In this document: positions 1-64,000 of the stretch, piece after piece
How positions within the stretch are numbered: the first letter of the stretch is position 1
How the letters are laid out: each line of letters starts with the position of its first letter
NCBI RefSeq assembly: GCF_002222615.2
Contig: NZ_CP022412.2
Coordinates: forward strand, 3,596,001 to 3,660,000
Length of the DNA stretch: 64,000 nucleotides
Direction: 5' to 3'
Origin: Bacteroides caccae
GTDB taxonomy: Bacteria; Bacteroidota; Bacteroidia; Bacteroidales; Bacteroidaceae
Notes under the pieces: model-generated
What the model saw: only the letters and a program-made list of their open reading frames with translations
Databases searched by the model: none
What the model was told of the DNA's origin: nothing
Position numbers and translations under genes: made by a program

Positions 1-399
1 AATATCAGCAGGCGTTACCGGGATTTTATCTCTATCCTGATTATGTCACTCATCGCCAAACGGTTCGAAAAGAACGATCCTCCTTATACGGCGGCAGAAA
101 TATCGGAAGAACATCAGATACCCATCCGGCTGACGAACCAAGTACTTTATCAATTACAGGAAATAGACCTGATACATGAGGTAGTAACCGACCAAAAAAG
201 TGAAGATATCGGTTATCAGCCTTCTATGGATATCAACCAATTAAATGTAGCAATTTTGCTTGATCGTTTGGACACATACGGTTCCGAGAATTTCAAGATT
301 GATAAAGACGAAGAATTTAGCGATGAATGGAAGGTGCTGACAGAATCGAGAGAAGAATACTATAAAAAGGCAAGTAAAGTACTACTCAAAGATTTATAA
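1..399 (+). CDS. YihY/BrkB-family membrane protein, C-terminal part
   Basis: The reading frame is open from base 1, so the gene begins to the left of the window; the Met codon at 43 is internal. The visible 132 residues have no membrane segment and look like the cytosolic tail found on Bacteroides YihY/BrkB-type proteins, a winged-helix-like stretch followed by an acidic end. The membrane domain that would prove the family is outside the window, so the call rests on resemblance of the tail. YihY proteins were once called ribonuclease BN, but that activity is not accepted for them. Their role in the envelope is unclear. Confidence 0.6.
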   Translation, partial: NISRRYRDFISILIMSLIAKRFEKNDPPYTAAEISEEHQIPIRLTNQVLYQLQEIDLIHEVVTDQKSEDIGYQPSMDINQLNVAILLDRLDTYGSENFKIDKDEEFSDEWKVLTESREEYYKKASKVLLKDL

Positions 400-453
400 A
401 TAGCGCCTCCTTAGACCTTTAGAAATGAATTAACACAATTATAATAAAGAAAA

Positions 454-3400
454 ATGAAGAAACTACTACTAAGTGCATTTGCTCTCTGCTTTGCAGGAAC
501 AATTGCGGCACAAGAAGCTCCACTATGGATGCGCTATTGCGCTCTTTCTCCGGACGGAACAACCATTGCATTCACCTACAAGGGAGACATTTACACAGTA
601 CCGTCAACCGGCGGACGTGCCACCCAAATCACCACGAATCCGGCTTTTGACACCACTCCGGTATGGAGTCCCGACGGAAAGCAGATAGCTTTTGCATCCG
701 ACCGCATGGGGAGTCTTGATGTTTTCGTTGTCGCCAAAGAGGGAGGAGTCCCCCAACGATTGACCACTCATTCCGGCAGCGAAAAGCCTGTCGCTTATAA
801 AGACGACAAGCATATCCTGTTCACAGCTAATATCGCCCCTTCTGCCGAGGATGCCGGATTTCCCTCGGGACAATTCCAGCAGATATACGAAGTGGCCGTT
901 ACAGGAGGACGTCCCACCATGTTTTCATCCATGCCTATGGAGTGTATCTCTATTAATAAGGAAGGAATTATGCTTTATCAGGATAAAAAAGGATATGAAG
1001 ACTACTGGCGTAAACATCAGGTATCCCCTATCGCCCGTGACATCTGGAGCTATACTCCCGGAAAGACGCCCGTATACCAGAAGCAAACCACTTTCGGAGG
1101 TGAAGACCGTGAACCGGTATGGGCTCCCGACGGTAAGTCATTCTATTATTTGAGTGAAGAAAAAGGTTCGTTCAACATCTTCCAACGTACCCCCGGAGCA
1201 AATACTTCCAAGCAAATCACTTTCCACACCAAACATCCGGTACGCTTTCTGAGTATGGCAAGTGAAGGTAAATTATGCTACGGCTATAATGGCGAGATTT
1301 ACACGCTTGTTCCGGGCGGACAGCCACAAAAAGTAAATATCACTATCCTGTCGGATAAGATAGACAAAGACATCATCCGCCAGATCAGATCGTACGGCGC
1401 AACTGACATTGCCGTTTCTCCTAAGGGTAAGGAAGTGGCATTTATCATGCGCGGTGATGTATACGTCACTTCTATCGACTACAAAACGACGAAGCAAATT
1501 ACGAATACTCCCGACCAGGAACGTGACATCAGTTTTGCCCCCGACGGACGTACTTTAGTTTACTCATCGGAACGTAACGGACTTTGGCAACTTTACACAT
1601 CAACGATCGTACGTAAAGAAGAAAAGCAGTTCACTTATGCCACCGAATTGAAAGAAGAATGCTTGACTAAATCTAACGTCGCTTCTTTCCAACCACAGTA
1701 TAGCCCTGACGGAAAGGAGATTGCTTTCCTTGAAAACCGTACGGCTATTCGTGTTATCAATCTGAAAAGCAAAGCTGTACGTACTGTTATGGATGCCAAA
1801 TACCAGTATTCTTATGCAGACGGTGACCAATGGTTCCAATGGAGTCCCGACAGTAAATGGATTCTCTCTGATTTTATTGGTATAGGCGGCTGGAATAATA
1901 AAGATGTGGTACTGTTGAAAGCTGACGGAAAAGGAGAAATGGTGAACCTTACCGAAAGCGGATACAGCGACACCAATGCCAAATGGGTATTGGGTGGAAA
2001 AGCCATGATATGGAACAGTGACCGTTCCGGATACCGTAGTCACGGTAGCTGGGGAAGCGAAAGCGATACCTATATCATGTTCTTCGATGTAGATGCATAC
2101 AACCGTTTCACCATGAGCAAAGAGGACCTCGCCCTACTTGAAGAGGCTGAAAAAACAGAGAAAGAAGAAAAGGCCAAGAAGGAAAAAGAGGAGAAAGAGA
2201 AAGCTGAAAAGAAGAAAGATAAGAAAGACGCTAAAACAAAAGATACCAAGAAAGAAGAAGACAAGAAAAAAGAAGAAGTCAAGCCGCTGACCTTCGACCT
2301 CGAAAATCGTTTCGATCGCATTGTCCGCCTGACAGTCAATTCTTCCCGTCTTAGTGACGCAGTACTGACTCCGAAAGGCGATGTACTCTATTATCTGGCA
2401 GCTTTCGAAGGTGACTATGATTTGTGGGAACATAAATTAAAAGAAAATACCACCAAAATATTGCTCAAAGGAGTCGGTGGAGGTGCATTGATCCCCGATA
2501 AAGAAGGTAAGAACATCTTTATGTGCACAAGAAGCCAACTAAAGAAAATCGAAATCGCCGGCAGCAAAGTCACTCCGATTGAATTTGAAGCCTTCTTCGA
2601 TTATCGTCCTTATGGCGAACGCGCATATATCTTCGACCATGTCTACCAACAGGTAAATGATAAATTCTATGTCGCAGACCTTCAAGGAACCGACTGGAAA
2701 GGATATAAAGAAGCTTACCAACGCTTCCTGCCACATATCAATAATAATTATGACTTTGCTGAAATGCTGAGCGAACTGCTCGGAGAACTGAATGCCTCAC
2801 ATACGGGAGCCCGTTATGCAGGTGGAGGCAGTGCATTATCTACCGCTACATTGGGCGTCTTCTATGATGAATCATATAGTGGTACAGGACTGAAAATCAA
2901 AGAAATTCTGGATCAGAGTCCTTTCACTCAAAAGAAAACTGATGTGAAAGCAGGATGTATCATCGAAAAAGTAGACGGAAAAACGATTGAAGCCAATGCT
3001 GATTACTTCCCATTGTTTGAAGGCAAGGTAGGACGCAAAGTAATACTTACCGTATATGACCCGGCCACCAAAAAGCGTTTTGAAGAAACTGTGAAAGCTA
3101 TCAGCTATGGGGCACAAAGTGAATTGCTCTACAAACGTTGGGTGAAACGTTGCGCACAGAAAGTAGAGGAGTTATCTGGCGGTCGCATTGCCTACGTACA
3201 TATAAAAGGAATGGATAGTCCGAGCTTCCGTAAAATGTACTCCGAGTTACTGGGACGTTACCGCAACAAAGAAGCTGTCATAGTAGATACCCGTCATAAT
3301 GGCGGCGGTTGGCTGCACGATGACGTCGTTACCCTTCTGAGCGGAAAAGAATACCAGCGTTTCGTTCCACGTGGACAATATATCGGAAGCGACCCATTCA

Positions 3401-3744
3401 ACAAATGGCTGAAGCCTTCATGTATGTTAGCTTGTGAAGACAATTACAGTAATGCTCACGGTACTCCATACGTATATAAGACATTAGGCATCGGAAAATT
3501 GATTGGTACTCCCGTTGCAGGAACCATGACTGCTGTATGGTGGGAACGACAGATTGACCCATCTATCGTATTCGGTATCCCACAGGTAGGATGTATGGAT
3601 ATGCAAGGAAAATATCTCGAAAATCAAACTTTACAACCAGACATTCTGGTCTACAACGAACCGGGAGCCAGCCTGAAAGGAGAAGATGCTCAACTGAAAG
3701 CAGCAGTAAATCATCTACTGAAAGAGTTGTCAAAAAAGAAATAA
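454..3744 (+). CDS. Secreted tricorn-like S41 peptidase with beta-propeller repeats
   Basis: A protein of 1096 residues with a clear signal peptide (cut near AAQ-EA at residues 18-22), so it acts in the periplasm or beyond. Repeated S-P-D-G-K style motifs through residues 25-540 indicate PD40/WD-like beta-propeller blades, as in archaeal tricorn protease. A lysine/glutamate-rich linker (about residues 562-611) separates these from the protease half. A PDZ-like segment spans about 800-886, and an S41 domain follows with the DTRHNGGG strand near 946-953. Ser999 in NYSNAHG is the best candidate nucleophile by comparison with tricorn. Tricorn enzymes trim peptides released by other proteases; the substrate here is unknown. 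A perfect terminator follows the stop, and the gene seems to stand alone. Confidence 0.88.
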   Translation: MKKLLLSAFALCFAGTIAAQEAPLWMRYCALSPDGTTIAFTYKGDIYTVPSTGGRATQITTNPAFDTTPVWSPDGKQIAFASDRMGSLDVFVVAKEGGVPQRLTTHSGSEKPVAYKDDKHILFTANIAPSAEDAGFPSGQFQQIYEVAVTGGRPTMFSSMPMECISINKEGIMLYQDKKGYEDYWRKHQVSPIARDIWSYTPGKTPVYQKQTTFGGEDREPVWAPDGKSFYYLSEEKGSFNIFQRTPGANTSKQITFHTKHPVRFLSMASEGKLCYGYNGEIYTLVPGGQPQKVNITILSDKIDKDIIRQIRSYGATDIAVSPKGKEVAFIMRGDVYVTSIDYKTTKQITNTPDQERDISFAPDGRTLVYSSERNGLWQLYTSTIVRKEEKQFTYATELKEECLTKSNVASFQPQYSPDGKEIAFLENRTAIRVINLKSKAVRTVMDAKYQYSYADGDQWFQWSPDSKWILSDFIGIGGWNNKDVVLLKADGKGEMVNLTESGYSDTNAKWVLGGKAMIWNSDRSGYRSHGSWGSESDTYIMFFDVDAYNRFTMSKEDLALLEEAEKTEKEEKAKKEKEEKEKAEKKKDKKDAKTKDTKKEEDKKKEEVKPLTFDLENRFDRIVRLTVNSSRLSDAVLTPKGDVLYYLAAFEGDYDLWEHKLKENTTKILLKGVGGGALIPDKEGKNIFMCTRSQLKKIEIAGSKVTPIEFEAFFDYRPYGERAYIFDHVYQQVNDKFYVADLQGTDWKGYKEAYQRFLPHINNNYDFAEMLSELLGELNASHTGARYAGGGSALSTATLGVFYDESYSGTGLKIKEILDQSPFTQKKTDVKAGCIIEKVDGKTIEANADYFPLFEGKVGRKVILTVYDPATKKRFEETVKAISYGAQSELLYKRWVKRCAQKVEELSGGRIAYVHIKGMDSPSFRKMYSELLGRYRNKEAVIVDTRHNGGGWLHDDVVTLLSGKEYQRFVPRGQYIGSDPFNKWLKPSCMLACEDNYSNAHGTPYVYKTLGIGKLIGTPVAGTMTAVWWERQIDPSIVFGIPQVGCMDMQGKYLENQTLQPDILVYNEPGASLKGEDAQLKAAVNHLLKELSKKK

Positions 3745-3751
3745 GTATATT

Positions 3752-3786
3752 AATATAAAAGCCCCGAAATATGGGGCTTTTATATT
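3752..3786. terminator. Perfect 14-bp stem terminator
   Basis: The arms at 3752-3765 and 3773-3786 are exact reverse complements around a 7-nt loop, with a GCCCC/GGGGC core and A/T-rich flanks on both sides. It can serve the S41 protease gene on + and, in the other direction, the nitroreductase gene that converges from the right. Confidence 0.85.
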
Positions 3787-3819
3787 AAACTATCTATCAG
3801 CGACCTAATACATTCATTT

Positions 3820-3856
3820 TTGGTTTTAAAGAAAGAAGTCGTTCCTTTAAAACCAA
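3820..3856. repeat. 12-bp inverted repeat in the convergent intergenic region
   Basis: The arms at 3820-3831 and 3845-3856 (TTGGTTTTAAAG and its complement) are perfect with a 13-nt loop. There is no T-run on either side, so it is a weak terminator at best. It lies between the S41 terminator and the stop of the nitroreductase gene. Confidence 0.5.
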
Positions 3857-3912
3857 CGACGCCTTCTGTTATATAGCTATTCTACAAGTTGGAAATATTT
3901 ATTCTTTTAGAA

Positions 3913-4458
3913 TCAGTAACGATTATAAGAAACCACTTTTTCCTGCGGCTTTCTCATCTTCTTCCGCTTCTCCTTTATCGGATATCCGATCGCAATATCC
4001 AGTAACAGACGTTTGGAAGCAGGTATGCCGGTCAAGCGCTTTATCTCCTTTTCATCAAACCAGCCCAAAATACACGATCCCAGTCCTTCACTTTCAGCAG
4101 CCAGTGTGATATGAGCAGCAGCAATTCCAATATCAATCAGCGGGAAATGCTTATCCTTCACTTTTCCTCCAAGTAGAGAAGTGATATTGGCGGACTCTTC
4201 TACAATCAGGATATGCACTGGAGCATCCTTAGCAAATTTATTCATCCCAAGTCCTGCAGCAGCCTTACCCACTTTTAAAGCCAATTCACGGTCAGTTATC
4301 ACCACGAACTTCCAAGGCTGTGCATTACAGGCAGAAGGAGCCAAACGACCCGCCTCTAAAATCCTCTCCAACTTCTCCGCTTCTACCGAACGTTCTTTAT
4401 CATACGCCCGGTCACTCTGCCGGGAAAGTACCAATTGCAGAAAGTCTATATATTCCAT
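3913..4458 (-). CDS. Nitroreductase-family FMN oxidoreductase
   Basis: A 181-residue protein of the small nitroreductase fold. The N-terminal arginine-rich FMN-binding start (SRQSDRAY, residues 13-20), the APSACNAQPW motif that contacts FMN, and a C-terminal GYP motif are all present. Members use FMN and NAD(P)H to reduce nitro compounds, quinones or enones in the cytosol; the physiological substrate cannot be read from sequence. The gene starts 1 nt after the riboflavin synthase stop, so the two are almost certainly co-transcribed. That places a flavin-dependent enzyme directly behind a flavin biosynthesis gene. Confidence 0.88.
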   Translation of the reverse strand: MEYIDFLQLVLSRQSDRAYDKERSVEAEKLERILEAGRLAPSACNAQPWKFVVITDRELALKVGKAAAGLGMNKFAKDAPVHILIVEESANITSLLGGKVKDKHFPLIDIGIAAAHITLAAESEGLGSCILGWFDEKEIKRLTGIPASKRLLLDIAIGYPIKEKRKKMRKPQEKVVSYNRY

Positions 4459-4459
4459 A

Positions 4460-5062
4460 TTATTTGTATTGAATCATCCGGCTGATATACTTGCCGATTA
4501 TATCAAACTCGATATTCACCACACTGCCGATTGTAAACGTATGGAAATTGGTATATTCATAAGTATAAGGAATGATAGCCACCTGAAAAGTATCATCTGT
4601 CGGATTACATACCGTCAGACTAACACCGTTCACGGTCACCGAACCCTTATCAACAGTAATATATCCGCGCTTTGCCATTTCTTTATCAAACGCATACCGG
4701 AATGTAAAGTACCAACTTCCTTCTGCATCCTTAATATCAATGCAGGTTGCAGTCTGGTCTACATGTCCCTGAACAATATGCCCATCCAAACGGCCGTTCA
4801 TCATCATGCTACGCTCTACATTCACCTTATCTCCTACCTTCAACAGACCGAGATTGGAACGTTCCAATGTTTCTTTCATGGCAGTCACCGTATACGTGTC
4901 ATCCGTCAGACTTACTACTGTCAGGCAGACACCGTTGTGAGAAATACTCTGGTCGATTTTCAACTCATTCACAAACGAACACTTAAATGTAAAGTGTATA
5001 TTCTCCTGGTCTTTCACCAGTGCTACCAAGGTAGCATATTCTTCTACAATTCCGGAAAACAT
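4460..5062 (-). CDS. ribE: Riboflavin synthase, alpha subunit
   Basis: 200 residues, the usual length. It starts with the near-invariant MFSGIVEE and has two homologous lumazine-binding halves (about 1-97 and 98-190), each with a ...V.NG.SLTV-type strand (SHNGVCLTV and TVNGVSLTV). The enzyme dismutates two molecules of 6,7-dimethyl-8-ribityllumazine to riboflavin and 5-amino-6-ribitylaminouracil in the cytosol. The nitroreductase gene follows 1 nt downstream. Some 360 nt of leader and intergenic DNA lie upstream, with a -7 box at 5107-5114. I saw no FMN riboswitch consensus there. Confidence 0.95.
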   Translation of the reverse strand: MFSGIVEEYATLVALVKDQENIHFTFKCSFVNELKIDQSISHNGVCLTVVSLTDDTYTVTAMKETLERSNLGLLKVGDKVNVERSMMMNGRLDGHIVQGHVDQTATCIDIKDAEGSWYFTFRYAFDKEMAKRGYITVDKGSVTVNGVSLTVCNPTDDTFQVAIIPYTYEYTNFHTFTIGSVVNIEFDIIGKYISRMIQYK

Positions 5063-5106
5063 AATTTACGATTTTACGATTTGAAATACTCTTTTTATAT
5101 AGGGTT

Positions 5107-5114
5107 CAAAGATA
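5107..5114 (-). promoter_or_regulatory. Candidate ribE promoter (-7 box TATCTTTG)
   Basis: On the minus strand these bases read TATCTTTG, an exact match to the Bacteroidetes -7 consensus TAnnTTTG, about 45 nt upstream of the ribE start. No clean TTTG lies at the usual 19-21 nt spacing, so the -33 half is weak. It lies downstream of the hairpin terminator at 5145-5181, giving ribE its own start. Confidence 0.5.
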
Positions 5115-5144
5115 CAAATAAGCCGGCAGGAAAGAAAATAAGAG

Positions 5145-5181
5145 CAAAAAAAAATGGGGCTTTTCACAAAGCTCCATTTTT
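5145..5181 (-). terminator. Intrinsic terminator in the phoU-ribE gap
   Basis: A 14-bp stem with one G-U pair (arms 5150-5163 and 5168-5181, 4-nt loop) is followed on the minus strand by a run of T residues from the A-tract at 5146-5154. It would end transcripts coming from the pst/phoU operon or from the small unit starting near 5235, before the ribE promoter. Confidence 0.7.
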
Positions 5182-5235
5182 CAGTTTTCAATAGGTATTA
5201 GTTTTTTTTAAGGTAAAAAGATTGTTTTCAGGATA
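5145..5235 (-). ncRNA. Candidate small RNA between phoU and ribE
   Basis: The promoter pair at 5242-5274 and the terminator at 5145-5181 define a minus-strand transcription unit of about 90 nt with no coding potential. It could be an independent small RNA or a terminated leader. No known family is recognised. The boundaries are inferred from the promoter and terminator only. Confidence 0.35.
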
Positions 5236-5241
5236 ACGGTG

Positions 5242-5274
5242 CAAATATAGTCGCTTTTACTGATACTCTCCAAA
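5242..5274 (-). promoter_or_regulatory. Bacteroides-type promoter TTTG-N21-TATATTTG
   Basis: On the minus strand TTTG (5271-5274) is followed after 21 nt by TATATTTG (5242-5249). This fits the TTTG-N19-21-TAnnTTTG rule and would start transcription near 5235, heading toward ribE. Confidence 0.5.
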
Positions 5275-5424
5275 TTATAAAACATGTCATATAACATCTT
5301 TTTGAAAATTCTTTGGATTTATTATCATTTGACGCAAAAACGCCTGTAACTTACCCGTTATAGGAGACAAATATAGGATAAAATTTTAAGGAGCCCTAAT
5401 TTCTGTTTAAAAACCTGCAAAAAA
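5275..5424. other. Unassigned part of the phoU-ribE intergenic region
   Basis: About 150 nt of A/T-rich DNA after the phoU stop. One further minus-strand TATATTTG occurs at 5368-5375 without a partner box. I see no gene, stable hairpin or riboswitch here. Confidence 0.4.
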
Positions 5425-6114
5425 TTATCTATTCGGATAGTTCTCGTCTATCTTTCCGCTATGCTTTAATACCTTGGCGTCAATGAAGAAAACAATCTCT
5501 TCGGCGATATTATTAATGTGGTCGCCGGAACGTTCCAATTTACGGAAAACGCTCACCAAATCCACACACGTATGTACTGTTTCAGGATGTTCAATGATAT
5601 AATCGGCAAGGATTCCCGTTGCCTGTGCGTTGATTTCGTCCAGCAGATTATCTTTGCCGAATACGGTAGTTGCCATTTCAATACTCTCCTCATGCAAGGC
5701 ACGTTTTGCCAGTTCCAACATTGAAAGTACCTCAGCATGCATCTCACCCAAACGCAGACGCGTCATTAACTCAGCGTCAAGCACCGGTTCTTTGCAACGT
5801 ATCACGAAACGGGCAATCCCTTCCGCAAAGTCTCCCAAGCGTTCCAGATTCGTATTAATCTTCAGCATAGCCAATACAAAACGAAGGTCGATTGCTACCG
5901 GATTGTATAGTGCGATAATATCTTCCACATCACTGTCTATTTTTAGTTCGAAGGCATTCACCCGGCGTTCACGGACCATTACCTGTTGCGCCAACTCCTT
6001 GTCGAGTGTCAAAACAGCCTCCCCGGCACGGTCAAGCTGATTATACACCAACGTCCACATCTCGTCAATTTCCTTCTTCAATAGAATGAGTTCCGATTCT
6101 ATAAACTTTACCAT
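5425..6114 (-). CDS. phoU: Phosphate signalling protein PhoU
   Basis: 229 residues, all-helical, with two PhoU repeats that carry the metal-binding E/D-rich motif (e.g. NTNLERLGDFAEGI and RKLERSGDHINNIAEEI). PhoU links the Pst transporter to the PhoR-type sensor kinase and restrains phosphate uptake when phosphate is plentiful; it acts at the inner face of the cytoplasmic membrane. It is the last gene of pstC-pstA-pstB-phoU, 56 nt after pstB. No phoR/phoB genes lie in this window. Confidence 0.95.
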   Translation of the reverse strand: MVKFIESELILLKKEIDEMWTLVYNQLDRAGEAVLTLDKELAQQVMVRERRVNAFELKIDSDVEDIIALYNPVAIDLRFVLAMLKINTNLERLGDFAEGIARFVIRCKEPVLDAELMTRLRLGEMHAEVLSMLELAKRALHEESIEMATTVFGKDNLLDEINAQATGILADYIIEHPETVHTCVDLVSVFRKLERSGDHINNIAEEIVFFIDAKVLKHSGKIDENYPNR

Positions 6115-6170
6115 AGTCTATTATATATAAGTGTTAATATTCCTATTTATCCCCGCCATTCCGGTACAAA

Positions 6171-6929
6171 CTATCCGAAACGTCCTGTAATATAATTCTG
6201 CGTAGCCTCTTTCTCCGGATTCGTGAAAATCTTCTTCGTATTGTCAAATTCCACCATTTCACCCATATAAAAGAACGCGGTCTTATCACTTACACGAGCT
6301 GCCTGCTGCATATTATGCGTTACAATCACAATCGTATAGTCCTTCTTTAATTCGTGAATCAATTCTTCCACTTTAGCCGTAGAAATAGGGTCGAGTGCAG
6401 AAGCAGGCTCATCCATCAACAACACTGAAGGAGATACCGCCATTGCACGAGCGATACAAAGACGCTGCTGCTGCCCGCCGGACAAAGCATAGGCCGATTC
6501 TTTCAGTTTATCTTTCACTTCATCCCAAAGCGCAGCCCCTTTCAGCGTTTCTTCCACCCGTTGACGAATGAATGCATTATCCTTCACTCCATTCACACGA
6601 AGTCCATAAGCCACATTCTCGAAGATACTTTTCGGAAAAGGATTAGGACGCTGGAACACCATTCCCACATTTTTACGAAGTTCGTCCACTTTCACTCCTT
6701 TCGCATATATATTCTGTCCGTCAATACGAATCTCCCCCTCCAAGCGGGTAGCGGGAATCAAATCATTCATCCGGTTGAAAAGCCGGAGAAAGGTAGACTT
6801 TCCACAACCGGAAGGCCCGATAAACGCAACAACCGATTTTTCCTCAATCTGCATACTGATTCCTTTCAAAGCATGGAAATCACCATACCAGAAATTCACA
6901 TCACGCGCATCTATTTTTACTGTATCCAT
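6171..6929 (-). CDS. pstB: Phosphate ABC transporter ATP-binding protein
   Basis: 252 residues, typical for PstB. Walker [10 protein letters not shown] at 38-46, the Q-loop [11 protein letters not shown] characteristic of PstB near 91-101, the ABC signature LSGGQQQR at 149-156 and Walker B VLLMDEP at 169-175 are all intact. It hydrolyses ATP to drive high-affinity phosphate import through the PstC/PstA channel, with substrate handed over by PstS. It begins 7 nt after pstA. Confidence 0.97.
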
Positions 6930-6936
6930 ATATTAT

Positions 6937-7812
6937 TTAATTCGTCTTTACTCTTTTTTCAAAATATTTCCTCAAAGCATTAGCCAGCAGATTCACCAGT
7001 AGGATAATCACAATCAGGACCAATGCAGTGCCATAAGCTAACGGCAACTGCGCCTCCATATCCGTTCCACTGGTCGAAATCACATACAAGTGATAAGGCA
7101 ACGCCATACACTGGTCAAGAATACCGGTCGGCAACTGCGGCAGGAAGTAAGCGGCGCAAGTAAACAGAATAGGAGCCGTTTCACCCGAAACACGCCCTAA
7201 AGCCAGAATCAGCCCGGTGATAATGTTCGGCATTCCCATAGGCAGAATTACATGCCAGATCGTTTGCAACTTTGTTGCTCCCAATGCCCGACTACCTTCA
7301 CGCATACTATCCGGAATAGCCTTCAACGCTTCTTCCGTAGTACGTATCACCAAAGGTACACAAAGTAAGCCTAACGTCAAAGAACCCGCTAGGATACTGT
7401 CACCAAAGCCCATATAATTGACAAACAATGCCATACCAAACAAACCGAACACAATAGAGGGAATACCACTCAGGTTATTCGTCATTACCCGGATAAAGCG
7501 TACCAATTTTCCTTTCGGCGCATACTCATTCATGTAGATGCCACTCATCACACCTACCGGGAAAGCAAACAACGCACTACCCACCATTAGATAAAAAGTA
7601 CCTACGATAGCCGGCCAGATACCTCCACCCCTCATACCGTCCGTAGGTGCTGAAGTGATAAACTCCCAACTGATAGCACCACTGCCTTTATATATAATAA
7701 ACCCGAGAATTGCAAAGAGTATCAGCACAATACAAAGACTCAACAAACGGAAAATTCCGAAAGCCAGCTTCTGCGAACGATGTTTAGCCTTATTATTACT
7801 ACACATTTCCAT
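6937..7812 (-). CDS. pstA: Phosphate ABC transporter permease PstA
   Basis: 291 residues with about six membrane segments and the permease coupling loop EALKAIPDSMREGSRALGATKLQTIW in the middle, the typical MetI-like/BPD_transp fold. It pairs with PstC to form the phosphate channel in the inner membrane. The gene starts 1 nt after the pstC stop, consistent with translational coupling. Confidence 0.95.
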   Translation of the reverse strand: MEMCSNNKAKHRSQKLAFGIFRLLSLCIVLILFAILGFIIYKGSGAISWEFITSAPTDGMRGGGIWPAIVGTFYLMVGSALFAFPVGVMSGIYMNEYAPKGKLVRFIRVMTNNLSGIPSIVFGLFGMALFVNYMGFGDSILAGSLTLGLLCVPLVIRTTEEALKAIPDSMREGSRALGATKLQTIWHVILPMGMPNIITGLILALGRVSGETAPILFTCAAYFLPQLPTGILDQCMALPYHLYVISTSGTDMEAQLPLAYGTALVLIVIILLVNLLANALRKYFEKRVKTN

Positions 7813-7813
7813 T

Positions 7814-9010
7814 TTATTTACTACGTTTTAATCCTTTAGAAGAAATGTATTCCACGCTAAAGTTAATAATTAGTGTGATGAAGAACAGCACGACGCCCAA
7901 CATAAACAAGGCCTGATAATGCGGACCACCGGCAGGAGCTTCTCCCAATTCCGCCGCAATGATAGCCGGAATGGTACGCAACGGTTCGAGAATAGTAGTC
8001 GGAATTACGGCAGCATTACCCGTCACCATTAACACCGCCATTGTTTCACCGATAGCCCGTCCGATGCCAAGCACTACTCCGGAAGTAATCCCCGAAATAG
8101 AATAAGGAATCACTACCTTATATATAGTCTGCCATTGCGAAGCTCCTAATGCCAAACTCGCCTCCCGCATAGCACGCGGACAGTTTCTCATCGCATCCTC
8201 CGTCACCGTAATTATGGTAGGCAATGCCATAATAGCCAGCACGATACTTCCTGCCAATCCACTCTCGCCCACCGGAAGATCAAACAGTTTCTGAATCAAC
8301 GGAACAATAACGATCAATCCGAAAAAGCCGTATACAACGGAAGGAATACCACTCAATAATTCAATAATAGGTTTCAGCCAGCTCCGTACCTTCGGATTTG
8401 CCACTTCGGACATATAAATAGAAACCGAAAGTCCGAACGGTAATGCAAAAAGAATAGCAAACAAGCTTACCCACAACGTACCGGCAATCAAAGGCAGAAA
8501 TCCGAACTGTGCTGCCGGAGTTGCCGTCGGAAACCATTCGGCACCTGCAAAAACATCCTTTACCGAAATCGTGTTATCTTCTATAAGATGCACCGCGTCA
8601 GGATGAACGATAAACTTCTGCGGAACAAATGCCACAATACCCGGCATCTTTTCCACTAGTTCCGTTATCTTCTCACCTGCATATTCATAAGCGGGGCCGA
8701 GTTCTTCTTCGGTATAATACTGTGTTATATCCTCCAGACGGAAAACCCGGATAGGCAGGTCTTTCCCGCCGAGTTCTTTCCAGTTCGTTATCTCCTCATC
8801 GAAAACATTCTTTATCTGCGCCGGAGTCAGCACGCTTACCTTATTACTCTTATTCAGCGCCAACACATATCCTTCTTCAATCACTTTACTTTTGAATAGC
8901 CCGAAAGCTTCAGTAAACAGGAAAAGAACGATAAGCAGAATTGTAATGCTCGTTACGAAACCACTACAAGTCAGAACACCTTCTATAATCTTTTCAAAAA
9001 ACTTTTTCAT
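7814..9010 (-). CDS. pstC: Phosphate ABC transporter permease PstC with PstS-like loop
   Basis: I place the start at the ATG at 9010 (398 residues, MKKFFEKI...); the extra upstream codons do not look like protein and lie in the pstS-pstC promoter region. TM1 is about residues 12-36 and the other five lie in 170-395, with the coupling loop EDAMRNCPRAMREASLALGAS. Residues about 48-150, the periplasmic loop after TM1, resemble part of the phosphate-binding protein: LTPAQIKNVF.EEITNWKELGG mirrors LTRQQLEDIF.GKITNWKQVGG of the neighbouring PstS. It forms the transporter with PstA and PstB. Confidence 0.93.
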   Translation of the reverse strand: MKKFFEKIIEGVLTCSGFVTSITILLIVLFLFTEAFGLFKSKVIEEGYVLALNKSNKVSVLTPAQIKNVFDEEITNWKELGGKDLPIRVFRLEDITQYYTEEELGPAYEYAGEKITELVEKMPGIVAFVPQKFIVHPDAVHLIEDNTISVKDVFAGAEWFPTATPAAQFGFLPLIAGTLWVSLFAILFALPFGLSVSIYMSEVANPKVRSWLKPIIELLSGIPSVVYGFFGLIVIVPLIQKLFDLPVGESGLAGSIVLAIMALPTIITVTEDAMRNCPRAMREASLALGASQWQTIYKVVIPYSISGITSGVVLGIGRAIGETMAVLMVTGNAAVIPTTILEPLRTIPAIIAAELGEAPAGGPHYQALFMLGVVLFFITLIINFSVEYISSKGLKRSK

Positions 9011-9187
9011 ACCTATTTGAATTCTGATGCAAAGAAAGCATCTCCTTATTAAGGGGATGTGACTAATGTTTGAAGGAAATGTTTCAATCATATTACATTT
9101 GTATTACAACATCTATTTCCACCCTACATGAAACAAGAATGTAATATCCAATTGTTTTATTTGCACCAGCAATAAAAAGAATAATTT

Positions 9188-10000
9188 ATGAAAGTGAGAA
9201 GAAACTTATTAATCGCCTTTTCCCTACTCTCTCTTAGTGTCAATGCACAACGTATCAAAGGCAGCGACACTGTATTGCCTGTCGCCCAGCAGACAGCAGA
9301 ACGGTTTATGAACCAGCACCCTGACGCCCGTGTCACAGTGACCGGCGGAGGAACCGGTGTAGGTATCTCCGCTTTAATGGATAACACAACGGACATCGCC
9401 ATGGCCTCCCGTCCGATCAAGTTCAGCGAAAAGATGAAAATCAAGGAAGCCGGACAGGATGTAGACGAAATCATTGTAGCCTATGATGCTCTTGCCGTAG
9501 TGGTACATCCTTCCAATCCTGTGAAACAACTTACCCGCCAGCAATTGGAAGACATTTTCCGTGGAAAGATCACCAACTGGAAACAAGTGGGCGGAGACGA
9601 CCGCAAAATAGTAGTGTACTCCCGTGAAACATCTTCCGGAACTTACGAATTTTTCAAGGAAAGCGTATTGAAAAACAAAAATTATATGTCGAGCAGCCTT
9701 TCCATGCCTGCCACCGGTGCCATTATCCAGTCTGTCAGCCAGACAAAAGGAGCCATCGGATATGTCGGTCTGGCCTATGTATCTCCGCGTATCAAGACTC
9801 TCTCCGTATCCTATGACGGAAGCCATTATGCTACGCCTTCGGTAGAAAATGCCACCAACAAAACATATCCGATCGTGCGCCCTCTTTATTACTATTACAA
9901 TGTAAAAAACAAAGAGGCAGTCACCCCCTTGATTCAGTTTATTCTTTCACCCGAAGGACAGGAGATTATAAAAAAGAGCGGCTATATTCCGGTTAAGTAA
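9188..10000 (+). CDS. pstS: Phosphate-binding protein PstS
   Basis: 270 residues with a signal peptide ending at about residue 20 (SVNA-QR). The phosphate-binding loops are visible: GSDTV near 25, GGGTGVG at 53-59, SRP at 74-76 and SRETSSGTYEFF at 145-156. It captures inorganic phosphate in the periplasm for PstCAB. It is transcribed divergently from pstC across a 177-nt gap that must hold both promoters. Two direct AATGTTT repeats (9065-9071 and 9078-9084) occur in that gap but do not fit a classical Pho box. Confidence 0.95.
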   Translation: MKVRRNLLIAFSLLSLSVNAQRIKGSDTVLPVAQQTAERFMNQHPDARVTVTGGGTGVGISALMDNTTDIAMASRPIKFSEKMKIKEAGQDVDEIIVAYDALAVVVHPSNPVKQLTRQQLEDIFRGKITNWKQVGGDDRKIVVYSRETSSGTYEFFKESVLKNKNYMSSSLSMPATGAIIQSVSQTKGAIGYVGLAYVSPRIKTLSVSYDGSHYATPSVENATNKTYPIVRPLYYYYNVKNKEAVTPLIQFILSPEGQEIIKKSGYIPVK

Positions 10001-10077
10001 TCACATCCGTATCTATCAGAAGATGTGTTAAAAACCTGAATTAGAAAGCAATTGGCAGATAGTCTAAACTTTTTTTC

Positions 10078-10085
10078 TATTTTTG
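10078..10085 (+). promoter_or_regulatory. Candidate promoter of the ECF sigma gene
   Basis: TATTTTTG matches the -7 consensus TAnnTTTG. A TTG lies at 10052-10054, 23 nt upstream, slightly wide. Transcription would begin near 10092, 28 nt before the first candidate start codon. Confidence 0.45.
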
Positions 10086-10119
10086 AGGTTTTATTCCTTT
10101 TTTTTTCATAATATAGCCG

Positions 10120-10716
10120 ATGAATATAATTATCACCAGAGCATTAAATATGGAATTTGAGGAAAAAGACCTTGCTGCAAAGGTTTTTCATGGAAAAAAA
10201 GATAAACTACTATACATACTAGAACTTTCTTATAAGAAGTACTATAATTTGTTGTATAACTATGGATTAAAACTAACCAACGATTCTGAGTTGGTTCAGG
10301 ACTTTATCCAAGAAATATTCACTAAACTTTGTAAACGTGAAAATATCGATAACATTTCTAATATAAAGATATACCTACTCCGTGCTATGCGTAATATAAT
10401 CTACGATTATTACGTAGCCCAAAAAGATATAGTCAGCATCGATGATATGGAATTCTTAATTCCTGATGATGCTGAAGTATTCAAGACATTCTTTTCTAAA
10501 AATGATGAGGAACTGCAAAAATATCAAACCTTATTGCAGACAATCAATTCTTTGCCCAATCAACAGAAACAAATTCTTTATTTATTTTACATAAAGGGAT
10601 TAACTCATAAAGAGATTAGCGAAGTGTTGGATATCAATCCGCAATCATCTATGAACTCCCTTGCCAAATCTATCCGCAAGCTACGCATACAGTTCGGGCA
10701 GATATCCGAAAAATAG
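10120..10716 (+). CDS. ECF-type RNA polymerase sigma factor (FecI-like)
   Basis: 198 residues. Region 2 (helical, with NDSELVQDFIQEIFTKLC near 60-77) and region 4 (LPNQQKQILYLFYIKGLTHKEISEVLDI, a helix-turn-helix) are clear; this is the Bacteroides FecI-like ECF class. An alternative start is the ATG at 10150, which removes 10 poorly conserved residues and may be the true one. The obvious partner is the FecR anti-sigma encoded at 21018-22106, at the far end of the SusCD locus. The sigma gene converges on the last gene of that locus, and the two share a terminator hairpin. Confidence 0.9.
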   Translation: MNIIITRALNMEFEEKDLAAKVFHGKKDKLLYILELSYKKYYNLLYNYGLKLTNDSELVQDFIQEIFTKLCKRENIDNISNIKIYLLRAMRNIIYDYYVAQKDIVSIDDMEFLIPDDAEVFKTFFSKNDEELQKYQTLLQTINSLPNQQKQILYLFYIKGLTHKEISEVLDINPQSSMNSLAKSIRKLRIQFGQISEK

Positions 10717-10718
10717 AG

Positions 10719-10770
10719 AAACCTTCATCGACGGATTTATTTTGTAAATATCCGAAAATGAAGGTTTTTC
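10719..10770. terminator. Bidirectional terminator between sigma factor and M60 gene
   Basis: Arms AAACCTTCAT (10719-10728) and ATGAAGGTTT (10758-10767) are perfect, with a second nested stem (CGGATTTA against TAAATATCCG) inside. T-rich on one side and A-rich on the other, so it can serve both convergent genes. Confidence 0.75.
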
Positions 10771-10796
10771 TAAAACATTAATATCTGACGAATATA

Positions 10797-13367
10797 TTAA
10801 CGAACAGGTATTTCTACACGCCTCCCATCGGCCTGGACTGCATAAAGCTTAGCATCAGCCAGATCAATTCCACCAGGTATATCATACCCATACATATTAA
10901 AAAAATAAAGCAGGTCACCGTCCGCTGCCCCACGACGTAACTCGAAAGCCACAGCATTCTCTCCATTCTTCACTGAATATCTACGACCGTTAACCGTGCA
11001 ATATACTTCACTGCTGACCGGTTTTACACTACCTTTAAACTGTGTATAATACCCGACATCCGAAGGCTCACTATCCAAACCAATATCTCCGGCTTTACGG
11101 TCTTCAATATATTGAAACGCGTGTTTCGGTTTAGGATAGATAGACATCTCCGCCTTTGCTTTCCGAATCATTTCCTCTGTTACAAGATAATCATAAGTTC
11201 CATATTGTTCGATGACACCCTTTCCCGGTATAAAGAATCCCCACAATTCAAAAAAGTCACTCAAATCCTCATGAGCAGCCTGTGAAGCCTTTACCGCTAA
11301 CTTCAATTGAGCAGCTCCCGGGTTATTCTCATCAATACGATCTGCCCGTAATAATTGGAAAAGCGTTTGCCAAAATTTTTCATTATAACCACACCGATGA
11401 TAATAATTCCACAGTTGCCAATACATACGCATATGGATTTCGGTATCTTCATTCATGTGATGTGGGTTTCCCATGTCGAACCAAGCCTGTCCTTCTACAA
11501 AACGCGCATCAGCCAAATGAAAAAGTTCACTACCACGAGAACAATATTTGCCTAATTTATAAAGCACATAATTAGAAAATAAATTATTGGAAGATTCAGT
11601 ACAACCAGGCCAGTTTATCGCTTTCTGATGAATGTGTCCGATCTCATGTGCAGGTCCCCAGGCATTATCTTTATCTGCCATTACATTATCCCTCAATAAG
11701 ATATTATCAAGATAAGTATAAACAAAAGCCACACGATAATCCGACGCCCACATATACCCATATTCCGGTGAAATAGCAAAAATATGATTATTCATTTGTG
11801 AAGGCCATACATCTTCAATCCCCATTAATTCCTGTTCCCAGCCAACAATATCATCCCACAAGTTAATGGCGGAAAGTATTCTATCGGGAACAAAACTCCG
11901 TAATTTTTCAGTATGGAAATAAAACATGATCTTATTACCACGAACACAAAAATACTTATGGTTTGCCGCAGCCAACAACTGTGCATATTTCTGATCCGTC
12001 TTATGATCTTTCAAATCAAAAAAGCCGGTCACTTTTCCACTACCTGAAGGAATATGAATGTTTACAGGTTTAGCCCTGTCATCATTGAGCATAGCTGTAT
12101 ACATCACAAATAATTGCCCGGATTCTTTCATCGTCAATTTGTTTATACCCGGAGATAGAAAATAAATAGAACCACTTGAGTTGACTATCCAACCTCTATC
12201 TTCTTCATCATTCGTATAAGTCTCTCCTATCACTTGCAAAGAGAGTTGCTGTCCGTATGTATCTCCGACCAATACGATGATTTCTTCATCTTTCTCCACC
12301 GATATACCGGTAGGATTATCAAGATTGCCATATTTTTTAGTCATCAATTTGTCTGCCCATTCGACAACATCACTGTACGGGGCATACTTTCTGATTCGGA
12401 ACTCTTTCTCATGTGTATCGTATGTATCATTATACAGAGCTAAAGCCAAACGGGCAAAGTATCCCGGCAATTCATTGATAACATCTTCTGTGACACCTTC
12501 GTTCAAGGCAGTACATGAAAGATCTGTGAAGACTTTAAGTAATTGGTCATTCACCGAGCTTTCTTTATTATATCGGAAAAACTCCATTTCATCACAACTC
12601 ACAAAGTTATTATATCCTGAATATACCATAAATTTAATGCCGCTAACACGCTTTGTCTCGTCAAACAAAACCCGTGACGCCATATCTTGTCCACGAAAAT
12701 CGTATTCCCCATATTTCACCCAATCAGTATGTCCGATATCAGTGGCCGTATAAACTTCCACCCGACCAAAATTACCATTGCCGGCACGGGTATGATAAAT
12801 CACATAATCAATCTCTGTATCCGGTTCAAAATAATATTCGAGCGACACTGGAAAATTTGCTGATTTTCCAAATAAAGAATGATAGCCATCAGCTTCAGGA
12901 GTAAACTTTCCGTCAAAAGAACATTCAATTCCACGACCATTTTGATGTTCCGAATCTTTGCCTCCAATAACCTTTACCTGGATATCTTCAGGCACCTCGA
13001 AGGTAGAAAACTGTAACACCGTAATCGTATAATCATGAATAGCAGATGTTACGGATATCGTAGCAGTTCTATTATCACGAGTATTATTAGACTCTGCCTT
13101 CATCACTATAACCTGTCCTTTTTCCGGATCAGCCTCTTTATAAACTTTAAGCCAGTCCGCATCACTTTCCACCTGCCAATCCGACATAGGAAGCGTAGTC
13201 TTTACCTGAACGACAACGGTAGAAGCATTCCCGTCCAAGCTCTGTTGCAAAGCAGTTCCCTCAATTTCAAATTTTGAATTTAATTGTTCCTCATCTTTAC
13301 AAGATTGCAACAGAAACAACCAAACTCCAATGAATCCAGCTAATCTTATGATATTATATATTTTCAC
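10797..13367 (-). CDS. BACON/M60-like metallopeptidase lipoprotein
   Basis: I choose the GTG at 13367, which follows a strong ribosome-binding site (AAAGGAGGAAATT); this gives 856 residues. A TTG at 13388 is also open but overlaps the preceding gene. The N-terminus has a lipobox (LLQSC, Cys23), so the protein is lipidated and probably surface-exposed. Next come a BACON domain (about 50-122), a galactose-binding-like module (about 130-268), and the M60-like catalytic region with HEIGH at 574-578 and a downstream Glu (near 591), the gluzincin zinc site. M60-like enzymes of gut Bacteroides cleave O-glycosylated mucin-type proteins. It is the last gene of the SusCD operon. Confidence 0.9.
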   Translation of the reverse strand: MKIYNIIRLAGFIGVWLFLLQSCKDEEQLNSKFEIEGTALQQSLDGNASTVVVQVKTTLPMSDWQVESDADWLKVYKEADPEKGQVIVMKAESNNTRDNRTATISVTSAIHDYTITVLQFSTFEVPEDIQVKVIGGKDSEHQNGRGIECSFDGKFTPEADGYHSLFGKSANFPVSLEYYFEPDTEIDYVIYHTRAGNGNFGRVEVYTATDIGHTDWVKYGEYDFRGQDMASRVLFDETKRVSGIKFMVYSGYNNFVSCDEMEFFRYNKESSVNDQLLKVFTDLSCTALNEGVTEDVINELPGYFARLALALYNDTYDTHEKEFRIRKYAPYSDVVEWADKLMTKKYGNLDNPTGISVEKDEEIIVLVGDTYGQQLSLQVIGETYTNDEEDRGWIVNSSGSIYFLSPGINKLTMKESGQLFVMYTAMLNDDRAKPVNIHIPSGSGKVTGFFDLKDHKTDQKYAQLLAAANHKYFCVRGNKIMFYFHTEKLRSFVPDRILSAINLWDDIVGWEQELMGIEDVWPSQMNNHIFAISPEYGYMWASDYRVAFVYTYLDNILLRDNVMADKDNAWGPAHEIGHIHQKAINWPGCTESSNNLFSNYVLYKLGKYCSRGSELFHLADARFVEGQAWFDMGNPHHMNEDTEIHMRMYWQLWNYYHRCGYNEKFWQTLFQLLRADRIDENNPGAAQLKLAVKASQAAHEDLSDFFELWGFFIPGKGVIEQYGTYDYLVTEEMIRKAKAEMSIYPKPKHAFQYIEDRKAGDIGLDSEPSDVGYYTQFKGSVKPVSSEVYCTVNGRRYSVKNGENAVAFELRRGAADGDLLYFFNMYGYDIPGGIDLADAKLYAVQADGRRVEIPVR

Positions 13368-13380
13368 AATTTCCTCCTTT

Positions 13381-15402
13381 CTATTCAAGTTCGAACACTG
13401 TTAATACAGCAGCATGGTCTCCAGGCCATACGTCATCTATCTCAGGCATTGTACGTACAATCTTCGAAGCAACAGTTTTTATTCCATTACCTTTACTATA
13501 AATAAAATCAATACGAGAAGTCTGCGACTGTCCGTAAATGACCGCATACGTTCCTTCGCCCCGTTCCAATTCATCCGGGTTTATCTCTCTGAAAGTATCC
13601 CTAAAACCTTTATCAAGCATATAACGTGACACGGGCAGTTCCTCAGCTATATATCCGAAATGAATAGGAGCCGCCTTATGCGTCCAATCCAAATGGCTGC
13701 ACGAATTAAAGTCCCCACCGATAATGACCGGCATAGAAGAATCCACATAAGGAATCAAGTCATTCTCCAACAGACGTTTCATATCGACCAAAGCTAATAT
13801 ACTATCCTCCGCAGCCCACCTATGAGTGTCCATTCCATAATTAGCATAATAACAAGTATATTCCGGCCGGTAGGCATAACGCAACCAGCAAGCATTCAGA
13901 TACACCTTTTTCCCGGAAGGGAGCGTGATTATAGCAGGATTTGAATAAAAAGTATTCTTCGTCTTAATTTTCTGTATAGGATAACGGCTAAACAAACACA
14001 AATTATCCCCTGGAGAAGGAGTCTGTAAATTAAATCCGATAGCTTTTGCTATCATTTCTTGCGAACCGTATCCTTCTTGCATAGTAACAACATCAGCACC
14101 GGACTGCTTAATCAGATCGATAATACGTTCGCGCCCATCTTTGCCCAAATGTTTACCTCCGTGCCAGATATTCCATTGGAGTACTTTCAGATATTTCTTA
14201 TTATTCCGGCTATCAGATGTAATCATTACCGGGAGACAATCATCGGATAATATGGGAGTAATAGAACGACGGCCTATTTTTACAGACTGAACGTTTACTC
14301 CCAAGCAATTACCCAATACAGCCTCAGCATTGACATCGACCGTAACTAATAGATAGTTGGTACCATGTTTCAACCGCGTGGATTCGTTTTCCGAAAGACG
14401 TATCTTCATCTTTCCGGATTTCGGGATCAATCCGCCTTTTACCAATTCAATCCGTACATTCGAACGAGGTTTCGACCCGGTATTATAAATATGGATCCGT
14501 TCGATATCTTTCAACGAAGTACAATTTCCAAAATCAAGCACCAGTTCTTTTACCGCTTTAGGCGACTGTTCACCTTGAGTCTCTATACGTAGTTTTAACA
14601 GTTGAAAGTCTCGTTTTCCCCGGTCAACATCCCATTCGGCAGGCAAAGCCACTACCTTGAACAATTCTTGTTCTCCATATTCCGCACGAAATAAAGGGTT
14701 ATCATTTTCAACCGCATAAGCTAAAGGGGCAGACTTATATTGCTCCAGACGGCCGTTACGCAAATGAAATGACAACCGTCCCTCCGCAGCTCTATTGATA
14801 GAGATATCCTCCGATAAATCATCAAAATTATAATAACCTTTCAAACAATCAAACTGACTGTGCCGTGCTGTGACCGGACGATACATCCATTCATTCAATT
14901 CCTTTTCCGTCAATCCTGTTTTCCAAATGCGCACTTCATCAATGCAACCACCAAAAGCGCTCTCTGATGATTCATTGATTCCGATTGCTCCGGGTAAAAT
15001 GACAGTGGCAGTATCTTTACGAGCGACTTCCCGGCCATTAATATATAACAAGATACAACGTCCATTACAGACTGCTGCTACATGCGTCCACTTTCCTTTA
15101 GGAATTTCTTCCCCAACCAATCCTGTAGCTACATTGCACAATCGTCCATGATCTATCACCAACGGCAGATAGTCCAACGAATTGAGTTCACTGTATTCTC
15201 CACCGCCAATAATCACTTCCTGCGACTTCCATTCATTATTATCAGGTTTAATCCATGCTTCCAATGTCCAATGGCGGCATAAGGTATCCATACCTATACG
15301 CAGATTATTGTCTTTACCGTCCAAACAGACAGCCTTGTTGGATTGTGCCAATAAATGTATTCCAAACAAACTAAAAAAAATAGTATATAACAATGTCTTC
15401 AT
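13381..15402 (-). CDS. Secreted LamG - endonuclease/exonuclease/phosphatase protein
   Basis: Start chosen at the ATG at 15402 because it opens a good signal peptide (MKTLLYTIFF...LLAQ); 673 residues. A LamG/concanavalin-like domain spans about 25-180. A segment resembling the N-terminal domain attached to BNR-repeat sialidases covers about 235-385. A C-terminal endonuclease/exonuclease/phosphatase domain covers 404-673, with Asn411, Glu443, Asp564 and Asn566, Asp632, and Asp662-His663 at the expected metal and catalytic positions. Such domains hydrolyse phosphodiesters or phosphomonoesters in DNA, lipids or inositides; the substrate here is unknown. Its place inside a SusCD operon suggests a phosphorylated or nucleic acid-bearing host target. 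Confidence 0.85.
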   Translation of the reverse strand: MKTLLYTIFFSLFGIHLLAQSNKAVCLDGKDNNLRIGMDTLCRHWTLEAWIKPDNNEWKSQEVIIGGGEYSELNSLDYLPLVIDHGRLCNVATGLVGEEIPKGKWTHVAAVCNGRCILLYINGREVARKDTATVILPGAIGINESSESAFGGCIDEVRIWKTGLTEKELNEWMYRPVTARHSQFDCLKGYYNFDDLSEDISINRAAEGRLSFHLRNGRLEQYKSAPLAYAVENDNPLFRAEYGEQELFKVVALPAEWDVDRGKRDFQLLKLRIETQGEQSPKAVKELVLDFGNCTSLKDIERIHIYNTGSKPRSNVRIELVKGGLIPKSGKMKIRLSENESTRLKHGTNYLLVTVDVNAEAVLGNCLGVNVQSVKIGRRSITPILSDDCLPVMITSDSRNNKKYLKVLQWNIWHGGKHLGKDGRERIIDLIKQSGADVVTMQEGYGSQEMIAKAIGFNLQTPSPGDNLCLFSRYPIQKIKTKNTFYSNPAIITLPSGKKVYLNACWLRYAYRPEYTCYYANYGMDTHRWAAEDSILALVDMKRLLENDLIPYVDSSMPVIIGGDFNSCSHLDWTHKAAPIHFGYIAEELPVSRYMLDKGFRDTFREINPDELERGEGTYAVIYGQSQTSRIDFIYSKGNGIKTVASKIVRTMPEIDDVWPGDHAAVLTVFELE

Positions 15403-15423
15403 AATACTTATTATAAAAAGTAG

Positions 15424-15462
15424 GGCCGGGAAGACCAAAGAATAACTGCGGTCGACCCGGCC
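15424..15462 (-). terminator. Intra-operon hairpin after susD
   Basis: GGCCGGG (15424-15430) pairs with CCCGGCC (15456-15462), extended by GACC/GGTC, in the gap between susD and the LamG/EEP gene. On the minus strand it is followed by CTACTTTTTATA. It is probably a partial terminator or an mRNA-stabilising stem that lowers expression of the enzymes relative to SusC/SusD. Confidence 0.6.
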
Positions 15463-15491
15463 ACTAAATAAAAAAGTTAAGAGAGAAAGAA

Positions 15492-17387
15492 TCAATTATA
15501 ATATGGATTCTGCACTAATTGTGGCATTTTATTAGTTTCCTTCATCGGAATAGGCATTAAGTACTGTCCTTTATGGAAATTACGGATCAAAGGAATCTCT
15601 CTTACCTGGAAGAATCCTGCATCATCATTGGCAGCCACATTCAAACCTAAATCGGGTATCCCCAAATATTTCTCTGCAATCTTCCACCGACGAATATCAA
15701 AGAACTTCTGACCTTCAAGATAAAATTCAAGAGAACGTTCCTGTCTGACAATCTCCCTCAATCCTTCTTTTGTGTCTTGGTAACCGGGGTTAGTAGAAAA
15801 ATTATCCCAGGCCTCGTCTACTTTGGGAATGCCCGCACGTACACGCACTTTATCGATATAATCTTTAGCTTTATCCAATTCTCCAATCTCCACCAAGGCT
15901 TCTGCATAATTCAAATACATTTCAGCCATACGGAAAAGAGGTAGCGGATAGTGCACCACGCCATCTTCATACGAAGGATGCACCAGTTTTTTGTTATGAT
16001 ATCCGGTAACAGAATAATAAAGGTCTTGATTTCGCTTACCATGACGGTCATTATTACGTAATTCCTCCACAATGACCCGCTTGGCAGGATCATCACTCGT
16101 TATCTCGCCGTCATACTGCGTGATTTCATAGAAACCATGATGAAAACCTATGTTTGCATAAAAACGCGGCTCTCTGTCAAGATGCATTTTTATAGAAGTA
16201 CCATTACTAACATTCGAGTAATTGTTTCCGTCATAATTCACCGGTAGCTCAACAATATTAAACCTCCCGTCATAATCATACGTCTTATCTTTATCCATTG
16301 GCAATCCATTCTTTGTATAAAACGATTCCACCATTTGCAATGTAGGCGCTATACCGCCTGAACCATCATACACAATGTCAATATATTGGCGAGGAATAGA
16401 CCGATTCTGAATATCATAGTATCCTTCTTTTCGGGTATCAGCCCAAATGACTTCCGGACTTGGATTTGAAAAATCAATCACAGAATAACGTATTCTACGT
16501 TGTGCCGGATTAGATAATCCCGGACGATTATCGTCAGGAGTACCTGCATCATTATCATCATAAAGCCGGAAATTCAGTTTTTCCAGTTCTGTAATAGCCT
16601 GCAAAGAGATTTCCGCACTTTTTCTCCATTTGTCTTCCGAGTATTCCTGTGCAATCAAATGGCGTCCGTCTTTCTTACTTTTAAAATCGGCATACATCTC
16701 ACTGTTACCATTAAATAACGGTGAAGCCGCATATAAATAAAGCCGGGATTTCAATGCATAGACAGCTACTTGTGTAGCTCGCCCAAAATCTTTTCCGGAA
16801 TATGTAGTAGCCAAATCAGGAAAAGCTTCATCAAGCTTGCGATTTATGAACTCTACCACCTCATCATAACTACTACGTTCAGGAAATTCTTCAACATCCA
16901 ACTTTGGGTCATAAAGTTTATCAATAATACATGTAGGACCGTAAGAACGCAAGGATAGAAAATGATAATAAGCTATCAAAAAATTAGCTTCGCCACGATA
17001 ATGTTGCTTATCTGTAGGAACCAGATTTTTTGCCTTATCCAGGATATCCAGAAACATATAGCACTGCCGGATACCTTCCCAGATAGGAGACCATGTATCA
17101 GAAGTCATGTGCAGACTGGAAGGCCCGTATGTGCCTTCATTAAAAGTAGAAAACATTTCTTTACGATAAAAAGAAGTTTCCGCCCCACACATCATCCAAT
17201 AAGCATTATTACTAATCGCTCTGTTGGTAGGAAGAAAAGAATAACATGAATAAAGGTAATTCCGTACCAAATCCGGAGTTTCGTAAGAATCTTCTTCTTT
17301 CACAACTTCATCTGGTACAATATCCAAATAGTTACAAGCTGACAAGCCTAGCAAAAAAAGTCCACAGAACAAATATTTAAGTTTCAT
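15492..17387 (-). CDS. SusD/RagB-family glycan-binding lipoprotein
   Basis: 631 residues. The signal sequence ends in a lipobox (LSAC, Cys18), and the mature protein opens with the NYLDIVPD motif typical of SusD. The helical TPR-like body and the C-terminal FDIRRWKIAEKYLG and RNFHKGQYLMPIP motifs match the RagB/SusD family. It sits on the cell surface as a lid over the SusC barrel and binds oligosaccharide before import. It starts 25 nt after the susC stop. The ligand cannot be deduced, but the neighbouring M60-like enzyme points to host glycoproteins. Confidence 0.95.
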   Translation of the reverse strand: MKLKYLFCGLFLLGLSACNYLDIVPDEVVKEEDSYETPDLVRNYLYSCYSFLPTNRAISNNAYWMMCGAETSFYRKEMFSTFNEGTYGPSSLHMTSDTWSPIWEGIRQCYMFLDILDKAKNLVPTDKQHYRGEANFLIAYYHFLSLRSYGPTCIIDKLYDPKLDVEEFPERSSYDEVVEFINRKLDEAFPDLATTYSGKDFGRATQVAVYALKSRLYLYAASPLFNGNSEMYADFKSKKDGRHLIAQEYSEDKWRKSAEISLQAITELEKLNFRLYDDNDAGTPDDNRPGLSNPAQRRIRYSVIDFSNPSPEVIWADTRKEGYYDIQNRSIPRQYIDIVYDGSGGIAPTLQMVESFYTKNGLPMDKDKTYDYDGRFNIVELPVNYDGNNYSNVSNGTSIKMHLDREPRFYANIGFHHGFYEITQYDGEITSDDPAKRVIVEELRNNDRHGKRNQDLYYSVTGYHNKKLVHPSYEDGVVHYPLPLFRMAEMYLNYAEALVEIGELDKAKDYIDKVRVRAGIPKVDEAWDNFSTNPGYQDTKEGLREIVRQERSLEFYLEGQKFFDIRRWKIAEKYLGIPDLGLNVAANDDAGFFQVREIPLIRNFHKGQYLMPIPMKETNKMPQLVQNPYYN

Positions 17388-17412
17388 AGTTTTATAATTT
17401 TGTATCGTTTGA

Positions 17413-20400
17413 TTACTGTATGGTCATTTGAAAACCAATATTGAACACTCTCTGGGTAGGATAATAAAGACCATTACCACCTCCCATTTCAGGATCCCAA
17501 TGCTTGAAAGGAGAAAATGTCAGTAAGTTGACCCCACTTAAATAAAAGCGCATACCTTTATAAGTATAACCTATCTCCGCATTTTTTAATTTCAAGAAAG
17601 CTGCATTCCTTAACCAATAAGTAGAATACTGATCGTTATTACCATTACTATCTTTAGTCAAGCGTGGATACGCTGCATTTGGATTAGGATTATCAACACT
17701 CCAATGATCATCAGCCACAAATTGTAACATATTTTTAATACTCGTTGTACCAAAGGGATGCATACCATACATCATGAAAGAGGTACGAGCCACTCCTTGG
17801 AAAAAGAAAGAAAAGTCCCAGTTTTTCCACTTCATAGAAGGGCCGAAACCATATACAAGCTCCGGATCATAAGGATGACCAATAGCCACACGATCATTAC
17901 TATTAATTACATTATCATATTCTCCTTTTGCATTAGGCTGATTTACATATTTAATATCACCCGGCTGTGGTGTATAACCTAAATCTTGGCGCGGAGAATT
18001 GTCAATAGTTTCTTGGTCGGGGAAAAGTCCATCAGCTACATATCCCCAGTAAGTACCCAATGGATGCCCTACGTCGGACAATCCCGGATATTCAAAATAC
18101 GGAGGCTCATCCATTTTCAAGACCTTGTTACGAGCAAAAGTCAATGTACTTTTGAAAGAAAGGAAAAAATCTTTCGTGATTTGTTTATTGTAGTCTATAG
18201 CTAAATCTAATCCTTTGTTCTCCATTTCTCCATTGTTGGAAGTAATTTTAGTTTCACCTGTACCAACAATTTCCGGAATGGAATTTTCACGGGTCATAAA
18301 AATATCACGGCGCTTTTCTCTAAATATATCAAATGTCAGATTAAAGTCATTGAATAACTGTAAATCAAGCCCCAAATTAATTTTTTCACCAACTTCCCAA
18401 GTTAAATCAGGGTTAAAATATCTATTCCATGACGGACCGGAATAATACGTATCTTGCCTAATACCCGTCGTATAGGAATCGCTACCACCCAATACAAGAT
18501 CTTCCATATAAGCAAAGCGCCCTGCATTCGTAGCATCATTGCCAACCAATCCCCACGAACCTCTGATTTTCAGATTTGAAATGACCGGTTTTATTGGCTG
18601 CCAGAATTTTTCATTTGAGATGTTATAACCAACAGCTATTGAAGGGAAAAAGCCAAATCGATGTCCTTTAGCGAAATTCTCCGAACCGTTATAACCAAAA
18701 TTTCCCTCAATATAATAACGGCCATCATAAGAATAAGATACACGTCCAGCTACTCCTTGCTTCCGTTGCGGCAAAGATGAAAAAAGTGTAGTAGGACCAT
18801 TAATATCATATTGTTCCTGATTATAAAGGAACATAATATTCAAATCGTGTACTTCTTTAAAAATACGATTATAGTCCAAGATAGCCTGAAAATACATTTT
18901 CCTATCCCCGTTCCGACTACCGTCATTTGTCAATGCGGTACTTTGTTCGTCACCAATACGGGTTATTTTATATTCCATGGATGAAGGATCATAAGAAGAC
19001 ATATAGTAATGGTTATAGCTAGCACTACGTTCTGTAGATGAACTACTATAATTTTTAAATGAAAATAATCCTGTAAATTTCAAACCCTTAGTAATCATAT
19101 CTAATTCTTGTGCCAATTTGAAATTAGCAGTAATAGTAGTACGCAAATTTGTTTTGTATCCTGTCACGTATTCCGCCACCGGATTTCTATACCATCCTTG
19201 TCCATGAATGCCACCAGGTTTGTCTCCCCATAAAACAAAATCACGGTCTGACATATTTGCAGGAAAACGTACTGGAAAATCTACCGGATTTGCTTCCATA
19301 GAAAGTTGGAAAATATCATTCACATCCATTAAAGGAGATTTCTTATCGGCAACAGAAAGATTCAACCCTAAAGATATTTTAGTAGTTCTGGTCGCACTAA
19401 TATTCAAATTGTTTATAAAGTCGTAATTATAATTACGCACATTATTATTATATGAAAAATAGTCCTTGCTTAATGACTTTAAATGTCCGTTACTATGCTT
19501 GAAACTGGCACTCATAAAGTAATCCATTTTCGAACTACCTCCACGTATATTAAAATTGGCACGTTCAGAAAAAGCACTCTTATTAAATATTTCATCAAAC
19601 CAATCTACATTAGGATAAATATAAGGATTCAATCCTGCAATAGTACCGTCAATTTTTTCCTGTGAATAAGGGCTTACATCGCATCCCGGACGCGATACCG
19701 CTTCATTAAACATTTTCATATACGTGGGACCGTCAACCATATTGGGCACACGCGTCATTGTAGATATAGCTCCTTCCAACCGAAAATTAATAATAGGCTT
19801 ATCCAGATTCTTACCGTTTTTAGTCGCAACAATCATCACTCCATTGGCACCACGTGTACCATACAACGCCGTAGCAGTAGCATCTTTCAGAATAGAAAAA
19901 CTTTCAATAACCTCAGGATCCAACGCATTCAATTCCGTTGAACTAATTTCAACCCCATCCATGATAATCAAAGCAGAAGTGTTACCATTGAAGGTCGATT
20001 TACCACGGATCCAAAAGTTAGCGCCATCAGCTCCCGGTTCACCACTGCGTTGCACCGCTATCACACCGGCCATACGTCCTGCAAAAGCAGTACTCAAACT
20101 CGAAGAAGGTACTTTAAGTTCCTGCGGCTTGATCTGCTGAATAGATCCCACAAGCGATTCTTTCTTCTGCCCTACACCAAATGCAGTAACGACTACCTCT
20201 CCCAGTTCTGCTGCAGACTCTTTTAAAGCAATAGCATAAATATTACCACTCTTTACCAAAACCGACCGATCCTGATAACCAACAAAGGAAACAGTCAAGG
20301 TATCTCCCACAGCACATTCCAAAACAAAGTCACCTTCTATATTCGAGGTAGTTCCTGTCATACTTCCGTTCACCCTTATAGTAGCTCCGATAATAGGTTC

Positions 20401-20799
20401 CTGTGTGCTATCATCGGAGACGATTCCACGAATTGTTTTTTTCTTTTGCGTTGTCTTTTGCTGCGATTTTTCGGAAGCGTTTTTCTCTCGTATAATTATC
20501 TGCTTCCCGTCTATATCATAGATTAGTGTTGTGTTCTTTAATATTTCATCCAAAACTTGAGTAATATCTTTCTTATTGACATCCACATTGATTTTTTTCA
20601 ATAAGTTTTTATCCGTAGAATATAAAAAGATATATTCACTGTTTTTCTCGATATACTTGAATATATCTTTCACAGTAACATCCTGTAATTTGAATGAAAA
20701 TACTCCATTGTTTTGTTCCATGGCAACCATGGAAATCGGAAGAAGCAATGCAAAGAACAATAACATTGCCGAAATTTGTTTTCTTCTAAAATAATCCAT
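17413..20799 (-). CDS. SusC/RagA TonB-dependent transporter with STN domain
   Basis: 1128 residues: signal peptide to about 27, an STN (secretin/TonB short N-terminal) signalling domain at about 32-107, a carboxypeptidase-regulatory-like beta domain at 123-195, the plug beginning at ELGEVVVTAFG (about 199), and an outer-membrane barrel ending in an aromatic C-terminus (FNIGFQMTIQ). It imports oligosaccharide using TonB energy. The STN domain is the part that contacts a FecR anti-sigma factor, and fecR lies immediately upstream. This makes a trans-envelope relay from substrate to SusC, FecR, the ECF sigma and transcription. A short RNA is predicted antisense to its leader. Confidence 0.96.
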   Translation of the reverse strand: MDYFRRKQISAMLLFFALLLPISMVAMEQNNGVFSFKLQDVTVKDIFKYIEKNSEYIFLYSTDKNLLKKINVDVNKKDITQVLDEILKNTTLIYDIDGKQIIIREKNASEKSQQKTTQKKKTIRGIVSDDSTQEPIIGATIRVNGSMTGTTSNIEGDFVLECAVGDTLTVSFVGYQDRSVLVKSGNIYAIALKESAAELGEVVVTAFGVGQKKESLVGSIQQIKPQELKVPSSSLSTAFAGRMAGVIAVQRSGEPGADGANFWIRGKSTFNGNTSALIIMDGVEISSTELNALDPEVIESFSILKDATATALYGTRGANGVMIVATKNGKNLDKPIINFRLEGAISTMTRVPNMVDGPTYMKMFNEAVSRPGCDVSPYSQEKIDGTIAGLNPYIYPNVDWFDEIFNKSAFSERANFNIRGGSSKMDYFMSASFKHSNGHLKSLSKDYFSYNNNVRNYNYDFINNLNISATRTTKISLGLNLSVADKKSPLMDVNDIFQLSMEANPVDFPVRFPANMSDRDFVLWGDKPGGIHGQGWYRNPVAEYVTGYKTNLRTTITANFKLAQELDMITKGLKFTGLFSFKNYSSSSTERSASYNHYYMSSYDPSSMEYKITRIGDEQSTALTNDGSRNGDRKMYFQAILDYNRIFKEVHDLNIMFLYNQEQYDINGPTTLFSSLPQRKQGVAGRVSYSYDGRYYIEGNFGYNGSENFAKGHRFGFFPSIAVGYNISNEKFWQPIKPVISNLKIRGSWGLVGNDATNAGRFAYMEDLVLGGSDSYTTGIRQDTYYSGPSWNRYFNPDLTWEVGEKINLGLDLQLFNDFNLTFDIFREKRRDIFMTRENSIPEIVGTGETKITSNNGEMENKGLDLAIDYNKQITKDFFLSFKSTLTFARNKVLKMDEPPYFEYPGLSDVGHPLGTYWGYVADGLFPDQETIDNSPRQDLGYTPQPGDIKYVNQPNAKGEYDNVINSNDRVAIGHPYDPELVYGFGPSMKWKNWDFSFFFQGVARTSFMMYGMHPFGTTSIKNMLQFVADDHWSVDNPNPNAAYPRLTKDSNGNNDQYSTYWLRNAAFLKLKNAEIGYTYKGMRFYLSGVNLLTFSPFKHWDPEMGGGNGLYYPTQRVFNIGFQMTIQ

Positions 20800-20806
20800 A
20801 TTTTTG
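20775..20806 (+). promoter_or_regulatory. Perfect promoter facing away from susC (TTTG-N20-TATTTTTG)
   Basis: TTTG at 20775-20778 and TATTTTTG at 20799-20806 are separated by 20 nt, an exact match to the Bacteroides consensus on the + strand. It overlaps the first codons of susC, which is encoded on the other strand. Transcription would start near 20813 and run into the susC leader in antisense. Confidence 0.7.
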
Positions 20807-20812
20807 CATAAT

Positions 20813-20884
20813 AGTTTAGATGCTCATGGCATAAAATGTCATTCATCCAGGCTCGGATAATGTGAGGTTATCCGGGCTTTTTTT
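20813..20884 (+). ncRNA. Predicted antisense small RNA in the susC leader (DonS-like)
   Basis: A consensus promoter at 20775-20806 and a strong intrinsic terminator at 20851-20884 define a + strand RNA of about 72 nt with no ORF. It is complementary to the susC leader from 14 to 85 nt upstream of the start codon. In Bacteroides, cis-antisense small RNAs of the DonS type lie in the same place in ECF/anti-sigma-controlled SusCD loci and repress them. Position, size and orientation agree; expression is untested. Confidence 0.65.
20851..20884 (+). terminator. Terminator of the susC-antisense RNA
   Basis: A 10-bp stem (20851-20860 with 20868-20877, one G-U pair) and 7-nt loop, followed by seven T residues (20878-20884) on the + strand only. 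The one-sided T-run shows it terminates a rightward transcript, not the leftward fecR-susC operon. Confidence 0.75.
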
Positions 20885-21017
20885 ATTTGAATGAAAAATA
20901 CCACGAGGGATTAATAAAATAAATTAAAAGATTAAAGGTAGAGCAGTCTTTGACTATATCTTCTACCAGAATTTGAGTGAAGTGTTACTTTTTCTTTTTC
21001 ATAGGCATCGTGTGTTT

Positions 21018-22106
21018 TTAAAGATTAGTATTTCGGTTAATAAACAAATAATATCCATTAGCAGTTGCACGGATACCGATAGGGTGTATTTTTGAAATTC
21101 TTTCAAGAACCTTTTCCAGTGGCACACTTAAATCAATCGTTCCTTGTAAAGGGAAATTTTCGATAGACGGATCACAAGTAATTTCACAACCATAATAGAG
21201 GGAAAGTCGTTGCAATATAGTACTCATATCACGCCCTTCCAAAGGAAAGTGTCCTTTCGTCCATGCCGTATATTCTTCCGCATTAACAGAACGTTTGACA
21301 TTAGCCACCCCTTCGGATAATTTCAACAACTCGTTCGGTTTTACGGCAGTCTCCTTATTTGCATGATCTTTCACTATGATAGAGCCACGCACCAAGACCA
21401 CTTCTGCCTCACGCATTGCTTTGTAAGCATCGACATTGAAAGCAGTTCCCGTCACACGGATATCAAAACCGGAAGTTTTCACAATAAATGGTTTTTCAGT
21501 ATCCTTCTTGACATCAATGAAAATCTCGCCGTCTACATAGATTTCACGGGATTTACCCTCAAACACACTAGGATATACGACCTTAGTACCAGCGTTTACA
21601 TACAGCGAAGTCCCGTCAGCCAGTACCAACCGCGATGTTTTCCCTTTAGGAACAATCAATTGGTTATACTCCGTCTTTTGCGGTTTACTTTCCACCTGCT
21701 GCTCATTGACCGAAGCCTCTCCTTCCTGCGAATAACTGATACGGGCGCCTTTATCCACTTCTATCCGTTGCTGTGCATGAGTGATAAGAAGCACCTGTTG
21801 CACCGTATCAGTCGTACATTGTTCCAATAATGCAATAGCAGTATCTATGGAATGTGAATGATGATCCATATATATTTTTGTTCCCCAGGCGATACCTGCA
21901 AATAAAGCAGCCACCCCTGCCGCTAACATATATATTCGCAAATACCTGTGTCGTTTGGAAACAGGCTCGCGATTTACATTTTGCATTAAAGCATTCCAGC
22001 GTTTTTCTATATCCGCTTCGGGTACTTCTTTCTCCAAAGTCCGGAAATAGGAAATCAACGGATCACGTTCATTATCTTTATCTTGTATAGTGTCTTTTTT
22101 CTGCAT
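21018..22106 (-). CDS. FecR-family anti-sigma factor
   Basis: 362 residues. A cytosolic N-terminus (about 1-55) is followed by one membrane segment (about 56-79) and a periplasmic FecR domain with the hallmark VPKGKTSRLVLADGTSLYVNAGTKVVYP stretch near 160. A C-terminal STN-like segment is also present. It holds an ECF sigma factor at the membrane and releases it when the STN domain of SusC reports substrate. The cognate sigma gene is not next door but at 10120-10716, beyond the whole operon. The gap to susC holds the antisense RNA. Confidence 0.93.
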   Translation of the reverse strand: MQKKDTIQDKDNERDPLISYFRTLEKEVPEADIEKRWNALMQNVNREPVSKRHRYLRIYMLAAGVAALFAGIAWGTKIYMDHHSHSIDTAIALLEQCTTDTVQQVLLITHAQQRIEVDKGARISYSQEGEASVNEQQVESKPQKTEYNQLIVPKGKTSRLVLADGTSLYVNAGTKVVYPSVFEGKSREIYVDGEIFIDVKKDTEKPFIVKTSGFDIRVTGTAFNVDAYKAMREAEVVLVRGSIIVKDHANKETAVKPNELLKLSEGVANVKRSVNAEEYTAWTKGHFPLEGRDMSTILQRLSLYYGCEITCDPSIENFPLQGTIDLSVPLEKVLERISKIHPIGIRATANGYYLFINRNTNL

Positions 22107-22218
22107 AAATTAGAGTTCGTTTTATAATAAAGACGGAATGGATAAAAAAACCTACTCCATTATTCTGGATTTTTTTTAATTCTATGGCTCCGTTTTTCTC
22201 ATTTCCACTTTTTATTGT

Positions 22219-22226
22219 TACTTTTG
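22219..22226 (+). promoter_or_regulatory. Candidate glnS promoter (TACTTTTG)
   Basis: TACTTTTG fits TAnnTTTG and lies 33 nt upstream of the glnS ATG. The -33 region is T-rich but lacks a clean TTTG. Confidence 0.45.
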
Positions 22227-22259
22227 CAGTTCTTAAATAGAGCTAACACACTTACCGTT

Positions 22260-23999
22260 ATGACAGATATAAAAAACGAAGAAGCAGGTGAAAAGAAAAG
22301 CTTGAACTTTATTGAGCAAGCAGTAGAGAAAGATTTGAAAGAAGGTAAAAATGGAGGAAAAGTGCAGACGCGCTTCCCGCCCGAGCCTAACGGATACCTT
22401 CACATCGGTCATGCCAAAGCTATTTGCCTTGATTTTGGCATTGCAGAAGCACATGGAGGTGTATGTAACCTTCGTTTCGACGACACAAACCCTACCAAGG
22501 AAGATGTGGAATACGTAGAAGCTATCAAGGAAGATATCCAATGGTTAGGTTACCAATGGGGAAATGAGTATTATGCTTCCGACTACTTCCAGCAATTATG
22601 GGACTTCGCTATCCGCCTTATACAAGAAGGAAAAGCATATATCGATGAGCAGACTTCCGAACAGATTGCACAGCAAAAAGGAACTCCTACCCAACCGGGT
22701 GTGGAAAGTCCGTACCGGAATCGTCCTATCGAAGAAAGCCTCGAACTTTTCAAAAAGATGAATAGCGGTGAGATCGAAGAAGGCGCTATGGTGCTCCGTG
22801 CAAAGATTGACATGGCTAATCCCAATATGCACTTCCGCGATCCGATCATCTATCGTGTGGTAAAACACCCGCACCACCGCACAGGCACCACATGGAAAGC
22901 CTATCCGATGTACGACTTCGCCCACGGACAAAGTGACTTCTTCGAAGGAGTTACCCATTCCCTGTGTACGCTCGAGTTCGTTGTGCACCGCCCGCTTTAC
23001 GATCTCTTTATCGACTGGTTGAAAGAAGGGAAAGACCTGAACGACCATCGTCCCCGTCAAACGGAATTCAATAAATTGAATCTTAGCTATACACTGATGA
23101 GTAAGCGTAACTTGCTGACACTGGTGAAAGAAGGCCTGGTAAACGGCTGGGATGATCCCCGTATGCCGACAATCTGCGGTTTCCGCCGTCGCGGTTATTC
23201 TCCCGAATCTATCCACAAATTTATTGATAAAATCGGATATACCACTTACGACGCGCTGAATGACATCGCTTTGCTCGAAAGTTCTGTAAGAGACGACCTG
23301 AACAGCCGTGCTATCCGTGTGTCCGCCGTTATCAATCCGGTGAAACTTATCATTACCAACTACCCGGAAGGACAGGTCGAGGAACTGGAAGCTATCAACA
23401 ATCCGGAAGATCCGGAAGCAGGAAGTCACCTGATCGAATTTAGCCGTGAACTGTGGATGGAACGTGAAGACTTTATGGAAGATGCTCCCAAGAAATATTT
23501 CCGTATGACACCGGGACAGGAAGTGCGTCTCAAAAATGCCTATATCGTAAAATGTACAGGATGTAAAAAAGACGAGAACGGTATCATCACCGAAGTTTAT
23601 TGTGAATACGATGCAAATACCCGTAGCGGTATGCCGGATGCCAACCGTAAGGTGAAAGGAACACTTCACTGGGTAAGCTGCAACCACTGTATGCAAGCGG
23701 AAGTACGTCTGTACGACCGTCTGTGGAAAGTAGAAAACCCGCGCGACGAACTGGCTGCTATCCGCGAGGCCAAAAACTGTGATGCATTGGAAGCAATGAA
23801 AGATATTATCAACCCCGATTCACTGAAAGTTCTTCCGAACTGCTACATAGAGAAGTTTGCAGCAACCCTGCCTCCACTCTCCTATTTGCAGTTCCAACGA
23901 ATCGGTTACTTCAACATTGACAAAGATTCAACTCCGGAAAAACTGATATTCAACCGTACAGTGGGTTTAAAAGACACGTGGGGTAAGATCAATAAATAA
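22260..23999 (+). CDS. glnS: Glutaminyl-tRNA synthetase
   Basis: 579 residues from the ATG at 22260; an upstream in-frame TTG at 22215 overlaps the promoter and is rejected. The class I HIGH motif PEPNGYLHIGH is at 41-51 and the KMSKS-equivalent MSKR at 280-283. The rest matches bacterial GlnRS, with the C-terminal anticodon-binding beta-barrels. It charges tRNA-Gln with glutamine in the cytosol. It is divergent from fecR and followed by an inverted repeat. Confidence 0.97.
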   Translation: MTDIKNEEAGEKKSLNFIEQAVEKDLKEGKNGGKVQTRFPPEPNGYLHIGHAKAICLDFGIAEAHGGVCNLRFDDTNPTKEDVEYVEAIKEDIQWLGYQWGNEYYASDYFQQLWDFAIRLIQEGKAYIDEQTSEQIAQQKGTPTQPGVESPYRNRPIEESLELFKKMNSGEIEEGAMVLRAKIDMANPNMHFRDPIIYRVVKHPHHRTGTTWKAYPMYDFAHGQSDFFEGVTHSLCTLEFVVHRPLYDLFIDWLKEGKDLNDHRPRQTEFNKLNLSYTLMSKRNLLTLVKEGLVNGWDDPRMPTICGFRRRGYSPESIHKFIDKIGYTTYDALNDIALLESSVRDDLNSRAIRVSAVINPVKLIITNYPEGQVEELEAINNPEDPEAGSHLIEFSRELWMEREDFMEDAPKKYFRMTPGQEVRLKNAYIVKCTGCKKDENGIITEVYCEYDANTRSGMPDANRKVKGTLHWVSCNHCMQAEVRLYDRLWKVENPRDELAAIREAKNCDALEAMKDIINPDSLKVLPNCYIEKFAATLPPLSYLQFQRIGYFNIDKDSTPEKLIFNRTVGLKDTWGKINK

Positions 24000-24024
24000 C
24001 TAAGCCGTCAGGCTTTACTTTATA

Positions 24025-24078
24025 ACATGGGGCTGTGTCAAAAGGAAATGAACAAGAACTTTTGTAGCAGCCCCATGT
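24025..24078. repeat. 54-nt intergenic palindrome
   Basis: Perfect 11-bp outer arms (ACATGGGGCTG at 24025-24035, complement at 24068-24078) enclose a second 6-bp stem (CAAAAG/CTTTTG). There is no T-run, so it is not a standard terminator. Its form is like the short dispersed palindromes (REP- or MITE-like) seen between Bacteroides genes; copy number cannot be judged here. Confidence 0.55.
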
Positions 24079-24103
24079 CAGCAATTAAAAAGAAAAAAAT
24101 AAA

Positions 24104-25549
24104 ATGGGGAGAAAAAATTCACCAAGTGCAAAAAAAGAACTGACTGAAATCATCCAAAGATACGAAGCCGCCAAAGCAGAAAAACGACAACTATACCTGG
24201 ATGGCGACCAGCTCGCTGATATTGCCGATTGGTATGCCACCGAACGCAAATTCAACGATGCACAGGAAGTCATTAATTACGGACTTCAACTGCACCCCGG
24301 CAACACTGGCTTACTGATAGAACAAGCCTTTCTTTATCTGGATACTCAAAAACTAAGTAAAGCCAAAGAAGTGGCAAACAGTATCACAGAAACATATGAC
24401 TCCGAGGTAAAAATGCTGAAAGCAGAACTGTTACTGAATGAAGGCAAACTGGAAGAAGCACAACAACTGATAAATACAATCGAGGACACCGACGATCTGG
24501 CCTCAATCATCGAGATCGTTTATCTTTATATGGATATGGGATATCCGGAAGCCGCGAAAGAATGGATAGACAAGGGACAAGACCAATATGGCGAAGAAGA
24601 AGACTTTATCGTACTTCAGGCCGACTATCTGGGAGCAACGCAACACATGAAAGAAGCTATCGAGTGCTTTGACAAGTTGATTGACATCGCTCCTTATAAC
24701 CCTTCTTACTGGATGGGACTGGCAAAATGCTATTTCATGAGCGAGGATATAAACAAAACTATCGAAACCTGTGATTTCGCACTGGCTGCCGATGATAAAT
24801 ACGGAGAAGCCTACGCTTACAAAGCACACAGTTTCTTCTACCTCAACAACCCCGACAGCGCTATCGAGAATTACGAAAAAGCCATTGAATACAAAGCCAT
24901 CCCCCCCGAATTGGGGTATATGTTCATGGGGATGTCCTATGCTACCAAAGAAGATTGGGAAAAAACAGAAGAATGTTGTAACCAGGTTATCCGGATTTTT
25001 GAGGAAAACGGAGACAGCGGTTCGATTCTACTGATAGATACTTATACCACTAAAGCAAATGCCGTTGCCAAAATGGGAAGATATAAGGAAGCTCACCAGC
25101 TATGCAAGAAAGCAAAAGAAATCAATCCGGACGAAGGCCTTATCTTCCTGACGGAAGGGAAAGTATACCTAGAGGAAGATATAGAGAAAAAAGCAACCCA
25201 AGCATTTAAAAAAGCTGCAAAAACCAGTACCGGTCCGGAAATGTGGTACATGATCGGTACTGCTTATTCGGAACACAATTATATGTACGAGGCCAAAGAA
25301 AATTATGAGAAAGCCTACAAAATCAATCCGAAATATGAAGACCTGCCGGAAAGATTGAGTGTTATCAGTATCATGACCGATGACCTGGACGGTTTCCTCA
25401 AATACAATAAAGATTGCGAACGTCCATTCAGAGAAGAAACCATTCAGCAGTTGTTGAACGGTCCGGACCATAGAAAAGAGGATGAACCGATCTTAAAAGA
25501 AATTATGAAACGTCTTAAAGAAGAAAAAGAAAACAATAAATCAAATTAA
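24104..25549 (+). CDS. Tetratricopeptide repeat protein
   Basis: 481 residues with no signal peptide, so cytosolic. Roughly ten helical-pair repeats with TPR spacing run from about residue 40 to 440 (e.g. APYNPSYWMGLAKCYFMSEDINKTIETCDFAL and KYGEAYAYKAHSFFYLNNPDSAIENYEKAI). The tail is very acidic and basic. TPR arrays bind partner proteins; the partner is unknown. The dedA gene starts 19 nt after the stop, so they are probably co-transcribed. Confidence 0.9.
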   Translation: MGRKNSPSAKKELTEIIQRYEAAKAEKRQLYLDGDQLADIADWYATERKFNDAQEVINYGLQLHPGNTGLLIEQAFLYLDTQKLSKAKEVANSITETYDSEVKMLKAELLLNEGKLEEAQQLINTIEDTDDLASIIEIVYLYMDMGYPEAAKEWIDKGQDQYGEEEDFIVLQADYLGATQHMKEAIECFDKLIDIAPYNPSYWMGLAKCYFMSEDINKTIETCDFALAADDKYGEAYAYKAHSFFYLNNPDSAIENYEKAIEYKAIPPELGYMFMGMSYATKEDWEKTEECCNQVIRIFEENGDSGSILLIDTYTTKANAVAKMGRYKEAHQLCKKAKEINPDEGLIFLTEGKVYLEEDIEKKATQAFKKAAKTSTGPEMWYMIGTAYSEHNYMYEAKENYEKAYKINPKYEDLPERLSVISIMTDDLDGFLKYNKDCERPFREETIQQLLNGPDHRKEDEPILKEIMKRLKEEKENNKSN

Positions 25550-25568
25550 ATCATTCATCCCTTAAAAA

Positions 25569-26216
25569 ATGGAATCAGTAGCAGAACTTCTCAAATGGGT
25601 ATTAGAAAACTTGAACTATTGGGTAGTCACAATCTTTATGGCTATCGAGAGCTCTTTTATTCCCTTTCCCTCTGAGGCCGTAGTGCCACCTGCCGCATGG
25701 AAAGCCATGGCAGACGACAGTATGAACATTTTTCTAGTCATTGTATTCGCAACTGTGGGAGCAGACATCGGTGCATTAGTCAATTATTACCTGGCCCGTT
25801 GGTTAGGGCGTCCCATTGTTTACAAATTTGCTAACAGCCGTTTGGGGCATATGTGTCTTATCGATGAAGAAAAAGTGCACCATGCCGAAGAATATTTCAG
25901 AAAACACGGTGCGGCCTCCACTTTCTTCGGACGTCTCATCCCTGCTGTACGTCAGCTTATCAGTATTCCTGCCGGATTGGCCGGCATGAAGTTAGGCCCT
26001 TTCCTACTTTATACAACGCTAGGCGCCGGAATATGGAATACGGTATTGGCCGTGCTCGGATATCTGATTTATCGGTTTACAGACCTCAAAACAACCAATG
26101 ACGTTTATGTAATGGCAACCAAATATAGTCACGAAATCGGTTATGTCATTATAGCTGTTGTCATACTGGTTGTCGGATTCATCGCTTACAAAGGACTGAA
26201 AAAAAAGAAGAAATAA
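25569..26216 (+). CDS. DedA-family membrane protein
   Basis: 215 residues with four to five membrane segments. It has the DedA/SNARE-associated signature: ESSFIPFPSEAVVPPA near 27-42, the GADIGALVNYYLARWLG stretch, and FFGRLIPAVRQLISIPAGLAGM with the conserved arginines near 118-139. Family members include lipid carrier flippases (undecaprenyl phosphate, phosphatidylethanolamine) in the inner membrane; which lipid applies here is unknown. It follows the TPR gene and ends at a bidirectional terminator. Confidence 0.92.
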   Translation: MESVAELLKWVLENLNYWVVTIFMAIESSFIPFPSEAVVPPAAWKAMADDSMNIFLVIVFATVGADIGALVNYYLARWLGRPIVYKFANSRLGHMCLIDEEKVHHAEEYFRKHGAASTFFGRLIPAVRQLISIPAGLAGMKLGPFLLYTTLGAGIWNTVLAVLGYLIYRFTDLKTTNDVYVMATKYSHEIGYVIIAVVILVVGFIAYKGLKKKKK

Positions 26217-26230
26217 GTAGTAGATATAAA

Positions 26231-26271
26231 ATATAAAGCGCAACTACCAGTCAGGTAGTTACGCTTTATAT
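26231..26271. terminator. Bidirectional terminator between dedA and DUF3078 gene
   Basis: A stem of 10 + 7 bp with a single mismatch (26231-26248 with 26254-26271) and a 5-nt loop, A/T-rich at both ends. It separates two convergent genes. Confidence 0.8.
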
Positions 26272-26282
26272 TTATACTTGAA

Positions 26283-27167
26283 TTAGAAATTAAACTGCAC
26301 TCCCACGCCCAATATCTCTTTGAATTGTACACGTGATCCTTTTGTACCGTCTTTCTGAGCTATTTTCACATCATCATCATACATCAGATTGGTAGTCAGA
26401 GTGGTTGAGAACCATTTATTGATAATCATATTTACTTGTACTTCCCAATTCACATCTATATTCAGAGGTTTATGCAGATAGTCGGAATATAAGTCAAGAC
26501 GAGAATATACGGTCATATTCTTTAGAAATTCATATTTGACCTCCCCCTTCAGGTTTGCTCCAAAAGCTGATAGCAGATGTTTACCGGGATCTACTCCATA
26601 AGCCCCCTCATCAGAGAGACGGTCGTTTAGTACGAAGGTGCCACGCCAAGAAGCAGGAGATAGTACAACTGTAAATATCTTGCCCGGATCATAAGTAAAT
26701 CCCAAACCGGTAGTCAAATAACCGGGAGCCATAAATTCGGAGATTGAAACATCTTTGTTGACCGAATAGTCATACCCCGGAGAGAATTGAGTTTGGAATG
26801 TCGCAAATGCACTGGCATACCAATTTTTGGCAATGGAATAACCGTAATTCGTATTCAGATAAATCTTATCATTTGCTTTTCTCGTACCATCTTCCCCAGT
26901 CTTATTAAGTCCGTATGCCAATTCCAGACGATTGGTCCATAAATGTTTTTCTTTCTTGTAATTAATCTGATATGTACCTTGCAAGTCAAAGGCCACAGAG
27001 TTATCACCTCCGGCAGCCCAGTTGGTCAGACTAACCTGTGTCAGTTTCAGTCCGGCAAATCCTTCTTTAGTCCAGGGAGAAGTTTGAGTACTATCGGCAG
27101 TTTGAGCCGAAAGGGTTCCAATGCCCATAGTTGACAGGGCAAAGAATAAAATTCCTATTTTGTTCAT
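26283..27167 (-). CDS. DUF3078 outer-membrane protein
   Basis: 294 residues from the ATG at 27167, which opens a signal peptide (MNKIGILFFALSTMGIGTLSAQ); the longer frame to 27251 crosses a terminator hairpin. The mature protein alternates aromatic and polar residues in strands, has the LTNWAAGGDNSVAF and YKKEKHLWTNRLEL motifs of DUF3078, and ends in FNF, as outer-membrane barrels do. Its function is unknown. It is probably a monocistronic unit behind tpx. Confidence 0.88.
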   Translation of the reverse strand: MNKIGILFFALSTMGIGTLSAQTADSTQTSPWTKEGFAGLKLTQVSLTNWAAGGDNSVAFDLQGTYQINYKKEKHLWTNRLELAYGLNKTGEDGTRKANDKIYLNTNYGYSIAKNWYASAFATFQTQFSPGYDYSVNKDVSISEFMAPGYLTTGLGFTYDPGKIFTVVLSPASWRGTFVLNDRLSDEGAYGVDPGKHLLSAFGANLKGEVKYEFLKNMTVYSRLDLYSDYLHKPLNIDVNWEVQVNMIINKWFSTTLTTNLMYDDDVKIAQKDGTKGSRVQFKEILGVGVQFNF

Positions 27168-27198
27168 GTCAATAAGGTTTAGTGTATAAAAAACACAA

Positions 27199-27255
27199 CC
27201 TAACAAGAATGGAGGTCTGGTGTCCTGCCAGACCTGTCTACCAGTTCTCATTAGG
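27199..27255 (-). terminator. Terminator after tpx
   Basis: A perfect inner 8-bp stem (AGGTCTGG at 27213-27220, complement at 27228-27235) sits inside an imperfect outer stem (27199-27212 with 27241-27255). On the minus strand it is followed after a few bases by a T-run (GTTTTTTATA), so it ends the tpx transcript. Confidence 0.65.
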
Positions 27256-27284
27256 TCAAAATCTTATAAATCCAAATTAAAAAA

Positions 27285-27785
27285 TCATTTCACAGCAGCC
27301 AGCGCCTTATCGTAATCAGGTTCTTGCGTGATTTCCGGAACAAGTTCAGTATAAGCTACCTTTCCATTTTTGCCAATCACCACCACTGCACGTGCCAAAA
27401 GTCCGGCCAATGGCCCGTCCGCCATACGCACACCGTAGCTTTCATCAAAATCCGAAAAACGGAAGTCTGACAATGGAATTACATTCTCAATACCTTCCGT
27501 CGTGCAGAAACGACCGTGAGCAAAAGGAAGATCTTTAGAAATAGCCAATACAACCGTATCTTTCAATCCGGCAGCCATCTTATTAAATTTGCGTACCGAC
27601 GTTGCGCATACACTTGTGTCCAAACTTGGGAAAATATTCAAAATCACATTTTTACCATTCAAGTCTTTCAGAGAGAAAGAAGATAAATCTGTTTTTACCA
27701 GCTCAAAATCGGGAGCTACTTTACCCACTTGTATAAATTCACCGATCAGTTTCACCGGTTGTCCTTTGAAATTTGTTGTTGCCAT
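27285..27785 (-). CDS. tpx: Thiol peroxidase (atypical 2-Cys peroxiredoxin)
   Basis: 166 residues, the usual Tpx length. The peroxidatic Cys60 lies in PSLDTSVC with the expected Thr57, and the resolving Cys94 in GRFCTTEG. Tpx reduces hydrogen peroxide and organic hydroperoxides with thioredoxin as donor. A separate transcript is likely, as it is divergent from the hdeD-like gene and followed by its own terminator. Confidence 0.96.
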   Translation of the reverse strand: MATTNFKGQPVKLIGEFIQVGKVAPDFELVKTDLSSFSLKDLNGKNVILNIFPSLDTSVCATSVRKFNKMAAGLKDTVVLAISKDLPFAHGRFCTTEGIENVIPLSDFRFSDFDESYGVRMADGPLAGLLARAVVVIGKNGKVAYTELVPEITQEPDYDKALAAVK

Positions 27786-27924
27786 AATGCATATTTTTTT
27801 TAAAATTTACTTTATATAGAAAACAACTATTCCTCGAAATATGTTCACGGAAAACCTTTTCTAAATTCAAATTGTTATTCCACAACGAAATTACTCTAGT
27901 ATTCAATTTTAAATATAAAAACGT

Positions 27925-28488
27925 ATGGAAACAGTATTCAATGAGATTCAACACTCAGTAAAAAATTGGTGGGCTTCTCTTCTCTTGGGAATCGTGTATA
28001 TTATTGTAGCCCTCTGGCTGATGTTTGCACCTTTAAGCAGTTATGTAGCTCTAAGTATCGTATTCAGCATATCCATGTTGATAAGCGGTATCTTGGAAAT
28101 CCTCTTTGCAGTCAGCAATCGAAAAGGTGTGCCAAGCTGGGGCTGGTATATCGTGGGAGGAATCATCGACGTTATTCTCGGCATCTACCTGATTGCCTAT
28201 CCCATGGTCAGCATGGAAGTCATTCCGTTTATCATAGCCTTCTGGCTCATGTTCCGCGGCTTCTCCTCCACCGGTTACTCGATCGACCTGAAACGCTATG
28301 GTACTCGCGACTGGGGCTGGTACATGGCTTTCGGTATCCTTGCCATTATATGTTCCTTATTGATATTGTGGCAACCGGCCATAGGTGCACTCTACGCGGT
28401 CTATATGATTTCTTTCACTTTCCTCATTATCGGACTATTCCGTGTCATGCTTTCCTTTGAACTTAAGAATTTGCATAAAAGAAAATAA
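27925..28488 (+). CDS. HdeD/DUF308-family membrane protein
   Basis: 187 residues with six hydrophobic helices in three repeated pairs, each with a WG(W)Y..GI-type motif (SWGWYIVGGIIDVILG, DWGWYMAFGILAIICS). This is the DUF308 fold of E. coli HdeD, a membrane protein linked to acid resistance at high cell density. The biochemical role is not known. It is divergent from tpx and followed by the DUF4494-led cluster, which has its own promoter. Confidence 0.88.
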   Translation: METVFNEIQHSVKNWWASLLLGIVYIIVALWLMFAPLSSYVALSIVFSISMLISGILEILFAVSNRKGVPSWGWYIVGGIIDVILGIYLIAYPMVSMEVIPFIIAFWLMFRGFSSTGYSIDLKRYGTRDWGWYMAFGILAIICSLLILWQPAIGALYAVYMISFTFLIIGLFRVMLSFELKNLHKRK

Positions 28489-28520
28489 AATTCTTTCGGC
28501 ACTTACTTTGGTATTTTGTT

Positions 28521-28528
28521 TATCTTTG
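28521..28528 (+). promoter_or_regulatory. Promoter of the DUF4494-yggS unit (TATCTTTG)
   Basis: TATCTTTG is an exact TAnnTTTG -7 box about 44 nt upstream of the DUF4494 start. The -33 region is less clear. Confidence 0.55.
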
Positions 28529-28571
28529 TAGGCAATTTACATGAATCAATTAATTAAAAAGGAAGAAAATT

Positions 28572-29051
28572 ATGGCAATGCATACTTGGTTTGAGTGCAA
28601 GATTCGTTATGAAAAAGTAATGGAAAACGGAATGCAGAAAAAAGTTACCGAACCATATCTTGTTGATGCACTCAGCTTTACAGAAGCAGAAGCACGAATT
28701 ATTGAAGAAATGACTCCATTCATATCCGGAGAATTTACAGTTTCCGACATTAAACGTGCCAATTATAGCGAACTTTTCCCCAGCGACGAAGAAAGTGCCG
28801 ACCGTTGGTTCAAATGCAAACTTATTTTCATCACGCTGGACGAAAAAAGCGGTGCAGAGAAAAAGACTTCCACACAGGTATTGGTACAGGCTGCCGACCT
28901 GCGCGATGCAGTTAAGAAACTGGACGAAGGCATGAAAGGAACCATGGCAGACTATCAGATCGGCATGGTATCCGAAACTCCGCTCATGGATGTATATCCT
29001 TACAGCGCCGGACCGAATGACAAACCGGAGTTTGATCCGTCAAAAGCATAA
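28572..29051 (+). CDS. DUF4494 protein
   Basis: 159 residues, soluble, with no signal peptide. Two repeated halves are visible: each has a WF.CK strand (HTWFECKIRYEKV near 4-16 and DRWFKCKLIFITLDEK near 77-92) followed by an alpha-helical part, which is typical of DUF4494. This family is found almost only in Bacteroidetes and has no known function. The yggS-type gene starts 6 nt downstream, so they form one operon. Confidence 0.88.
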   Translation: MAMHTWFECKIRYEKVMENGMQKKVTEPYLVDALSFTEAEARIIEEMTPFISGEFTVSDIKRANYSELFPSDEESADRWFKCKLIFITLDEKSGAEKKTSTQVLVQAADLRDAVKKLDEGMKGTMADYQIGMVSETPLMDVYPYSAGPNDKPEFDPSKA

Positions 29052-29057
29052 GCAACA

Positions 29058-29726
29058 ATGAGTATTGCTGAAAATTTAAAGCAAGTACTGGCCGAACTCC
29101 CGCAAGGAGTCCGGCTGGTTGCTGTCTCAAAATTCCACCCCAATGAAGCGATAGAAGAAGCATATCAAGCAGGACAGCGTATTTTTGGAGAAAGCAAAGT
29201 GCAGGAAATGACAGCTAAATACGAAAGTTTGCCCAAAGATATCGAATGGCATTTTATCGGACACCTGCAAAGTAATAAAATTAAATACATGATACCATAC
29301 GTAGCGATGATTCATGGAATTGACACTTATAAGTTACTGGCAGAGGTCAACAAGCAAGCTGTCAAAGCAGGACGCATCATCAACTGCCTGTTGCAAATCC
29401 ATGTGGCACAGGAAGAAACTAAATTTGGTTTCAGCCCCGACGAATGCAAAGATATGCTGAACACCGGAGAATGGAAAGAACTGACCCATGTCCGTATCTG
29501 CGGTTTAATGGGAATGGCGAGCAACACCGATAATGTTGAACAAATCAACCGGGAATTTTGTTTACTAGACAGGCTCTTTAAAGAGATAAAAACAACCTGG
29601 TTCGCCGATTCGGACGCTTTCCGGGAATTATCCATGGGTATGTCACACGATTATCACGAAGCTATTGCTGCAGGAAGTACCTTAGTACGGGTAGGAAGCA
29701 AGATTTTCGGAGAACGAAATTATTAA
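29058..29726 (+). CDS. YggS-family pyridoxal phosphate homeostasis protein
   Basis: 222 residues. The PLP-binding Lys25 is in VAVSKFHP, followed by FGESKVQEM, WHFIGHLQSNKIKY, GLMGMAS and LSMGMSHDY. All are hallmarks of the PLPBP/YggS family, which has an alanine racemase-like barrel without enzyme activity. The protein buffers pyridoxal 5'-phosphate in the cytosol and affects amino acid and vitamin B6 balance. It lies in a unit with the DUF4494 gene (6-nt gap) and the DHOD-like gene (34-nt gap). Confidence 0.95.
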   Translation: MSIAENLKQVLAELPQGVRLVAVSKFHPNEAIEEAYQAGQRIFGESKVQEMTAKYESLPKDIEWHFIGHLQSNKIKYMIPYVAMIHGIDTYKLLAEVNKQAVKAGRIINCLLQIHVAQEETKFGFSPDECKDMLNTGEWKELTHVRICGLMGMASNTDNVEQINREFCLLDRLFKEIKTTWFADSDAFRELSMGMSHDYHEAIAAGSTLVRVGSKIFGERNY

Positions 29727-29760
29727 ATTAGAAGTAGTAACTACTAAAAAAAGATTCATT

Positions 29761-30738
29761 ATGACCGATTTAAAAACTACTTTCGCAGGGCTTTCTCTTA
29801 GAAACCCAATCATCATCAGTAGCTCGGGACTGACTAACAGTGTCGGCAAAAATAAGAAATTGGCAGAAAACGGCGCCGGTGCCATTGTTCTGAAATCACT
29901 GTTCGAAGAACAGATCATGCTGGAAGCGGACCAACTGAAAGATCCGGCTTTCTATCCGGAAGCAAGTGACTATCTGGCAGAATACATCCGTGAACATAAA
30001 TTGTCCGAATATCTGACTTTAATCAAAGAAAGCAAAAAGGAATGTCCTATTCCTATCATTGCCAGTATCAACTGTTACAGTGATTCCGAATGGATTGACT
30101 TTGCCAAACAAATTGAAGCAGCGGGTGCCGATGCATTAGAAATCAATATTCTGGCTTTACAGTCCGATGTTCAATATACATACGGTTCGTTCGAACAACG
30201 TCATATCGATATTCTCCGCCACATAAAAAAGACAATCAACATTCCGGTTATCATGAAACTGGGTGATAACCTGACTAATCCAGTGGCACTGATTGACCAG
30301 TTATATGCCAACGGTGCGGCTGCAGTTGTCCTCTTCAACCGTTTCTACCAACCGGACATCAACATTGAAAATATGGAGCATATGTCCGGTGAAATATTCA
30401 GCAACGCTTCCGATCTCGCCAACCCGCTTCGTTGGATCGGCATTGCATCTGCGGTAGTAGACAAGATTGATTATGCAGCTTCCGGTGGTGTAGCCAATCC
30501 CGAATCAGTAGTAAAAGCGATTCTTGCCGGCGCTTCAGCTGTGGAAGTGTGCAGTGCAATCTATCAAAACACCAACGCATTCATCGGAGAAGCCAACCGT
30601 TTCCTCTCCGCCTGGATGGAAAGAAAAGGATTCAACAATATCACTCAATTCAAAGGCAGACTGAATATTAAAGATGTAAAGGGCGTTAATACATTTGAAC
30701 GCACCCAATTCCTAAAATATTTCGGAAAGAAAGAATGA
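29761..30738 (+). CDS. Dihydroorotate dehydrogenase-like flavoprotein
   Basis: 325 residues with a TIM-barrel of the DHOD family: LSLRNPIIISSSGLTNS near 11-27, PIIASINCYSDSEW, GADALEINI, PVIMKLGDN with the FMN-contacting Lys, and a C-terminal GGVANPESVVKAILAGASAVEVCSA phosphate-binding turn. The NLSCPN motif of true PyrD is replaced by LEINILALQSD, so the catalytic base differs and this is probably not the pyrimidine enzyme. The substrate is unknown. Confidence 0.85.
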   Translation: MTDLKTTFAGLSLRNPIIISSSGLTNSVGKNKKLAENGAGAIVLKSLFEEQIMLEADQLKDPAFYPEASDYLAEYIREHKLSEYLTLIKESKKECPIPIIASINCYSDSEWIDFAKQIEAAGADALEINILALQSDVQYTYGSFEQRHIDILRHIKKTINIPVIMKLGDNLTNPVALIDQLYANGAAAVVLFNRFYQPDINIENMEHMSGEIFSNASDLANPLRWIGIASAVVDKIDYAASGGVANPESVVKAILAGASAVEVCSAIYQNTNAFIGEANRFLSAWMERKGFNNITQFKGRLNIKDVKGVNTFERTQFLKYFGKKE

Positions 30739-30760
30739 TAAAGAGTGAATTATAAATAAT

Positions 30761-30807
30761 GAACGGTGAACTCATTGCAGCATGACAGCTCAATTTGTTC
30801 ACCGTTC
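30761..30807. terminator. Inverted repeat between convergent genes
   Basis: Perfect 11-bp arms (GAACGGTGAAC at 30761-30771, complement at 30797-30807) with a 25-nt loop separate the DHOD-like and phoH-like genes. There is no T-run beside the stem. It may act as a bidirectional terminator or be a dispersed palindrome. Confidence 0.5.
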
Positions 30808-30844
30808 GTCGTTTACAGTTTATCGTTTAATAAAGATTATCTGT

Positions 30845-32170
30845 TTATAGCAAGTTACTCGCCAGTTCACTCAACTCACTACGTTCGCCCTTCAACAGGT
30901 TGACGTGCGCAAAGATATTCTGATCTTTCATGCGGTCAATCATATATACCAGCCCGTTAGACTGGCTATCCAGATAAGGCTGGTCAATCTGTTGGATATC
31001 TCCGGTAAATACCATTTTCGTACCTTCTCCCGCACGAGTGATAATCGTTTTTATTTCGTTCGGAGTCAGGTTCTGCGCTTCGTCGATAATACAATACATC
31101 TCGCTTAAACTGCGTCCACGGATAAAAGCCAGAGCCTCAATTACCAGTTGCTCGCTCTTTTGCATATCCTCAATGCGTTTCACCTCTGTGGAGTTCGTCG
31201 CAAACTGACGTTTGATTACATTCAAGTTGTCGAACAACGGTTGCATGTAAGGAGCCACTTTTTCCTGTGCGTCTCCCGGAAGGAAACCGATATCCTTATT
31301 CGAAAGTGCCACTACCGGACGTGCCAGTAATATCTGTTTGTAATCGGTCAATTTACCCAAAGCAGCAGCCAATGCCAATAAAGTCTTGCCCGTTCCCGCC
31401 TTTCCCGTCAATGCCACCAATTTCACATTCGGGTCATTCAGAATTTCAAAAGCAAAACTTTGTTCGGCGTTCCGGGGCTCGATTCCATAATTCTTGCCTT
31501 TCATCACCCGGCAGATAGAATGAGTAAAAGGATTATAACGTGCCAATACACTATTACGATCACTCTTCAGCACAAAACATTCATTCGGATGAATCAGATC
31601 CTTAAAGTCAAACTCGCTCAAGTCGAGTCCCTCTTTAGAAGAATAGATACGGTCGATCAATGCCGGATCTACATTTTCAAATATTTCATTGGATTTTTCA
31701 AAGACATCCACATTCACGACCTTATCTGTGATATAATCCTCACAAAGAAGTCCGATAGAACGGGCCTTCATACGCAAATTCACATCTTTGGTCACCAGAA
31801 TAGACTTCATTTTCGGATATTTCGCCGTCAGATATTCAGTTGCCGCGAGAATCAGATGATCCGGTTTCCTGATAGGGAAAGACTCCCATACTTTAGTAGC
31901 CGGCACATTGCTGGTCACTACAAACAAACGTCCCAATCCTTCTCCCAGTTTCACCCCTTCGGAGAAAAGTTCGTCGCTTGTCAACACATCCAGTTCACGT
32001 ACAAACTCACGAGCATTGAAATTAATCTGCTCGTTTCCCTTCTTAAACTTATCCAGTTCTTCGAGTACGACAAGAGGGAGATAGATATCATTTTCCTGAA
32101 AGTTCTTCAAGCAATTGTAGTCGTGAAGAATAACATTTGTGTCCAACACAAAATTTTTCTTAGTTCCCAT
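30845..32170 (-). CDS. PIN-PhoH family ATPase
   Basis: 441 residues from the ATG at 32170; the 13 codons upstream look like leader. An N-terminal PIN domain (about 6-140) opens with FVLDTNVILHD and keeps the acidic nuclease residues. A C-terminal PhoH P-loop ATPase follows, with GKAGTGKT at 256-263 and the Walker B IIDEAQN. PhoH2-type proteins of this design are RNA helicase/RNases in other bacteria; whether this copy cuts RNA is not shown. It is divergent from folC. Confidence 0.93.
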   Translation of the reverse strand: MGTKKNFVLDTNVILHDYNCLKNFQENDIYLPLVVLEELDKFKKGNEQINFNAREFVRELDVLTSDELFSEGVKLGEGLGRLFVVTSNVPATKVWESFPIRKPDHLILAATEYLTAKYPKMKSILVTKDVNLRMKARSIGLLCEDYITDKVVNVDVFEKSNEIFENVDPALIDRIYSSKEGLDLSEFDFKDLIHPNECFVLKSDRNSVLARYNPFTHSICRVMKGKNYGIEPRNAEQSFAFEILNDPNVKLVALTGKAGTGKTLLALAAALGKLTDYKQILLARPVVALSNKDIGFLPGDAQEKVAPYMQPLFDNLNVIKRQFATNSTEVKRIEDMQKSEQLVIEALAFIRGRSLSEMYCIIDEAQNLTPNEIKTIITRAGEGTKMVFTGDIQQIDQPYLDSQSNGLVYMIDRMKDQNIFAHVNLLKGERSELSELASNLL

Positions 32171-32263
32171 GGTTTCTTTAAATTTAAATGTTGATATTTG
32201 CACTCTCATTCACCAATCCCGCATATAAAGTTGAATTGGTGGTTCTAAAGATAAACAAATTAG

Positions 32264-32283
32264 CGGGCAATAAAGATTGCCCG
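32264..32283 (+). repeat. Hairpin in the folC leader
   Basis: Perfect 7-bp arms (CGGGCAA at 32264-32270, TTGCCCG at 32277-32283) with a 6-nt loop, 20 nt before the folC start codon. It may influence folC translation; no known regulator is recognised. Confidence 0.4.
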
Positions 32284-32302
32284 AAGTTAAATATTATAAA
32301 AC

Positions 32303-33784
32303 ATGGATTATCAGAACACTTTAAAGTACTTATATGAGAGTATGCCTATGTTTCAGCAAATAGGTGGAAAAGCATATAAGCCGGGATTAGAGACAACACA
32401 CAAATTAGATGAACATTCCGGATATCCTCATCAACAATTCAAGACGATACATATCGCCGGAACGAACGGAAAAGGTTCCTGCTCCCACACTATTGCGGCA
32501 GTATTGCAATCGGCCGGATATCGGGTCGGATTATTTACTTCCCCTCATCTGGTGGACTTCCGAGAACGTATCCGCATCAACGGAGAAATGATACCCGAAG
32601 AATATGTAGTAAACTTTGTCGCAGATCACCGTTCCTTCTTCGAGCCACTACATCCTTCATTTTTCGAGTTGACCACCGCAATGGCATTCCGTTATTTTGC
32701 CGATCAGAAAGTAGACGTGGCAGTGATCGAAGTTGGCATGGGCGGACGGCTGGACTGTACCAATATCATCCAGCCCGACTTATGCATCATTACCAACATC
32801 GGCTTCGATCATATGCAATATCTGGGCGATACATTACCCAAAATAGCCAAAGAGAAAGCAGGGATTATCAAAGAAGGAGTTCCGGTAGTTATCGGGCGGG
32901 CAAAAGGTCACGTGAAGCGCGTGTTCACAATAAAGGGAAAAAAAGTAAATGCTCCTGTCATATATGCACAATCCATTGCCCCATACAACTGCATGGACTG
33001 GCTTTCCTATTCACAATCACAAGAATTAAGAGAACGGCTGACTAATATCCAACAAACTTTGTATGAATCGGTAGAAGATAAAGACGAAAATTTCGAACAA
33101 AATTTCCGGGAGCTATGTCTGTTTTTAAATCCGGCAGACAGCATGCACGCGCTGGACAAAATACTTGATAAAAGAAAAGATGCTATCCGAATTACAAATG
33201 GCATGTTTCCTTGCGGACTTTTTATGGAGTTAAGTGGTATTTACCAGTTTGAAAATTGCCTCACAATACTAACAGCCCTCGAAGAATTAGAAAGAATAGG
33301 CTATCGCATTCTTCCCAAAGACTATCTCAACGGTTTCTCCGATGTATGCCAACTCACCGGACTAATGGGACGTTGGCAAAAGGTGTACAGTTATCCGGAT
33401 ATTATTTGTGATACCGGACACAATGTTGACGGAATTAAATACATCTGCGAACAACTCGATTTTTACCAACAGACTCTCAAGCAGCAACTCCATTTCGTAT
33501 TCGGCATGGTCAACGACAAAGACATAAGCAGCGTTCTGAAATTGCTACCGAAAAATGCTATCTATTATTTTACCAAAGCAAGTGTGAAACGGGCGCTTCC
33601 GGAAAACGAGCTCTTGAAACAGGCAGAAGAAGCGGGATTGACAGGAACGGCCTACCCTACTGTGGTAGATGCCGTACAGGCAGCTAAAAAGAACTGCCTC
33701 CCTAAAGACCTTATCTTCGTGGGAGGCAGCAGTTTCATTGTCGCCGATTTGTTAGCGAACCGCGATACACTCGATCTCCACTAA
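32303..33784 (+). CDS. folC: Dihydrofolate/folylpolyglutamate synthase
   Basis: 493 residues, longer than the usual 420-440. The P-loop GTNGKGSC is at 53-60, followed by GLFTSPHLVDFRERI and EVGMGGRLDCTN, then the GLMGRWQ and DTGHNVDGI motifs of the C-terminal Mur-ligase-like domain. The enzyme adds glutamate to dihydropteroate or folates in the cytosol. About 60-70 extra residues lie between about 230 and 305, in front of the L.G.YQ..N helix. The 3' end overlaps the ridA gene on the other strand by 33 nt. Confidence 0.93.
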   Translation: MDYQNTLKYLYESMPMFQQIGGKAYKPGLETTHKLDEHSGYPHQQFKTIHIAGTNGKGSCSHTIAAVLQSAGYRVGLFTSPHLVDFRERIRINGEMIPEEYVVNFVADHRSFFEPLHPSFFELTTAMAFRYFADQKVDVAVIEVGMGGRLDCTNIIQPDLCIITNIGFDHMQYLGDTLPKIAKEKAGIIKEGVPVVIGRAKGHVKRVFTIKGKKVNAPVIYAQSIAPYNCMDWLSYSQSQELRERLTNIQQTLYESVEDKDENFEQNFRELCLFLNPADSMHALDKILDKRKDAIRITNGMFPCGLFMELSGIYQFENCLTILTALEELERIGYRILPKDYLNGFSDVCQLTGLMGRWQKVYSYPDIICDTGHNVDGIKYICEQLDFYQQTLKQQLHFVFGMVNDKDISSVLKLLPKNAIYYFTKASVKRALPENELLKQAEEAGLTGTAYPTVVDAVQAAKKNCLPKDLIFVGGSSFIVADLLANRDTLDLH

Positions 33785-34126
33785 CGCATCCTTTGGCAGA
33801 GCTTTTACGGCAACCGCCGAACGTGCCGGAAAAGCTCCGTCAAAATATGTAGCATACACGCCGTTCATCCCGGCAAAGAAAGACATATCTTGAAGGAATA
33901 CAGTCGTTTTGACAATGTTTCCCATTGTCAAACCTGCTTCTTCAAGAATATGTTTTATATTCTCTAACGACTGACGTGCCTGTTCTTCAATACCTTCCGC
34001 CATTTTTCCGGTAGCAGCGTCAATAGGCAACTGTCCGGACACAAAGATCATTCCATTTGCTTCTATCGCCTGACTGTAAGGTCCGATAGCTCCCGGAGCC
34101 TTCTCACTACAAATTACTTTTTTCAT
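33752..34126 (-). CDS. ridA: RidA-family enamine/imine deaminase
   Basis: 124 residues from the ATG at 34126 (MKKVICSEKAPGAIGPYSQA); the longer frame to 34183 crosses a promoter. It has the full RidA signature: the GPYSQA start, the FVSGQLP strand, the catalytic Arg in PARSAVAV, and the C-terminal VEIECIA. The enzyme hydrolyses reactive 2-aminoacrylate formed by PLP enzymes to pyruvate and ammonia. The last 33 nt are shared with folC, tail to tail. Confidence 0.95.
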   Translation of the reverse strand: MKKVICSEKAPGAIGPYSQAIEANGMIFVSGQLPIDAATGKMAEGIEEQARQSLENIKHILEEAGLTMGNIVKTTVFLQDMSFFAGMNGVYATYFDGAFPARSAVAVKALPKDALVEIECIAVR

Positions 34127-34156
34127 ATTTATTTCTTTTTCTGTTTTATTGATTCT

Positions 34157-34186
34157 CAAAGATAGCAAAAAAAAGCCTCTCACAAA
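34157..34186 (-). promoter_or_regulatory. Candidate ridA promoter
   Basis: On the minus strand TTTG (34183-34186) precedes TATCTTTG (34157-34164) by 18 nt, just short of the usual 19-21. It would start transcription about 24 nt before the ridA ATG. It overlaps the terminator of the upstream DUF805 gene. Confidence 0.5.
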
Positions 34187-34204
34187 ACGAATTTTGCAAG
34201 AGGC
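34167..34204 (-). terminator. Terminator of the DUF805 gene
   Basis: GCCTCT (34175-34180) pairs with AGAGGC (34199-34204) and CAAAA with TTTTG around a short loop. On the minus strand the stem is followed by eight T residues (34167-34174), a standard intrinsic terminator. Confidence 0.8.
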
Positions 34205-34227
34205 CGTCTATTTCTTCTTAAAAAAGA

Positions 34228-34713
34228 TTATTCAGCTTTTTCTTCTTCAACAGCAGGAGCTGCTTCAACCGGTTTTTCAACTTTTACTTCTTCTCTTGCA
34301 ACATTCACCGTTACATTCACCGAAGAAGGCTGTGCTTGATACGGCATACGGTTTTTCGGATCTTCACCATATTGGTTAGGGCCTACCGTACCGTCTGCAA
34401 ACAACATATAAAGTCCGAATAGTGCGTTAACAATAGGAACAAACATCAGCAGAATCAACCAACCTGATTTGTCCAGGTCGTGCAAACGTTTTACCCCCTG
34501 TGCCAAAGAGAACCACATGGAAGCAACCAATGCAGCAAGACCGATCAACAAACCGAATACCGAACCACCTGCAGATCCCATACCAGCACCTAAAATAAAG
34601 GTACCGATACCCAATGCCCATGCAATACTAAACACTATACCACCAACAATGCCTGACAGGAAATATTCGATTCTACGAATACGACCGTCAAAAGAAAAAG
34701 GAGCTTTGAACAT
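34228..34713 (-). CDS. DUF805 membrane protein
   Basis: 161 residues. It begins with the DUF805 motif SFDGRIRRIEYF, has three to four membrane helices (about 15-105) with the RLHDLDKSGWLILL loop, and ends in a Val/Glu/Pro-rich tail that should lie in the cytosol. Inner-membrane protein of unknown function. It is monocistronic, with a -7 box upstream at 34777-34784 and a terminator downstream. Confidence 0.88.
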   Translation of the reverse strand: MFKAPFSFDGRIRRIEYFLSGIVGGIVFSIAWALGIGTFILGAGMGSAGGSVFGLLIGLAALVASMWFSLAQGVKRLHDLDKSGWLILLMFVPIVNALFGLYMLFADGTVGPNQYGEDPKNRMPYQAQPSSVNVTVNVAREEVKVEKPVEAAPAVEEEKAE

Positions 34714-34776
34714 AATTTATTAAGTTTTATATGAATAAAATAAGTGAATTATTATTCGTGTTTCTCAATATGGAAG

Positions 34777-34784
34777 CAAAGATA
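34777..34784 (-). promoter_or_regulatory. Candidate promoter of the DUF805 gene
   Basis: The minus strand reads TATCTTTG, an exact TAnnTTTG, 63 nt upstream of the start codon. No matching -33 box is seen. Confidence 0.4.
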
Positions 34785-34852
34785 TAAAAAAAATTAAATA
34801 GAGAAAGCAATTAGGCAAAAAAAACGAAAAAGTGCCCCATTTTCTGTAGAAA

Positions 34853-35212
34853 TCACAATCTCACCCCATCCCATTCCATTACTATCACCCATTCTTTCGG
34901 CTGACAAGTTCCGTGAGAACAGTGAGGAACTGTAGCAACCACCAAGTCACAATTGGAAGATAGTACAATTCTTAATTCTTTCAGCAACATATCCAGCTGA
35001 ATCATTAAATGAAGATACTTCGTCATACACCGGATCACTCGTACATACTGATAAATACACATATCCTCTCCCCGTCTTATTCCACCCAACGTTTTTGAGG
35101 AAATAGCAAATTCATCCATAAAAAATGCATTAATAAATGCGCTATCTGTATCCATTAAAGCCAATACCAAATTGCTTAAAAACTCATAAGGTTTTTGTTT
35201 TTCTTTCGCCAT
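34853..35212 (-). CDS. Hypothetical protein (119 aa) beside the DUF3987 gene
   Basis: A soluble protein of 119 residues from a clean ATG, with no signal peptide. It is mainly helical, with a cysteine/histidine pair near the end (PHCSHGTCQPKEW). I do not recognise a family. It is divergent from the DUF3987/VirE-N-type gene, sharing an upstream region of about 150 nt, and this pairing suggests it belongs to the cassette that also holds HU, smalltalk, amidase and DUF4248 genes. Confidence 0.65.
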   Translation of the reverse strand: MAKEKQKPYEFLSNLVLALMDTDSAFINAFFMDEFAISSKTLGGIRRGEDMCIYQYVRVIRCMTKYLHLMIQLDMLLKELRIVLSSNCDLVVATVPHCSHGTCQPKEWVIVMEWDGVRL

Positions 35213-35248
35213 GTCATTCTATGATTAATAATTTTAAATTTTTCAGTT

Positions 35249-35256
35249 TATATTTG
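35249..35256 (+). promoter_or_regulatory. Candidate promoter of the DUF3987 gene
   Basis: TATATTTG matches TAnnTTTG, 110 nt upstream of the chosen ATG at 35366. No -33 TTTG. A small hairpin (GCTATCTGA/TCAGGTAGC type) lies in the leader. Confidence 0.4.
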
Positions 35257-35365
35257 CTTTATCAAGTGCTTTCCACATAGGAAAGTAACCCTATTTTTAA
35301 TATCCCGACCTTTGCTCCCGCTATCTGATAGTCAGGTAGCACAATCTTACAAAAAACAATTTTAT

Positions 35366-37693
35366 ATGAAAGTTCTAGAAGAAATCAAAGTCTCGGTTTA
35401 TGAAAATGTGTATTCAAAAAAGCCCAAAGTCATGTCTTTCCTTGAAGTCATTATTATGTGTATTCATCCTGTTTATGCAACGATTATCAACACCATCCGT
35501 AGATATTATGCAGATGGAGATCATGCTGCCGCACAGAAATTGAAAAATCAACTCCCTTGCTTCACTCCGGCAGGTACATTCAATGGAGCGCATGCTATCA
35601 AACACTTCCTCCTCCCCAGTCATATTGTCGGACTCGATTACGATCACGTAAAAAATCGTCTGGAAGTCATTCAACGTTGCGCGGCAGACCCGCATACGGT
35701 AGCGGCCATAGAAAGTCCGACCGACGGTGTGAAAATCTTCGCCTATGTAGAAGATATCGAAGGCCGCCATCGTGAAGGTCAGCAATTGGTGAGCCGTTAC
35801 TACAATCAGTTGCTGGGTCTGGAGAGTGATCCGGCGTGCAAGGACGAAAGCCGTCTGTGTTATTTCAGTTATTCTCCCAATGGATACGTTGCTAGTCTCT
35901 ATCAGGCATTTACTTTGGAACCATTAATGAGAAAAGAAGAAAACTCCTCTTCCGGAAATGAAAAACTTCCTCCTTTCCCCCTCCAAAACAACCCTACGGA
36001 AAATACTTCTGAAGACGAAATCAACAAGTTCATTTCGTCCTATATTTTCCTTCATCCCTTAACAACCGGGCAACGCCATTCCAACGTGTTCAAACTAGCC
36101 TGTGAAGCCTGCCGCCGCCACTATCCGCAAGAAAGCATATTACGCGGGCTAACAGTCTTTTTCGAGCACACAGATTTTCGTGCCGAAGAACTGATAAGCG
36201 TATTATCATCTGGTTACAAGCAAGTTAACAATCAGACATCCGCAACAGTTCCACCGGCTTATTCCCCCTGTCAAAAAGACATAAGGACAAAAGTCCCCTA
36301 TGGTACTTTAGAAAACTCCGACAGCACCGAAGAAGCCTATTGGCTGGGAGAAGAATTCAGAAAAGAGACGCCTTTATTTCCTCGTGATTTGTACAATAAT
36401 CTTCCCGACCTACTGAATGATTGCATCATCGAAGACGCGAGTGACCGCGAGCAAGACATCTCCCTCCTTTCCGATCTCACAGCACTAAGTGCGGCACTTC
36501 CACAAACTTTTGGAATTTATAATCACAAAAAGTATTCCACTCATTTGTTCTGTGTTATCTTTTCTTCTGCCGGTAGTGGCAAAAGCATTGCTCAAACCGG
36601 ACGCTATCTATTGGAAGAAATACAGGCCGAAATACTGTCTACCAGTGAATCCATGCAAAAAAACTACCATACAGCGCACAACACTTGGCAAGCAGAATGT
36701 CAGCAAAAAAGGAAAAAAGGAGATACATATTCCGAAGAACCTCAAAGACCTCCTTTCAAGATGTTATTCATCCCCGCCACTACCAGTTACACCCGCATGC
36801 AAATTCAGATGCAGGACAACGGTTCGCAGGGAAGCATCATTTTCGATACGGAAGCGCAAACACTCTCCACAGCCAATCATCTGGATTGTGGGAACTTCGA
36901 CGATATGCTCCGCAAAGCTTTTGAGCACGAAAACATTGATTCTTCCTATAAAGCCAACGGTATCAGTCCGGTTTATATCCGTCATCCTAAATTAGCCTTA
37001 CTTCTGACGGGTACTCCCGGACAGATAGACAGTTTGTTAAGCAGTTGCGGGAACGGACTCCCCAGCCGTATTCTGACTTACACTTTCCGTGAAATTCCTC
37101 ACTGGAAAGAAATGGGCGATGATTGCATTTCATTAGAAGACTCTTTCAAGCCGATTGCTCATCGTGTCTACGAACTATATAATTTCTGCCTGGCCCATCC
37201 TGTTCTATTTCATTTCACCCGTCCACAATGGCACCGTCTGAATGAGATTTTCTCACACATGCTGTCCGAGGTAGCCATGGAAGGCAATGATGATCTCCAA
37301 GCCGTAGTGAAGCGCTATGCCTTTCTGGTGATGCGTATCAGCATGATTCAAACCCGTATCCGGCAATTTGAAGCTAATGATCTTTCTCCCGAGATTTATT
37401 GTATAGATGCTGATTTCGAGCGTTCTCTTCAAATTGTCCTGTGTTGTTACGAGCATAGCCGTCTGTTACACTCATCCATGCCGGTCCCTTCGGTCCGTCC
37501 ACTGAAAAATCCGAACGTTATTCGCAATTTCGTCAATGAGTTGCCAGATAGCTTCACTACAGACGAAGCGATCCGGCTCGGCGCAAAACACGATTTCAAT
37601 CTCCGTAAGGTAACACGTCTTCTAAAATCGCTTAACGGAATAAAGATCAGTAAGATATCTCATGGTTCCTATATCAAGTTGAACAAGCAATAG
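35366..37693 (+). CDS. VirE-N/BT4734-type and DUF3987 ATPase protein
   Basis: 775 residues from the ATG at 35366; the 18 codons before it look like leader. The N-terminal part (about 40-200) resembles the BT4734/VirE N-terminal domain, a primase-polymerase-like fold that includes HIVGLDYDHV. The C-terminal DUF3987 part carries a P-loop (SSAGSGKS near 402) and helicase-like stretches such as LALLLTGTPGQ. Proteins of this design occur in mobile and cassette regions of Bacteroidales and are thought to act on DNA. It is followed by HU, smalltalk and amidase genes on the same strand. Confidence 0.85.
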   Translation: MKVLEEIKVSVYENVYSKKPKVMSFLEVIIMCIHPVYATIINTIRRYYADGDHAAAQKLKNQLPCFTPAGTFNGAHAIKHFLLPSHIVGLDYDHVKNRLEVIQRCAADPHTVAAIESPTDGVKIFAYVEDIEGRHREGQQLVSRYYNQLLGLESDPACKDESRLCYFSYSPNGYVASLYQAFTLEPLMRKEENSSSGNEKLPPFPLQNNPTENTSEDEINKFISSYIFLHPLTTGQRHSNVFKLACEACRRHYPQESILRGLTVFFEHTDFRAEELISVLSSGYKQVNNQTSATVPPAYSPCQKDIRTKVPYGTLENSDSTEEAYWLGEEFRKETPLFPRDLYNNLPDLLNDCIIEDASDREQDISLLSDLTALSAALPQTFGIYNHKKYSTHLFCVIFSSAGSGKSIAQTGRYLLEEIQAEILSTSESMQKNYHTAHNTWQAECQQKRKKGDTYSEEPQRPPFKMLFIPATTSYTRMQIQMQDNGSQGSIIFDTEAQTLSTANHLDCGNFDDMLRKAFEHENIDSSYKANGISPVYIRHPKLALLLTGTPGQIDSLLSSCGNGLPSRILTYTFREIPHWKEMGDDCISLEDSFKPIAHRVYELYNFCLAHPVLFHFTRPQWHRLNEIFSHMLSEVAMEGNDDLQAVVKRYAFLVMRISMIQTRIRQFEANDLSPEIYCIDADFERSLQIVLCCYEHSRLLHSSMPVPSVRPLKNPNVIRNFVNELPDSFTTDEAIRLGAKHDFNLRKVTRLLKSLNGIKISKISHGSYIKLNKQ

Positions 37694-37781
37694 TCACAAC
37701 TGTCTTTTTTGTCCTTTTGTCCTTTTGGAAAATCGGAAAAACATTGGAGGATTTGAAAAAAACATCTCAATAATTGAAATC

Positions 37782-37824
37782 AAACATTGGGAAGTTTCGA
37801 TACAAATCTCCCAATGTTTTTTCT
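37782..37824 (+). terminator. Terminator after the DUF3987 gene
   Basis: Perfect 11-bp arms (AAACATTGGGA at 37782-37792, complement at 37809-37819) followed by T residues. It separates the ATPase gene from the HU gene, which has its own promoter. Confidence 0.75.
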
Positions 37825-37879
37825 ATTTATCTATGCGCCTGTATACGTCACTATGCGTCATGCCGATTCCCCGATGTAT

Positions 37880-37887
37880 TACTTTTG
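37880..37887 (+). promoter_or_regulatory. Candidate promoter of the HU-smalltalk-amidase unit
   Basis: TACTTTTG fits TAnnTTTG and lies 55 nt before the HU-like start codon. No clear -33 box. Confidence 0.45.
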
Positions 37888-37941
37888 TCATGTAATCGAT
37901 TACAAAGTTATCAGAAATTAACAATTAAAATTTAAAAAGTT

Positions 37942-38427
37942 ATGGCACAGAATTACACTCTCATGGCTCGCAAGAACCTGTTGAAACCTGATGAAACTCC
38001 GAAGTACTATGCAGTGGCGCGTAGCGGTCGTAAAGTGACTGTCAAGGAAGTCTGCAAACGAATCTCCGAACGTTCTTCTTATTCAAAAGGAGAACTGGAA
38101 GGTTGTATCGGTGAGTTCCTGCTCGAAATAGTCAACGTACTGGATGAAGGAAATATCGCCCAAATGGGTGACCTGGGCAATTTCCGCATGAGCATCAAAA
38201 CGGGCACTCCTACCGATACGGTAAAGGAATTCAAGACATCGTGCATCGATAAGGGCAAAGTACTCTTTTATCCCGGAAGTGATCTCCGCAAATTGTGTAA
38301 GACGCTGGATTATACATTGTATAAGAGCGATTCTTCGGCAGATTCGGACAAAGATCCGCTTCCTGATGACGGTGACGACAATCAAGGAGGTTCCGGCAGT
38401 GGGGTAACTCCGGATCCGTCAGTATAA
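37942..38427 (+). CDS. HU-like DNA-binding protein
   Basis: 161 residues. The first 125 form an HU/IHF-type domain of the Bacteroidales HU-HIG class (KVTVKEVCKRISERSSYSKGELEGCIGEFLLEIVNVLDEGNIAQMGDLGNFRM). A highly acidic, Gly/Ser-rich tail follows (about 130-161). HU proteins bend and compact DNA. This variant is a constant partner of the smalltalk-amidase pair in Bacteroides genomes; its specific role is unknown. The smalltalk gene starts 67 nt downstream. Confidence 0.92.
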   Translation: MAQNYTLMARKNLLKPDETPKYYAVARSGRKVTVKEVCKRISERSSYSKGELEGCIGEFLLEIVNVLDEGNIAQMGDLGNFRMSIKTGTPTDTVKEFKTSCIDKGKVLFYPGSDLRKLCKTLDYTLYKSDSSADSDKDPLPDDGDDNQGGSGSGVTPDPSV

Positions 38428-38494
38428 TCAACCGATTGTTGTTGGGTTATTGAGTTCAAAATGTATAAGTATTTATTCTTTAATTTAAATTCGT

Positions 38495-38593
38495 ATGAAA
38501 AAGCAACTTTGGAAAAACATTCTCCAGTTTATTGTAACTATTGCAACGTCGGTCATTTCGGCCTTGGGTGTAACGTCCTGTATGGGACAGTAA
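38495..38593 (+). CDS. Smalltalk protein (32-residue lipopeptide precursor)
   Basis: A 33-codon gene from ATG at 38495 to TAA at 38593. The peptide has two lysines (MKKQ), a hydrophobic core of about 20 residues and a C-terminal VTSC-MGQ that fits a lipobox, so lipoprotein processing would leave only Cys-Met-Gly-Gln on lipid. Peptides of this shape in this position are annotated in Bacteroidales as smalltalk protein. It lies between the HU gene (67 nt) and the amidase gene (16 nt). Small lipopeptides beside a cell-wall hydrolase recall lysis or release proteins, but no function is known. Confidence 0.85.
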   Translation: MKKQLWKNILQFIVTIATSVISALGVTSCMGQ

Positions 38594-38908
38594 TCTTCTG
38601 ATCATCTATATGGAAAAACCAGAAGATAATTATCTCCCCCGTGAGATTAAGTTATTGGTGATTCATTGCAGCGCAACGCGCTGCAATGTTCCTTTCACCG
38701 TAGAACAACTTCGGCAATGTCACCTGCAACGCGGATTCAAGGATATCGGCTATCACTTTTATATCACCCGGGACGGAGAGCTTCATCACTGCCGTCCGAT
38801 ATCAGAGCCGGGTGCACACGTGAGAGGCTTCAACCGGCACAGCATAGGCATTTGCTATGAAGGCGGACTGGACGAAAATGGGTGTCCGGCAGATACAAGA
38901 ACCCAAGC

Positions 38909-38916
38909 GCAGCGCT
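38909..38916. repeat. 8-bp target site duplication, left copy
   Basis: GCAGCGCT occurs here directly before the IS left end and again at 41493-41500 directly after the right end. Eight bp is the duplication length known for IS66-family elements. Confidence 0.95.
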
Positions 38917-38944
38917 GTAAGCATCCGATAAAGTACACATTGTA
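38917..38944 (+). repeat. IS66 left terminal inverted repeat
   Basis: 28 bp starting GTAAGCATCC, identical to the reverse complement of the right end. Confidence 0.95.
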
Positions 38945-39023
38945 TTTTCATAAAATAGAAAACTCGATATCAACTTTAGTCAAAAGCTAATATCGAGTTT
39001 TTTTTATTCTTCAACATAAATAT

Positions 39024-40637
39024 TTAAACTCCAATTGGATTCGTGTTGGATTTCTCTAACTTCCAAACATCCGGAAGAAGTTCACGAACATTTTTCCCGG
39101 AGTCCTTTTCCAGATAGTATGGAAGTTTGGCTATGACATCATTCAGCCATTCCCTTGGGTTAATTTCCTGTGCTTTACAGGTAGCTAATAGTGAGCATAT
39201 GATTGCTGTATTTTCAGCAGCCTCGTGGTTACCACAAAAGAGGAAGTTCTTTCTGGACAAAGTAAGTGGTCTAATCGCATTTTCCGCCAGATTATTATCG
39301 ATTTTCAGATTTCCATCTTTCAGGTAATTCTTCATTCTTGGCCAAAGAGGATAAGTATAGGTAATAGCTTGTCCCATGCGACTTCTTGGTGGTACTTTGC
39401 CATAAGTCTGTTCCACCCATTTTTCAAAGGAGTCAAGTATGGGAGTTGCCAAACGCTGGCGGAGTGCACATCGTCCCTGCGCATCGAGTTTCCGGGCATC
39501 TGCTATCTGCTCAATATGATATAGTTCCTGTATTTGTTTAAGAGCATATTCAGCAAGTGATCTATTTTCATCCAGTGCCAGCTCCATATGTCTTCTGATA
39601 TGGGCCAGACAGGCAATAAGGCACACGTCCTTAGTGCCATCAAACGCATTGTAGGCACTGTATCCGTCACTTTGAAGATATCCTTTGAAGTCCTTTAATA
39701 AATTTCTGATTGTCTGTCCGGATCGGGAACCGTCATCATAATGGAAGATGACCTGTTTTTCCATAACTGCCCTGACCATCCATAAATACTCCTTATCGGT
39801 TTTTCCCTTTCCTTTGTTGATGACCCGTACTGTGGTTTCGTCGACCTGAACATATCCGCTGCCCGTTACGAGCTTTACTAATTCCGAATAAAGAGGACTT
39901 AATAACTCACATACCGGCTTAAACCACCCGCTTAAAGTACTTTCCGGCAGTCGTACACCCAAATGTCTGTATTCCTTTACCTGACGGTAAAAGGGAACAT
40001 GATATTCATATTTCTGCAGAAGTATTTCGGCTAGCAAGGAAGGTCCTGCCAGACATTTGTATATAGGGGAAGGTGGAAGCGGTGCTATTATGACACCGCT
40101 TTCACCCTCTTTGGGAAGACTTAAATTATTTTTGAGTCCGTATTTGGGACGTACTGTCTCTTTGACATATAGCTTTCCCGGTTCAAATTCAAGCGTACGT
40201 GTGCGCTCTTCACCTATACGACGATATCGATTCAGATCCACATTATCAGGTTCGACAATGACTTCCACAACGGGCAGCCCCTCTAACAGTTCCCGATTAC
40301 GGCGGGATTCTTTTTTCTTTCCGTCCGGTTTACATGTCCTAGTGCCTACGCCAGTCTCCACAAGATCCGTTTCCTCTTGCCTGGGATTAGCCAAGGTATC
40401 AAACAAGGCAAGCTGGTTGGGATCCAAGGATGCCAGCTTTTCACTCTTTCTGCCGAAAAGCTGTCTGTTTAACCAGGCTACTTGCGACAGGAGTTCCTGT
40501 ACTTTTTGCTGCAGTTCTCCCGTCTGTTCCATAAGTTTCTGATTTGATTCTACAAGGGTACGATTTGTCTCCAGAAGCCCTTTTATTTGCTCCTGTTGAT
40601 TCTTGATTATTAGTTCCATCGTATCTGTATGAATCAT
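39024..40637 (-). CDS. IS66 family transposase
   Basis: 537 residues. The N-terminus has a coiled-coil stretch (about 8-60) and the LNRQLFGRKSEKL motif of IS66 TnpC. The catalytic triad is visible as Asp266 (YVQVDETT), Asp324 (YLQSDGYSAY) and Glu452 (DNNLAENAIRP). It cuts and joins the element ends. ATG at 40637; a second ATG at 40619 is possible. It is separated from tnpB by 75 nt. Confidence 0.96.
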   Translation of the reverse strand: MIHTDTMELIIKNQQEQIKGLLETNRTLVESNQKLMEQTGELQQKVQELLSQVAWLNRQLFGRKSEKLASLDPNQLALFDTLANPRQEETDLVETGVGTRTCKPDGKKKESRRNRELLEGLPVVEVIVEPDNVDLNRYRRIGEERTRTLEFEPGKLYVKETVRPKYGLKNNLSLPKEGESGVIIAPLPPSPIYKCLAGPSLLAEILLQKYEYHVPFYRQVKEYRHLGVRLPESTLSGWFKPVCELLSPLYSELVKLVTGSGYVQVDETTVRVINKGKGKTDKEYLWMVRAVMEKQVIFHYDDGSRSGQTIRNLLKDFKGYLQSDGYSAYNAFDGTKDVCLIACLAHIRRHMELALDENRSLAEYALKQIQELYHIEQIADARKLDAQGRCALRQRLATPILDSFEKWVEQTYGKVPPRSRMGQAITYTYPLWPRMKNYLKDGNLKIDNNLAENAIRPLTLSRKNFLFCGNHEAAENTAIICSLLATCKAQEINPREWLNDVIAKLPYYLEKDSGKNVRELLPDVWKLEKSNTNPIGV

Positions 40638-40712
40638 TCTTTTTAGTATCTTATTATAATGTAAAGATACTGAAAATCGTACAGCTATACAAGTTTAGGA
40701 AGCTCTTTTTAA

Positions 40713-41081
40713 TCAATAAAATCCTTCTTTTCGACCGGCTTTAAGACGTTTGAGTCTATCACTCGGATTATCGGTTATGCCTTCCACCATCAGTACTAAA
40801 TCACGCCATTCCATGGGATAGGAACGGCTTTCACTATCATAGGAAGGAAGTCTGAAGGTACCTTCCTCAAGGCGTTTTATGTATAAAACCATACCTCCGT
40901 CTTCGGCATGCAGAAGTTTCATGGTTGTTCTGCTTCGGTTGACAAAGATAAACACATCGCCAAGTCGAACGTCATATCCCATTTTATCATGAACAAGCCC
41001 ACAAAGGGAATTTATTCCTTTGCGCATATCTGTCTTCCCGGGACACAGGAAGTAGCGCATCGTATCATTCAGGCAGAACAT
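40713..41081 (-). CDS. tnpB: IS66 Orf2 (TnpB) accessory protein
   Basis: 122 residues with the Orf2 signature: GKTDMRKGINSLCGLV, LGDVFIFVNRSRTTMKLLHAEDGGMVLYIKRLEEG. IS66 elements need this protein for transposition, but its biochemical role is not settled. Overlaps the upstream ORF by 17 nt, suggesting translational coupling. Confidence 0.94.
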   Translation of the reverse strand: MFCLNDTMRYFLCPGKTDMRKGINSLCGLVHDKMGYDVRLGDVFIFVNRSRTTMKLLHAEDGGMVLYIKRLEEGTFRLPSYDSESRSYPMEWRDLVLMVEGITDNPSDRLKRLKAGRKEGFY

Positions 41082-41421
41082 GGCTACATAATTTACTGAT
41101 CAGGCCATAAATAATCTCCGGATTACTTAGGATGTTGAGGTGGATCTTTATGCCGGATGGAAGTTCTATGGTTACATGCCTGTCACCACATGATGAAGTG
41201 GGAATGGCAGGAGTATGATTAATATTAAGAGGGATAAACGAATCACCTGTAGGTTCGGTGTGTTTGGTATATGGGTGACTCAATCCATATTTCTTCTTCC
41301 AATAATGAAAACAGGAAGCAGGATACGATTCATTATCACAGAAATCCTTTATGGTTAGTCCGCTGGACTGTTGGCGCTGATATAGCGCTAAAAACTCTTC
41401 TTTACTCATTGATCGTTTCAT
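41065..41421 (-). CDS. tnpA: IS66 Orf1 (TnpA-type) accessory protein
   Basis: 118 residues, with an N-terminal helix-turn-helix-like region (about 1-45) containing SGLTIKDFCDNESYPASCFHYWKKKYGL, the signature of IS66 Orf1. The remainder is poorly conserved. It is the first gene of the element, and its start lies about 70 bp inside the right end. Confidence 0.88.
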   Translation of the reverse strand: MKRSMSKEEFLALYQRQQSSGLTIKDFCDNESYPASCFHYWKKKYGLSHPYTKHTEPTGDSFIPLNINHTPAIPTSSCGDRHVTIELPSGIKIHLNILSNPEIIYGLISKLCSHVLPE

Positions 41422-41464
41422 AACTACGTTTTTGAACGCAAAGTAATAGAAGAGTTTTTAGGTC

Positions 41465-41492
41465 TACAATGTGTACTTTATCGGATGCTTAC
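41465..41492 (-). repeat. IS66 right terminal inverted repeat
   Basis: 28 bp ending ATGCTTAC, the exact complement of the left end, followed by the second GCAGCGCT target copy (41493-41500). Confidence 0.95.
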
Positions 41493-41635
41493 GCAGCGCT
41501 TTGCATTGCTTGCCCTGTTAACGATACTCAGACATCAGTATCCGGAAGCGCAAATCCTGGGGCATTATCAACTCAGTGCTTCGATTCATAAAGCTTGTCC
41601 ATGTTTTGACTGTCGTAAGGAGTATATGGATATAT

Positions 41636-41688
41636 AAAAAGAACTACGGGAGCTGTCGAACGTGCAGTCCCCCGTAGTTCTTTTTATG
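41636..41688. terminator. Bidirectional terminator after the amidase gene
   Basis: A long stem, AAAGAACTACGGG pairing with CCCGTAGTTCTTT, closes a 20-nt loop and is flanked by A and T runs. It ends the HU-smalltalk-amidase transcript on + and the DUF4248 transcript on -. Confidence 0.82.
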
Positions 41689-41698
41689 TTTATATCAT

Positions 41699-41932
41699 TT
41701 ATAAATCTCCCGGCTTTCCCAAGTAATAGGTAATAAGCCGTACTTCTCTCACAGAAAAAGCTTTCGTTTTCGGATGAAAGTCCGTAGCCAGTATCTCATC
41801 CATCAATGGCTTGCATTTCCGCATCCAACGCCGAAGTTTATTGACCGAAGCACGGATAGTCAAATCAGGAAAATACATCTGGGCTAACTCTTGTTTATTA
41901 TAACATTTCACTACAAATTCTAAATGTTCCAT
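41699..41932 (-). CDS. DUF4248 protein
   Basis: 77 residues, soluble. The start EFVVKCYNKQELAQMYFPDL and the basic KLRRWMRKCKPL region identify DUF4248, a small helical, probably DNA-binding family restricted to Bacteroidales. It is found repeatedly next to smalltalk/amidase/HU genes and DUF3987 proteins and near capsule loci, as here. Function unknown. It converges on the amidase gene across a shared terminator. Confidence 0.88.
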   Translation of the reverse strand: MEHLEFVVKCYNKQELAQMYFPDLTIRASVNKLRRWMRKCKPLMDEILATDFHPKTKAFSVREVRLITYYLGKPGDL

Positions 41933-42021
41933 CGTTTCTTTATTACTGTTTTATATGCTATAAAGTTATAAAAAATTAAACAAATAAACAAAGAAAGAAG
42001 ATACTATTATCCGATATAATG

Positions 42022-42191
42022 AGAATAAAAAGAAAATATCAACTATCTTCACAGACCGTTGATATCGTGGGAAATTAACACCAGATACACCTCCGGTGCC
42101 AGGGCGTAAATTAGAAAGGTACCGTCGTACTCTTTCTAATTCACAAATGTAGGAGAATCATGCGTTCAGCATGAAACTAGGGACCTACATT
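42022..42191 (-). other. Cluster of strong hairpins between DUF4248 and the capsule operon
   Basis: The 327-nt gap 41933-42259 holds no gene but three stems: 42146-42191 (8-bp perfect outer arms with an inner CATGC/GCATG), 42109-42141 (14 bp with one bulge and a 4-nt loop) and 42036-42065 (8-bp perfect, followed on the minus strand by TTTTCTTTTTATT). On the minus strand the last looks like a terminator. The set may be the 3' end of the capsule transcript or a separate structured RNA. A TACATTTG -7 box (42144-42151, -) lies within the first stem. The 90 nt from 41933 show nothing else. Confidence 0.5.
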
Positions 42192-42259
42192 CTCTTCATC
42201 TCACATACAAACACTCTATTAGTGCTGATTACATCTCAACATTTTATTTTATACCACTC

Positions 42260-42886
42260 TTAAAACTTCTTTCCAAAGCAAATGTTTATAAAAGTCTTCA
42301 CTAATATTTTAAAGTCAAACCACCACGAGCGATGTTGCAGATAAAACAAGTCATACCGCAAACGGCGTAACATCTTGTCCATCGTATCCGTATAACCATT
42401 ATACAAAGTTGCATATGAAGTCACTCCCGGACGAATCTGATACAAGAACTGATAACGGGGATCATGCTTAATAATCTGATCAATATAGAATTTACGTTCC
42501 GGACGGGGACCGATAAAAGCCATATCTCCACAGAAGACATTCCACAACTGTGGCAACTCGTCCAAATGGTGTTCGCGTAGAAATCTTCCTATCTTAGTCA
42601 ATCGAACATCTCTTCCCCCCGCATAAAGTTGAGGGCCCATAGACTCTGCATCCAATCGCATACTGCGAAACTTATAGATATAAAACGGCCGTCCGAAACG
42701 CCCGATACGCTCTTGCTTAAATATAGCTGCCCCACCATCTTCCCGTTTCACAGCTATATAGCAAATCAAAAATAACGGAGAAAAAACGATCATTAAAACT
42801 GCTGCAACGATACAATCCCCTATTCGCTTTACATTGCGCTCAAAAGCATTCATTCCGTCCGGAATGAAGTCCTCACTATACCCCAT
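42260..42886 (-). CDS. Undecaprenyl-phosphate sugar-1-phosphate transferase
   Basis: 208 residues, the minimal catalytic form (PglC/WcaJ C-terminal type). One membrane hairpin near 20-45 is followed by FKQERIGRFGRPFYIYKFRSM, the DE-containing HHLDELPQLWNV, and IGPRPERKFY. It loads the first sugar phosphate onto undecaprenyl phosphate, starting the capsule repeat unit at the inner membrane. As is common in Bacteroides capsule loci, the initiating enzyme is the last gene of the operon. Confidence 0.94.
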   Translation of the reverse strand: MGYSEDFIPDGMNAFERNVKRIGDCIVAAVLMIVFSPLFLICYIAVKREDGGAAIFKQERIGRFGRPFYIYKFRSMRLDAESMGPQLYAGGRDVRLTKIGRFLREHHLDELPQLWNVFCGDMAFIGPRPERKFYIDQIIKHDPRYQFLYQIRPGVTSYATLYNGYTDTMDKMLRRLRYDLFYLQHRSWWFDFKILVKTFINICFGKKF

Positions 42887-42921
42887 AATAATTTAATTAG
42901 AAAATTTAAATACAATACCGT

Positions 42922-43674
42922 TTATTTGATATATTTAAAAATGCCGCGAAATGCGTAATTAATGAAATAGAAAGCACTTCTAAAGTATCCAAGTTTCTCA
43001 ATATTCATATAAATATTCCAAACCCATGGAAGTACTTTTATTTTATTAGAAGACAAAGAAGATTTTCGAATTCTATATTCAGCCAAACAGCTTTGCGTAT
43101 TCACTGCTAAATAACCTTTTTTTAATATGGAAAGCCATAATATATAGTCTTCATGACCTTCAGATACAAAAAAATGTTTTCCTGTTTTTAAAGTATCATA
43201 TACTCCTGTAGAACAACCTATAACATTTCCGCAAAGTAATTGATGATAGGTACAACTTTTAGGAGCTAATATTACTCGTCCATATCTGTTTCCTGATTCA
43301 TCAATCTTCTCATAATTTGAATAAACTACAGCTATATTAGATGTATTAAAAAAAGGAAGTTGTCTTTCTAGTTTTTCAGGTTTCCATAAATCATCGCTAT
43401 CAATAAAAGCTATAAAACGTCCTTCAGCTTCCTCAATAGCTTTATTCCGAGGAATAGTAGCAGAACCAGAGTTCTTCTCCAAACACAAAAGTCGAATCCT
43501 TGAATCTAGTTTACAATATTGTTCTACTACTTCTTTCGTATTATCGTGTGAACAATCGTCCACAATAATCATTTCCCAATAAGGATAAGTCTGATTTAAA
43601 ACAGATTCAATTGTTTTAGAAATAAATCTAGCTGAATTATAACAAGGAGTAATAATAGAAACTTTGTCTTTCAT
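42922..43674 (-). CDS. Family 2 glycosyltransferase
   Basis: 250 residues with the GT-A opening VSIITPCYNSARFISKTIESVLNQTYPYWEMIIVDDCS and the metal-binding DSDD motif (AFIDSDDLW near 93). It transfers a sugar from a nucleotide donor to the growing lipid-linked unit on the cytosolic face. The linkage is not predictable. It starts 1 nt after the fucosyltransferase stop. Confidence 0.92.
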   Translation of the reverse strand: MKDKVSIITPCYNSARFISKTIESVLNQTYPYWEMIIVDDCSHDNTKEVVEQYCKLDSRIRLLCLEKNSGSATIPRNKAIEEAEGRFIAFIDSDDLWKPEKLERQLPFFNTSNIAVVYSNYEKIDESGNRYGRVILAPKSCTYHQLLCGNVIGCSTGVYDTLKTGKHFFVSEGHEDYILWLSILKKGYLAVNTQSCLAEYRIRKSSLSSNKIKVLPWVWNIYMNIEKLGYFRSAFYFINYAFRGIFKYIK

Positions 43675-43675
43675 A

Positions 43676-44548
43676 TCAAAAAAGAAGCCAACTCTTCAAC
43701 TGAATTTCTTTTCCATAAGGTGAATGTGCCCACAATTTTGGAGCAATCACAATTTTCTCAGAAGAGTCATTTAGCCAAGCAGCCCACCAACTAAATGAAC
43801 TATTAGCTATTATATTTATTCTACAACAAGACATTAATTGCATATCAATATAACTCTCAACGCCCGAGTTCCAATCCACCAAAATAAATGGATATCCTTG
43901 CACTAAAGGCAATATATATGTTTTACACCATTCTATATCATTAGAAAAAAGGTAAAATTGAGGCGTATCATAATTATTTAATACATAATCAATAGCTTTC
44001 TTATAATAATTGAGATCACAAAGTCCACCAAACAATTTATGATGTAAATAATCTCCTCTACGAATATGTAGACTAACAGGCATTTTCGCATATTGAATCT
44101 CCCTTATCACTTTAGCATTTCGCCCGACAAGTTCTTTTTTAAATGTAAAAGTAGAACGCACTTCTGTCTGAGCTTCTATAAAATATTCCCAATTTTGCCA
44201 ATATCCTTCATAATATCGATCACAGTTACTCCAAACTTCGGACATAAACTTAAAATCATATTTTTCGACACACTCCGTTTTTCTTACAGGAAATATTTTA
44301 CGAAATATTCTCTGCAATTTATAGATCTTAATATAAAAAGATAGTTCTCTAATTTCTTCCCGAGAGGCATACTCTGCATCTATATCAAAAATTCGTTTCA
44401 GTTCAAATCCATTATGCAATCCATATGTTTCGAACATAGATATATCTATCTTTATTTTTTCTTTCGGATATTTTTTCTTCAAAGAAAGATAAAGTGCATA
44501 TTGAAACATTTGATTCCCCAAGCCACCTATTATCTTAACAATCTTCAT
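43676..44548 (-). CDS. GT11 alpha-1,2-fucosyltransferase-like protein
   Basis: 290 residues. GGLGNQMFQYA near 8-18, HIRRGDY at 161-167 and the ANSSFSWWAAWL motif near 246-257 are the three GT11 signatures; the RRGD arginines bind GDP-fucose. It would add an alpha-1,2-linked fucose to the capsule repeat. No GDP-fucose biosynthesis genes are in the operon, so the donor must come from elsewhere in the genome or from salvage. Confidence 0.93.
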   Translation of the reverse strand: MKIVKIIGGLGNQMFQYALYLSLKKKYPKEKIKIDISMFETYGLHNGFELKRIFDIDAEYASREEIRELSFYIKIYKLQRIFRKIFPVRKTECVEKYDFKFMSEVWSNCDRYYEGYWQNWEYFIEAQTEVRSTFTFKKELVGRNAKVIREIQYAKMPVSLHIRRGDYLHHKLFGGLCDLNYYKKAIDYVLNNYDTPQFYLFSNDIEWCKTYILPLVQGYPFILVDWNSGVESYIDMQLMSCCRINIIANSSFSWWAAWLNDSSEKIVIAPKLWAHSPYGKEIQLKSWLLF

Positions 44549-44559
44549 CTTTCTAAATA

Positions 44560-45669
44560 TTATTTATCAATTAGTTTATTCAATTCAATTGTAAAATCTT
44601 GAAATTGACTTTCCCAATCTTTCTCTGTCACTACATACTCTTGCATTTTATATTTTACCAACGATAGTACTTCACGTTCTTCAAGAATTCGTCCCAATAG
44701 TTCACGTATTTTCTCTACAGAATAAGGATCAACAACAAAGCCTATTTCTTTTCTTAAAACTAAATCTCCTAAACTTGTTTTCTCTGAAAAAATACAAGGA
44801 ACATTATAATGTAAGGACTCATGAAACTTATTCGAAATTGCATATTTCACGTTATAATCTTTATTAGGATATGCAGCCCAAACTATGTCTGAATTATAAT
44901 ATAAATATTCAATTTTGTCGTACTCATAACGCCCTGTAAAATAGACATTATCAATACCTTCACTATATTTCTCCAAAGCTTTTAAATCATGTCCTTCGCC
45001 ATGAAAAAAAAGATTGACATCCGAATTATCTTTCACTGCTGAAACTAAATTCTTCAGTATCTCCAGATAGCGTACTCCACCAATATAAGATATATTTATC
45101 TTTCTAGTCGCATTCCGTTCATGTTCACTAATATGAGAAGCTGACAAAAGAGGTTTGTTTTCCAATATTGAATGAACATACTTTTCAGATCGATATAATG
45201 ATTTATAAAATCTGGAGGCAAAAACAATCATATCTGTATTCCGCAAAGCAAAACGTTCAACAATCTTTAATACAGTCAATAAAACACTTGAATCTGCCGA
45301 TGGTATATCTAGATTTTCATAAATCAATATTTGAGATTTTTTCTTAAAAATACTAGATAAGAAAAGCATATCCCAATGTGAAGCAACAATAACATCAGGG
45401 CTAACGCACTTATTACATTTCTTCAAATAGCGAAAATAGCCAAATAAATTGAATAGTTTTCTCAACAATTGTCCACCGGGTGAATACTTCTTGTATATAT
45501 AGTAATTATTAGGTGAGGTAATATTCTTATCTTCCCTATTCCAGGCACAAAAAATCATTTGTACCTCTCTATCACTATAATGTTTACAAAGACTGTTAGC
45601 AATTTTTATATTCCGAGTATTAATCGGATACGCACTATCAATTATTAAAAAACGGATTATTTGCCTCAT
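44560..45669 (-). CDS. GT4-like glycosyltransferase
   Basis: 369 residues with a GT-B fold: an N-terminal domain to about 170, then a C-terminal nucleotide-binding domain with FTGRYEYDKIEYLYYNSD and the E-x7-E-like region SNKFHESLHYNVPCIFSE. It is a cytosolic capsule sugar transferase with unknown donor. It starts 2 nt after the Wzy gene. Confidence 0.85.
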   Translation of the reverse strand: MRQIIRFLIIDSAYPINTRNIKIANSLCKHYSDREVQMIFCAWNREDKNITSPNNYYIYKKYSPGGQLLRKLFNLFGYFRYLKKCNKCVSPDVIVASHWDMLFLSSIFKKKSQILIYENLDIPSADSSVLLTVLKIVERFALRNTDMIVFASRFYKSLYRSEKYVHSILENKPLLSASHISEHERNATRKINISYIGGVRYLEILKNLVSAVKDNSDVNLFFHGEGHDLKALEKYSEGIDNVYFTGRYEYDKIEYLYYNSDIVWAAYPNKDYNVKYAISNKFHESLHYNVPCIFSEKTSLGDLVLRKEIGFVVDPYSVEKIRELLGRILEEREVLSLVKYKMQEYVVTEKDWESQFQDFTIELNKLIDK

Positions 45670-45671
45670 TT

Positions 45672-46706
45672 TTACCTAAATTGTATGTTTTCAACATTAA
45701 ATATTAACTGATATGGTATATAAAGTGACTTAAAAGCATTATTGGAACCAATATAAATCATTGCCAAGAAGTAACCAGAAAAGCAAATAGCATAAAACAA
45801 TCGATACTGAACTGAATACTTTCTCAATATAGAAGGGATCAAGAGACAAAAATAGACTAAAAAATACATTCCTAAACGGATCCCCAATGCTGGTCCTAAG
45901 ATAAAAGGGAACAATAATGCAATGCCAATTATAGCAAACAATTTATTCTCGTATTCATCAATCCTTTTTAAATAAGCTAATAATAACAAGGATACAAATA
46001 AAGCGATTTGAATATACCTGACTATCCCCCCACCAGTATACTCATCCAATTTATCTATATAATAAGAGTATATATCCAATACATAAAGAACTCTTAACAG
46101 TATTTCTTTTGCAAGAAACAATATTGGAATAATAAACACAAGCATACGTAAACTCAAAAAACGATAGACCGGATATATAAATAATGCAGCTAGTGCAGAT
46201 ACATGAAATAATGCCGCAAATCCAACAACCAGTACATACTTAAATAGAGATTGCTTCAAAATGTATTTAAATCCCCAAAATGATATACTAAGTGCTAATA
46301 TTTGACGAACAGAAGTAAAGGACTCTAAATAAAAAAAGGCTAGAAAAATTAATACCGAGAGCTGAAAATTTACAGAATATTTTTTAAATGAATGAAAAAA
46401 TATAAGATAAGTTGGTAATCCAAATAATACAAAAAGTAGAGGAGGATTATCAAATAAAATAGCTATAATACAGAAAATCTGACTCAAGGGTTCCAGTCTT
46501 ATAATCTGATTCACTTCTATTTTGTCAATATAATTATAGTAATTAATATAATCCCAGCCTACATCAAAACGAAATATCCCAATAAAAATAATGACAAATA
46601 ATCCTACCAATTCAAAGAAATAATATCTTCTACTACCATCTGGAAAAACTCTCGATAAAAAAAACAAAGAAAGAACTATACAAATAAATAAAATGTAAAA
46701 CAGCAT
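45672..46706 (-). CDS. EpsG-family (Wzy-like) polysaccharide polymerase
   Basis: 344 residues with about ten to eleven membrane helices and a conserved periplasmic loop opening with IFRFDVGWDYINYYNYI, typical of EpsG/Wzy proteins. It joins lipid-linked repeat units into long chains on the outer face of the inner membrane. This is the only polymerase candidate in the operon. Confidence 0.88.
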   Translation of the reverse strand: MLFYILFICIVLSLFFLSRVFPDGSRRYYFFELVGLFVIIFIGIFRFDVGWDYINYYNYIDKIEVNQIIRLEPLSQIFCIIAILFDNPPLLFVLFGLPTYLIFFHSFKKYSVNFQLSVLIFLAFFYLESFTSVRQILALSISFWGFKYILKQSLFKYVLVVGFAALFHVSALAALFIYPVYRFLSLRMLVFIIPILFLAKEILLRVLYVLDIYSYYIDKLDEYTGGGIVRYIQIALFVSLLLLAYLKRIDEYENKLFAIIGIALLFPFILGPALGIRLGMYFLVYFCLLIPSILRKYSVQYRLFYAICFSGYFLAMIYIGSNNAFKSLYIPYQLIFNVENIQFR

Positions 46707-46714
46707 TAATTATC

Positions 46715-47863
46715 TTATTTCAGTATTGAAACAATTTTACTACATGCCTTACCGTCTCCATATGGATTGACAGCTTTATGCATTTTATCATAATAATCGT
46801 CATTGTCTAATAGAAGTGACATTTCAGCAACTATTTTATCATAATCGGTTCCTACCAACTTCACAGTTCCAGCCTCCAATGCTTCTGGACGTTCTGTTGT
46901 ATCACGCATTACTAACACTGGTATCCCAAGTCCTGGTGCTTCTTCTTGTATTCCACCACTATCTGTCAATACAATTGCACTTTTCTCCATTAAATAAATG
47001 AACGAAAGATATTCTAAGGGTTCTATAAAAAACATATTTGATGTGGAATATTTATCAAACACCTTATGAATAGGTTCTCTTACATTTGGATTTAAATGCA
47101 TCGGATATACAAAATCAACATCAGGATATTTATCTGTTAACTTTTTAATCGCCATACAAACCTGCATAAACCCCTCTCCAAAATTTTCTCTGCGATGCCC
47201 TGTTATTAATACTAATTTTCTCTTGTTTTCCAATCGACTAATATCATATCCAGCCTGTTTCAAACTATCTGCTAATTGTGCATTTAAAGTTTTATTTTGC
47301 TTTATCATATCAACCACCATATAAAGAGCATCAATAACTGTATTACCAGTTATAACAATCCGTTCTTCTGGTATACCTTCACTCAATAAATTTGATTTAC
47401 TTAATAAAGTAGGAGCAAAATGATAAGTAGCAATACGTCCTGTAATTTGTCGATTCATTTCTTCCGGCCAAGGACTGTAAATATTATATGTTCGTAATCC
47501 AGCCTCAATATGTCCAACAGGTATTTGTTGATAAAAAGCAGCAAGAGCCGCAGATGTTGATGTCGTTGTGTCACCATGAACTAACACAATATCAGGATGA
47601 ACTTCTCTTAAAACATCACGCATTCCGAGCAAAACCCTAGTTGTAACATCATACAAATCCTGACCTTGTTTCATAATATTCAAATCATAATCAGGCTGAA
47701 TATTAAAAAGTTTCAGTACTTGATCTAACATCTCCCTATGCTGTCCTGTTACACAAACAAAAGTTTTTACTGTTTCTGAATATTTATGAAACTCTTTGAC
47801 TAATGGAGCCATCTTTATGGCTTCAGGCCTTGTGCCAAACACCAACATTACTTTCTTTATCAT
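46715..47863 (-). CDS. wecB: UDP-N-acetylglucosamine 2-epimerase (non-hydrolysing)
   Basis: 382 residues. FGTRPEAIKMAPLV at the start, GHIEAGLRTYNIYSPWPEEMNRQ near 128-150 and DSGGIQEEAPGLGIPVLVMRDTTERPE near 290 are the WecB signatures. It converts UDP-GlcNAc to UDP-ManNAc, so the repeat unit probably contains ManNAc or a derivative. No wecC-type dehydrogenase is encoded here. It overlaps the preceding gene by 1 nt. Confidence 0.96.
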   Translation of the reverse strand: MIKKVMLVFGTRPEAIKMAPLVKEFHKYSETVKTFVCVTGQHREMLDQVLKLFNIQPDYDLNIMKQGQDLYDVTTRVLLGMRDVLREVHPDIVLVHGDTTTSTSAALAAFYQQIPVGHIEAGLRTYNIYSPWPEEMNRQITGRIATYHFAPTLLSKSNLLSEGIPEERIVITGNTVIDALYMVVDMIKQNKTLNAQLADSLKQAGYDISRLENKRKLVLITGHRRENFGEGFMQVCMAIKKLTDKYPDVDFVYPMHLNPNVREPIHKVFDKYSTSNMFFIEPLEYLSFIYLMEKSAIVLTDSGGIQEEAPGLGIPVLVMRDTTERPEALEAGTVKLVGTDYDKIVAEMSLLLDNDDYYDKMHKAVNPYGDGKACSKIVSILK

Positions 47864-48888
47864 TATTGTAATATTTTTCTAATGTATAATCGTAATTCAT
47901 TAATTATTAAATAGAAGCGTAGGAAACTAATCAAAAAAAACACAGGAGATAATTCACAAATAGCTAAAACGATTTTATAAGGCCCAGGCATAAAGGATAT
48001 TGCAACAGAACTATTCAACTCATTCAAGTAGAAAAATAAAAGTTCATTTCTTTTTTTATGAGATAATTTCTTATCACTAAAAAGAGATAAAATAGCACGC
48101 AAAACATATACATTCTTTTCTACTTCAATAAACGTCATAAAATGTTTTTCTGCTATTTCATGTTTCTCGCAATTCTGAATACGTAAATTATAGGATAACC
48201 TAACATAGCGAATAAACATACTATGTGGAATGAAGGCAGAAGTTAAAGACTCTTGCTTTCTTTTCACATATAAATAACCAGAATTCTGTATAAAAGATAA
48301 TGTTTGTACATATAATAAAAACTGTAAAGAAAAAACATGGTCCTCTCCAAAAGAAAGGCTAGAATCAAATTGAATATGATGCTCAATTATAATTTGTCTT
48401 TTAAACAACCGTGCCCACGGTGAATTAAATATGTGTTTTTCTTCTGCAAATATGTAGACAGATTTCCATTCTCTGACAGATAATTGATCCATTCCGCTAA
48501 AGGATATGATATTTTGTACTTCTTTATCCTCATTAACAATTTTATAGCCTTGTAAATATAGATCAGCATTTTCTTCTCCAATCCAAAAAGAATTGAGAAA
48601 ATCCGGTTCTATTAAATCGTCTGAATCAACGAAACAAATATATTCTCCCTTCGCTTGATATATCCCTCTATTTCGAGCAACAGAGACACCTGAATTTTTT
48701 TGATGTAATACTTTTATTCGACTATCTTTTACAGCAAACGAATCACAAATTCTCCCACAAAAATCAGGGCTCCCATCATCAACTAAAATCAGTTCCCAAT
48801 CCGTAAATATCTGATTTATTATACTATTAATACAGTCTTCCAAAAAAGGTTCACTTTTATATACAGGAACTATAATTGACACTTTCAT
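47863..48888 (-). CDS. Family 2 glycosyltransferase
   Basis: 341 residues. The GT-A domain opens with VSIIVPVYKSEPFLEDCINSIINQ and has FVDSDDLIEPDF near 90-101. The C-terminal 100 residues contain amphipathic or membrane-associated helices. Overlaps the upstream gene by 4 nt (ATGA type). Cytosolic capsule assembly; donor unknown. Confidence 0.9.
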   Translation of the reverse strand: MKVSIIVPVYKSEPFLEDCINSIINQIFTDWELILVDDGSPDFCGRICDSFAVKDSRIKVLHQKNSGVSVARNRGIYQAKGEYICFVDSDDLIEPDFLNSFWIGEENADLYLQGYKIVNEDKEVQNIISFSGMDQLSVREWKSVYIFAEEKHIFNSPWARLFKRQIIIEHHIQFDSSLSFGEDHVFSLQFLLYVQTLSFIQNSGYLYVKRKQESLTSAFIPHSMFIRYVRLSYNLRIQNCEKHEIAEKHFMTFIEVEKNVYVLRAILSLFSDKKLSHKKRNELLFFYLNELNSSVAISFMPGPYKIVLAICELSPVFFLISFLRFYLIINELRLYIRKILQ

Positions 48889-49868
48889 TCTTTTATTTTT
48901 TTGAAAAAATAGAATAGCATTAATTTGAACACTTTAAAGGGCAAATTTGACAATAACAACTTTAGTCTTGTTATTATTGTAAGATCTTTCTCTAGTATAT
49001 AACATATTCCTAGCTGATTTTTAAGCCTCGTGTATGTCTCCTTATCTAAGTTCTGTTCAATAACTATTTTTTCAAGTAAAAACTTTGCATCAACCATATA
49101 TTTAACTAATAAAGGAAACTCATAAAACAGTCTTTTTTCCTTTATAAAATTTATTTTCAAAAAAAATATTTCACAATAACTATTAAAACTTTTTATTATA
49201 TTCTTAGGATCCGTCATTATTGAATTTTCTCGAACACGATAAAGGTACGTCCTTTGAAAACAGACTCTTAGATTATTACAATAATAGAAAAGATTAAAGG
49301 ACCATAACGAGTCTTCATGTATTATCCCCTCGCGAAACCACAAGTCATATTTTAAAAAAAAACTCTTTTTCACCAGTTTATTCCAAGCCATTTCATATAG
49401 ACTATACGAAATAAAGGCATTAAATATTTCTTTTTGCTTATCAAAGATAGCAACACTTGTATTTAATCTTGGTATATATTGATTATCTCCAATCAAATCA
49501 AAATCGCCCATTATAACATCAGGAAAACTCTGCAAAGAAAGGTTAGATAATAATTCAATGGTATTTTCTACTAAGATATCGTCAGAATCCAGAAAATATA
49601 AATAATCTCCTTTCGCAATTTTAACACCTGAATTTCTTGCAGCAGACAAGCCTTTATTTTCCTGATGATTTATTATTTTAAATAAAATATTTCCTTGATA
49701 AACAGATAAAAGACGATTGACAACCTCCATACTCTGATCAGGGGTACAATCATTTACTATAATACACTCTAAAGTTCCTTTATATGTCTGATTTATAACT
49801 GAATACAGACAACTTTCAATATATTGTTCTACATTGTAGACGGGTATTATTATAGAAACATTTACCAT
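48885..49868 (-). CDS. Family 2 glycosyltransferase
   Basis: 327 residues from the ATG at 49868 (MVNVSIIIPVYN); the upstream TTG at 49880 is in frame but overlaps the preceding gene. The GT-A motifs VSIIIPVYNVEQYIESCLYS and YFLDSDDILVENT are present. The C-terminus is basic and aromatic. It is very A/T-rich, like all the central capsule genes. Confidence 0.88.
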   Translation of the reverse strand: MVNVSIIIPVYNVEQYIESCLYSVINQTYKGTLECIIVNDCTPDQSMEVVNRLLSVYQGNILFKIINHQENKGLSAARNSGVKIAKGDYLYFLDSDDILVENTIELLSNLSLQSFPDVIMGDFDLIGDNQYIPRLNTSVAIFDKQKEIFNAFISYSLYEMAWNKLVKKSFFLKYDLWFREGIIHEDSLWSFNLFYYCNNLRVCFQRTYLYRVRENSIMTDPKNIIKSFNSYCEIFFLKINFIKEKRLFYEFPLLVKYMVDAKFLLEKIVIEQNLDKETYTRLKNQLGICYILEKDLTIITRLKLLLSNLPFKVFKLMLFYFFKKIKE

Positions 49869-49872
49869 ATCA

Positions 49873-50811
49873 CTAATCAATAAAGTATATATTATCTAAA
49901 TCTTTCAACCATGTTTCATAGAAGAACCTATTTTTTCCATATGAATTATCGAAAAAAACAAAAGGCTTATTTAATAGAATAGCCAAAATGGCAACGTGTA
50001 ATCTTGTTGTATATATTTTATTATAACGACAAAGAAATCTTCCTCCTTTTTTTATTAAATATGTTTTCAAAAAAATAGAAGCAAAAGCATTTGCTAGCTT
50101 GTATTGTTGAAAATTAATCAACTTACCCAATATTTTAAATCGAATAGATATAAACTCCATAGTAGGCCAATCCCTTATATCTACCAGATGCTGATCCTCT
50201 ATAATATAACTTTCATAATTTTTCGCACAAAATTCAATATCATTTCTCTTTAAGTACAGAACCTTAGAAGTACTTTTTCCACTATATTGATTTAAAGTTT
50301 GTTGAGAAATACAGAATGCCATGTCAGGTAATAACAATAAATTATTTTTATAGAAATATGAGCCTAATATATCCCAAGACTTTGTATCTCGAACACAGAT
50401 AGTTAGATTAGAATGTTTTCCCATTAACTCTGCATCTCTCTCTAATATTTTTGTATCCTGATAATGAACACTTTGTGGTAATATAATAATCTTATTATCA
50501 GGATATAGTTCTACTATTTTTAATCTAAACTCTTGATGTACACGCCACAGATCTCCAAAATTCCCACCGCCTTGCAATAAAATTGTTGTATCCTTGGGTA
50601 ATGGCTTATAACTAAAAGTCTGATATGAACATTTTGAAATACATTGAGAAGACAGTTGTTTTAGAAAATTTTCAGTTCCCTCCCAAATCAAAATATCTCC
50701 GATATTAGTATAATAAGGTAAATCCCATAATACATAAGAATCCGATATCAAAGGAGTCAACGTATTAACTATCAAATCTCTCAAAAAAGCCACCTTTCCT
50801 GAAAAATTCAT
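49873..50811 (-). CDS. Polysaccharide pyruvyl transferase family protein
   Basis: 312 residues. NIGDILIWEGTENFL near 37-51, the GGGNFGDLW motif near 105 and TRLHVAILAILLNKPFVFFDNSYGKNRF near the C-terminus define the CsaB/WcaK-type pyruvyl transferase family. Members add pyruvate ketals from phosphoenolpyruvate to polysaccharide sugars. It overlaps the radical SAM gene by 4 nt, so the two are translationally coupled. Confidence 0.9.
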   Translation of the reverse strand: MNFSGKVAFLRDLIVNTLTPLISDSYVLWDLPYYTNIGDILIWEGTENFLKQLSSQCISKCSYQTFSYKPLPKDTTILLQGGGNFGDLWRVHQEFRLKIVELYPDNKIIILPQSVHYQDTKILERDAELMGKHSNLTICVRDTKSWDILGSYFYKNNLLLLPDMAFCISQQTLNQYSGKSTSKVLYLKRNDIEFCAKNYESYIIEDQHLVDIRDWPTMEFISIRFKILGKLINFQQYKLANAFASIFLKTYLIKKGGRFLCRYNKIYTTRLHVAILAILLNKPFVFFDNSYGKNRFFYETWLKDLDNIYFID

Positions 50812-51926
50812 TTTATTATATGCTTTAAAATTGCTTTTACTGAATTTCCAACTTTCTCTTTTATCTTTCTTTGAACTGCTAACTTATATATTCTTTTATT
50901 AATCACCTCTTTCTCCTGTTCTGTATATTCTTTATTAGATTCATACAATTTCGTACTCATGAAACTTTTCATTTCAGGTTTAAGCCATTCACTACCATCA
51001 TTACATATTCGATTTCTCAACTCAGCATAAGTTGGAGCATCCAATTCTGGAATATCTCCTAATACTATATATGAATGACCATTATAACAATGATATTCCA
51101 AACAATTATTACCGATAGGACAGAAGTTTATAGGCTTTTCGACATCTTCAAATATATTCTGATGAATCAAAGATTTGTAACATTGAGTCATTATTCCAGT
51201 TCCAAGATTTAGATAAAAAGACCAATCACCAGCATAGCAAAACTCTTTTCTTTTCACCTCAAAAATCTTCATCTTATAATCAAAAATAGCAGATTTAAAA
51301 TTACCCCAGATTTTATTATATTCCTCCTTGTCTAGACAAGTTAGAATTGGTAATTTTTCAGGATCTCTCTCATCTCTAGCAATCGTAACATGAGGTATTG
51401 CACCGACTTCTTCAAGTGATTTTTGATTCATCTCATCAATAAAAGGAATCAACTCGTCCGAAGGAGTTACTTCCAAAGTGAAAGAACACCCTACGTCTCT
51501 TATTTTTTTTATGTTAGAGAAAAAACGCTCTAACAAGTTCTTCTCTTTCAGTTCTAAATAATGGTATGAAAATTTAAAAAATAACCTCTTCAACAATTCT
51601 GGTGGAAAAGAAATAATTTCATCGAAACGTTTAGAAATAGTAGCATTAGTTACAACCATTACATAATGCCCTTCCTCTAGAATAGCGCGAACATATTCTA
51701 ATAATTCTTTTGAAATAAGTGTCTCACCAGCAGCACAGAAATTAATTAAACATGTTCCTCCTAACCTTTCTTTAGATAGAGCTTTTCTAACAGTCTCAGC
51801 AGAATATTTCAACTTAGGTACCTTATTAGCAAATAACCCATGTTGTACAATATAACAGTAATGACAACGTAAAGTACAGGTTGTTATGGGAACATAACAA
51901 TCAATATACCTCTTAATTTTATCCAT
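50808..51926 (-). CDS. Radical SAM protein with SPASM-like cysteines
   Basis: 372 residues. The cluster motif CTLRCHYC (Cys17, Cys21, Cys24) near the N-terminus coordinates a 4Fe-4S centre that splits S-adenosylmethionine. The second half has several more cysteines (FCYAG, QCYKS, FCPIGNNC, HCYNGH) spaced like a SPASM auxiliary-cluster domain. The reaction is unknown. Its overlap with the pyruvyltransferase gene suggests a modification of the capsule sugar or of a linked peptide or phosphate. Confidence 0.87.
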   Translation of the reverse strand: MDKIKRYIDCYVPITTCTLRCHYCYIVQHGLFANKVPKLKYSAETVRKALSKERLGGTCLINFCAAGETLISKELLEYVRAILEEGHYVMVVTNATISKRFDEIISFPPELLKRLFFKFSYHYLELKEKNLLERFFSNIKKIRDVGCSFTLEVTPSDELIPFIDEMNQKSLEEVGAIPHVTIARDERDPEKLPILTCLDKEEYNKIWGNFKSAIFDYKMKIFEVKRKEFCYAGDWSFYLNLGTGIMTQCYKSLIHQNIFEDVEKPINFCPIGNNCLEYHCYNGHSYIVLGDIPELDAPTYAELRNRICNDGSEWLKPEMKSFMSTKLYESNKEYTEQEKEVINKRIYKLAVQRKIKEKVGNSVKAILKHIIK

Positions 51927-51927
51927 A

Positions 51928-52757
51928 TTATTCTAGAAAACTAAATTTATAATTATTCTTAGCCAGCCATTTAATTGATTGTCTCAATTTTATTCTATTA
52001 AGAATATTTCTATGTCCATTCATTGCCCATTCATGAGAAAAAAGCGTAATCGTATCTTTATTTTGATAATTTAATAATTCCAAAGGAAAACATTCCATTC
52101 TTTCTATTCTTATATCTGTCTTATGATAGTATATACTCGTAGAGCATATAAGCTATCACTTTGCAAACGATTCAAATTATAACTTATCCTCCCTTCATCA
52201 TCCGCACCTAATAAATGATAAACCCTATATTTTTTAAGAATAGCAATCATATTATCGTCTGCAAAATAATAATGTAATCTCAAGCATGGGGCTAAAGAAG
52301 ATTTTCCAGCCCAATGTAAAATAGATTTTTTTACATTCAAAAAAGAACGTTCAAATTCTAACGACTGTTCTTTTTTATCAAAACGTGGTTCAATAGCATG
52401 ATATCCGAACTTCAACCATTCTGAATTTTCTATAAATTCATTTCTAAATTTATCAGGAACTTCTGTTATTACAAAATTATCCGCTTTTTCATACACATAA
52501 AGACTAAAGACTGCACCATAGACATCATGCAATTCTTTTAATGATTTTAAAAAAGGTTGTTGAAAAACAGAGGTATAACGCAAAGTATCTTTCAAGTCTT
52601 TTATACAAAGATAAACATCATCAAAACTTATTTGTACAATCTTATTTGGGGAATTTGAAGGTATAGGAACTGAAACATAAATATAAACAGAAAATATTAC
52701 TATTAATGCAACAATAATAGATATCAAACTAAATATAATTCTTTTACTAACTCTCAT
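51928..52757 (-). pseudogene. Polysaccharide deacetylase-like gene with a frameshift
   Basis: The ATG at 52757 opens an N-terminal membrane anchor (about 8-30), then a NodB-like deacetylase region with QISFDDV, FSLYVYE and KFGYHAIEPRF. This frame stops at 52110 after 215 codons. A second frame, open from about 52152, continues with coding-like sequence ending in the NNYKFSFLE-stop at 51928, 1 nt before the radical SAM start codon. One missing base (or two extra) between 52112 and 52152 would join them into about 276 residues. Without the repair there would be an unusual 183-nt hole in a tightly packed operon. Sequencing error is possible. Confidence 0.7.
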
Positions 52758-54283
52758 AAAATCATTTTTTTTAATTTTCCTATTAAAACAGATTTAATAT
52801 ACAACTTTTCATTATGATTTAGTCCTATAAACCAAGAACTAATAAGCATACTGAATGTACTGCAGATAGTAACACAAACTAAGCGTATTAATCCTTCACT
52901 CATCATATTGTGAATCCAATATGGTAATATACATGAGAGTATCCCCACAAGCATTGATACACCTAATACATTAATAAAAAAATGACTGATTGAAACTTTA
53001 ATTAAAAAATTGAGAATTATTATACGAATAAAAATTGATATTATTGATAGTAATATTGCAACCAAAAATGTAGAATAAGGCGGACAGCCTAATTTCAAAA
53101 ATAAATAAGAGATAGGAAGATTTAGCAACAATAACCCTCCTACCATAACCTGATATAATTTTATGTTTCCTGTAGCTTGTACAGTTGCACCAATTACATA
53201 TGTGAACGACTCAATAAGAGAATTAATAACAATCAAACGAATAAATAAAATTGTATACTCAGGAATTTGTCCTAACCATATCGCTAATATATATTCTGTT
53301 TCTAAGATAATTGGAATAGAAAATAATAACAATAGAAAAAATGAAAACTTTGCCCCTGTAAAGAAGAGTAGAAACATTCGATTATAGTCATTACATGCGT
53401 ATGATTTCACAATTTGTGGATTCATCGCTATAGTAAAGTTTTGAGTAAAACTATTAAGAGCTGTATTTACTTGATAAGTTATACCACGCGCAGCATTCAC
53501 AACAGGACCAAAAAAAATATTCAATGCCATATTTACTCCTTGATCTTTCAAAACATAAGCCATACTTCCCCATAAACTCCACCCAGAATAGCTAAGCATA
53601 CCTTTAAAAGTACTCTTATCATAAAAAAGACTAGGATTATATTCTCCAAATTTTCTCTTACAATAAATATGATAAACTAAAAATAAAAGAATAGTAGTTA
53701 CAAATAACAGAAAACCATACGCTATAAGTTTATCACTATTACAAGTATTGATAAAAAAAGCTATAAGTAATTTACTTGATGCATCTAAAATACCCATATA
53801 TGCATAAATTGTCATCTTCTCATGAGCTATTATTTCTGCATTTAATGGGACTTGCATAATTGTCACAACACAACTAAGAACAGAAAATTGATAAATTATA
53901 TTAGCAGCAAACAATCTTTCAACAGGTATAATCAGCTTATTATTCACAAACCATAGTCCTATTGTCTCCGCTAATATGAGAATAATCCCAGCTAGTATTA
54001 GATGTATAGTAAAAGCTGTACGAAAGTTTTTTTCTAATCCTATTCTATTTTCCCTCCCTAATTCATAAGTAATAAAACGAGAGGTCGCGGAACTTAATGC
54101 TCCATTAAAGAAAGAAAATAAAGTTATAACTCCAGCAACGACATTATAAATTCCATAATCCTCTATACCTAAAGCTTTTAAAACAATCCTAGAAGTATAT
54201 AAATATACAATCATAACGATGCTTAATCTAATATAAAGCATCATTGTATTCTTTGCTATAAGATTATTTTTAGAACTAGACAT
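52754..54283 (-). CDS. Wzx-type polysaccharide flippase
   Basis: 509 residues with about twelve to fourteen membrane helices, opening KNTMMLYIRLSIVMIVYLYTSRIVLKALG and GIYNVVAGVITLFSFFNGALSSATSRFITYE, the lipopolysaccharide/O-antigen flippase signature of the MOP superfamily. It moves lipid-linked repeats across the inner membrane. Overlaps the deacetylase-like gene by 4 nt. Confidence 0.92.
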   Translation of the reverse strand: MSSSKNNLIAKNTMMLYIRLSIVMIVYLYTSRIVLKALGIEDYGIYNVVAGVITLFSFFNGALSSATSRFITYELGRENRIGLEKNFRTAFTIHLILAGIILILAETIGLWFVNNKLIIPVERLFAANIIYQFSVLSCVVTIMQVPLNAEIIAHEKMTIYAYMGILDASSKLLIAFFINTCNSDKLIAYGFLLFVTTILLFLVYHIYCKRKFGEYNPSLFYDKSTFKGMLSYSGWSLWGSMAYVLKDQGVNMALNIFFGPVVNAARGITYQVNTALNSFTQNFTIAMNPQIVKSYACNDYNRMFLLFFTGAKFSFFLLLLFSIPIILETEYILAIWLGQIPEYTILFIRLIVINSLIESFTYVIGATVQATGNIKLYQVMVGGLLLLNLPISYLFLKLGCPPYSTFLVAILLSIISIFIRIIILNFLIKVSISHFFINVLGVSMLVGILSCILPYWIHNMMSEGLIRLVCVTICSTFSMLISSWFIGLNHNEKLYIKSVLIGKLKKMIL

Positions 54284-54300
54284 TAAGTTTATGAAACGAT

Positions 54301-55443
54301 TTATTTCTTTGTGCGTTTTATTCTCAATCTATTCCATATTTCTTTTCCTAGTAGTTCCCAACTAATTACACAAAACACGGATAGAAAAACAAATAGCAAT
54401 ATACATATCTTCATTCCAATACTAGAAGCTTCCAAAGGAATTACTGCCGGTTCAACAACTGCAAATACAGGTTTTTCTTCCTGCACTTTTGCTCTAGCTA
54501 CTTGCAACTGATTAGCCACTTGACTATATACTTGATAAGCCAGACTCATATCATTTTGTAATCTTTCCTGTTCAGTACGTACACTTTGAAGAATCAGATT
54601 ATTATGAGTATCCATATAGCTAGCATATTTCTTTTGTGCAATATAATATTCTAACCGACGTTCTTTGAATAATCTTTCCAAATAAGCACAGTCTTCTTTA
54701 GCTTTAGAAGTACGATAATTAATAATATATTCTTGTAATTTATGAATTACAGAATCAGCAACAATCGCAGCAATCTCCGGATCTTGTAAAGTTACAGAGA
54801 TACTAGTAATAGCAGTTTTATTATTCACTGATGCAGTTATTGCTTTTCTTAATGAACTTATTTTATCTGTTTCTTCTCTTGTCAATTCAATAGTTGTTTT
54901 TTTTATTTCTCCGATAGTAATAATATTATTTTCATTTGTGAATAAAGCCTTCACACCACTAATAATAATACCTGGCATAGTAATCACATAATTCCACCAA
55001 GGAGAAGATTGTTCACCCAAATAGGCTTCCAAAGTATTATTCGATTCCGCAGAAGATATACCAATTTTCATCCGCAAAAGCTCTAATAAAAAAGGAGTAG
55101 AAGCTACAATATCAGATGAAAGAGAGGCATTTAAAGCATCCAAATTCTCCCCCAAACTAGCTCCACTTCCCAAAAAAGAAGCCGCAAGTCCTGCTAAGCC
55201 ATTTCCACCTTTAGAGCTACCCATTTCAGGAGATAATGTAACTTTTACCGTATATTGTTTTGGAATACTCAATGCTACAATAATACCAACAAGCATCCCT
55301 ATTCCCACAGCCTTATATATCGTTTTACGAATGTCAATTATATTGCGGAAAATATCAATTAAACCAACTTCCATTCCATTTCGATGTTTCTCACTCTCTC
55401 CCAATGATGAGTTCCCATTACTAACATACTGATTTTCAATCAT
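54301..55443 (-). CDS. Wzz-type chain length determinant protein
   Basis: 380 residues from the ATG at 55443 (a TTG at 55452 is also in frame). A membrane helix lies near 47-65, followed by the Wzz domain, a coiled-coil region (about 235-310) and a second membrane helix near 345-365 with the preceding FAVVEPAVIPLEASSIG. It controls capsule chain length in complex with Wzy and Wza. No cytosolic tyrosine kinase domain is fused. Confidence 0.93.
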   Translation of the reverse strand: MIENQYVSNGNSSLGESEKHRNGMEVGLIDIFRNIIDIRKTIYKAVGIGMLVGIIVALSIPKQYTVKVTLSPEMGSSKGGNGLAGLAASFLGSGASLGENLDALNASLSSDIVASTPFLLELLRMKIGISSAESNNTLEAYLGEQSSPWWNYVITMPGIIISGVKALFTNENNIITIGEIKKTTIELTREETDKISSLRKAITASVNNKTAITSISVTLQDPEIAAIVADSVIHKLQEYIINYRTSKAKEDCAYLERLFKERRLEYYIAQKKYASYMDTHNNLILQSVRTEQERLQNDMSLAYQVYSQVANQLQVARAKVQEEKPVFAVVEPAVIPLEASSIGMKICILLFVFLSVFCVISWELLGKEIWNRLRIKRTKK

Positions 55444-55456
55444 AAGAATCAAGAAT

Positions 55457-57865
55457 TCATTTTTTTATTAAATTAGCAATAGAGGCAACCATCATTCCCA
55501 AAGTACTGAATGTAGTAGCATAACTCAAAATGTTTCCGATATTAGTTTTCTTCTTAGCCTTACTAGGAATAATTATCTCACAACCGGGTTCAACTTGTTT
55601 CTTGCCACTACCCTTCACCTTAGTCACCTGACCATTCATATAAACAATGAACTTCTTACTCTTCTTCGCATTCTCTGAATAACCTCCCGCTTGATTTAGA
55701 TAATAGTCTACATCCTTGCCTTTCATATAAGAAACAGTATTCGGAACCATGACGGCACCATTGATTGTTACCGTATTGTTATTATTGGGAATAGAGACTA
55801 CATCACCCTCACGCAACACAATATCTGCCGTACTTCCGGGATTGGCCAACGCCTTCTCCAAATCGATACCGACCGTAAACGTATCCTCCACACGGACACC
55901 CAGGGAATCAAGCATAGCCTCACCCAACTGACGGCTCATCAAACGGATTACATCACCCATACGTTTCTTCTCACTCGCATTGGCTACACGGGTAAGCTTT
56001 GCACCACGAAGATAAGCGTAGTTGGTGGCTCCGCCGGCTTTGTTGATCAAGTCTGAAAGACGTTCCTCCCTGCTGGTCATCGCATAGGAACCGCCGAAAA
56101 GTATTTCTCCTTCGACTGAAACATTTTGTTGAGGTTGATAACCGGGACTGCGACGAACATAAACCTCATCGTAGGGCTGAAGGACAAAGCCGGGACGACC
56201 GTCAACTACAAAACCGTCCTTTAAGGCAAACGTATACATCTGACCGATAGTATCATTATCAACTGTACTATACGGGTTCTTTATTCTGCGGGATACATCA
56301 ACACGGACTACGGAAGCGGCTTCACGCAGGCCGCCTGCCTGGATGATCAAGTCCTCAAGGGTCATGTTATCCGCATAAGGATACGAGTCAGGCTGAGCCA
56401 CTTCACCGTGGATGACCACATTACCCCTGTCCTCCAGGTCATGAATACTGGGAATATAAAGAATGTCATTCTTCATCAGGGGAAGATTGGGGGAAGTACC
56501 CTCCATGATAGACTTGATATCCAAAGGGATTACTTCGGAAGTCAGGTCCTCACGCTGACGGTAAAGGACAGCACGGTTCAGGAACGCATCACCGGTAAGG
56601 CCCTGGGATTCGTTGACCAGTTCGCGGACGGTATTCAGCCTGCCGTTCAGTTCGTAGATACCGGGACGGTAGACCGCACCGCGGATTTCAAGCTTGTTGA
56701 TGAAGCGGTTAAGGATAGCTTCGGCCGTCACAACATCGCCGTTGCGCATCTTATAGACACTGTAATCCATGTCCTTGACCGTGTTGACTTCATATTCCTG
56801 ACCGTTCTGGCGGACCACACGCAAAGAACGGGTGTAGGCGTCGGCTTCAAAGCCGCCGGCATAGCTGATAAGCGTGGAAAGGTTCTCGTCCTTCTTCATC
56901 TCAAAACGCATCGGACGTTTCACCTTGCCGTCGATCTTGACCAGTACCTCATAAGCGGGAACTATCACAACGTCACCTTCCTGAAGACGGATATCGTCCT
57001 GAATGTTACCTTTCATGATAAACTGGTAGACGTCGATTGTAGCGATGTTCCTGCCGTTACGGACCAGTTGGACATTGCGCAGGCTGCCGATGTCACTCAC
57101 ACCTCCCGCACGGTAAAGCGCGTGAAAGACAGTGGCAAAGGAGGAAAGGGAGTAGGTGCCCGGCTGGACCACTTCACCCATGACATTGATCTGGATAGTA
57201 CGGATGCTGCCGAGTGTCAGACGGATGTCAGAGGTCGGGTCGTTCGTATTATTAAGACCGTTATAGATCTTGTTTAATGTTTTTTTGAGATAGTCGTTCG
57301 CTTCAGCGATCGTAAGTCCGTTCAGGTTGACGGGGCCTATCTTCTGGATATTGATAGTGCCGTCGGGAGAGATCTGCTGGCGGATAGTATTCTGGCTCGC
57401 CCCCCAGATATCGATTATCACTTCGTCACCGGGACCAAGGTGGTAATTCAAGGGGGTGGCGATATTGACACTGGGTTCGAAGGTCAGATTACGGGTGTTG
57501 AAGATGTTACGTCCGAAGACCTGATTACCGCGTGCGAGGTCTTGGGTACTAGGGTGGTCCTCCAACATATCCGAGGTGTTCTCCTTCATCTCTTCACGAA
57601 GGCGGGATTCGTTGATATCCGTACCCGTGGCATTGGAAGCGTTCACGTTGTTCTGCTGCTCATAGAGCTGCTTCACACGCAGGGCCTGCTCCTTGGTTAC
57701 ACCCTTGCGGGCCAGTTCGGAGGCCAGCTGCTTTTGTTCCTTACCCTGACGGATACCGTCCTTCACATATTCAAGTACCTGGGAATCGCTCATACTCTGA
57801 GCGAAAAGAGGAGATGATCCCGACAGAAGGATCAATAACAAAACACTAAACTTTCGAAGTATCAT
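55457..57865 (-). CDS. Wza-like capsule export protein with SLBB repeats
   Basis: 802 residues with a signal peptide (AQSMSDS near 23), a Poly_export domain (NYHLGPGDEVIIDIWGASQ near 140), and several SLBB beta-grasp repeats (GEVVQPGTYSLSSF, GKVKRPMRF, GAVYRPGIYEL, GEVAQPDSYPY, GEILFGGSY, GAVMVPNTV). It forms the outer-membrane channel for capsule. The 5' two-thirds are G/C-rich, while the 3' end shifts to the A/T-rich composition of the downstream genes. The gene overlaps upxY by 20 nt. Confidence 0.93.
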   Translation of the reverse strand: MILRKFSVLLLILLSGSSPLFAQSMSDSQVLEYVKDGIRQGKEQKQLASELARKGVTKEQALRVKQLYEQQNNVNASNATGTDINESRLREEMKENTSDMLEDHPSTQDLARGNQVFGRNIFNTRNLTFEPSVNIATPLNYHLGPGDEVIIDIWGASQNTIRQQISPDGTINIQKIGPVNLNGLTIAEANDYLKKTLNKIYNGLNNTNDPTSDIRLTLGSIRTIQINVMGEVVQPGTYSLSSFATVFHALYRAGGVSDIGSLRNVQLVRNGRNIATIDVYQFIMKGNIQDDIRLQEGDVVIVPAYEVLVKIDGKVKRPMRFEMKKDENLSTLISYAGGFEADAYTRSLRVVRQNGQEYEVNTVKDMDYSVYKMRNGDVVTAEAILNRFINKLEIRGAVYRPGIYELNGRLNTVRELVNESQGLTGDAFLNRAVLYRQREDLTSEVIPLDIKSIMEGTSPNLPLMKNDILYIPSIHDLEDRGNVVIHGEVAQPDSYPYADNMTLEDLIIQAGGLREAASVVRVDVSRRIKNPYSTVDNDTIGQMYTFALKDGFVVDGRPGFVLQPYDEVYVRRSPGYQPQQNVSVEGEILFGGSYAMTSREERLSDLINKAGGATNYAYLRGAKLTRVANASEKKRMGDVIRLMSRQLGEAMLDSLGVRVEDTFTVGIDLEKALANPGSTADIVLREGDVVSIPNNNNTVTINGAVMVPNTVSYMKGKDVDYYLNQAGGYSENAKKSKKFIVYMNGQVTKVKGSGKKQVEPGCEIIIPSKAKKKTNIGNILSYATTFSTLGMMVASIANLIKK

Positions 57866-58439
57866 TGATTAAGTGAATAGGTTCTACATAACCGATCGGC
57901 ATATCGACACAGGCACAGCCGAGCATATTCAAACGGACGGCAATCTTACTCCGGCCACCGACAGTCACCAGTTCGCCGACAAGGCCGCTCAAAGGACCTT
58001 TTATGACACGCACCTTCTCACCACGGGCCAAAGGAGAGTCATTCATACAGACGGCTTCATCAGAATAATCGAGCATGAAACGGAAACGGGCCATTTGCTC
58101 GTCGGGAATTACGGCAGGAGTACTTTCACCACGCATCACCATATAACGGCTGACAGTGGAAAAGGAAAGAACTTCCATACGCTCCTTGGGAGTCACATGA
58201 ACGAACACCATCATAGGAAGTAAGACGGTATCCACCAGCTTACGGCGGTCGCTCCATTGATGAATCTGTTGCTGAACGGGAACAAAAGAATCAATTCCCA
58301 TTTTGGATAAACGTTCGGATACCTTCTTCTCGTGATGCATACGAACGAGAGCGACATACCAACGTTTTGAGTGTGCTACGCCTTCCCCTGTCCCACAACT
58401 AGGCCCGGCATTTGCTGATTTCTTTTCTTGAAAAATCAT
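57846..58439 (-). CDS. UpxY-family transcription antiterminator
   Basis: 197 residues. A NusG N-terminal domain (WYVALVRMHHEKKVSERLSKMGIDSFVPVQQ near 27-58) and a C-terminal KOW-like part (RGEKVRVIKGPLSGLVGELV) define the UpxY branch of NusG paralogs. UpxY proteins, each the first gene of a capsule operon, let RNA polymerase read through the long operon leader. The usual partner, UpxZ, should follow but is absent; wza is next. The promoter lies in an invertible segment just upstream. Confidence 0.95.
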   Translation of the reverse strand: MIFQEKKSANAGPSCGTGEGVAHSKRWYVALVRMHHEKKVSERLSKMGIDSFVPVQQQIHQWSDRRKLVDTVLLPMMVFVHVTPKERMEVLSFSTVSRYMVMRGESTPAVIPDEQMARFRFMLDYSDEAVCMNDSPLARGEKVRVIKGPLSGLVGELVTVGGRSKIAVRLNMLGCACVDMPIGYVEPIHLINDTSKV

Positions 58440-58460
58440 ATTTTTTTACCCCATGTTTAT

Positions 58461-58482
58461 CTGTTACTTCTTAAGTAACGGA
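58461..58482 (+). repeat. Left inverted repeat of the invertible promoter
   Basis: Contains GTTAC-N7-GTAAC (itself an imperfect dyad) and is the exact reverse complement of 58732-58753 over 22 bp, apart from the orientation-defining base. The GTTAC-N7-GTAAC core is the motif reported for phase-variable capsule promoters in Bacteroides. Confidence 0.93.
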
Positions 58483-58686
58483 TCATGCATTTGCAGACAG
58501 CAGCTAACAACAAAAAAAGGAAAATGAACCGCGATGAGGGTGGGACGATATGGAAACCTAATATTCGATATGAAAGTATTCCGAAATTAGGTAATAAAAG
58601 GTCATAGAGCATGAAAGCAAAATCTTCATGTTCAGATACTTTTTTATTATGTATTTAAGAGAAAAAGGAAAAAAAGAAGTTTTTAC

Positions 58687-58718
58687 TTGTATGCTATTAG
58701 TATTTTTACCTATCTTTG
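58687..58718 (+). promoter_or_regulatory. Capsule promoter, currently facing away from upxY
   Basis: TTG (58687-58689), 21 nt, TATCTTTG (58711-58718): a strong Bacteroides promoter on the + strand, ending just before the right inverted repeat. In this state it would transcribe toward the 3' end of the recombinase gene, in antisense. Confidence 0.8.
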
Positions 58719-58731
58719 CACCGAATAAATT

Positions 58732-58753
58732 TCCGTTACTTAAGAAGTAACAG
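58732..58753 (-). repeat. Right inverted repeat of the invertible promoter
   Basis: Reverse complement of the left repeat (58461-58482), with the same GTTAC-N7-GTAAC core. Confidence 0.93.
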
Positions 58754-58795
58754 TAATACTAAGCCCCTAAATCTTAGCATTTTAAACCTTTTCCT

Positions 58796-59740
58796 TCAGG
58801 CTATTTTAAATCTTCTAACGTAATAATAATTTTGTTTATTTACTTTTGTGCGTTCTTCCAATTCGAAACCTTTCAAATAAATCTGAGTTGTCTTAATTGA
58901 TTTATGCCCTAGTGACTCACTGATCATCTCAATAGGAACACCCCTATATTTAGCAGTAGTAGCCCAGGAATGCCGTAAAGTATAAGATGTTACAGACGAA
59001 TGCAACCTCAGCTTACGGGATAAACTTTTCAGATGATTATTGAATTTCCGTAATGCAGACTGATACTCACGATACGCACCTTCTTCCCCCCTTTTATACT
59101 CTCCACTCAATATATGGAAAAGATAATCGGGACGGTCGGAACAAGATGAACTATGATTATTACGAAGCAAAGAAAGTAACTCATAAGCAGAATCTATAAT
59201 CTCCACACTCATGGGAGTACCGGTTTTCATACGGTTATACTTCAAGAGCCCCTGATTCAAATTTGACTTCTCCAGATGAGCCAGATCAACGAAAGGCATA
59301 CCACCAAACTGAAACAGTAAATTAGCAATGGCCTGCGTATGGCGAAGTGTCTCCGTCTGCGGATCTTTGTTAAGCAACGTATGAAGCTCACTCAAAGGAA
59401 GTGCTTTCTTCTGGCGGGTATCAACTCCGGTAAACACATCACGAAACAAGCCATGTACATACGGAGCCTGACGAGCATCCACTCCCCTATTATAGATACA
59501 ACGCAACATACGCATATACGTAGATATCGTATTTGGCTTTAAACGGGAGGCCGTCAGGTAATTGCTATACCTTTTTAAGTTTTCGCGGTTTATTTTGGTA
59601 AACTCAATAGACTGCGTACCACAAAACTGCGAGAAAGAACGGACCGCATTCTTATACACATGGGCCGTAGAATAACGGCCCTCCTTTCGCAAACAATCAA
59701 TATAGTTGCTTGCACAAGTAGAAAATCGATTTTTCTTCAT
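58796..59740 (-). CDS. Tyrosine recombinase next to the capsule promoter
   Basis: 314 residues. The N-terminal SAM-like DNA-binding domain (about 1-105) is followed by the catalytic domain: Lys172 (MKTGT), Arg256 (SYTLRHSW), His279 (SLGHKS) and Tyr287 (TTQIYL). The position of the first catalytic Arg, R in the RGMPFVD form of related integrases, appears to be Gly146 (QFGGMPFVD), and the His of HxLR is Tyr253. Recombinases in this place in Bacteroides capsule loci invert the local promoter, so this is the prime candidate inverter. It is not part of a prophage. Confidence 0.92.
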   Translation of the reverse strand: MKKNRFSTCASNYIDCLRKEGRYSTAHVYKNAVRSFSQFCGTQSIEFTKINRENLKRYSNYLTASRLKPNTISTYMRMLRCIYNRGVDARQAPYVHGLFRDVFTGVDTRQKKALPLSELHTLLNKDPQTETLRHTQAIANLLFQFGGMPFVDLAHLEKSNLNQGLLKYNRMKTGTPMSVEIIDSAYELLSLLRNNHSSSCSDRPDYLFHILSGEYKRGEEGAYREYQSALRKFNNHLKSLSRKLRLHSSVTSYTLRHSWATTAKYRGVPIEMISESLGHKSIKTTQIYLKGFELEERTKVNKQNYYYVRRFKIA

Positions 59741-59778
59741 AATTCATTTCATATTATATTAATGAGTGAAAATATCAC

Positions 59779-59859
59779 GGAATATACAAGATTTTCATTA
59801 AACCGAACATACTATTTATGGAATACTTACTGTTTTACATGAAAATCAGATATTCTTCC
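59779..59859. repeat. Imperfect inverted repeat upstream of the recombinase gene
   Basis: GATTTTCAT and ATGAAAATC (9-bp perfect) with flanking GAATAT/ATATTC, separated by about 40 nt, in the gap 59741-59986 that must hold the recombinase promoter. Possibly a regulator site or a second recombination site; weak evidence. Confidence 0.35.
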
Positions 59860-59920
59860 AGAAAATATGCAAATTGTAATCTCAATACCCCCTGCCTTAT
59901 TCAGTTATAATATCATAAAC

Positions 59921-59968
59921 AAAGAGAGGATAAACATTATTAAGTAAATGATTTATCCTCTCTCTTTA
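59921..59968. terminator. Terminator downstream of the GH89 gene
   Basis: AAAGAGAGGATAAA (59921-59934) pairs with the complementary TTTATCCTCTCTCTTT near 59952-59967, with one small bulge. It closes the GH89 transcript and separates it from the recombinase gene region. Confidence 0.7.
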
Positions 59969-59986
59969 TGTGTGGGTATATAGAAA

Positions 59987-62245
59987 TTATTCCCCTAGAT
60001 TCTCATACGTTTTACCGTCTTTGATTGCATCCGCTTTGAAGTCCTGGTAATATTCTTTGGCCAAAGCAGTATATTTCTTATACATCCGACCGGCAATTTC
60101 TATTTCATCCCCTTGTACAATTGGAGTACGTGCCTTATTGGGGGTAGATACAAATTGCAACTCCCAATCCCCCAGTTTACTATAAAAATCATTGGCACGG
60201 AAAGCCTCTCGTCCATGCGTCTGACGTAATCCCTCCTCCGAATAGGTTGTTCCATTATCGAGATGTTCCTGAAGCATGGCATAAAACTTCGTCCAACGCG
60301 GCAAATAATACCCTTTAATAAGTCCCGTCCATTCTCTCCATGAGTAGTCAAAAATAGAAGGATCTCCGTCTGCCCCCCAAATAGTGACTAAGGAAGTGGC
60401 ATCATATTCTAACAGGTTCTTTTCTTCTTCCGTATCCCCCCAACTTCGTGCAGATGTCAGCCAACGGTCAAAATTAAATTCAGGACGTGTACGAAGCAGC
60501 TCGTCCACATCTTCCAGCATTTGCAAGAAGCGTTTGCTATGCAAAGCGAAAGCCTCTTTGTCTCTATTCAGGAAAGCTTCGGCAGCTCTTTTATGGATAA
60601 CTTGTCCCATATTGGTCATCATTTGCCTTTGGACATCTATCACATCAAAACGATAAGGTTCAGAATTCTTCAGTTTATCGGCATCTTTGAGTAACAAACC
60701 TTCGGCCTGAATGACCAATAAAGGAGAATATGGAATTCCCAATCCTGCATTAGGCCCTGATTTTTTTACATTAAGAGCAGGACGTGCAGCAATGATAGAA
60801 CTTCGTTCGGTACCATTTGTACCGGGACGATAAGGTCCCTCCAATAAACAAATCATAGCTTGCTGAGCCGAGGGAGAGACAGCCCCATAACGTCGGTTGG
60901 CATATTGCTTAAGCCATTCCTCAATGGCTACTTCCCCTTTATGCAAAGGCATCTCAAATGCCAAATCATAATATACAGGATTCTGTTCAATAGCTTCCAT
61001 AAACAAACCGGAGCCACAAACATTGGGATACTGTTTTAAAGCCGTCATATATTGGTTGGAGGCCAGCAAACGCAAATCTCCATGCATATTAATACGCCCG
61101 CCGAAGTTATGCAAATTTCCTTCCACAGCCGGGTATCCCCAAAAGCCTTTGCGGCCCTTTATCTTTTCTCCATTTAAGTCCAGAATAATCAGGTCATTCT
61201 GAGGAACAGCCTTTACAATCGGTTCCCGCAAACTCCATGCCTGCATAGCCCATTTAGCTTTCGGGTCGAAATCTTTGATTAATTTATATATGGCATGCCC
61301 TACTGCGCTTAAATACTCCGGAGTATTGACAGGAGGTGCACTCTCGTGGAACGGATCTGCTGCGTATATTCCATACGTGCCATAAAGTTTCTTTTCTTCC
61401 TCTAAAAAATCACGGCCTAATGTTGCAAACAACGCATCGGTAGGATCAAGCTGTCCTGCTCCTTTAAATCCGCACCAACCGGGTTGCAGGCGAATTTTAG
61501 CTTCAGGATATTTATCTTTCAATTCACGAGGAACATAACCGGAGAATCCTTGTTGGATCGGTGTCATACCTAATTCCCTTTCACGGTCTATTATCTTTTT
61601 AGCTAAGATAATATGTTTATCGATCCAAGATTTAGGCAGCGGACCTCCATAACTTTGCAGATTTTGCATCCATTGCCAGGCAGCATGTCCCGGACCGGCT
61701 AAAAAACGACGAGCTTCTTCATCCGTAAACCGATGTTTCAATAACGTGTTATACCATACAGCTTCCAATCCTACTGTTGCCAAAGGCATATTGATAGAAT
61801 TCATAGCCATGAAATCTATTTCGCGTTGCCAACGTTCCCAATCCCAATAGGCAGCAGTATAGCTGACCGTACAATAATTCATGTATACCCTGTATTTACC
61901 ATTGATCGTATTACGGATAGTCTTTTGGGGAAGCGGAAGATTTTCAGGTAAGTTTAATTGATTACCCAACCATGAAACATGCGCGTTACACGTATATTTC
62001 AGATATTGGTTAAATGCAGTGGACAGGGCTATGGCATTATTCCCTTTCAAAAGGACTTTCCCTTTTTCTGATGAGATTTCATACACATCCTCTCCATTGG
62101 CGGGGTCGATCAATTGCAGTTTGATCTGTTTCCCATATCCGGGTGTGACTCGCTCTATTAAGGCATAAACAGCCTTAATGTGCGGGTCTTTGGCATAGCC
62201 TATTACAGTAAACAGGCACAATAATAACAACAAAGGTTTTTTCAT
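59987..62245 (-). CDS. GH89 alpha-N-acetylglucosaminidase
   Basis: 752 residues from the ATG at 62245, which starts the signal peptide (MKKPLLLLLCLFTVIGYA). It matches the NAGLU/GH89 family along its length: MNYCTVSYTAAYWDWERWQREIDFMAMNSINMPLA, PGWCGF, the acid/base candidate Glu301 (ADPFHE) and the nucleophile candidate Glu417 (GLFMEAIEQNP). GH89 enzymes remove terminal alpha-linked GlcNAc, as found in gastric mucin O-glycans and heparan sulfate. It is periplasmic or surface, monocistronic, with a -7 box at 62270-62277. Confidence 0.95.
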   Translation of the reverse strand: MKKPLLLLLCLFTVIGYAKDPHIKAVYALIERVTPGYGKQIKLQLIDPANGEDVYEISSEKGKVLLKGNNAIALSTAFNQYLKYTCNAHVSWLGNQLNLPENLPLPQKTIRNTINGKYRVYMNYCTVSYTAAYWDWERWQREIDFMAMNSINMPLATVGLEAVWYNTLLKHRFTDEEARRFLAGPGHAAWQWMQNLQSYGGPLPKSWIDKHIILAKKIIDRERELGMTPIQQGFSGYVPRELKDKYPEAKIRLQPGWCGFKGAGQLDPTDALFATLGRDFLEEEKKLYGTYGIYAADPFHESAPPVNTPEYLSAVGHAIYKLIKDFDPKAKWAMQAWSLREPIVKAVPQNDLIILDLNGEKIKGRKGFWGYPAVEGNLHNFGGRINMHGDLRLLASNQYMTALKQYPNVCGSGLFMEAIEQNPVYYDLAFEMPLHKGEVAIEEWLKQYANRRYGAVSPSAQQAMICLLEGPYRPGTNGTERSSIIAARPALNVKKSGPNAGLGIPYSPLLVIQAEGLLLKDADKLKNSEPYRFDVIDVQRQMMTNMGQVIHKRAAEAFLNRDKEAFALHSKRFLQMLEDVDELLRTRPEFNFDRWLTSARSWGDTEEEKNLLEYDATSLVTIWGADGDPSIFDYSWREWTGLIKGYYLPRWTKFYAMLQEHLDNGTTYSEEGLRQTHGREAFRANDFYSKLGDWELQFVSTPNKARTPIVQGDEIEIAGRMYKKYTALAKEYYQDFKADAIKDGKTYENLGE

Positions 62246-62269
62246 TTGACTATCAATTTTTATATAGCA

Positions 62270-62277
62270 CAAATATA
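62270..62277 (-). promoter_or_regulatory. Candidate promoter of the GH89 gene
   Basis: The minus strand reads TATATTTG, a TAnnTTTG box 24 nt upstream of the ATG. No -33 TTTG at the right distance. The rest of 62278-62467 shows no gene. Confidence 0.45.
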
Positions 62278-62467
62278 AGAAAAAGATTTTTTCTAAAAAA
62301 AATAATTAATACGATGCAGTATTTCCCAATCCCCTGCATTTATTATATAAAAAGCAAACGTAGAATGATCAAACCTATATATCATTAAGACCTATAACCT
62401 GAACTTAACAAGTGTGGGGAAAAACAGAAAAGAGAGAGAGTTTTAAAGAAATGTCCCCAAAAACGAA

Positions 62468-62509
62468 GAACCCCTGCCAACTGAGAAAGCTGGCAGGGGT
62501 TCATTTTTA
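62468..62509. terminator. Perfect 12-bp terminator
   Basis: GAACCCCTGCCA (62468-62479) and its exact complement (62491-62502) around an 11-nt loop, with a T-run on the + side and T-rich sequence on the other. It ends the TPR/protease gene that lies to the right on the minus strand. Confidence 0.85.
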
Positions 62510-62530
62510 TATCTTCGAAAAAAGCAATCT

Positions 62531-64000
62531 TTACTTGCAATATTTCTTTATCAGATCATCCGTATTCGGATCACCCAGTTCTTTTGCTTTATTAAAATTG
62601 CCGCAAGCTTCATCCGTTTTCTTCAACTGTATCTGACAAAGTCCGAGCAGACGATAGGCCTCGGCATATTTCGGATCTTCTTTCAATATATTATTCAATA
62701 TTTGAACAGCCTCTTCATACCGTCCCACACGCAGGTTTACCACTGCTTGCTCTGCCTTATAAGTCAGGTCTTTCGGATTCAGTTCGATCGCCTTGGCAAT
62801 ATCATCCAATGCACGTTGATACTGGCGTGCTTTCAGGGCAGCTTGTTCTCGATAATAATAGAACATATCATTCACCTGTCCGTTGACTGCTTTAAAATAA
62901 GCATCGTAATCGAGCATCGCATTACGCGCCTGATTGGCATTCAGATTCATCTGTGCACGTTCCAGAAGATAAGGAGCAAACGCGGAAGTAACCGGTTGCG
63001 GACAACGGGCGATACAACTATCCATTAATACAATAACTTCTTTCGGATCCGCTTTCAGCAATTCCTTGGTTTTAGCGGCACTAAAGAAGGTAGCAGGAGA
63101 AGCAATATTGCTGGCGTTCACTTTCTCATAAGCAGCCAAAGCACCTGCATAGTCCTGTTGGGCAAACAGAATATCCCCTTCCAGCTGAGTGTAAACAGGA
63201 AGCGGATCAATAGCGATTGCCTGGCGGAGATTCTTCAAAGCCGTGTCATACGTCCAGTCTTTATACGTCTTCTCAGGCTTCGATAATTGGTAAGCATGCA
63301 TCAACTTGGCAATGTTGTAATACACATCATCCTTTTTCTGTGCTACCTTCAATGCCTTATTAAAGTCGGCAACCGCCTTGTCAAACCAAGATTGGTCTTC
63401 CTGTCCCTTAGTTACATAATAATTGGCACGGCGAATATACCCGTCCGTGCTGTTCGGGAACTGGCGGATAAAATCATCCAATAGTTTGCCGTACTCTTCA
63501 TCCGTCATTTGTGAAGAAGCCATAAACAAGTAAACCAATGCCTGATCTTCCACTTCGGGCAGTCCTTTCCTGATTCCGATACTTTTCAGCGCAGCATCAC
63601 CCAAAGAAAGCGCATTGATTTTTTGTGCCATGGCAAAAGCGGCCCCTGCTGCATAGCAAGTAGTCACCGTATCAATTCCGGAGGACTTCTGGGAAATACC
63701 GAATACCTGTCCTTCCGCATTCATCACCGGGCAACTAACCATTTTATCTTTCATCTGCATACCCAACGTATAATAATGATATTCTCCGGCCACTTTGGAG
63801 ACATCTTTCACTTTACCGGATACACAAGCAATACTCTTTTGTGTCGAATAAGGAAGCATCCATGCATCGGCTCCCACTTCCGGAGCAGCTTTTGCCACGT
63901 TCAACGCAGGAACTTTCTTCTCGGTAATGGCTACACGGAACTTAATAACATCGTACATATCATTAGCTCCAAGTATCACGTCTACCGGCATTTGCTTGCC
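62531..64000 (-). CDS. Trypsin-like/TPR protein, C-terminal part
   Basis: The frame is open to the right edge, so the start lies outside; the Met at 63991 is internal. The first visible part (about 150 residues) looks like the second half of a trypsin-like serine protease fold with CPVMNAEGQVFGIS, the place of the GNSGGP motif. The remaining 330 residues are a TPR array (e.g. YAEAYRLLGLCQIQLKKTDEACGNFNKAKELG). Trypsin-like plus TPR proteins of Bacteroides are probably exported; the substrate is unknown. The serine loop looks degenerate, so activity is uncertain. Confidence 0.78.
   Translation of the reverse strand, partial: GKQMPVDVILGANDMYDVIKFRVAITEKKVPALNVAKAAPEVGADAWMLPYSTQKSIACVSGKVKDVSKVAGEYHYYTLGMQMKDKMVSCPVMNAEGQVFGISQKSSGIDTVTTCYAAGAAFAMAQKINALSLGDAALKSIGIRKGLPEVEDQALVYLFMASSQMTDEEYGKLLDDFIRQFPNSTDGYIRRANYYVTKGQEDQSWFDKAVADFNKALKVAQKKDDVYYNIAKLMHAYQLSKPEKTYKDWTYDTALKNLRQAIAIDPLPVYTQLEGDILFAQQDYAGALAAYEKVNASNIASPATFFSAAKTKELLKADPKEVIVLMDSCIARCPQPVTSAFAPYLLERAQMNLNANQARNAMLDYDAYFKAVNGQVNDMFYYYREQAALKARQYQRALDDIAKAIELNPKDLTYKAEQAVVNLRVGRYEEAVQILNNILKEDPKYAEAYRLLGLCQIQLKKTDEACGNFNKAKELGDPNTDDLIKKYCK

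Follow-up and report, generated by a model that had tools for sequence, protein, structure and literature searches.

The 64,000-nucleotide stretch of Bacteroides caccae DNA analyzed here (the window) very probably contains a phase-variable capsule switch, in which an invertible promoter lies between a capsule gene cluster headed by upxY and the gene of a tyrosine recombinase. A phase-variable promoter had been proposed in a preliminary description of the window. It is supported by the occurrence of both orientations at orthologous loci, by a fixed ON junction in the same genome and by the inversion reported for a near-identical repeat of B. xylanisolvens (PMC12118408). The additional claim that the switch had been caught in the OFF state stood with regard to the orientation, but there is nothing exceptional about it, since OFF is the norm in assembled loci (113 of 121).

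Structure of the invertible region

The inverted repeats (Table 1) consist of arms of 22 nt each, which are 100% complementary and separated by 249 nt. The 17-bp core GTTAC-N7-GTAAC (GTTACNNNNNNNGTAAC) was found twice in the window, both times inside an arm, while 0.06 copies were expected and none of 100 shuffled sequences gave two. Thus, the previous assertion that such repeats bound the segment was confirmed by perfect arms and a motif far above chance. Core pairs at a spacing similar to that of the window exist nine times in the genome of the strain, and the reversed control of the pair did not yield a match in any of 148 genome rows. No match was obtained by an Rfam scan of positions 57500-60000 at gathering thresholds, nor were the leader and core detected in the viral contigs searched.

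Table 1. Positions of the features belonging to the capsule switch in the window
Feature	Position	Strand	Remarks
Capsule (polysaccharide) genes downstream of upxY	42260-57865	-	Family matches
upxY, heading the cluster and encoding a transcription antiterminator of 197 aa	57846-58439	-	NF033644, 172.1 bits (cut-off 100)
Leader element GGGGTAAAAAAAT-ATG	58437-58452	-	Outside the invertible DNA
Left (upxY-side) inverted repeat	58461-58482	.	Core 58463-58479, GTTACTTCTTAAGTAAC, presumed recombination site
Invertible segment, 249 bp	58483-58731	.	Flipped at orthologous loci
Promoter	58686-58718	+	-33-like CTTG (58686-58689), 21-nt spacer, -7 element TATCTTTG (58711-58718)
Right (recombinase-side) inverted repeat	58732-58753	.	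Core 58735-58751
Tyrosine recombinase of 314 aa, directed at the segment and presumed to be the local invertase	58796-59740	-	PF00589, PF13102

Bacteroides-type promoters follow the consensus TTTG / TAnnTTTG. Scored against this consensus, the best candidate in the segment faces the recombinase gene, i.e. it is in the OFF orientation, and its -7 element resides 16 nt from the right core. A second, weaker candidate has the same direction, and no promoter facing upxY passed even a laxer rule in the segment. As described before, the sole consensus promoter is hence directed away from the capsule genes. A sigma-70 scan gave two matches versus 6.9 expected and was discarded, as such a scan is uninformative in Bacteroides.

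We propose that the adjacent recombinase or a paralogue would recombine the two cores and thereby flip the segment. In the OFF orientation the promoter is directed at the recombinase gene, leaving the capsule genes without a promoter and probably nearly silent. In the flipped segment the -7 element would by arithmetic come to lie at 58496-58503, 57 nt before upxY (end of the -7 element to the start codon), in good agreement with the distance of about 50 nt predicted earlier, and the capsule genes would then be transcribed. UpxY, to judge from its family, probably assists RNA polymerase in traversing the 16-kb cluster. OFF is the usual majority state in assemblies, and ON cells would form a minority.

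It had also been concluded that the assembled sequence represents cells not expressing the capsule. This is plausible insofar as the promoter is directed away from the capsule genes in the OFF orientation, but some expression may persist: on the sense path from the recombinase gene to the target, terminator-like sites were detected in only 5 of the 121 surveyed loci (by a simple perfect-stem rule, Rho-dependent termination being outside this rule), so that read-through from the recombinase gene could give some expression in the OFF state. A looser scan of the window gave one such site, located at the right repeat and on the strand of upxY, with 1.3 expected by chance.

Capsule genes and recombinase

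The preliminary description referred to a 16-kb capsule operon. What we found is a gene cluster of 16.2 kb (42260-58439) on a single strand with a largest gap of 183 nt, which we infer to be one operon. Besides UpxY, it encodes an SLBB/Poly_export protein, weak Wzz-like and MatE-like matches, a protein without family, a radical SAM protein, a pyruvyl transferase, glycosyltransferases, a WecB-type epimerase, an EpsG-type protein, a GT11 protein and an initiating sugar transferase. The gene following upxY is that of the SLBB/Poly_export protein, not upxZ, and the UpxY/UpxZ pairing is thus missing at this locus. UpxZ as the second gene is often, not always, present in this family. A genome-wide search for UpxZ gave no match, but as the control genomes did not give any either, this result is uninformative. 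Downstream of the end of the cluster, an IS66-type transposase gene (39024-40637) is located.

The PF00589 match of the recombinase scored 53.6 bits (cut-off 27.1). Its LRH, LGH and tyrosine motifs align to solved Xer-type enzymes. The sequence GMPF was aligned to GLRV of a XerC-like protein, and the arginine of box I seems to be missing, apparently by replacement, which is a point against the proposed inversion. IntDOT-like enzymes are not known to have a box-I arginine either. Between the recombinase gene and a TPR gene, the window harbors a gene (59987-62272) for a NAGLU-type alpha-N-acetylglucosaminidase, which matched only loci of its own genome and none of the fetched loci of other genomes, many of which end too early to show whether it lies at a greater distance.

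Orientation of the promoter in related loci

For a comparison, 148 genomes of the genus drawn from a larger group were studied, 27 of which hold exact core pairs. The survey comprised stretches around pairs, loci returned by searches and loci found with the recombinase protein in named genomes; loci from the pair search are those among the matches listed, seven genomes being complete and some others represented by one locus only. Cores were paired at distances of 205-320 nt. Each of them was allowed one mismatch among its ten fixed bases, and the two cores of a pair could differ at no more than two positions. After removal of duplicates, 123 loci with a nearby recombinase match remained. L093 and L130, whose recombinase matches reach only 24-25% identity and are oriented away, were dropped for this reason, resulting in 121 loci. 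L079 and L085 (no recombinase match) as well as L025 and L026 from a set of 13 Bacteroides loci (no pair found by script) stayed outside the classification.

A locus was called ON if its promoter points away from the recombinase gene and OFF if it points toward it. In the 121 loci, which belong to approximately 30 genomes (assigned by hand), the promoter was OFF in 113 and ON in seven cases, and one case was unclear. The 59 clade A loci, to which the window belongs, comprised 53 OFF and six ON loci, and the 62 clade B loci 60 OFF, one ON and one unclear locus. L148 had been included because it was already shown to be flipped, L048 and L060 emerged only from the search with the window DNA, and the OFF assignment of L060 is based on a weak promoter match; without these three loci the ratios are 52:5 in clade A and 59:1:1 in clade B. 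As loci of related genomes are not independent, binomial values can serve only as a guide. The bias toward OFF in assembled loci is large. A mutual exclusion with at most one ON locus per genome was also considered, the six clade A ON loci being distributed among six genomes. Since 48% of random placements gave the same result, this test says nothing.

The segment occurs in both orientations at orthologous loci of related species. Comparison of L018 (ON, B. congonensis) with L127 (OFF) revealed 97% identity of the segments when one was inverted and 41% when they were aligned directly, with flanks of 93% and 98% identity. Similar values were obtained for L148 (ON) and L133 (OFF), namely 95% inverted versus 39% direct identity and flanks of 96% and 94%. 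To the segment of the window, the nearest flipped orthologue, L148, is only 73% identical in inverted form, which weakens the comparison for the window itself. At the chromosomal place of the window beside the TPR gene, four ON and seven OFF loci were counted in 11 genomes including the window, one of the OFF loci being partly masked and read by eye. By script, 4 of 10 loci at this place versus 2 of 49 other clade A loci were ON (Fisher p = 0.006, the comparison having been chosen post hoc).

In 120 of 121 pairs the two copies of the N7 spacer agree, and the spacers vary between loci, with the reservation that admission of a pair required no more than two differences in 17 positions and that the spacers of the dropped locus L093 are unlike. 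The contrast was strongest in clade B, where the identity at column 8 was 0.98 within pairs versus 0.47 between loci. Agreement within pairs together with variation between loci is expected if strand exchange needs identity at these positions. The two dropped loci contain clade B-like pairs (L093, 3635-3936; L130, 3529-3828), next to which, in place of the usual recombinase gene, frames of 403 and 436 aa read away. The two spacers of L093 differ and its promoter faces a 954-aa target, so this locus may be locked ON, and the promoter of L130 faces away from its target.

The start codon of upxY in the window (58439) lies 23 nt from the repeat core, a distance shared by most clade A loci. In each of the 45 clade A loci at which UpxY was detected, the leader has GGGGTAA before the start codon. 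The motif is also present in two clade A loci without detected UpxY (L094 and L109); within 90 nt it was found in none of the 62 clade B loci. In the predicted leader RNA, the recombination core forms a hairpin of -5.9 kcal/mol.

Further switches and a fixed ON copy in the B. caccae genome

The genome of the strain, in which the window occupies positions 3596001-3660000 of a 4,570,803-bp contig (G000:C1), harbors nine exact repeat pairs and a tenth that deviates at one base. All ten loci adjoin a tyrosine recombinase gene, five of clade A (64-100% identity to that of the window) and five of clade B (41-42%), and the promoter faces the recombinase gene (OFF) in each of them. A upxY gene was detected at three of the five clade A loci including the window, while the others lead to YjbH-like proteins and to DUF3575/DUF3868 proteins, respectively. 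Large proteins follow at the five clade B loci, and three of these proteins match DUF4988 above the cut-off; the -7 element in clade B is CATATTTG, one base off the consensus. At the non-promoter end of clade B segments (e.g., L006, L007 and L008) a hairpin is visible, whose letters vary and whose pairing, by eye, seems to be kept; it is possibly a structured element. A 23-nt perfect inverted repeat of the genome (1936310-1936332 / 1936692-1936714) coincides with an inverton listed in a study that includes B. caccae ATCC 43185 (B-ca-ATCC-43185__0:1936309-1936332-1936691-1936714; PMC11892184). Accordingly, the genome is that of B. caccae ATCC 43185 or an assembly sharing its coordinates.

The UpxY protein of the window is 98% identical to that encoded at G000:C1:3463455-3464045, approximately 190 kb apart. 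The N7 spacers of these two switches are TTCTTAA and TTTAAAG, respectively, a difference that could prevent recombination between the two.

A fourth upxY gene of the genome (188 aa, from 2963994) possesses a fixed-ON leader region (G000:C1:2963880-2964560; L188 3881-4561). Its ON junction at 2963931-2963990 is composed of a 21-nt promoter spacer, 16 nt, a decayed core ATTGC-N7-GCAAT and 22 nt with GGGGTAAAAAAAT, followed by ATG. The 21-nt and 16-nt spacings are identical to those predicted for the inverted window, and the distance from the core to the start codon is 22 versus 23 nt. Inverted repeats of at least 14 nt were not found around this gene, the best partner arm has mismatches at 8 of 17 positions, and no recombinase match was obtained in the 3-kb locus. 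An apparent stop inside the upxY match at 2963997 was rejected, as the frame of 188 aa is uninterrupted and the match continues beyond its end. When the 148 genomes were searched for this ON junction, 11 matches distributed over 10 genomes were obtained, namely the six clade A ON loci, the fixed copy described here, three similar fixed leaders and one chance match. The three similar leaders, which belong to three other genomes, have best partner arms with 5-7 mismatches and lack a recombinase match. With all ten switches OFF, the strain could still produce the capsule of the fixed-ON locus.

Alternatively, the window switch itself might be locked and decayed, with persisting repeats, a segment that no longer inverts and capsule genes permanently off. 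Its spacer TTCTTAA, which is private to the window among the 121 loci, would fit such a fate, but the two N7 copies are still identical despite this privacy, both arms are still perfect and the recombinase frame is open over its 314 aa. The truly locked locus of the same genome differs by its decayed core and by the loss of partner and recombinase gene. A locked window switch is therefore very improbable, and we prefer a switch that is still able to invert.

Possible causes of the OFF bias

A working switch could favor OFF by itself if the OFF-facing promoter read antisense into the recombinase gene. Less recombinase would then be made and OFF would be stabilized, while ON would lack this brake and flip back sooner. 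The layout of the loci is consistent with this idea. The recombinase gene reads toward the segment in 121 of 123 loci, the two exceptions with 24-25% identity being those dropped. Its stop codon is 22-49 nt away from the repeat core in the 59 clade A loci, and in clade B the gap amounts to 4-56 nt in 60 of 62 loci, the two others showing overlaps. Terminator-like sites on the antisense path were detected in only 8 of 121 loci by the simple perfect-stem rule. Given convergent genes, a short gap and rare terminators, transcripts started at the OFF promoter would enter the recombinase gene at its 3' end, and the 113 OFF loci would be in line with such a brake.

The OFF bias is, however, equally well explained if few capsules are made per cell at a time or if ON is costly. 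Moreover, published data on B. thetaiotaomicron argue against OFF as a universal state: CPS3 is reported to be more than 60% ON in some metagenomes (PMC10939037), and the group 126 inverton to give roughly equal reads for both orientations in isolate culture (PMC11892184). In mouse stool, the same inverton was described in one orientation (PMC11892184). The upxY promoter of P. vulgatus whose linked invertase is defective is reported as nearly all ON (PMC13114119); it likewise departs from such a rule and is neutral with regard to the brake. In B. intestinalis, which has another repeat, one CPS promoter is also given as mainly ON (PMC8375218). Among the papers listed by literature searches, none named antisense control of such recombinases in its title or opening abstract lines. 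We regard a bias arising in this way as unlikely, and it is rather doubtful that the OFF-orientation promoter restrains its recombinase gene by antisense transcription, as the gene arrangement would suggest.

Comparison with known systems

UpxY/tyrosine-recombinase invertons are already well described (PMC12118408, PMC11892184, PMC13114119; review PMC12632263), and the window locus is one more example. Its closest counterpart is CPS1 of B. xylanisolvens, for which a near-identical repeat (GTTACTTCTTAGGTAACGGA), an invertible region of 290 bp, high-confidence inversion and an integrase beside the CPS operon are reported (PMC12118408). The spacer there is TTCTTAG instead of TTCTTAA, and at the window inversion is predicted from sequence comparison. 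According to the same paper, CPS3, CPS4 and CPS5 of B. xylanisolvens have repeats beside upxY, and CPS1/3/5/6 of B. thetaiotaomicron are, like the window, accompanied by an integrase or tyrosine-type invertase. The inverton groups of the hCom2 community that have UpxY as target, e.g., group 126, share the geometry of the window, the arms in B. thetaiotaomicron comprising about 20 nt at a distance of about 248 nt; tyrosine-type invertases are enriched nearby, and UpxY genes are enriched as targets of four Bacteroidota groups (PMC11892184). Literature searches for B. caccae together with phase variation or invertons did not show this capsule locus described by itself, though the supplement of PMC11892184 may list the inverton.

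The large-capsule promoter of B. fragilis controlled by Tsr19 is also an invertible polysaccharide promoter with a tyrosine recombinase. Unlike in the window, the gene behind it is not upxY but encodes a WbaP-like glycosyltransferase (BF2782; PMC3090145). Patrick et al. described this promoter as OFF in three of three genome sequences, while PCR found both orientations (PMC3090145). The S-layer switch BT1927 of B. thetaiotaomicron resembles that of the window in being a phase-variable surface promoter, its target being an S-layer protein and not a capsule; for cells in vitro, an ON fraction of about 1 in 1,000 is reported (PMC12548429).

In the PSA-type capsules of B. fragilis an invertible promoter likewise precedes a UpxY operon, but there the inversion is attributed to the global serine invertase Mpi acting on another repeat, and upxZ is often the second gene (PMC12632263, PMC8375218). 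The location of a UpxY capsule promoter in an invertible segment might suggest that such an enzyme controls the window switch in trans. However, the Mpi repeats are given as ARACGTTCGTN (PMC8375218) and are unlike GTTAC-N7-GTAAC. Together with the tyrosine recombinase gene beside each of the ten own loci, this makes an Mpi-type control most improbable, and we favor inversion by the local tyrosine recombinase or a paralogue.

In gut Bacteroides, sensitivity to phages and interaction with the host are linked to the switching of capsules. Since assemblies nearly always show such switches OFF, a reference genome says little about the capsules that a strain makes. Beyond the locus itself, the OFF count, the fixed-ON capsule locus and a testable idea on the origin of the OFF bias are of use. 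The fixed-ON locus could serve as the default coat of the strain. If the antisense brake were true, the convergent layout would build the OFF bias without an extra regulator and explain why 113 of 121 loci are OFF.
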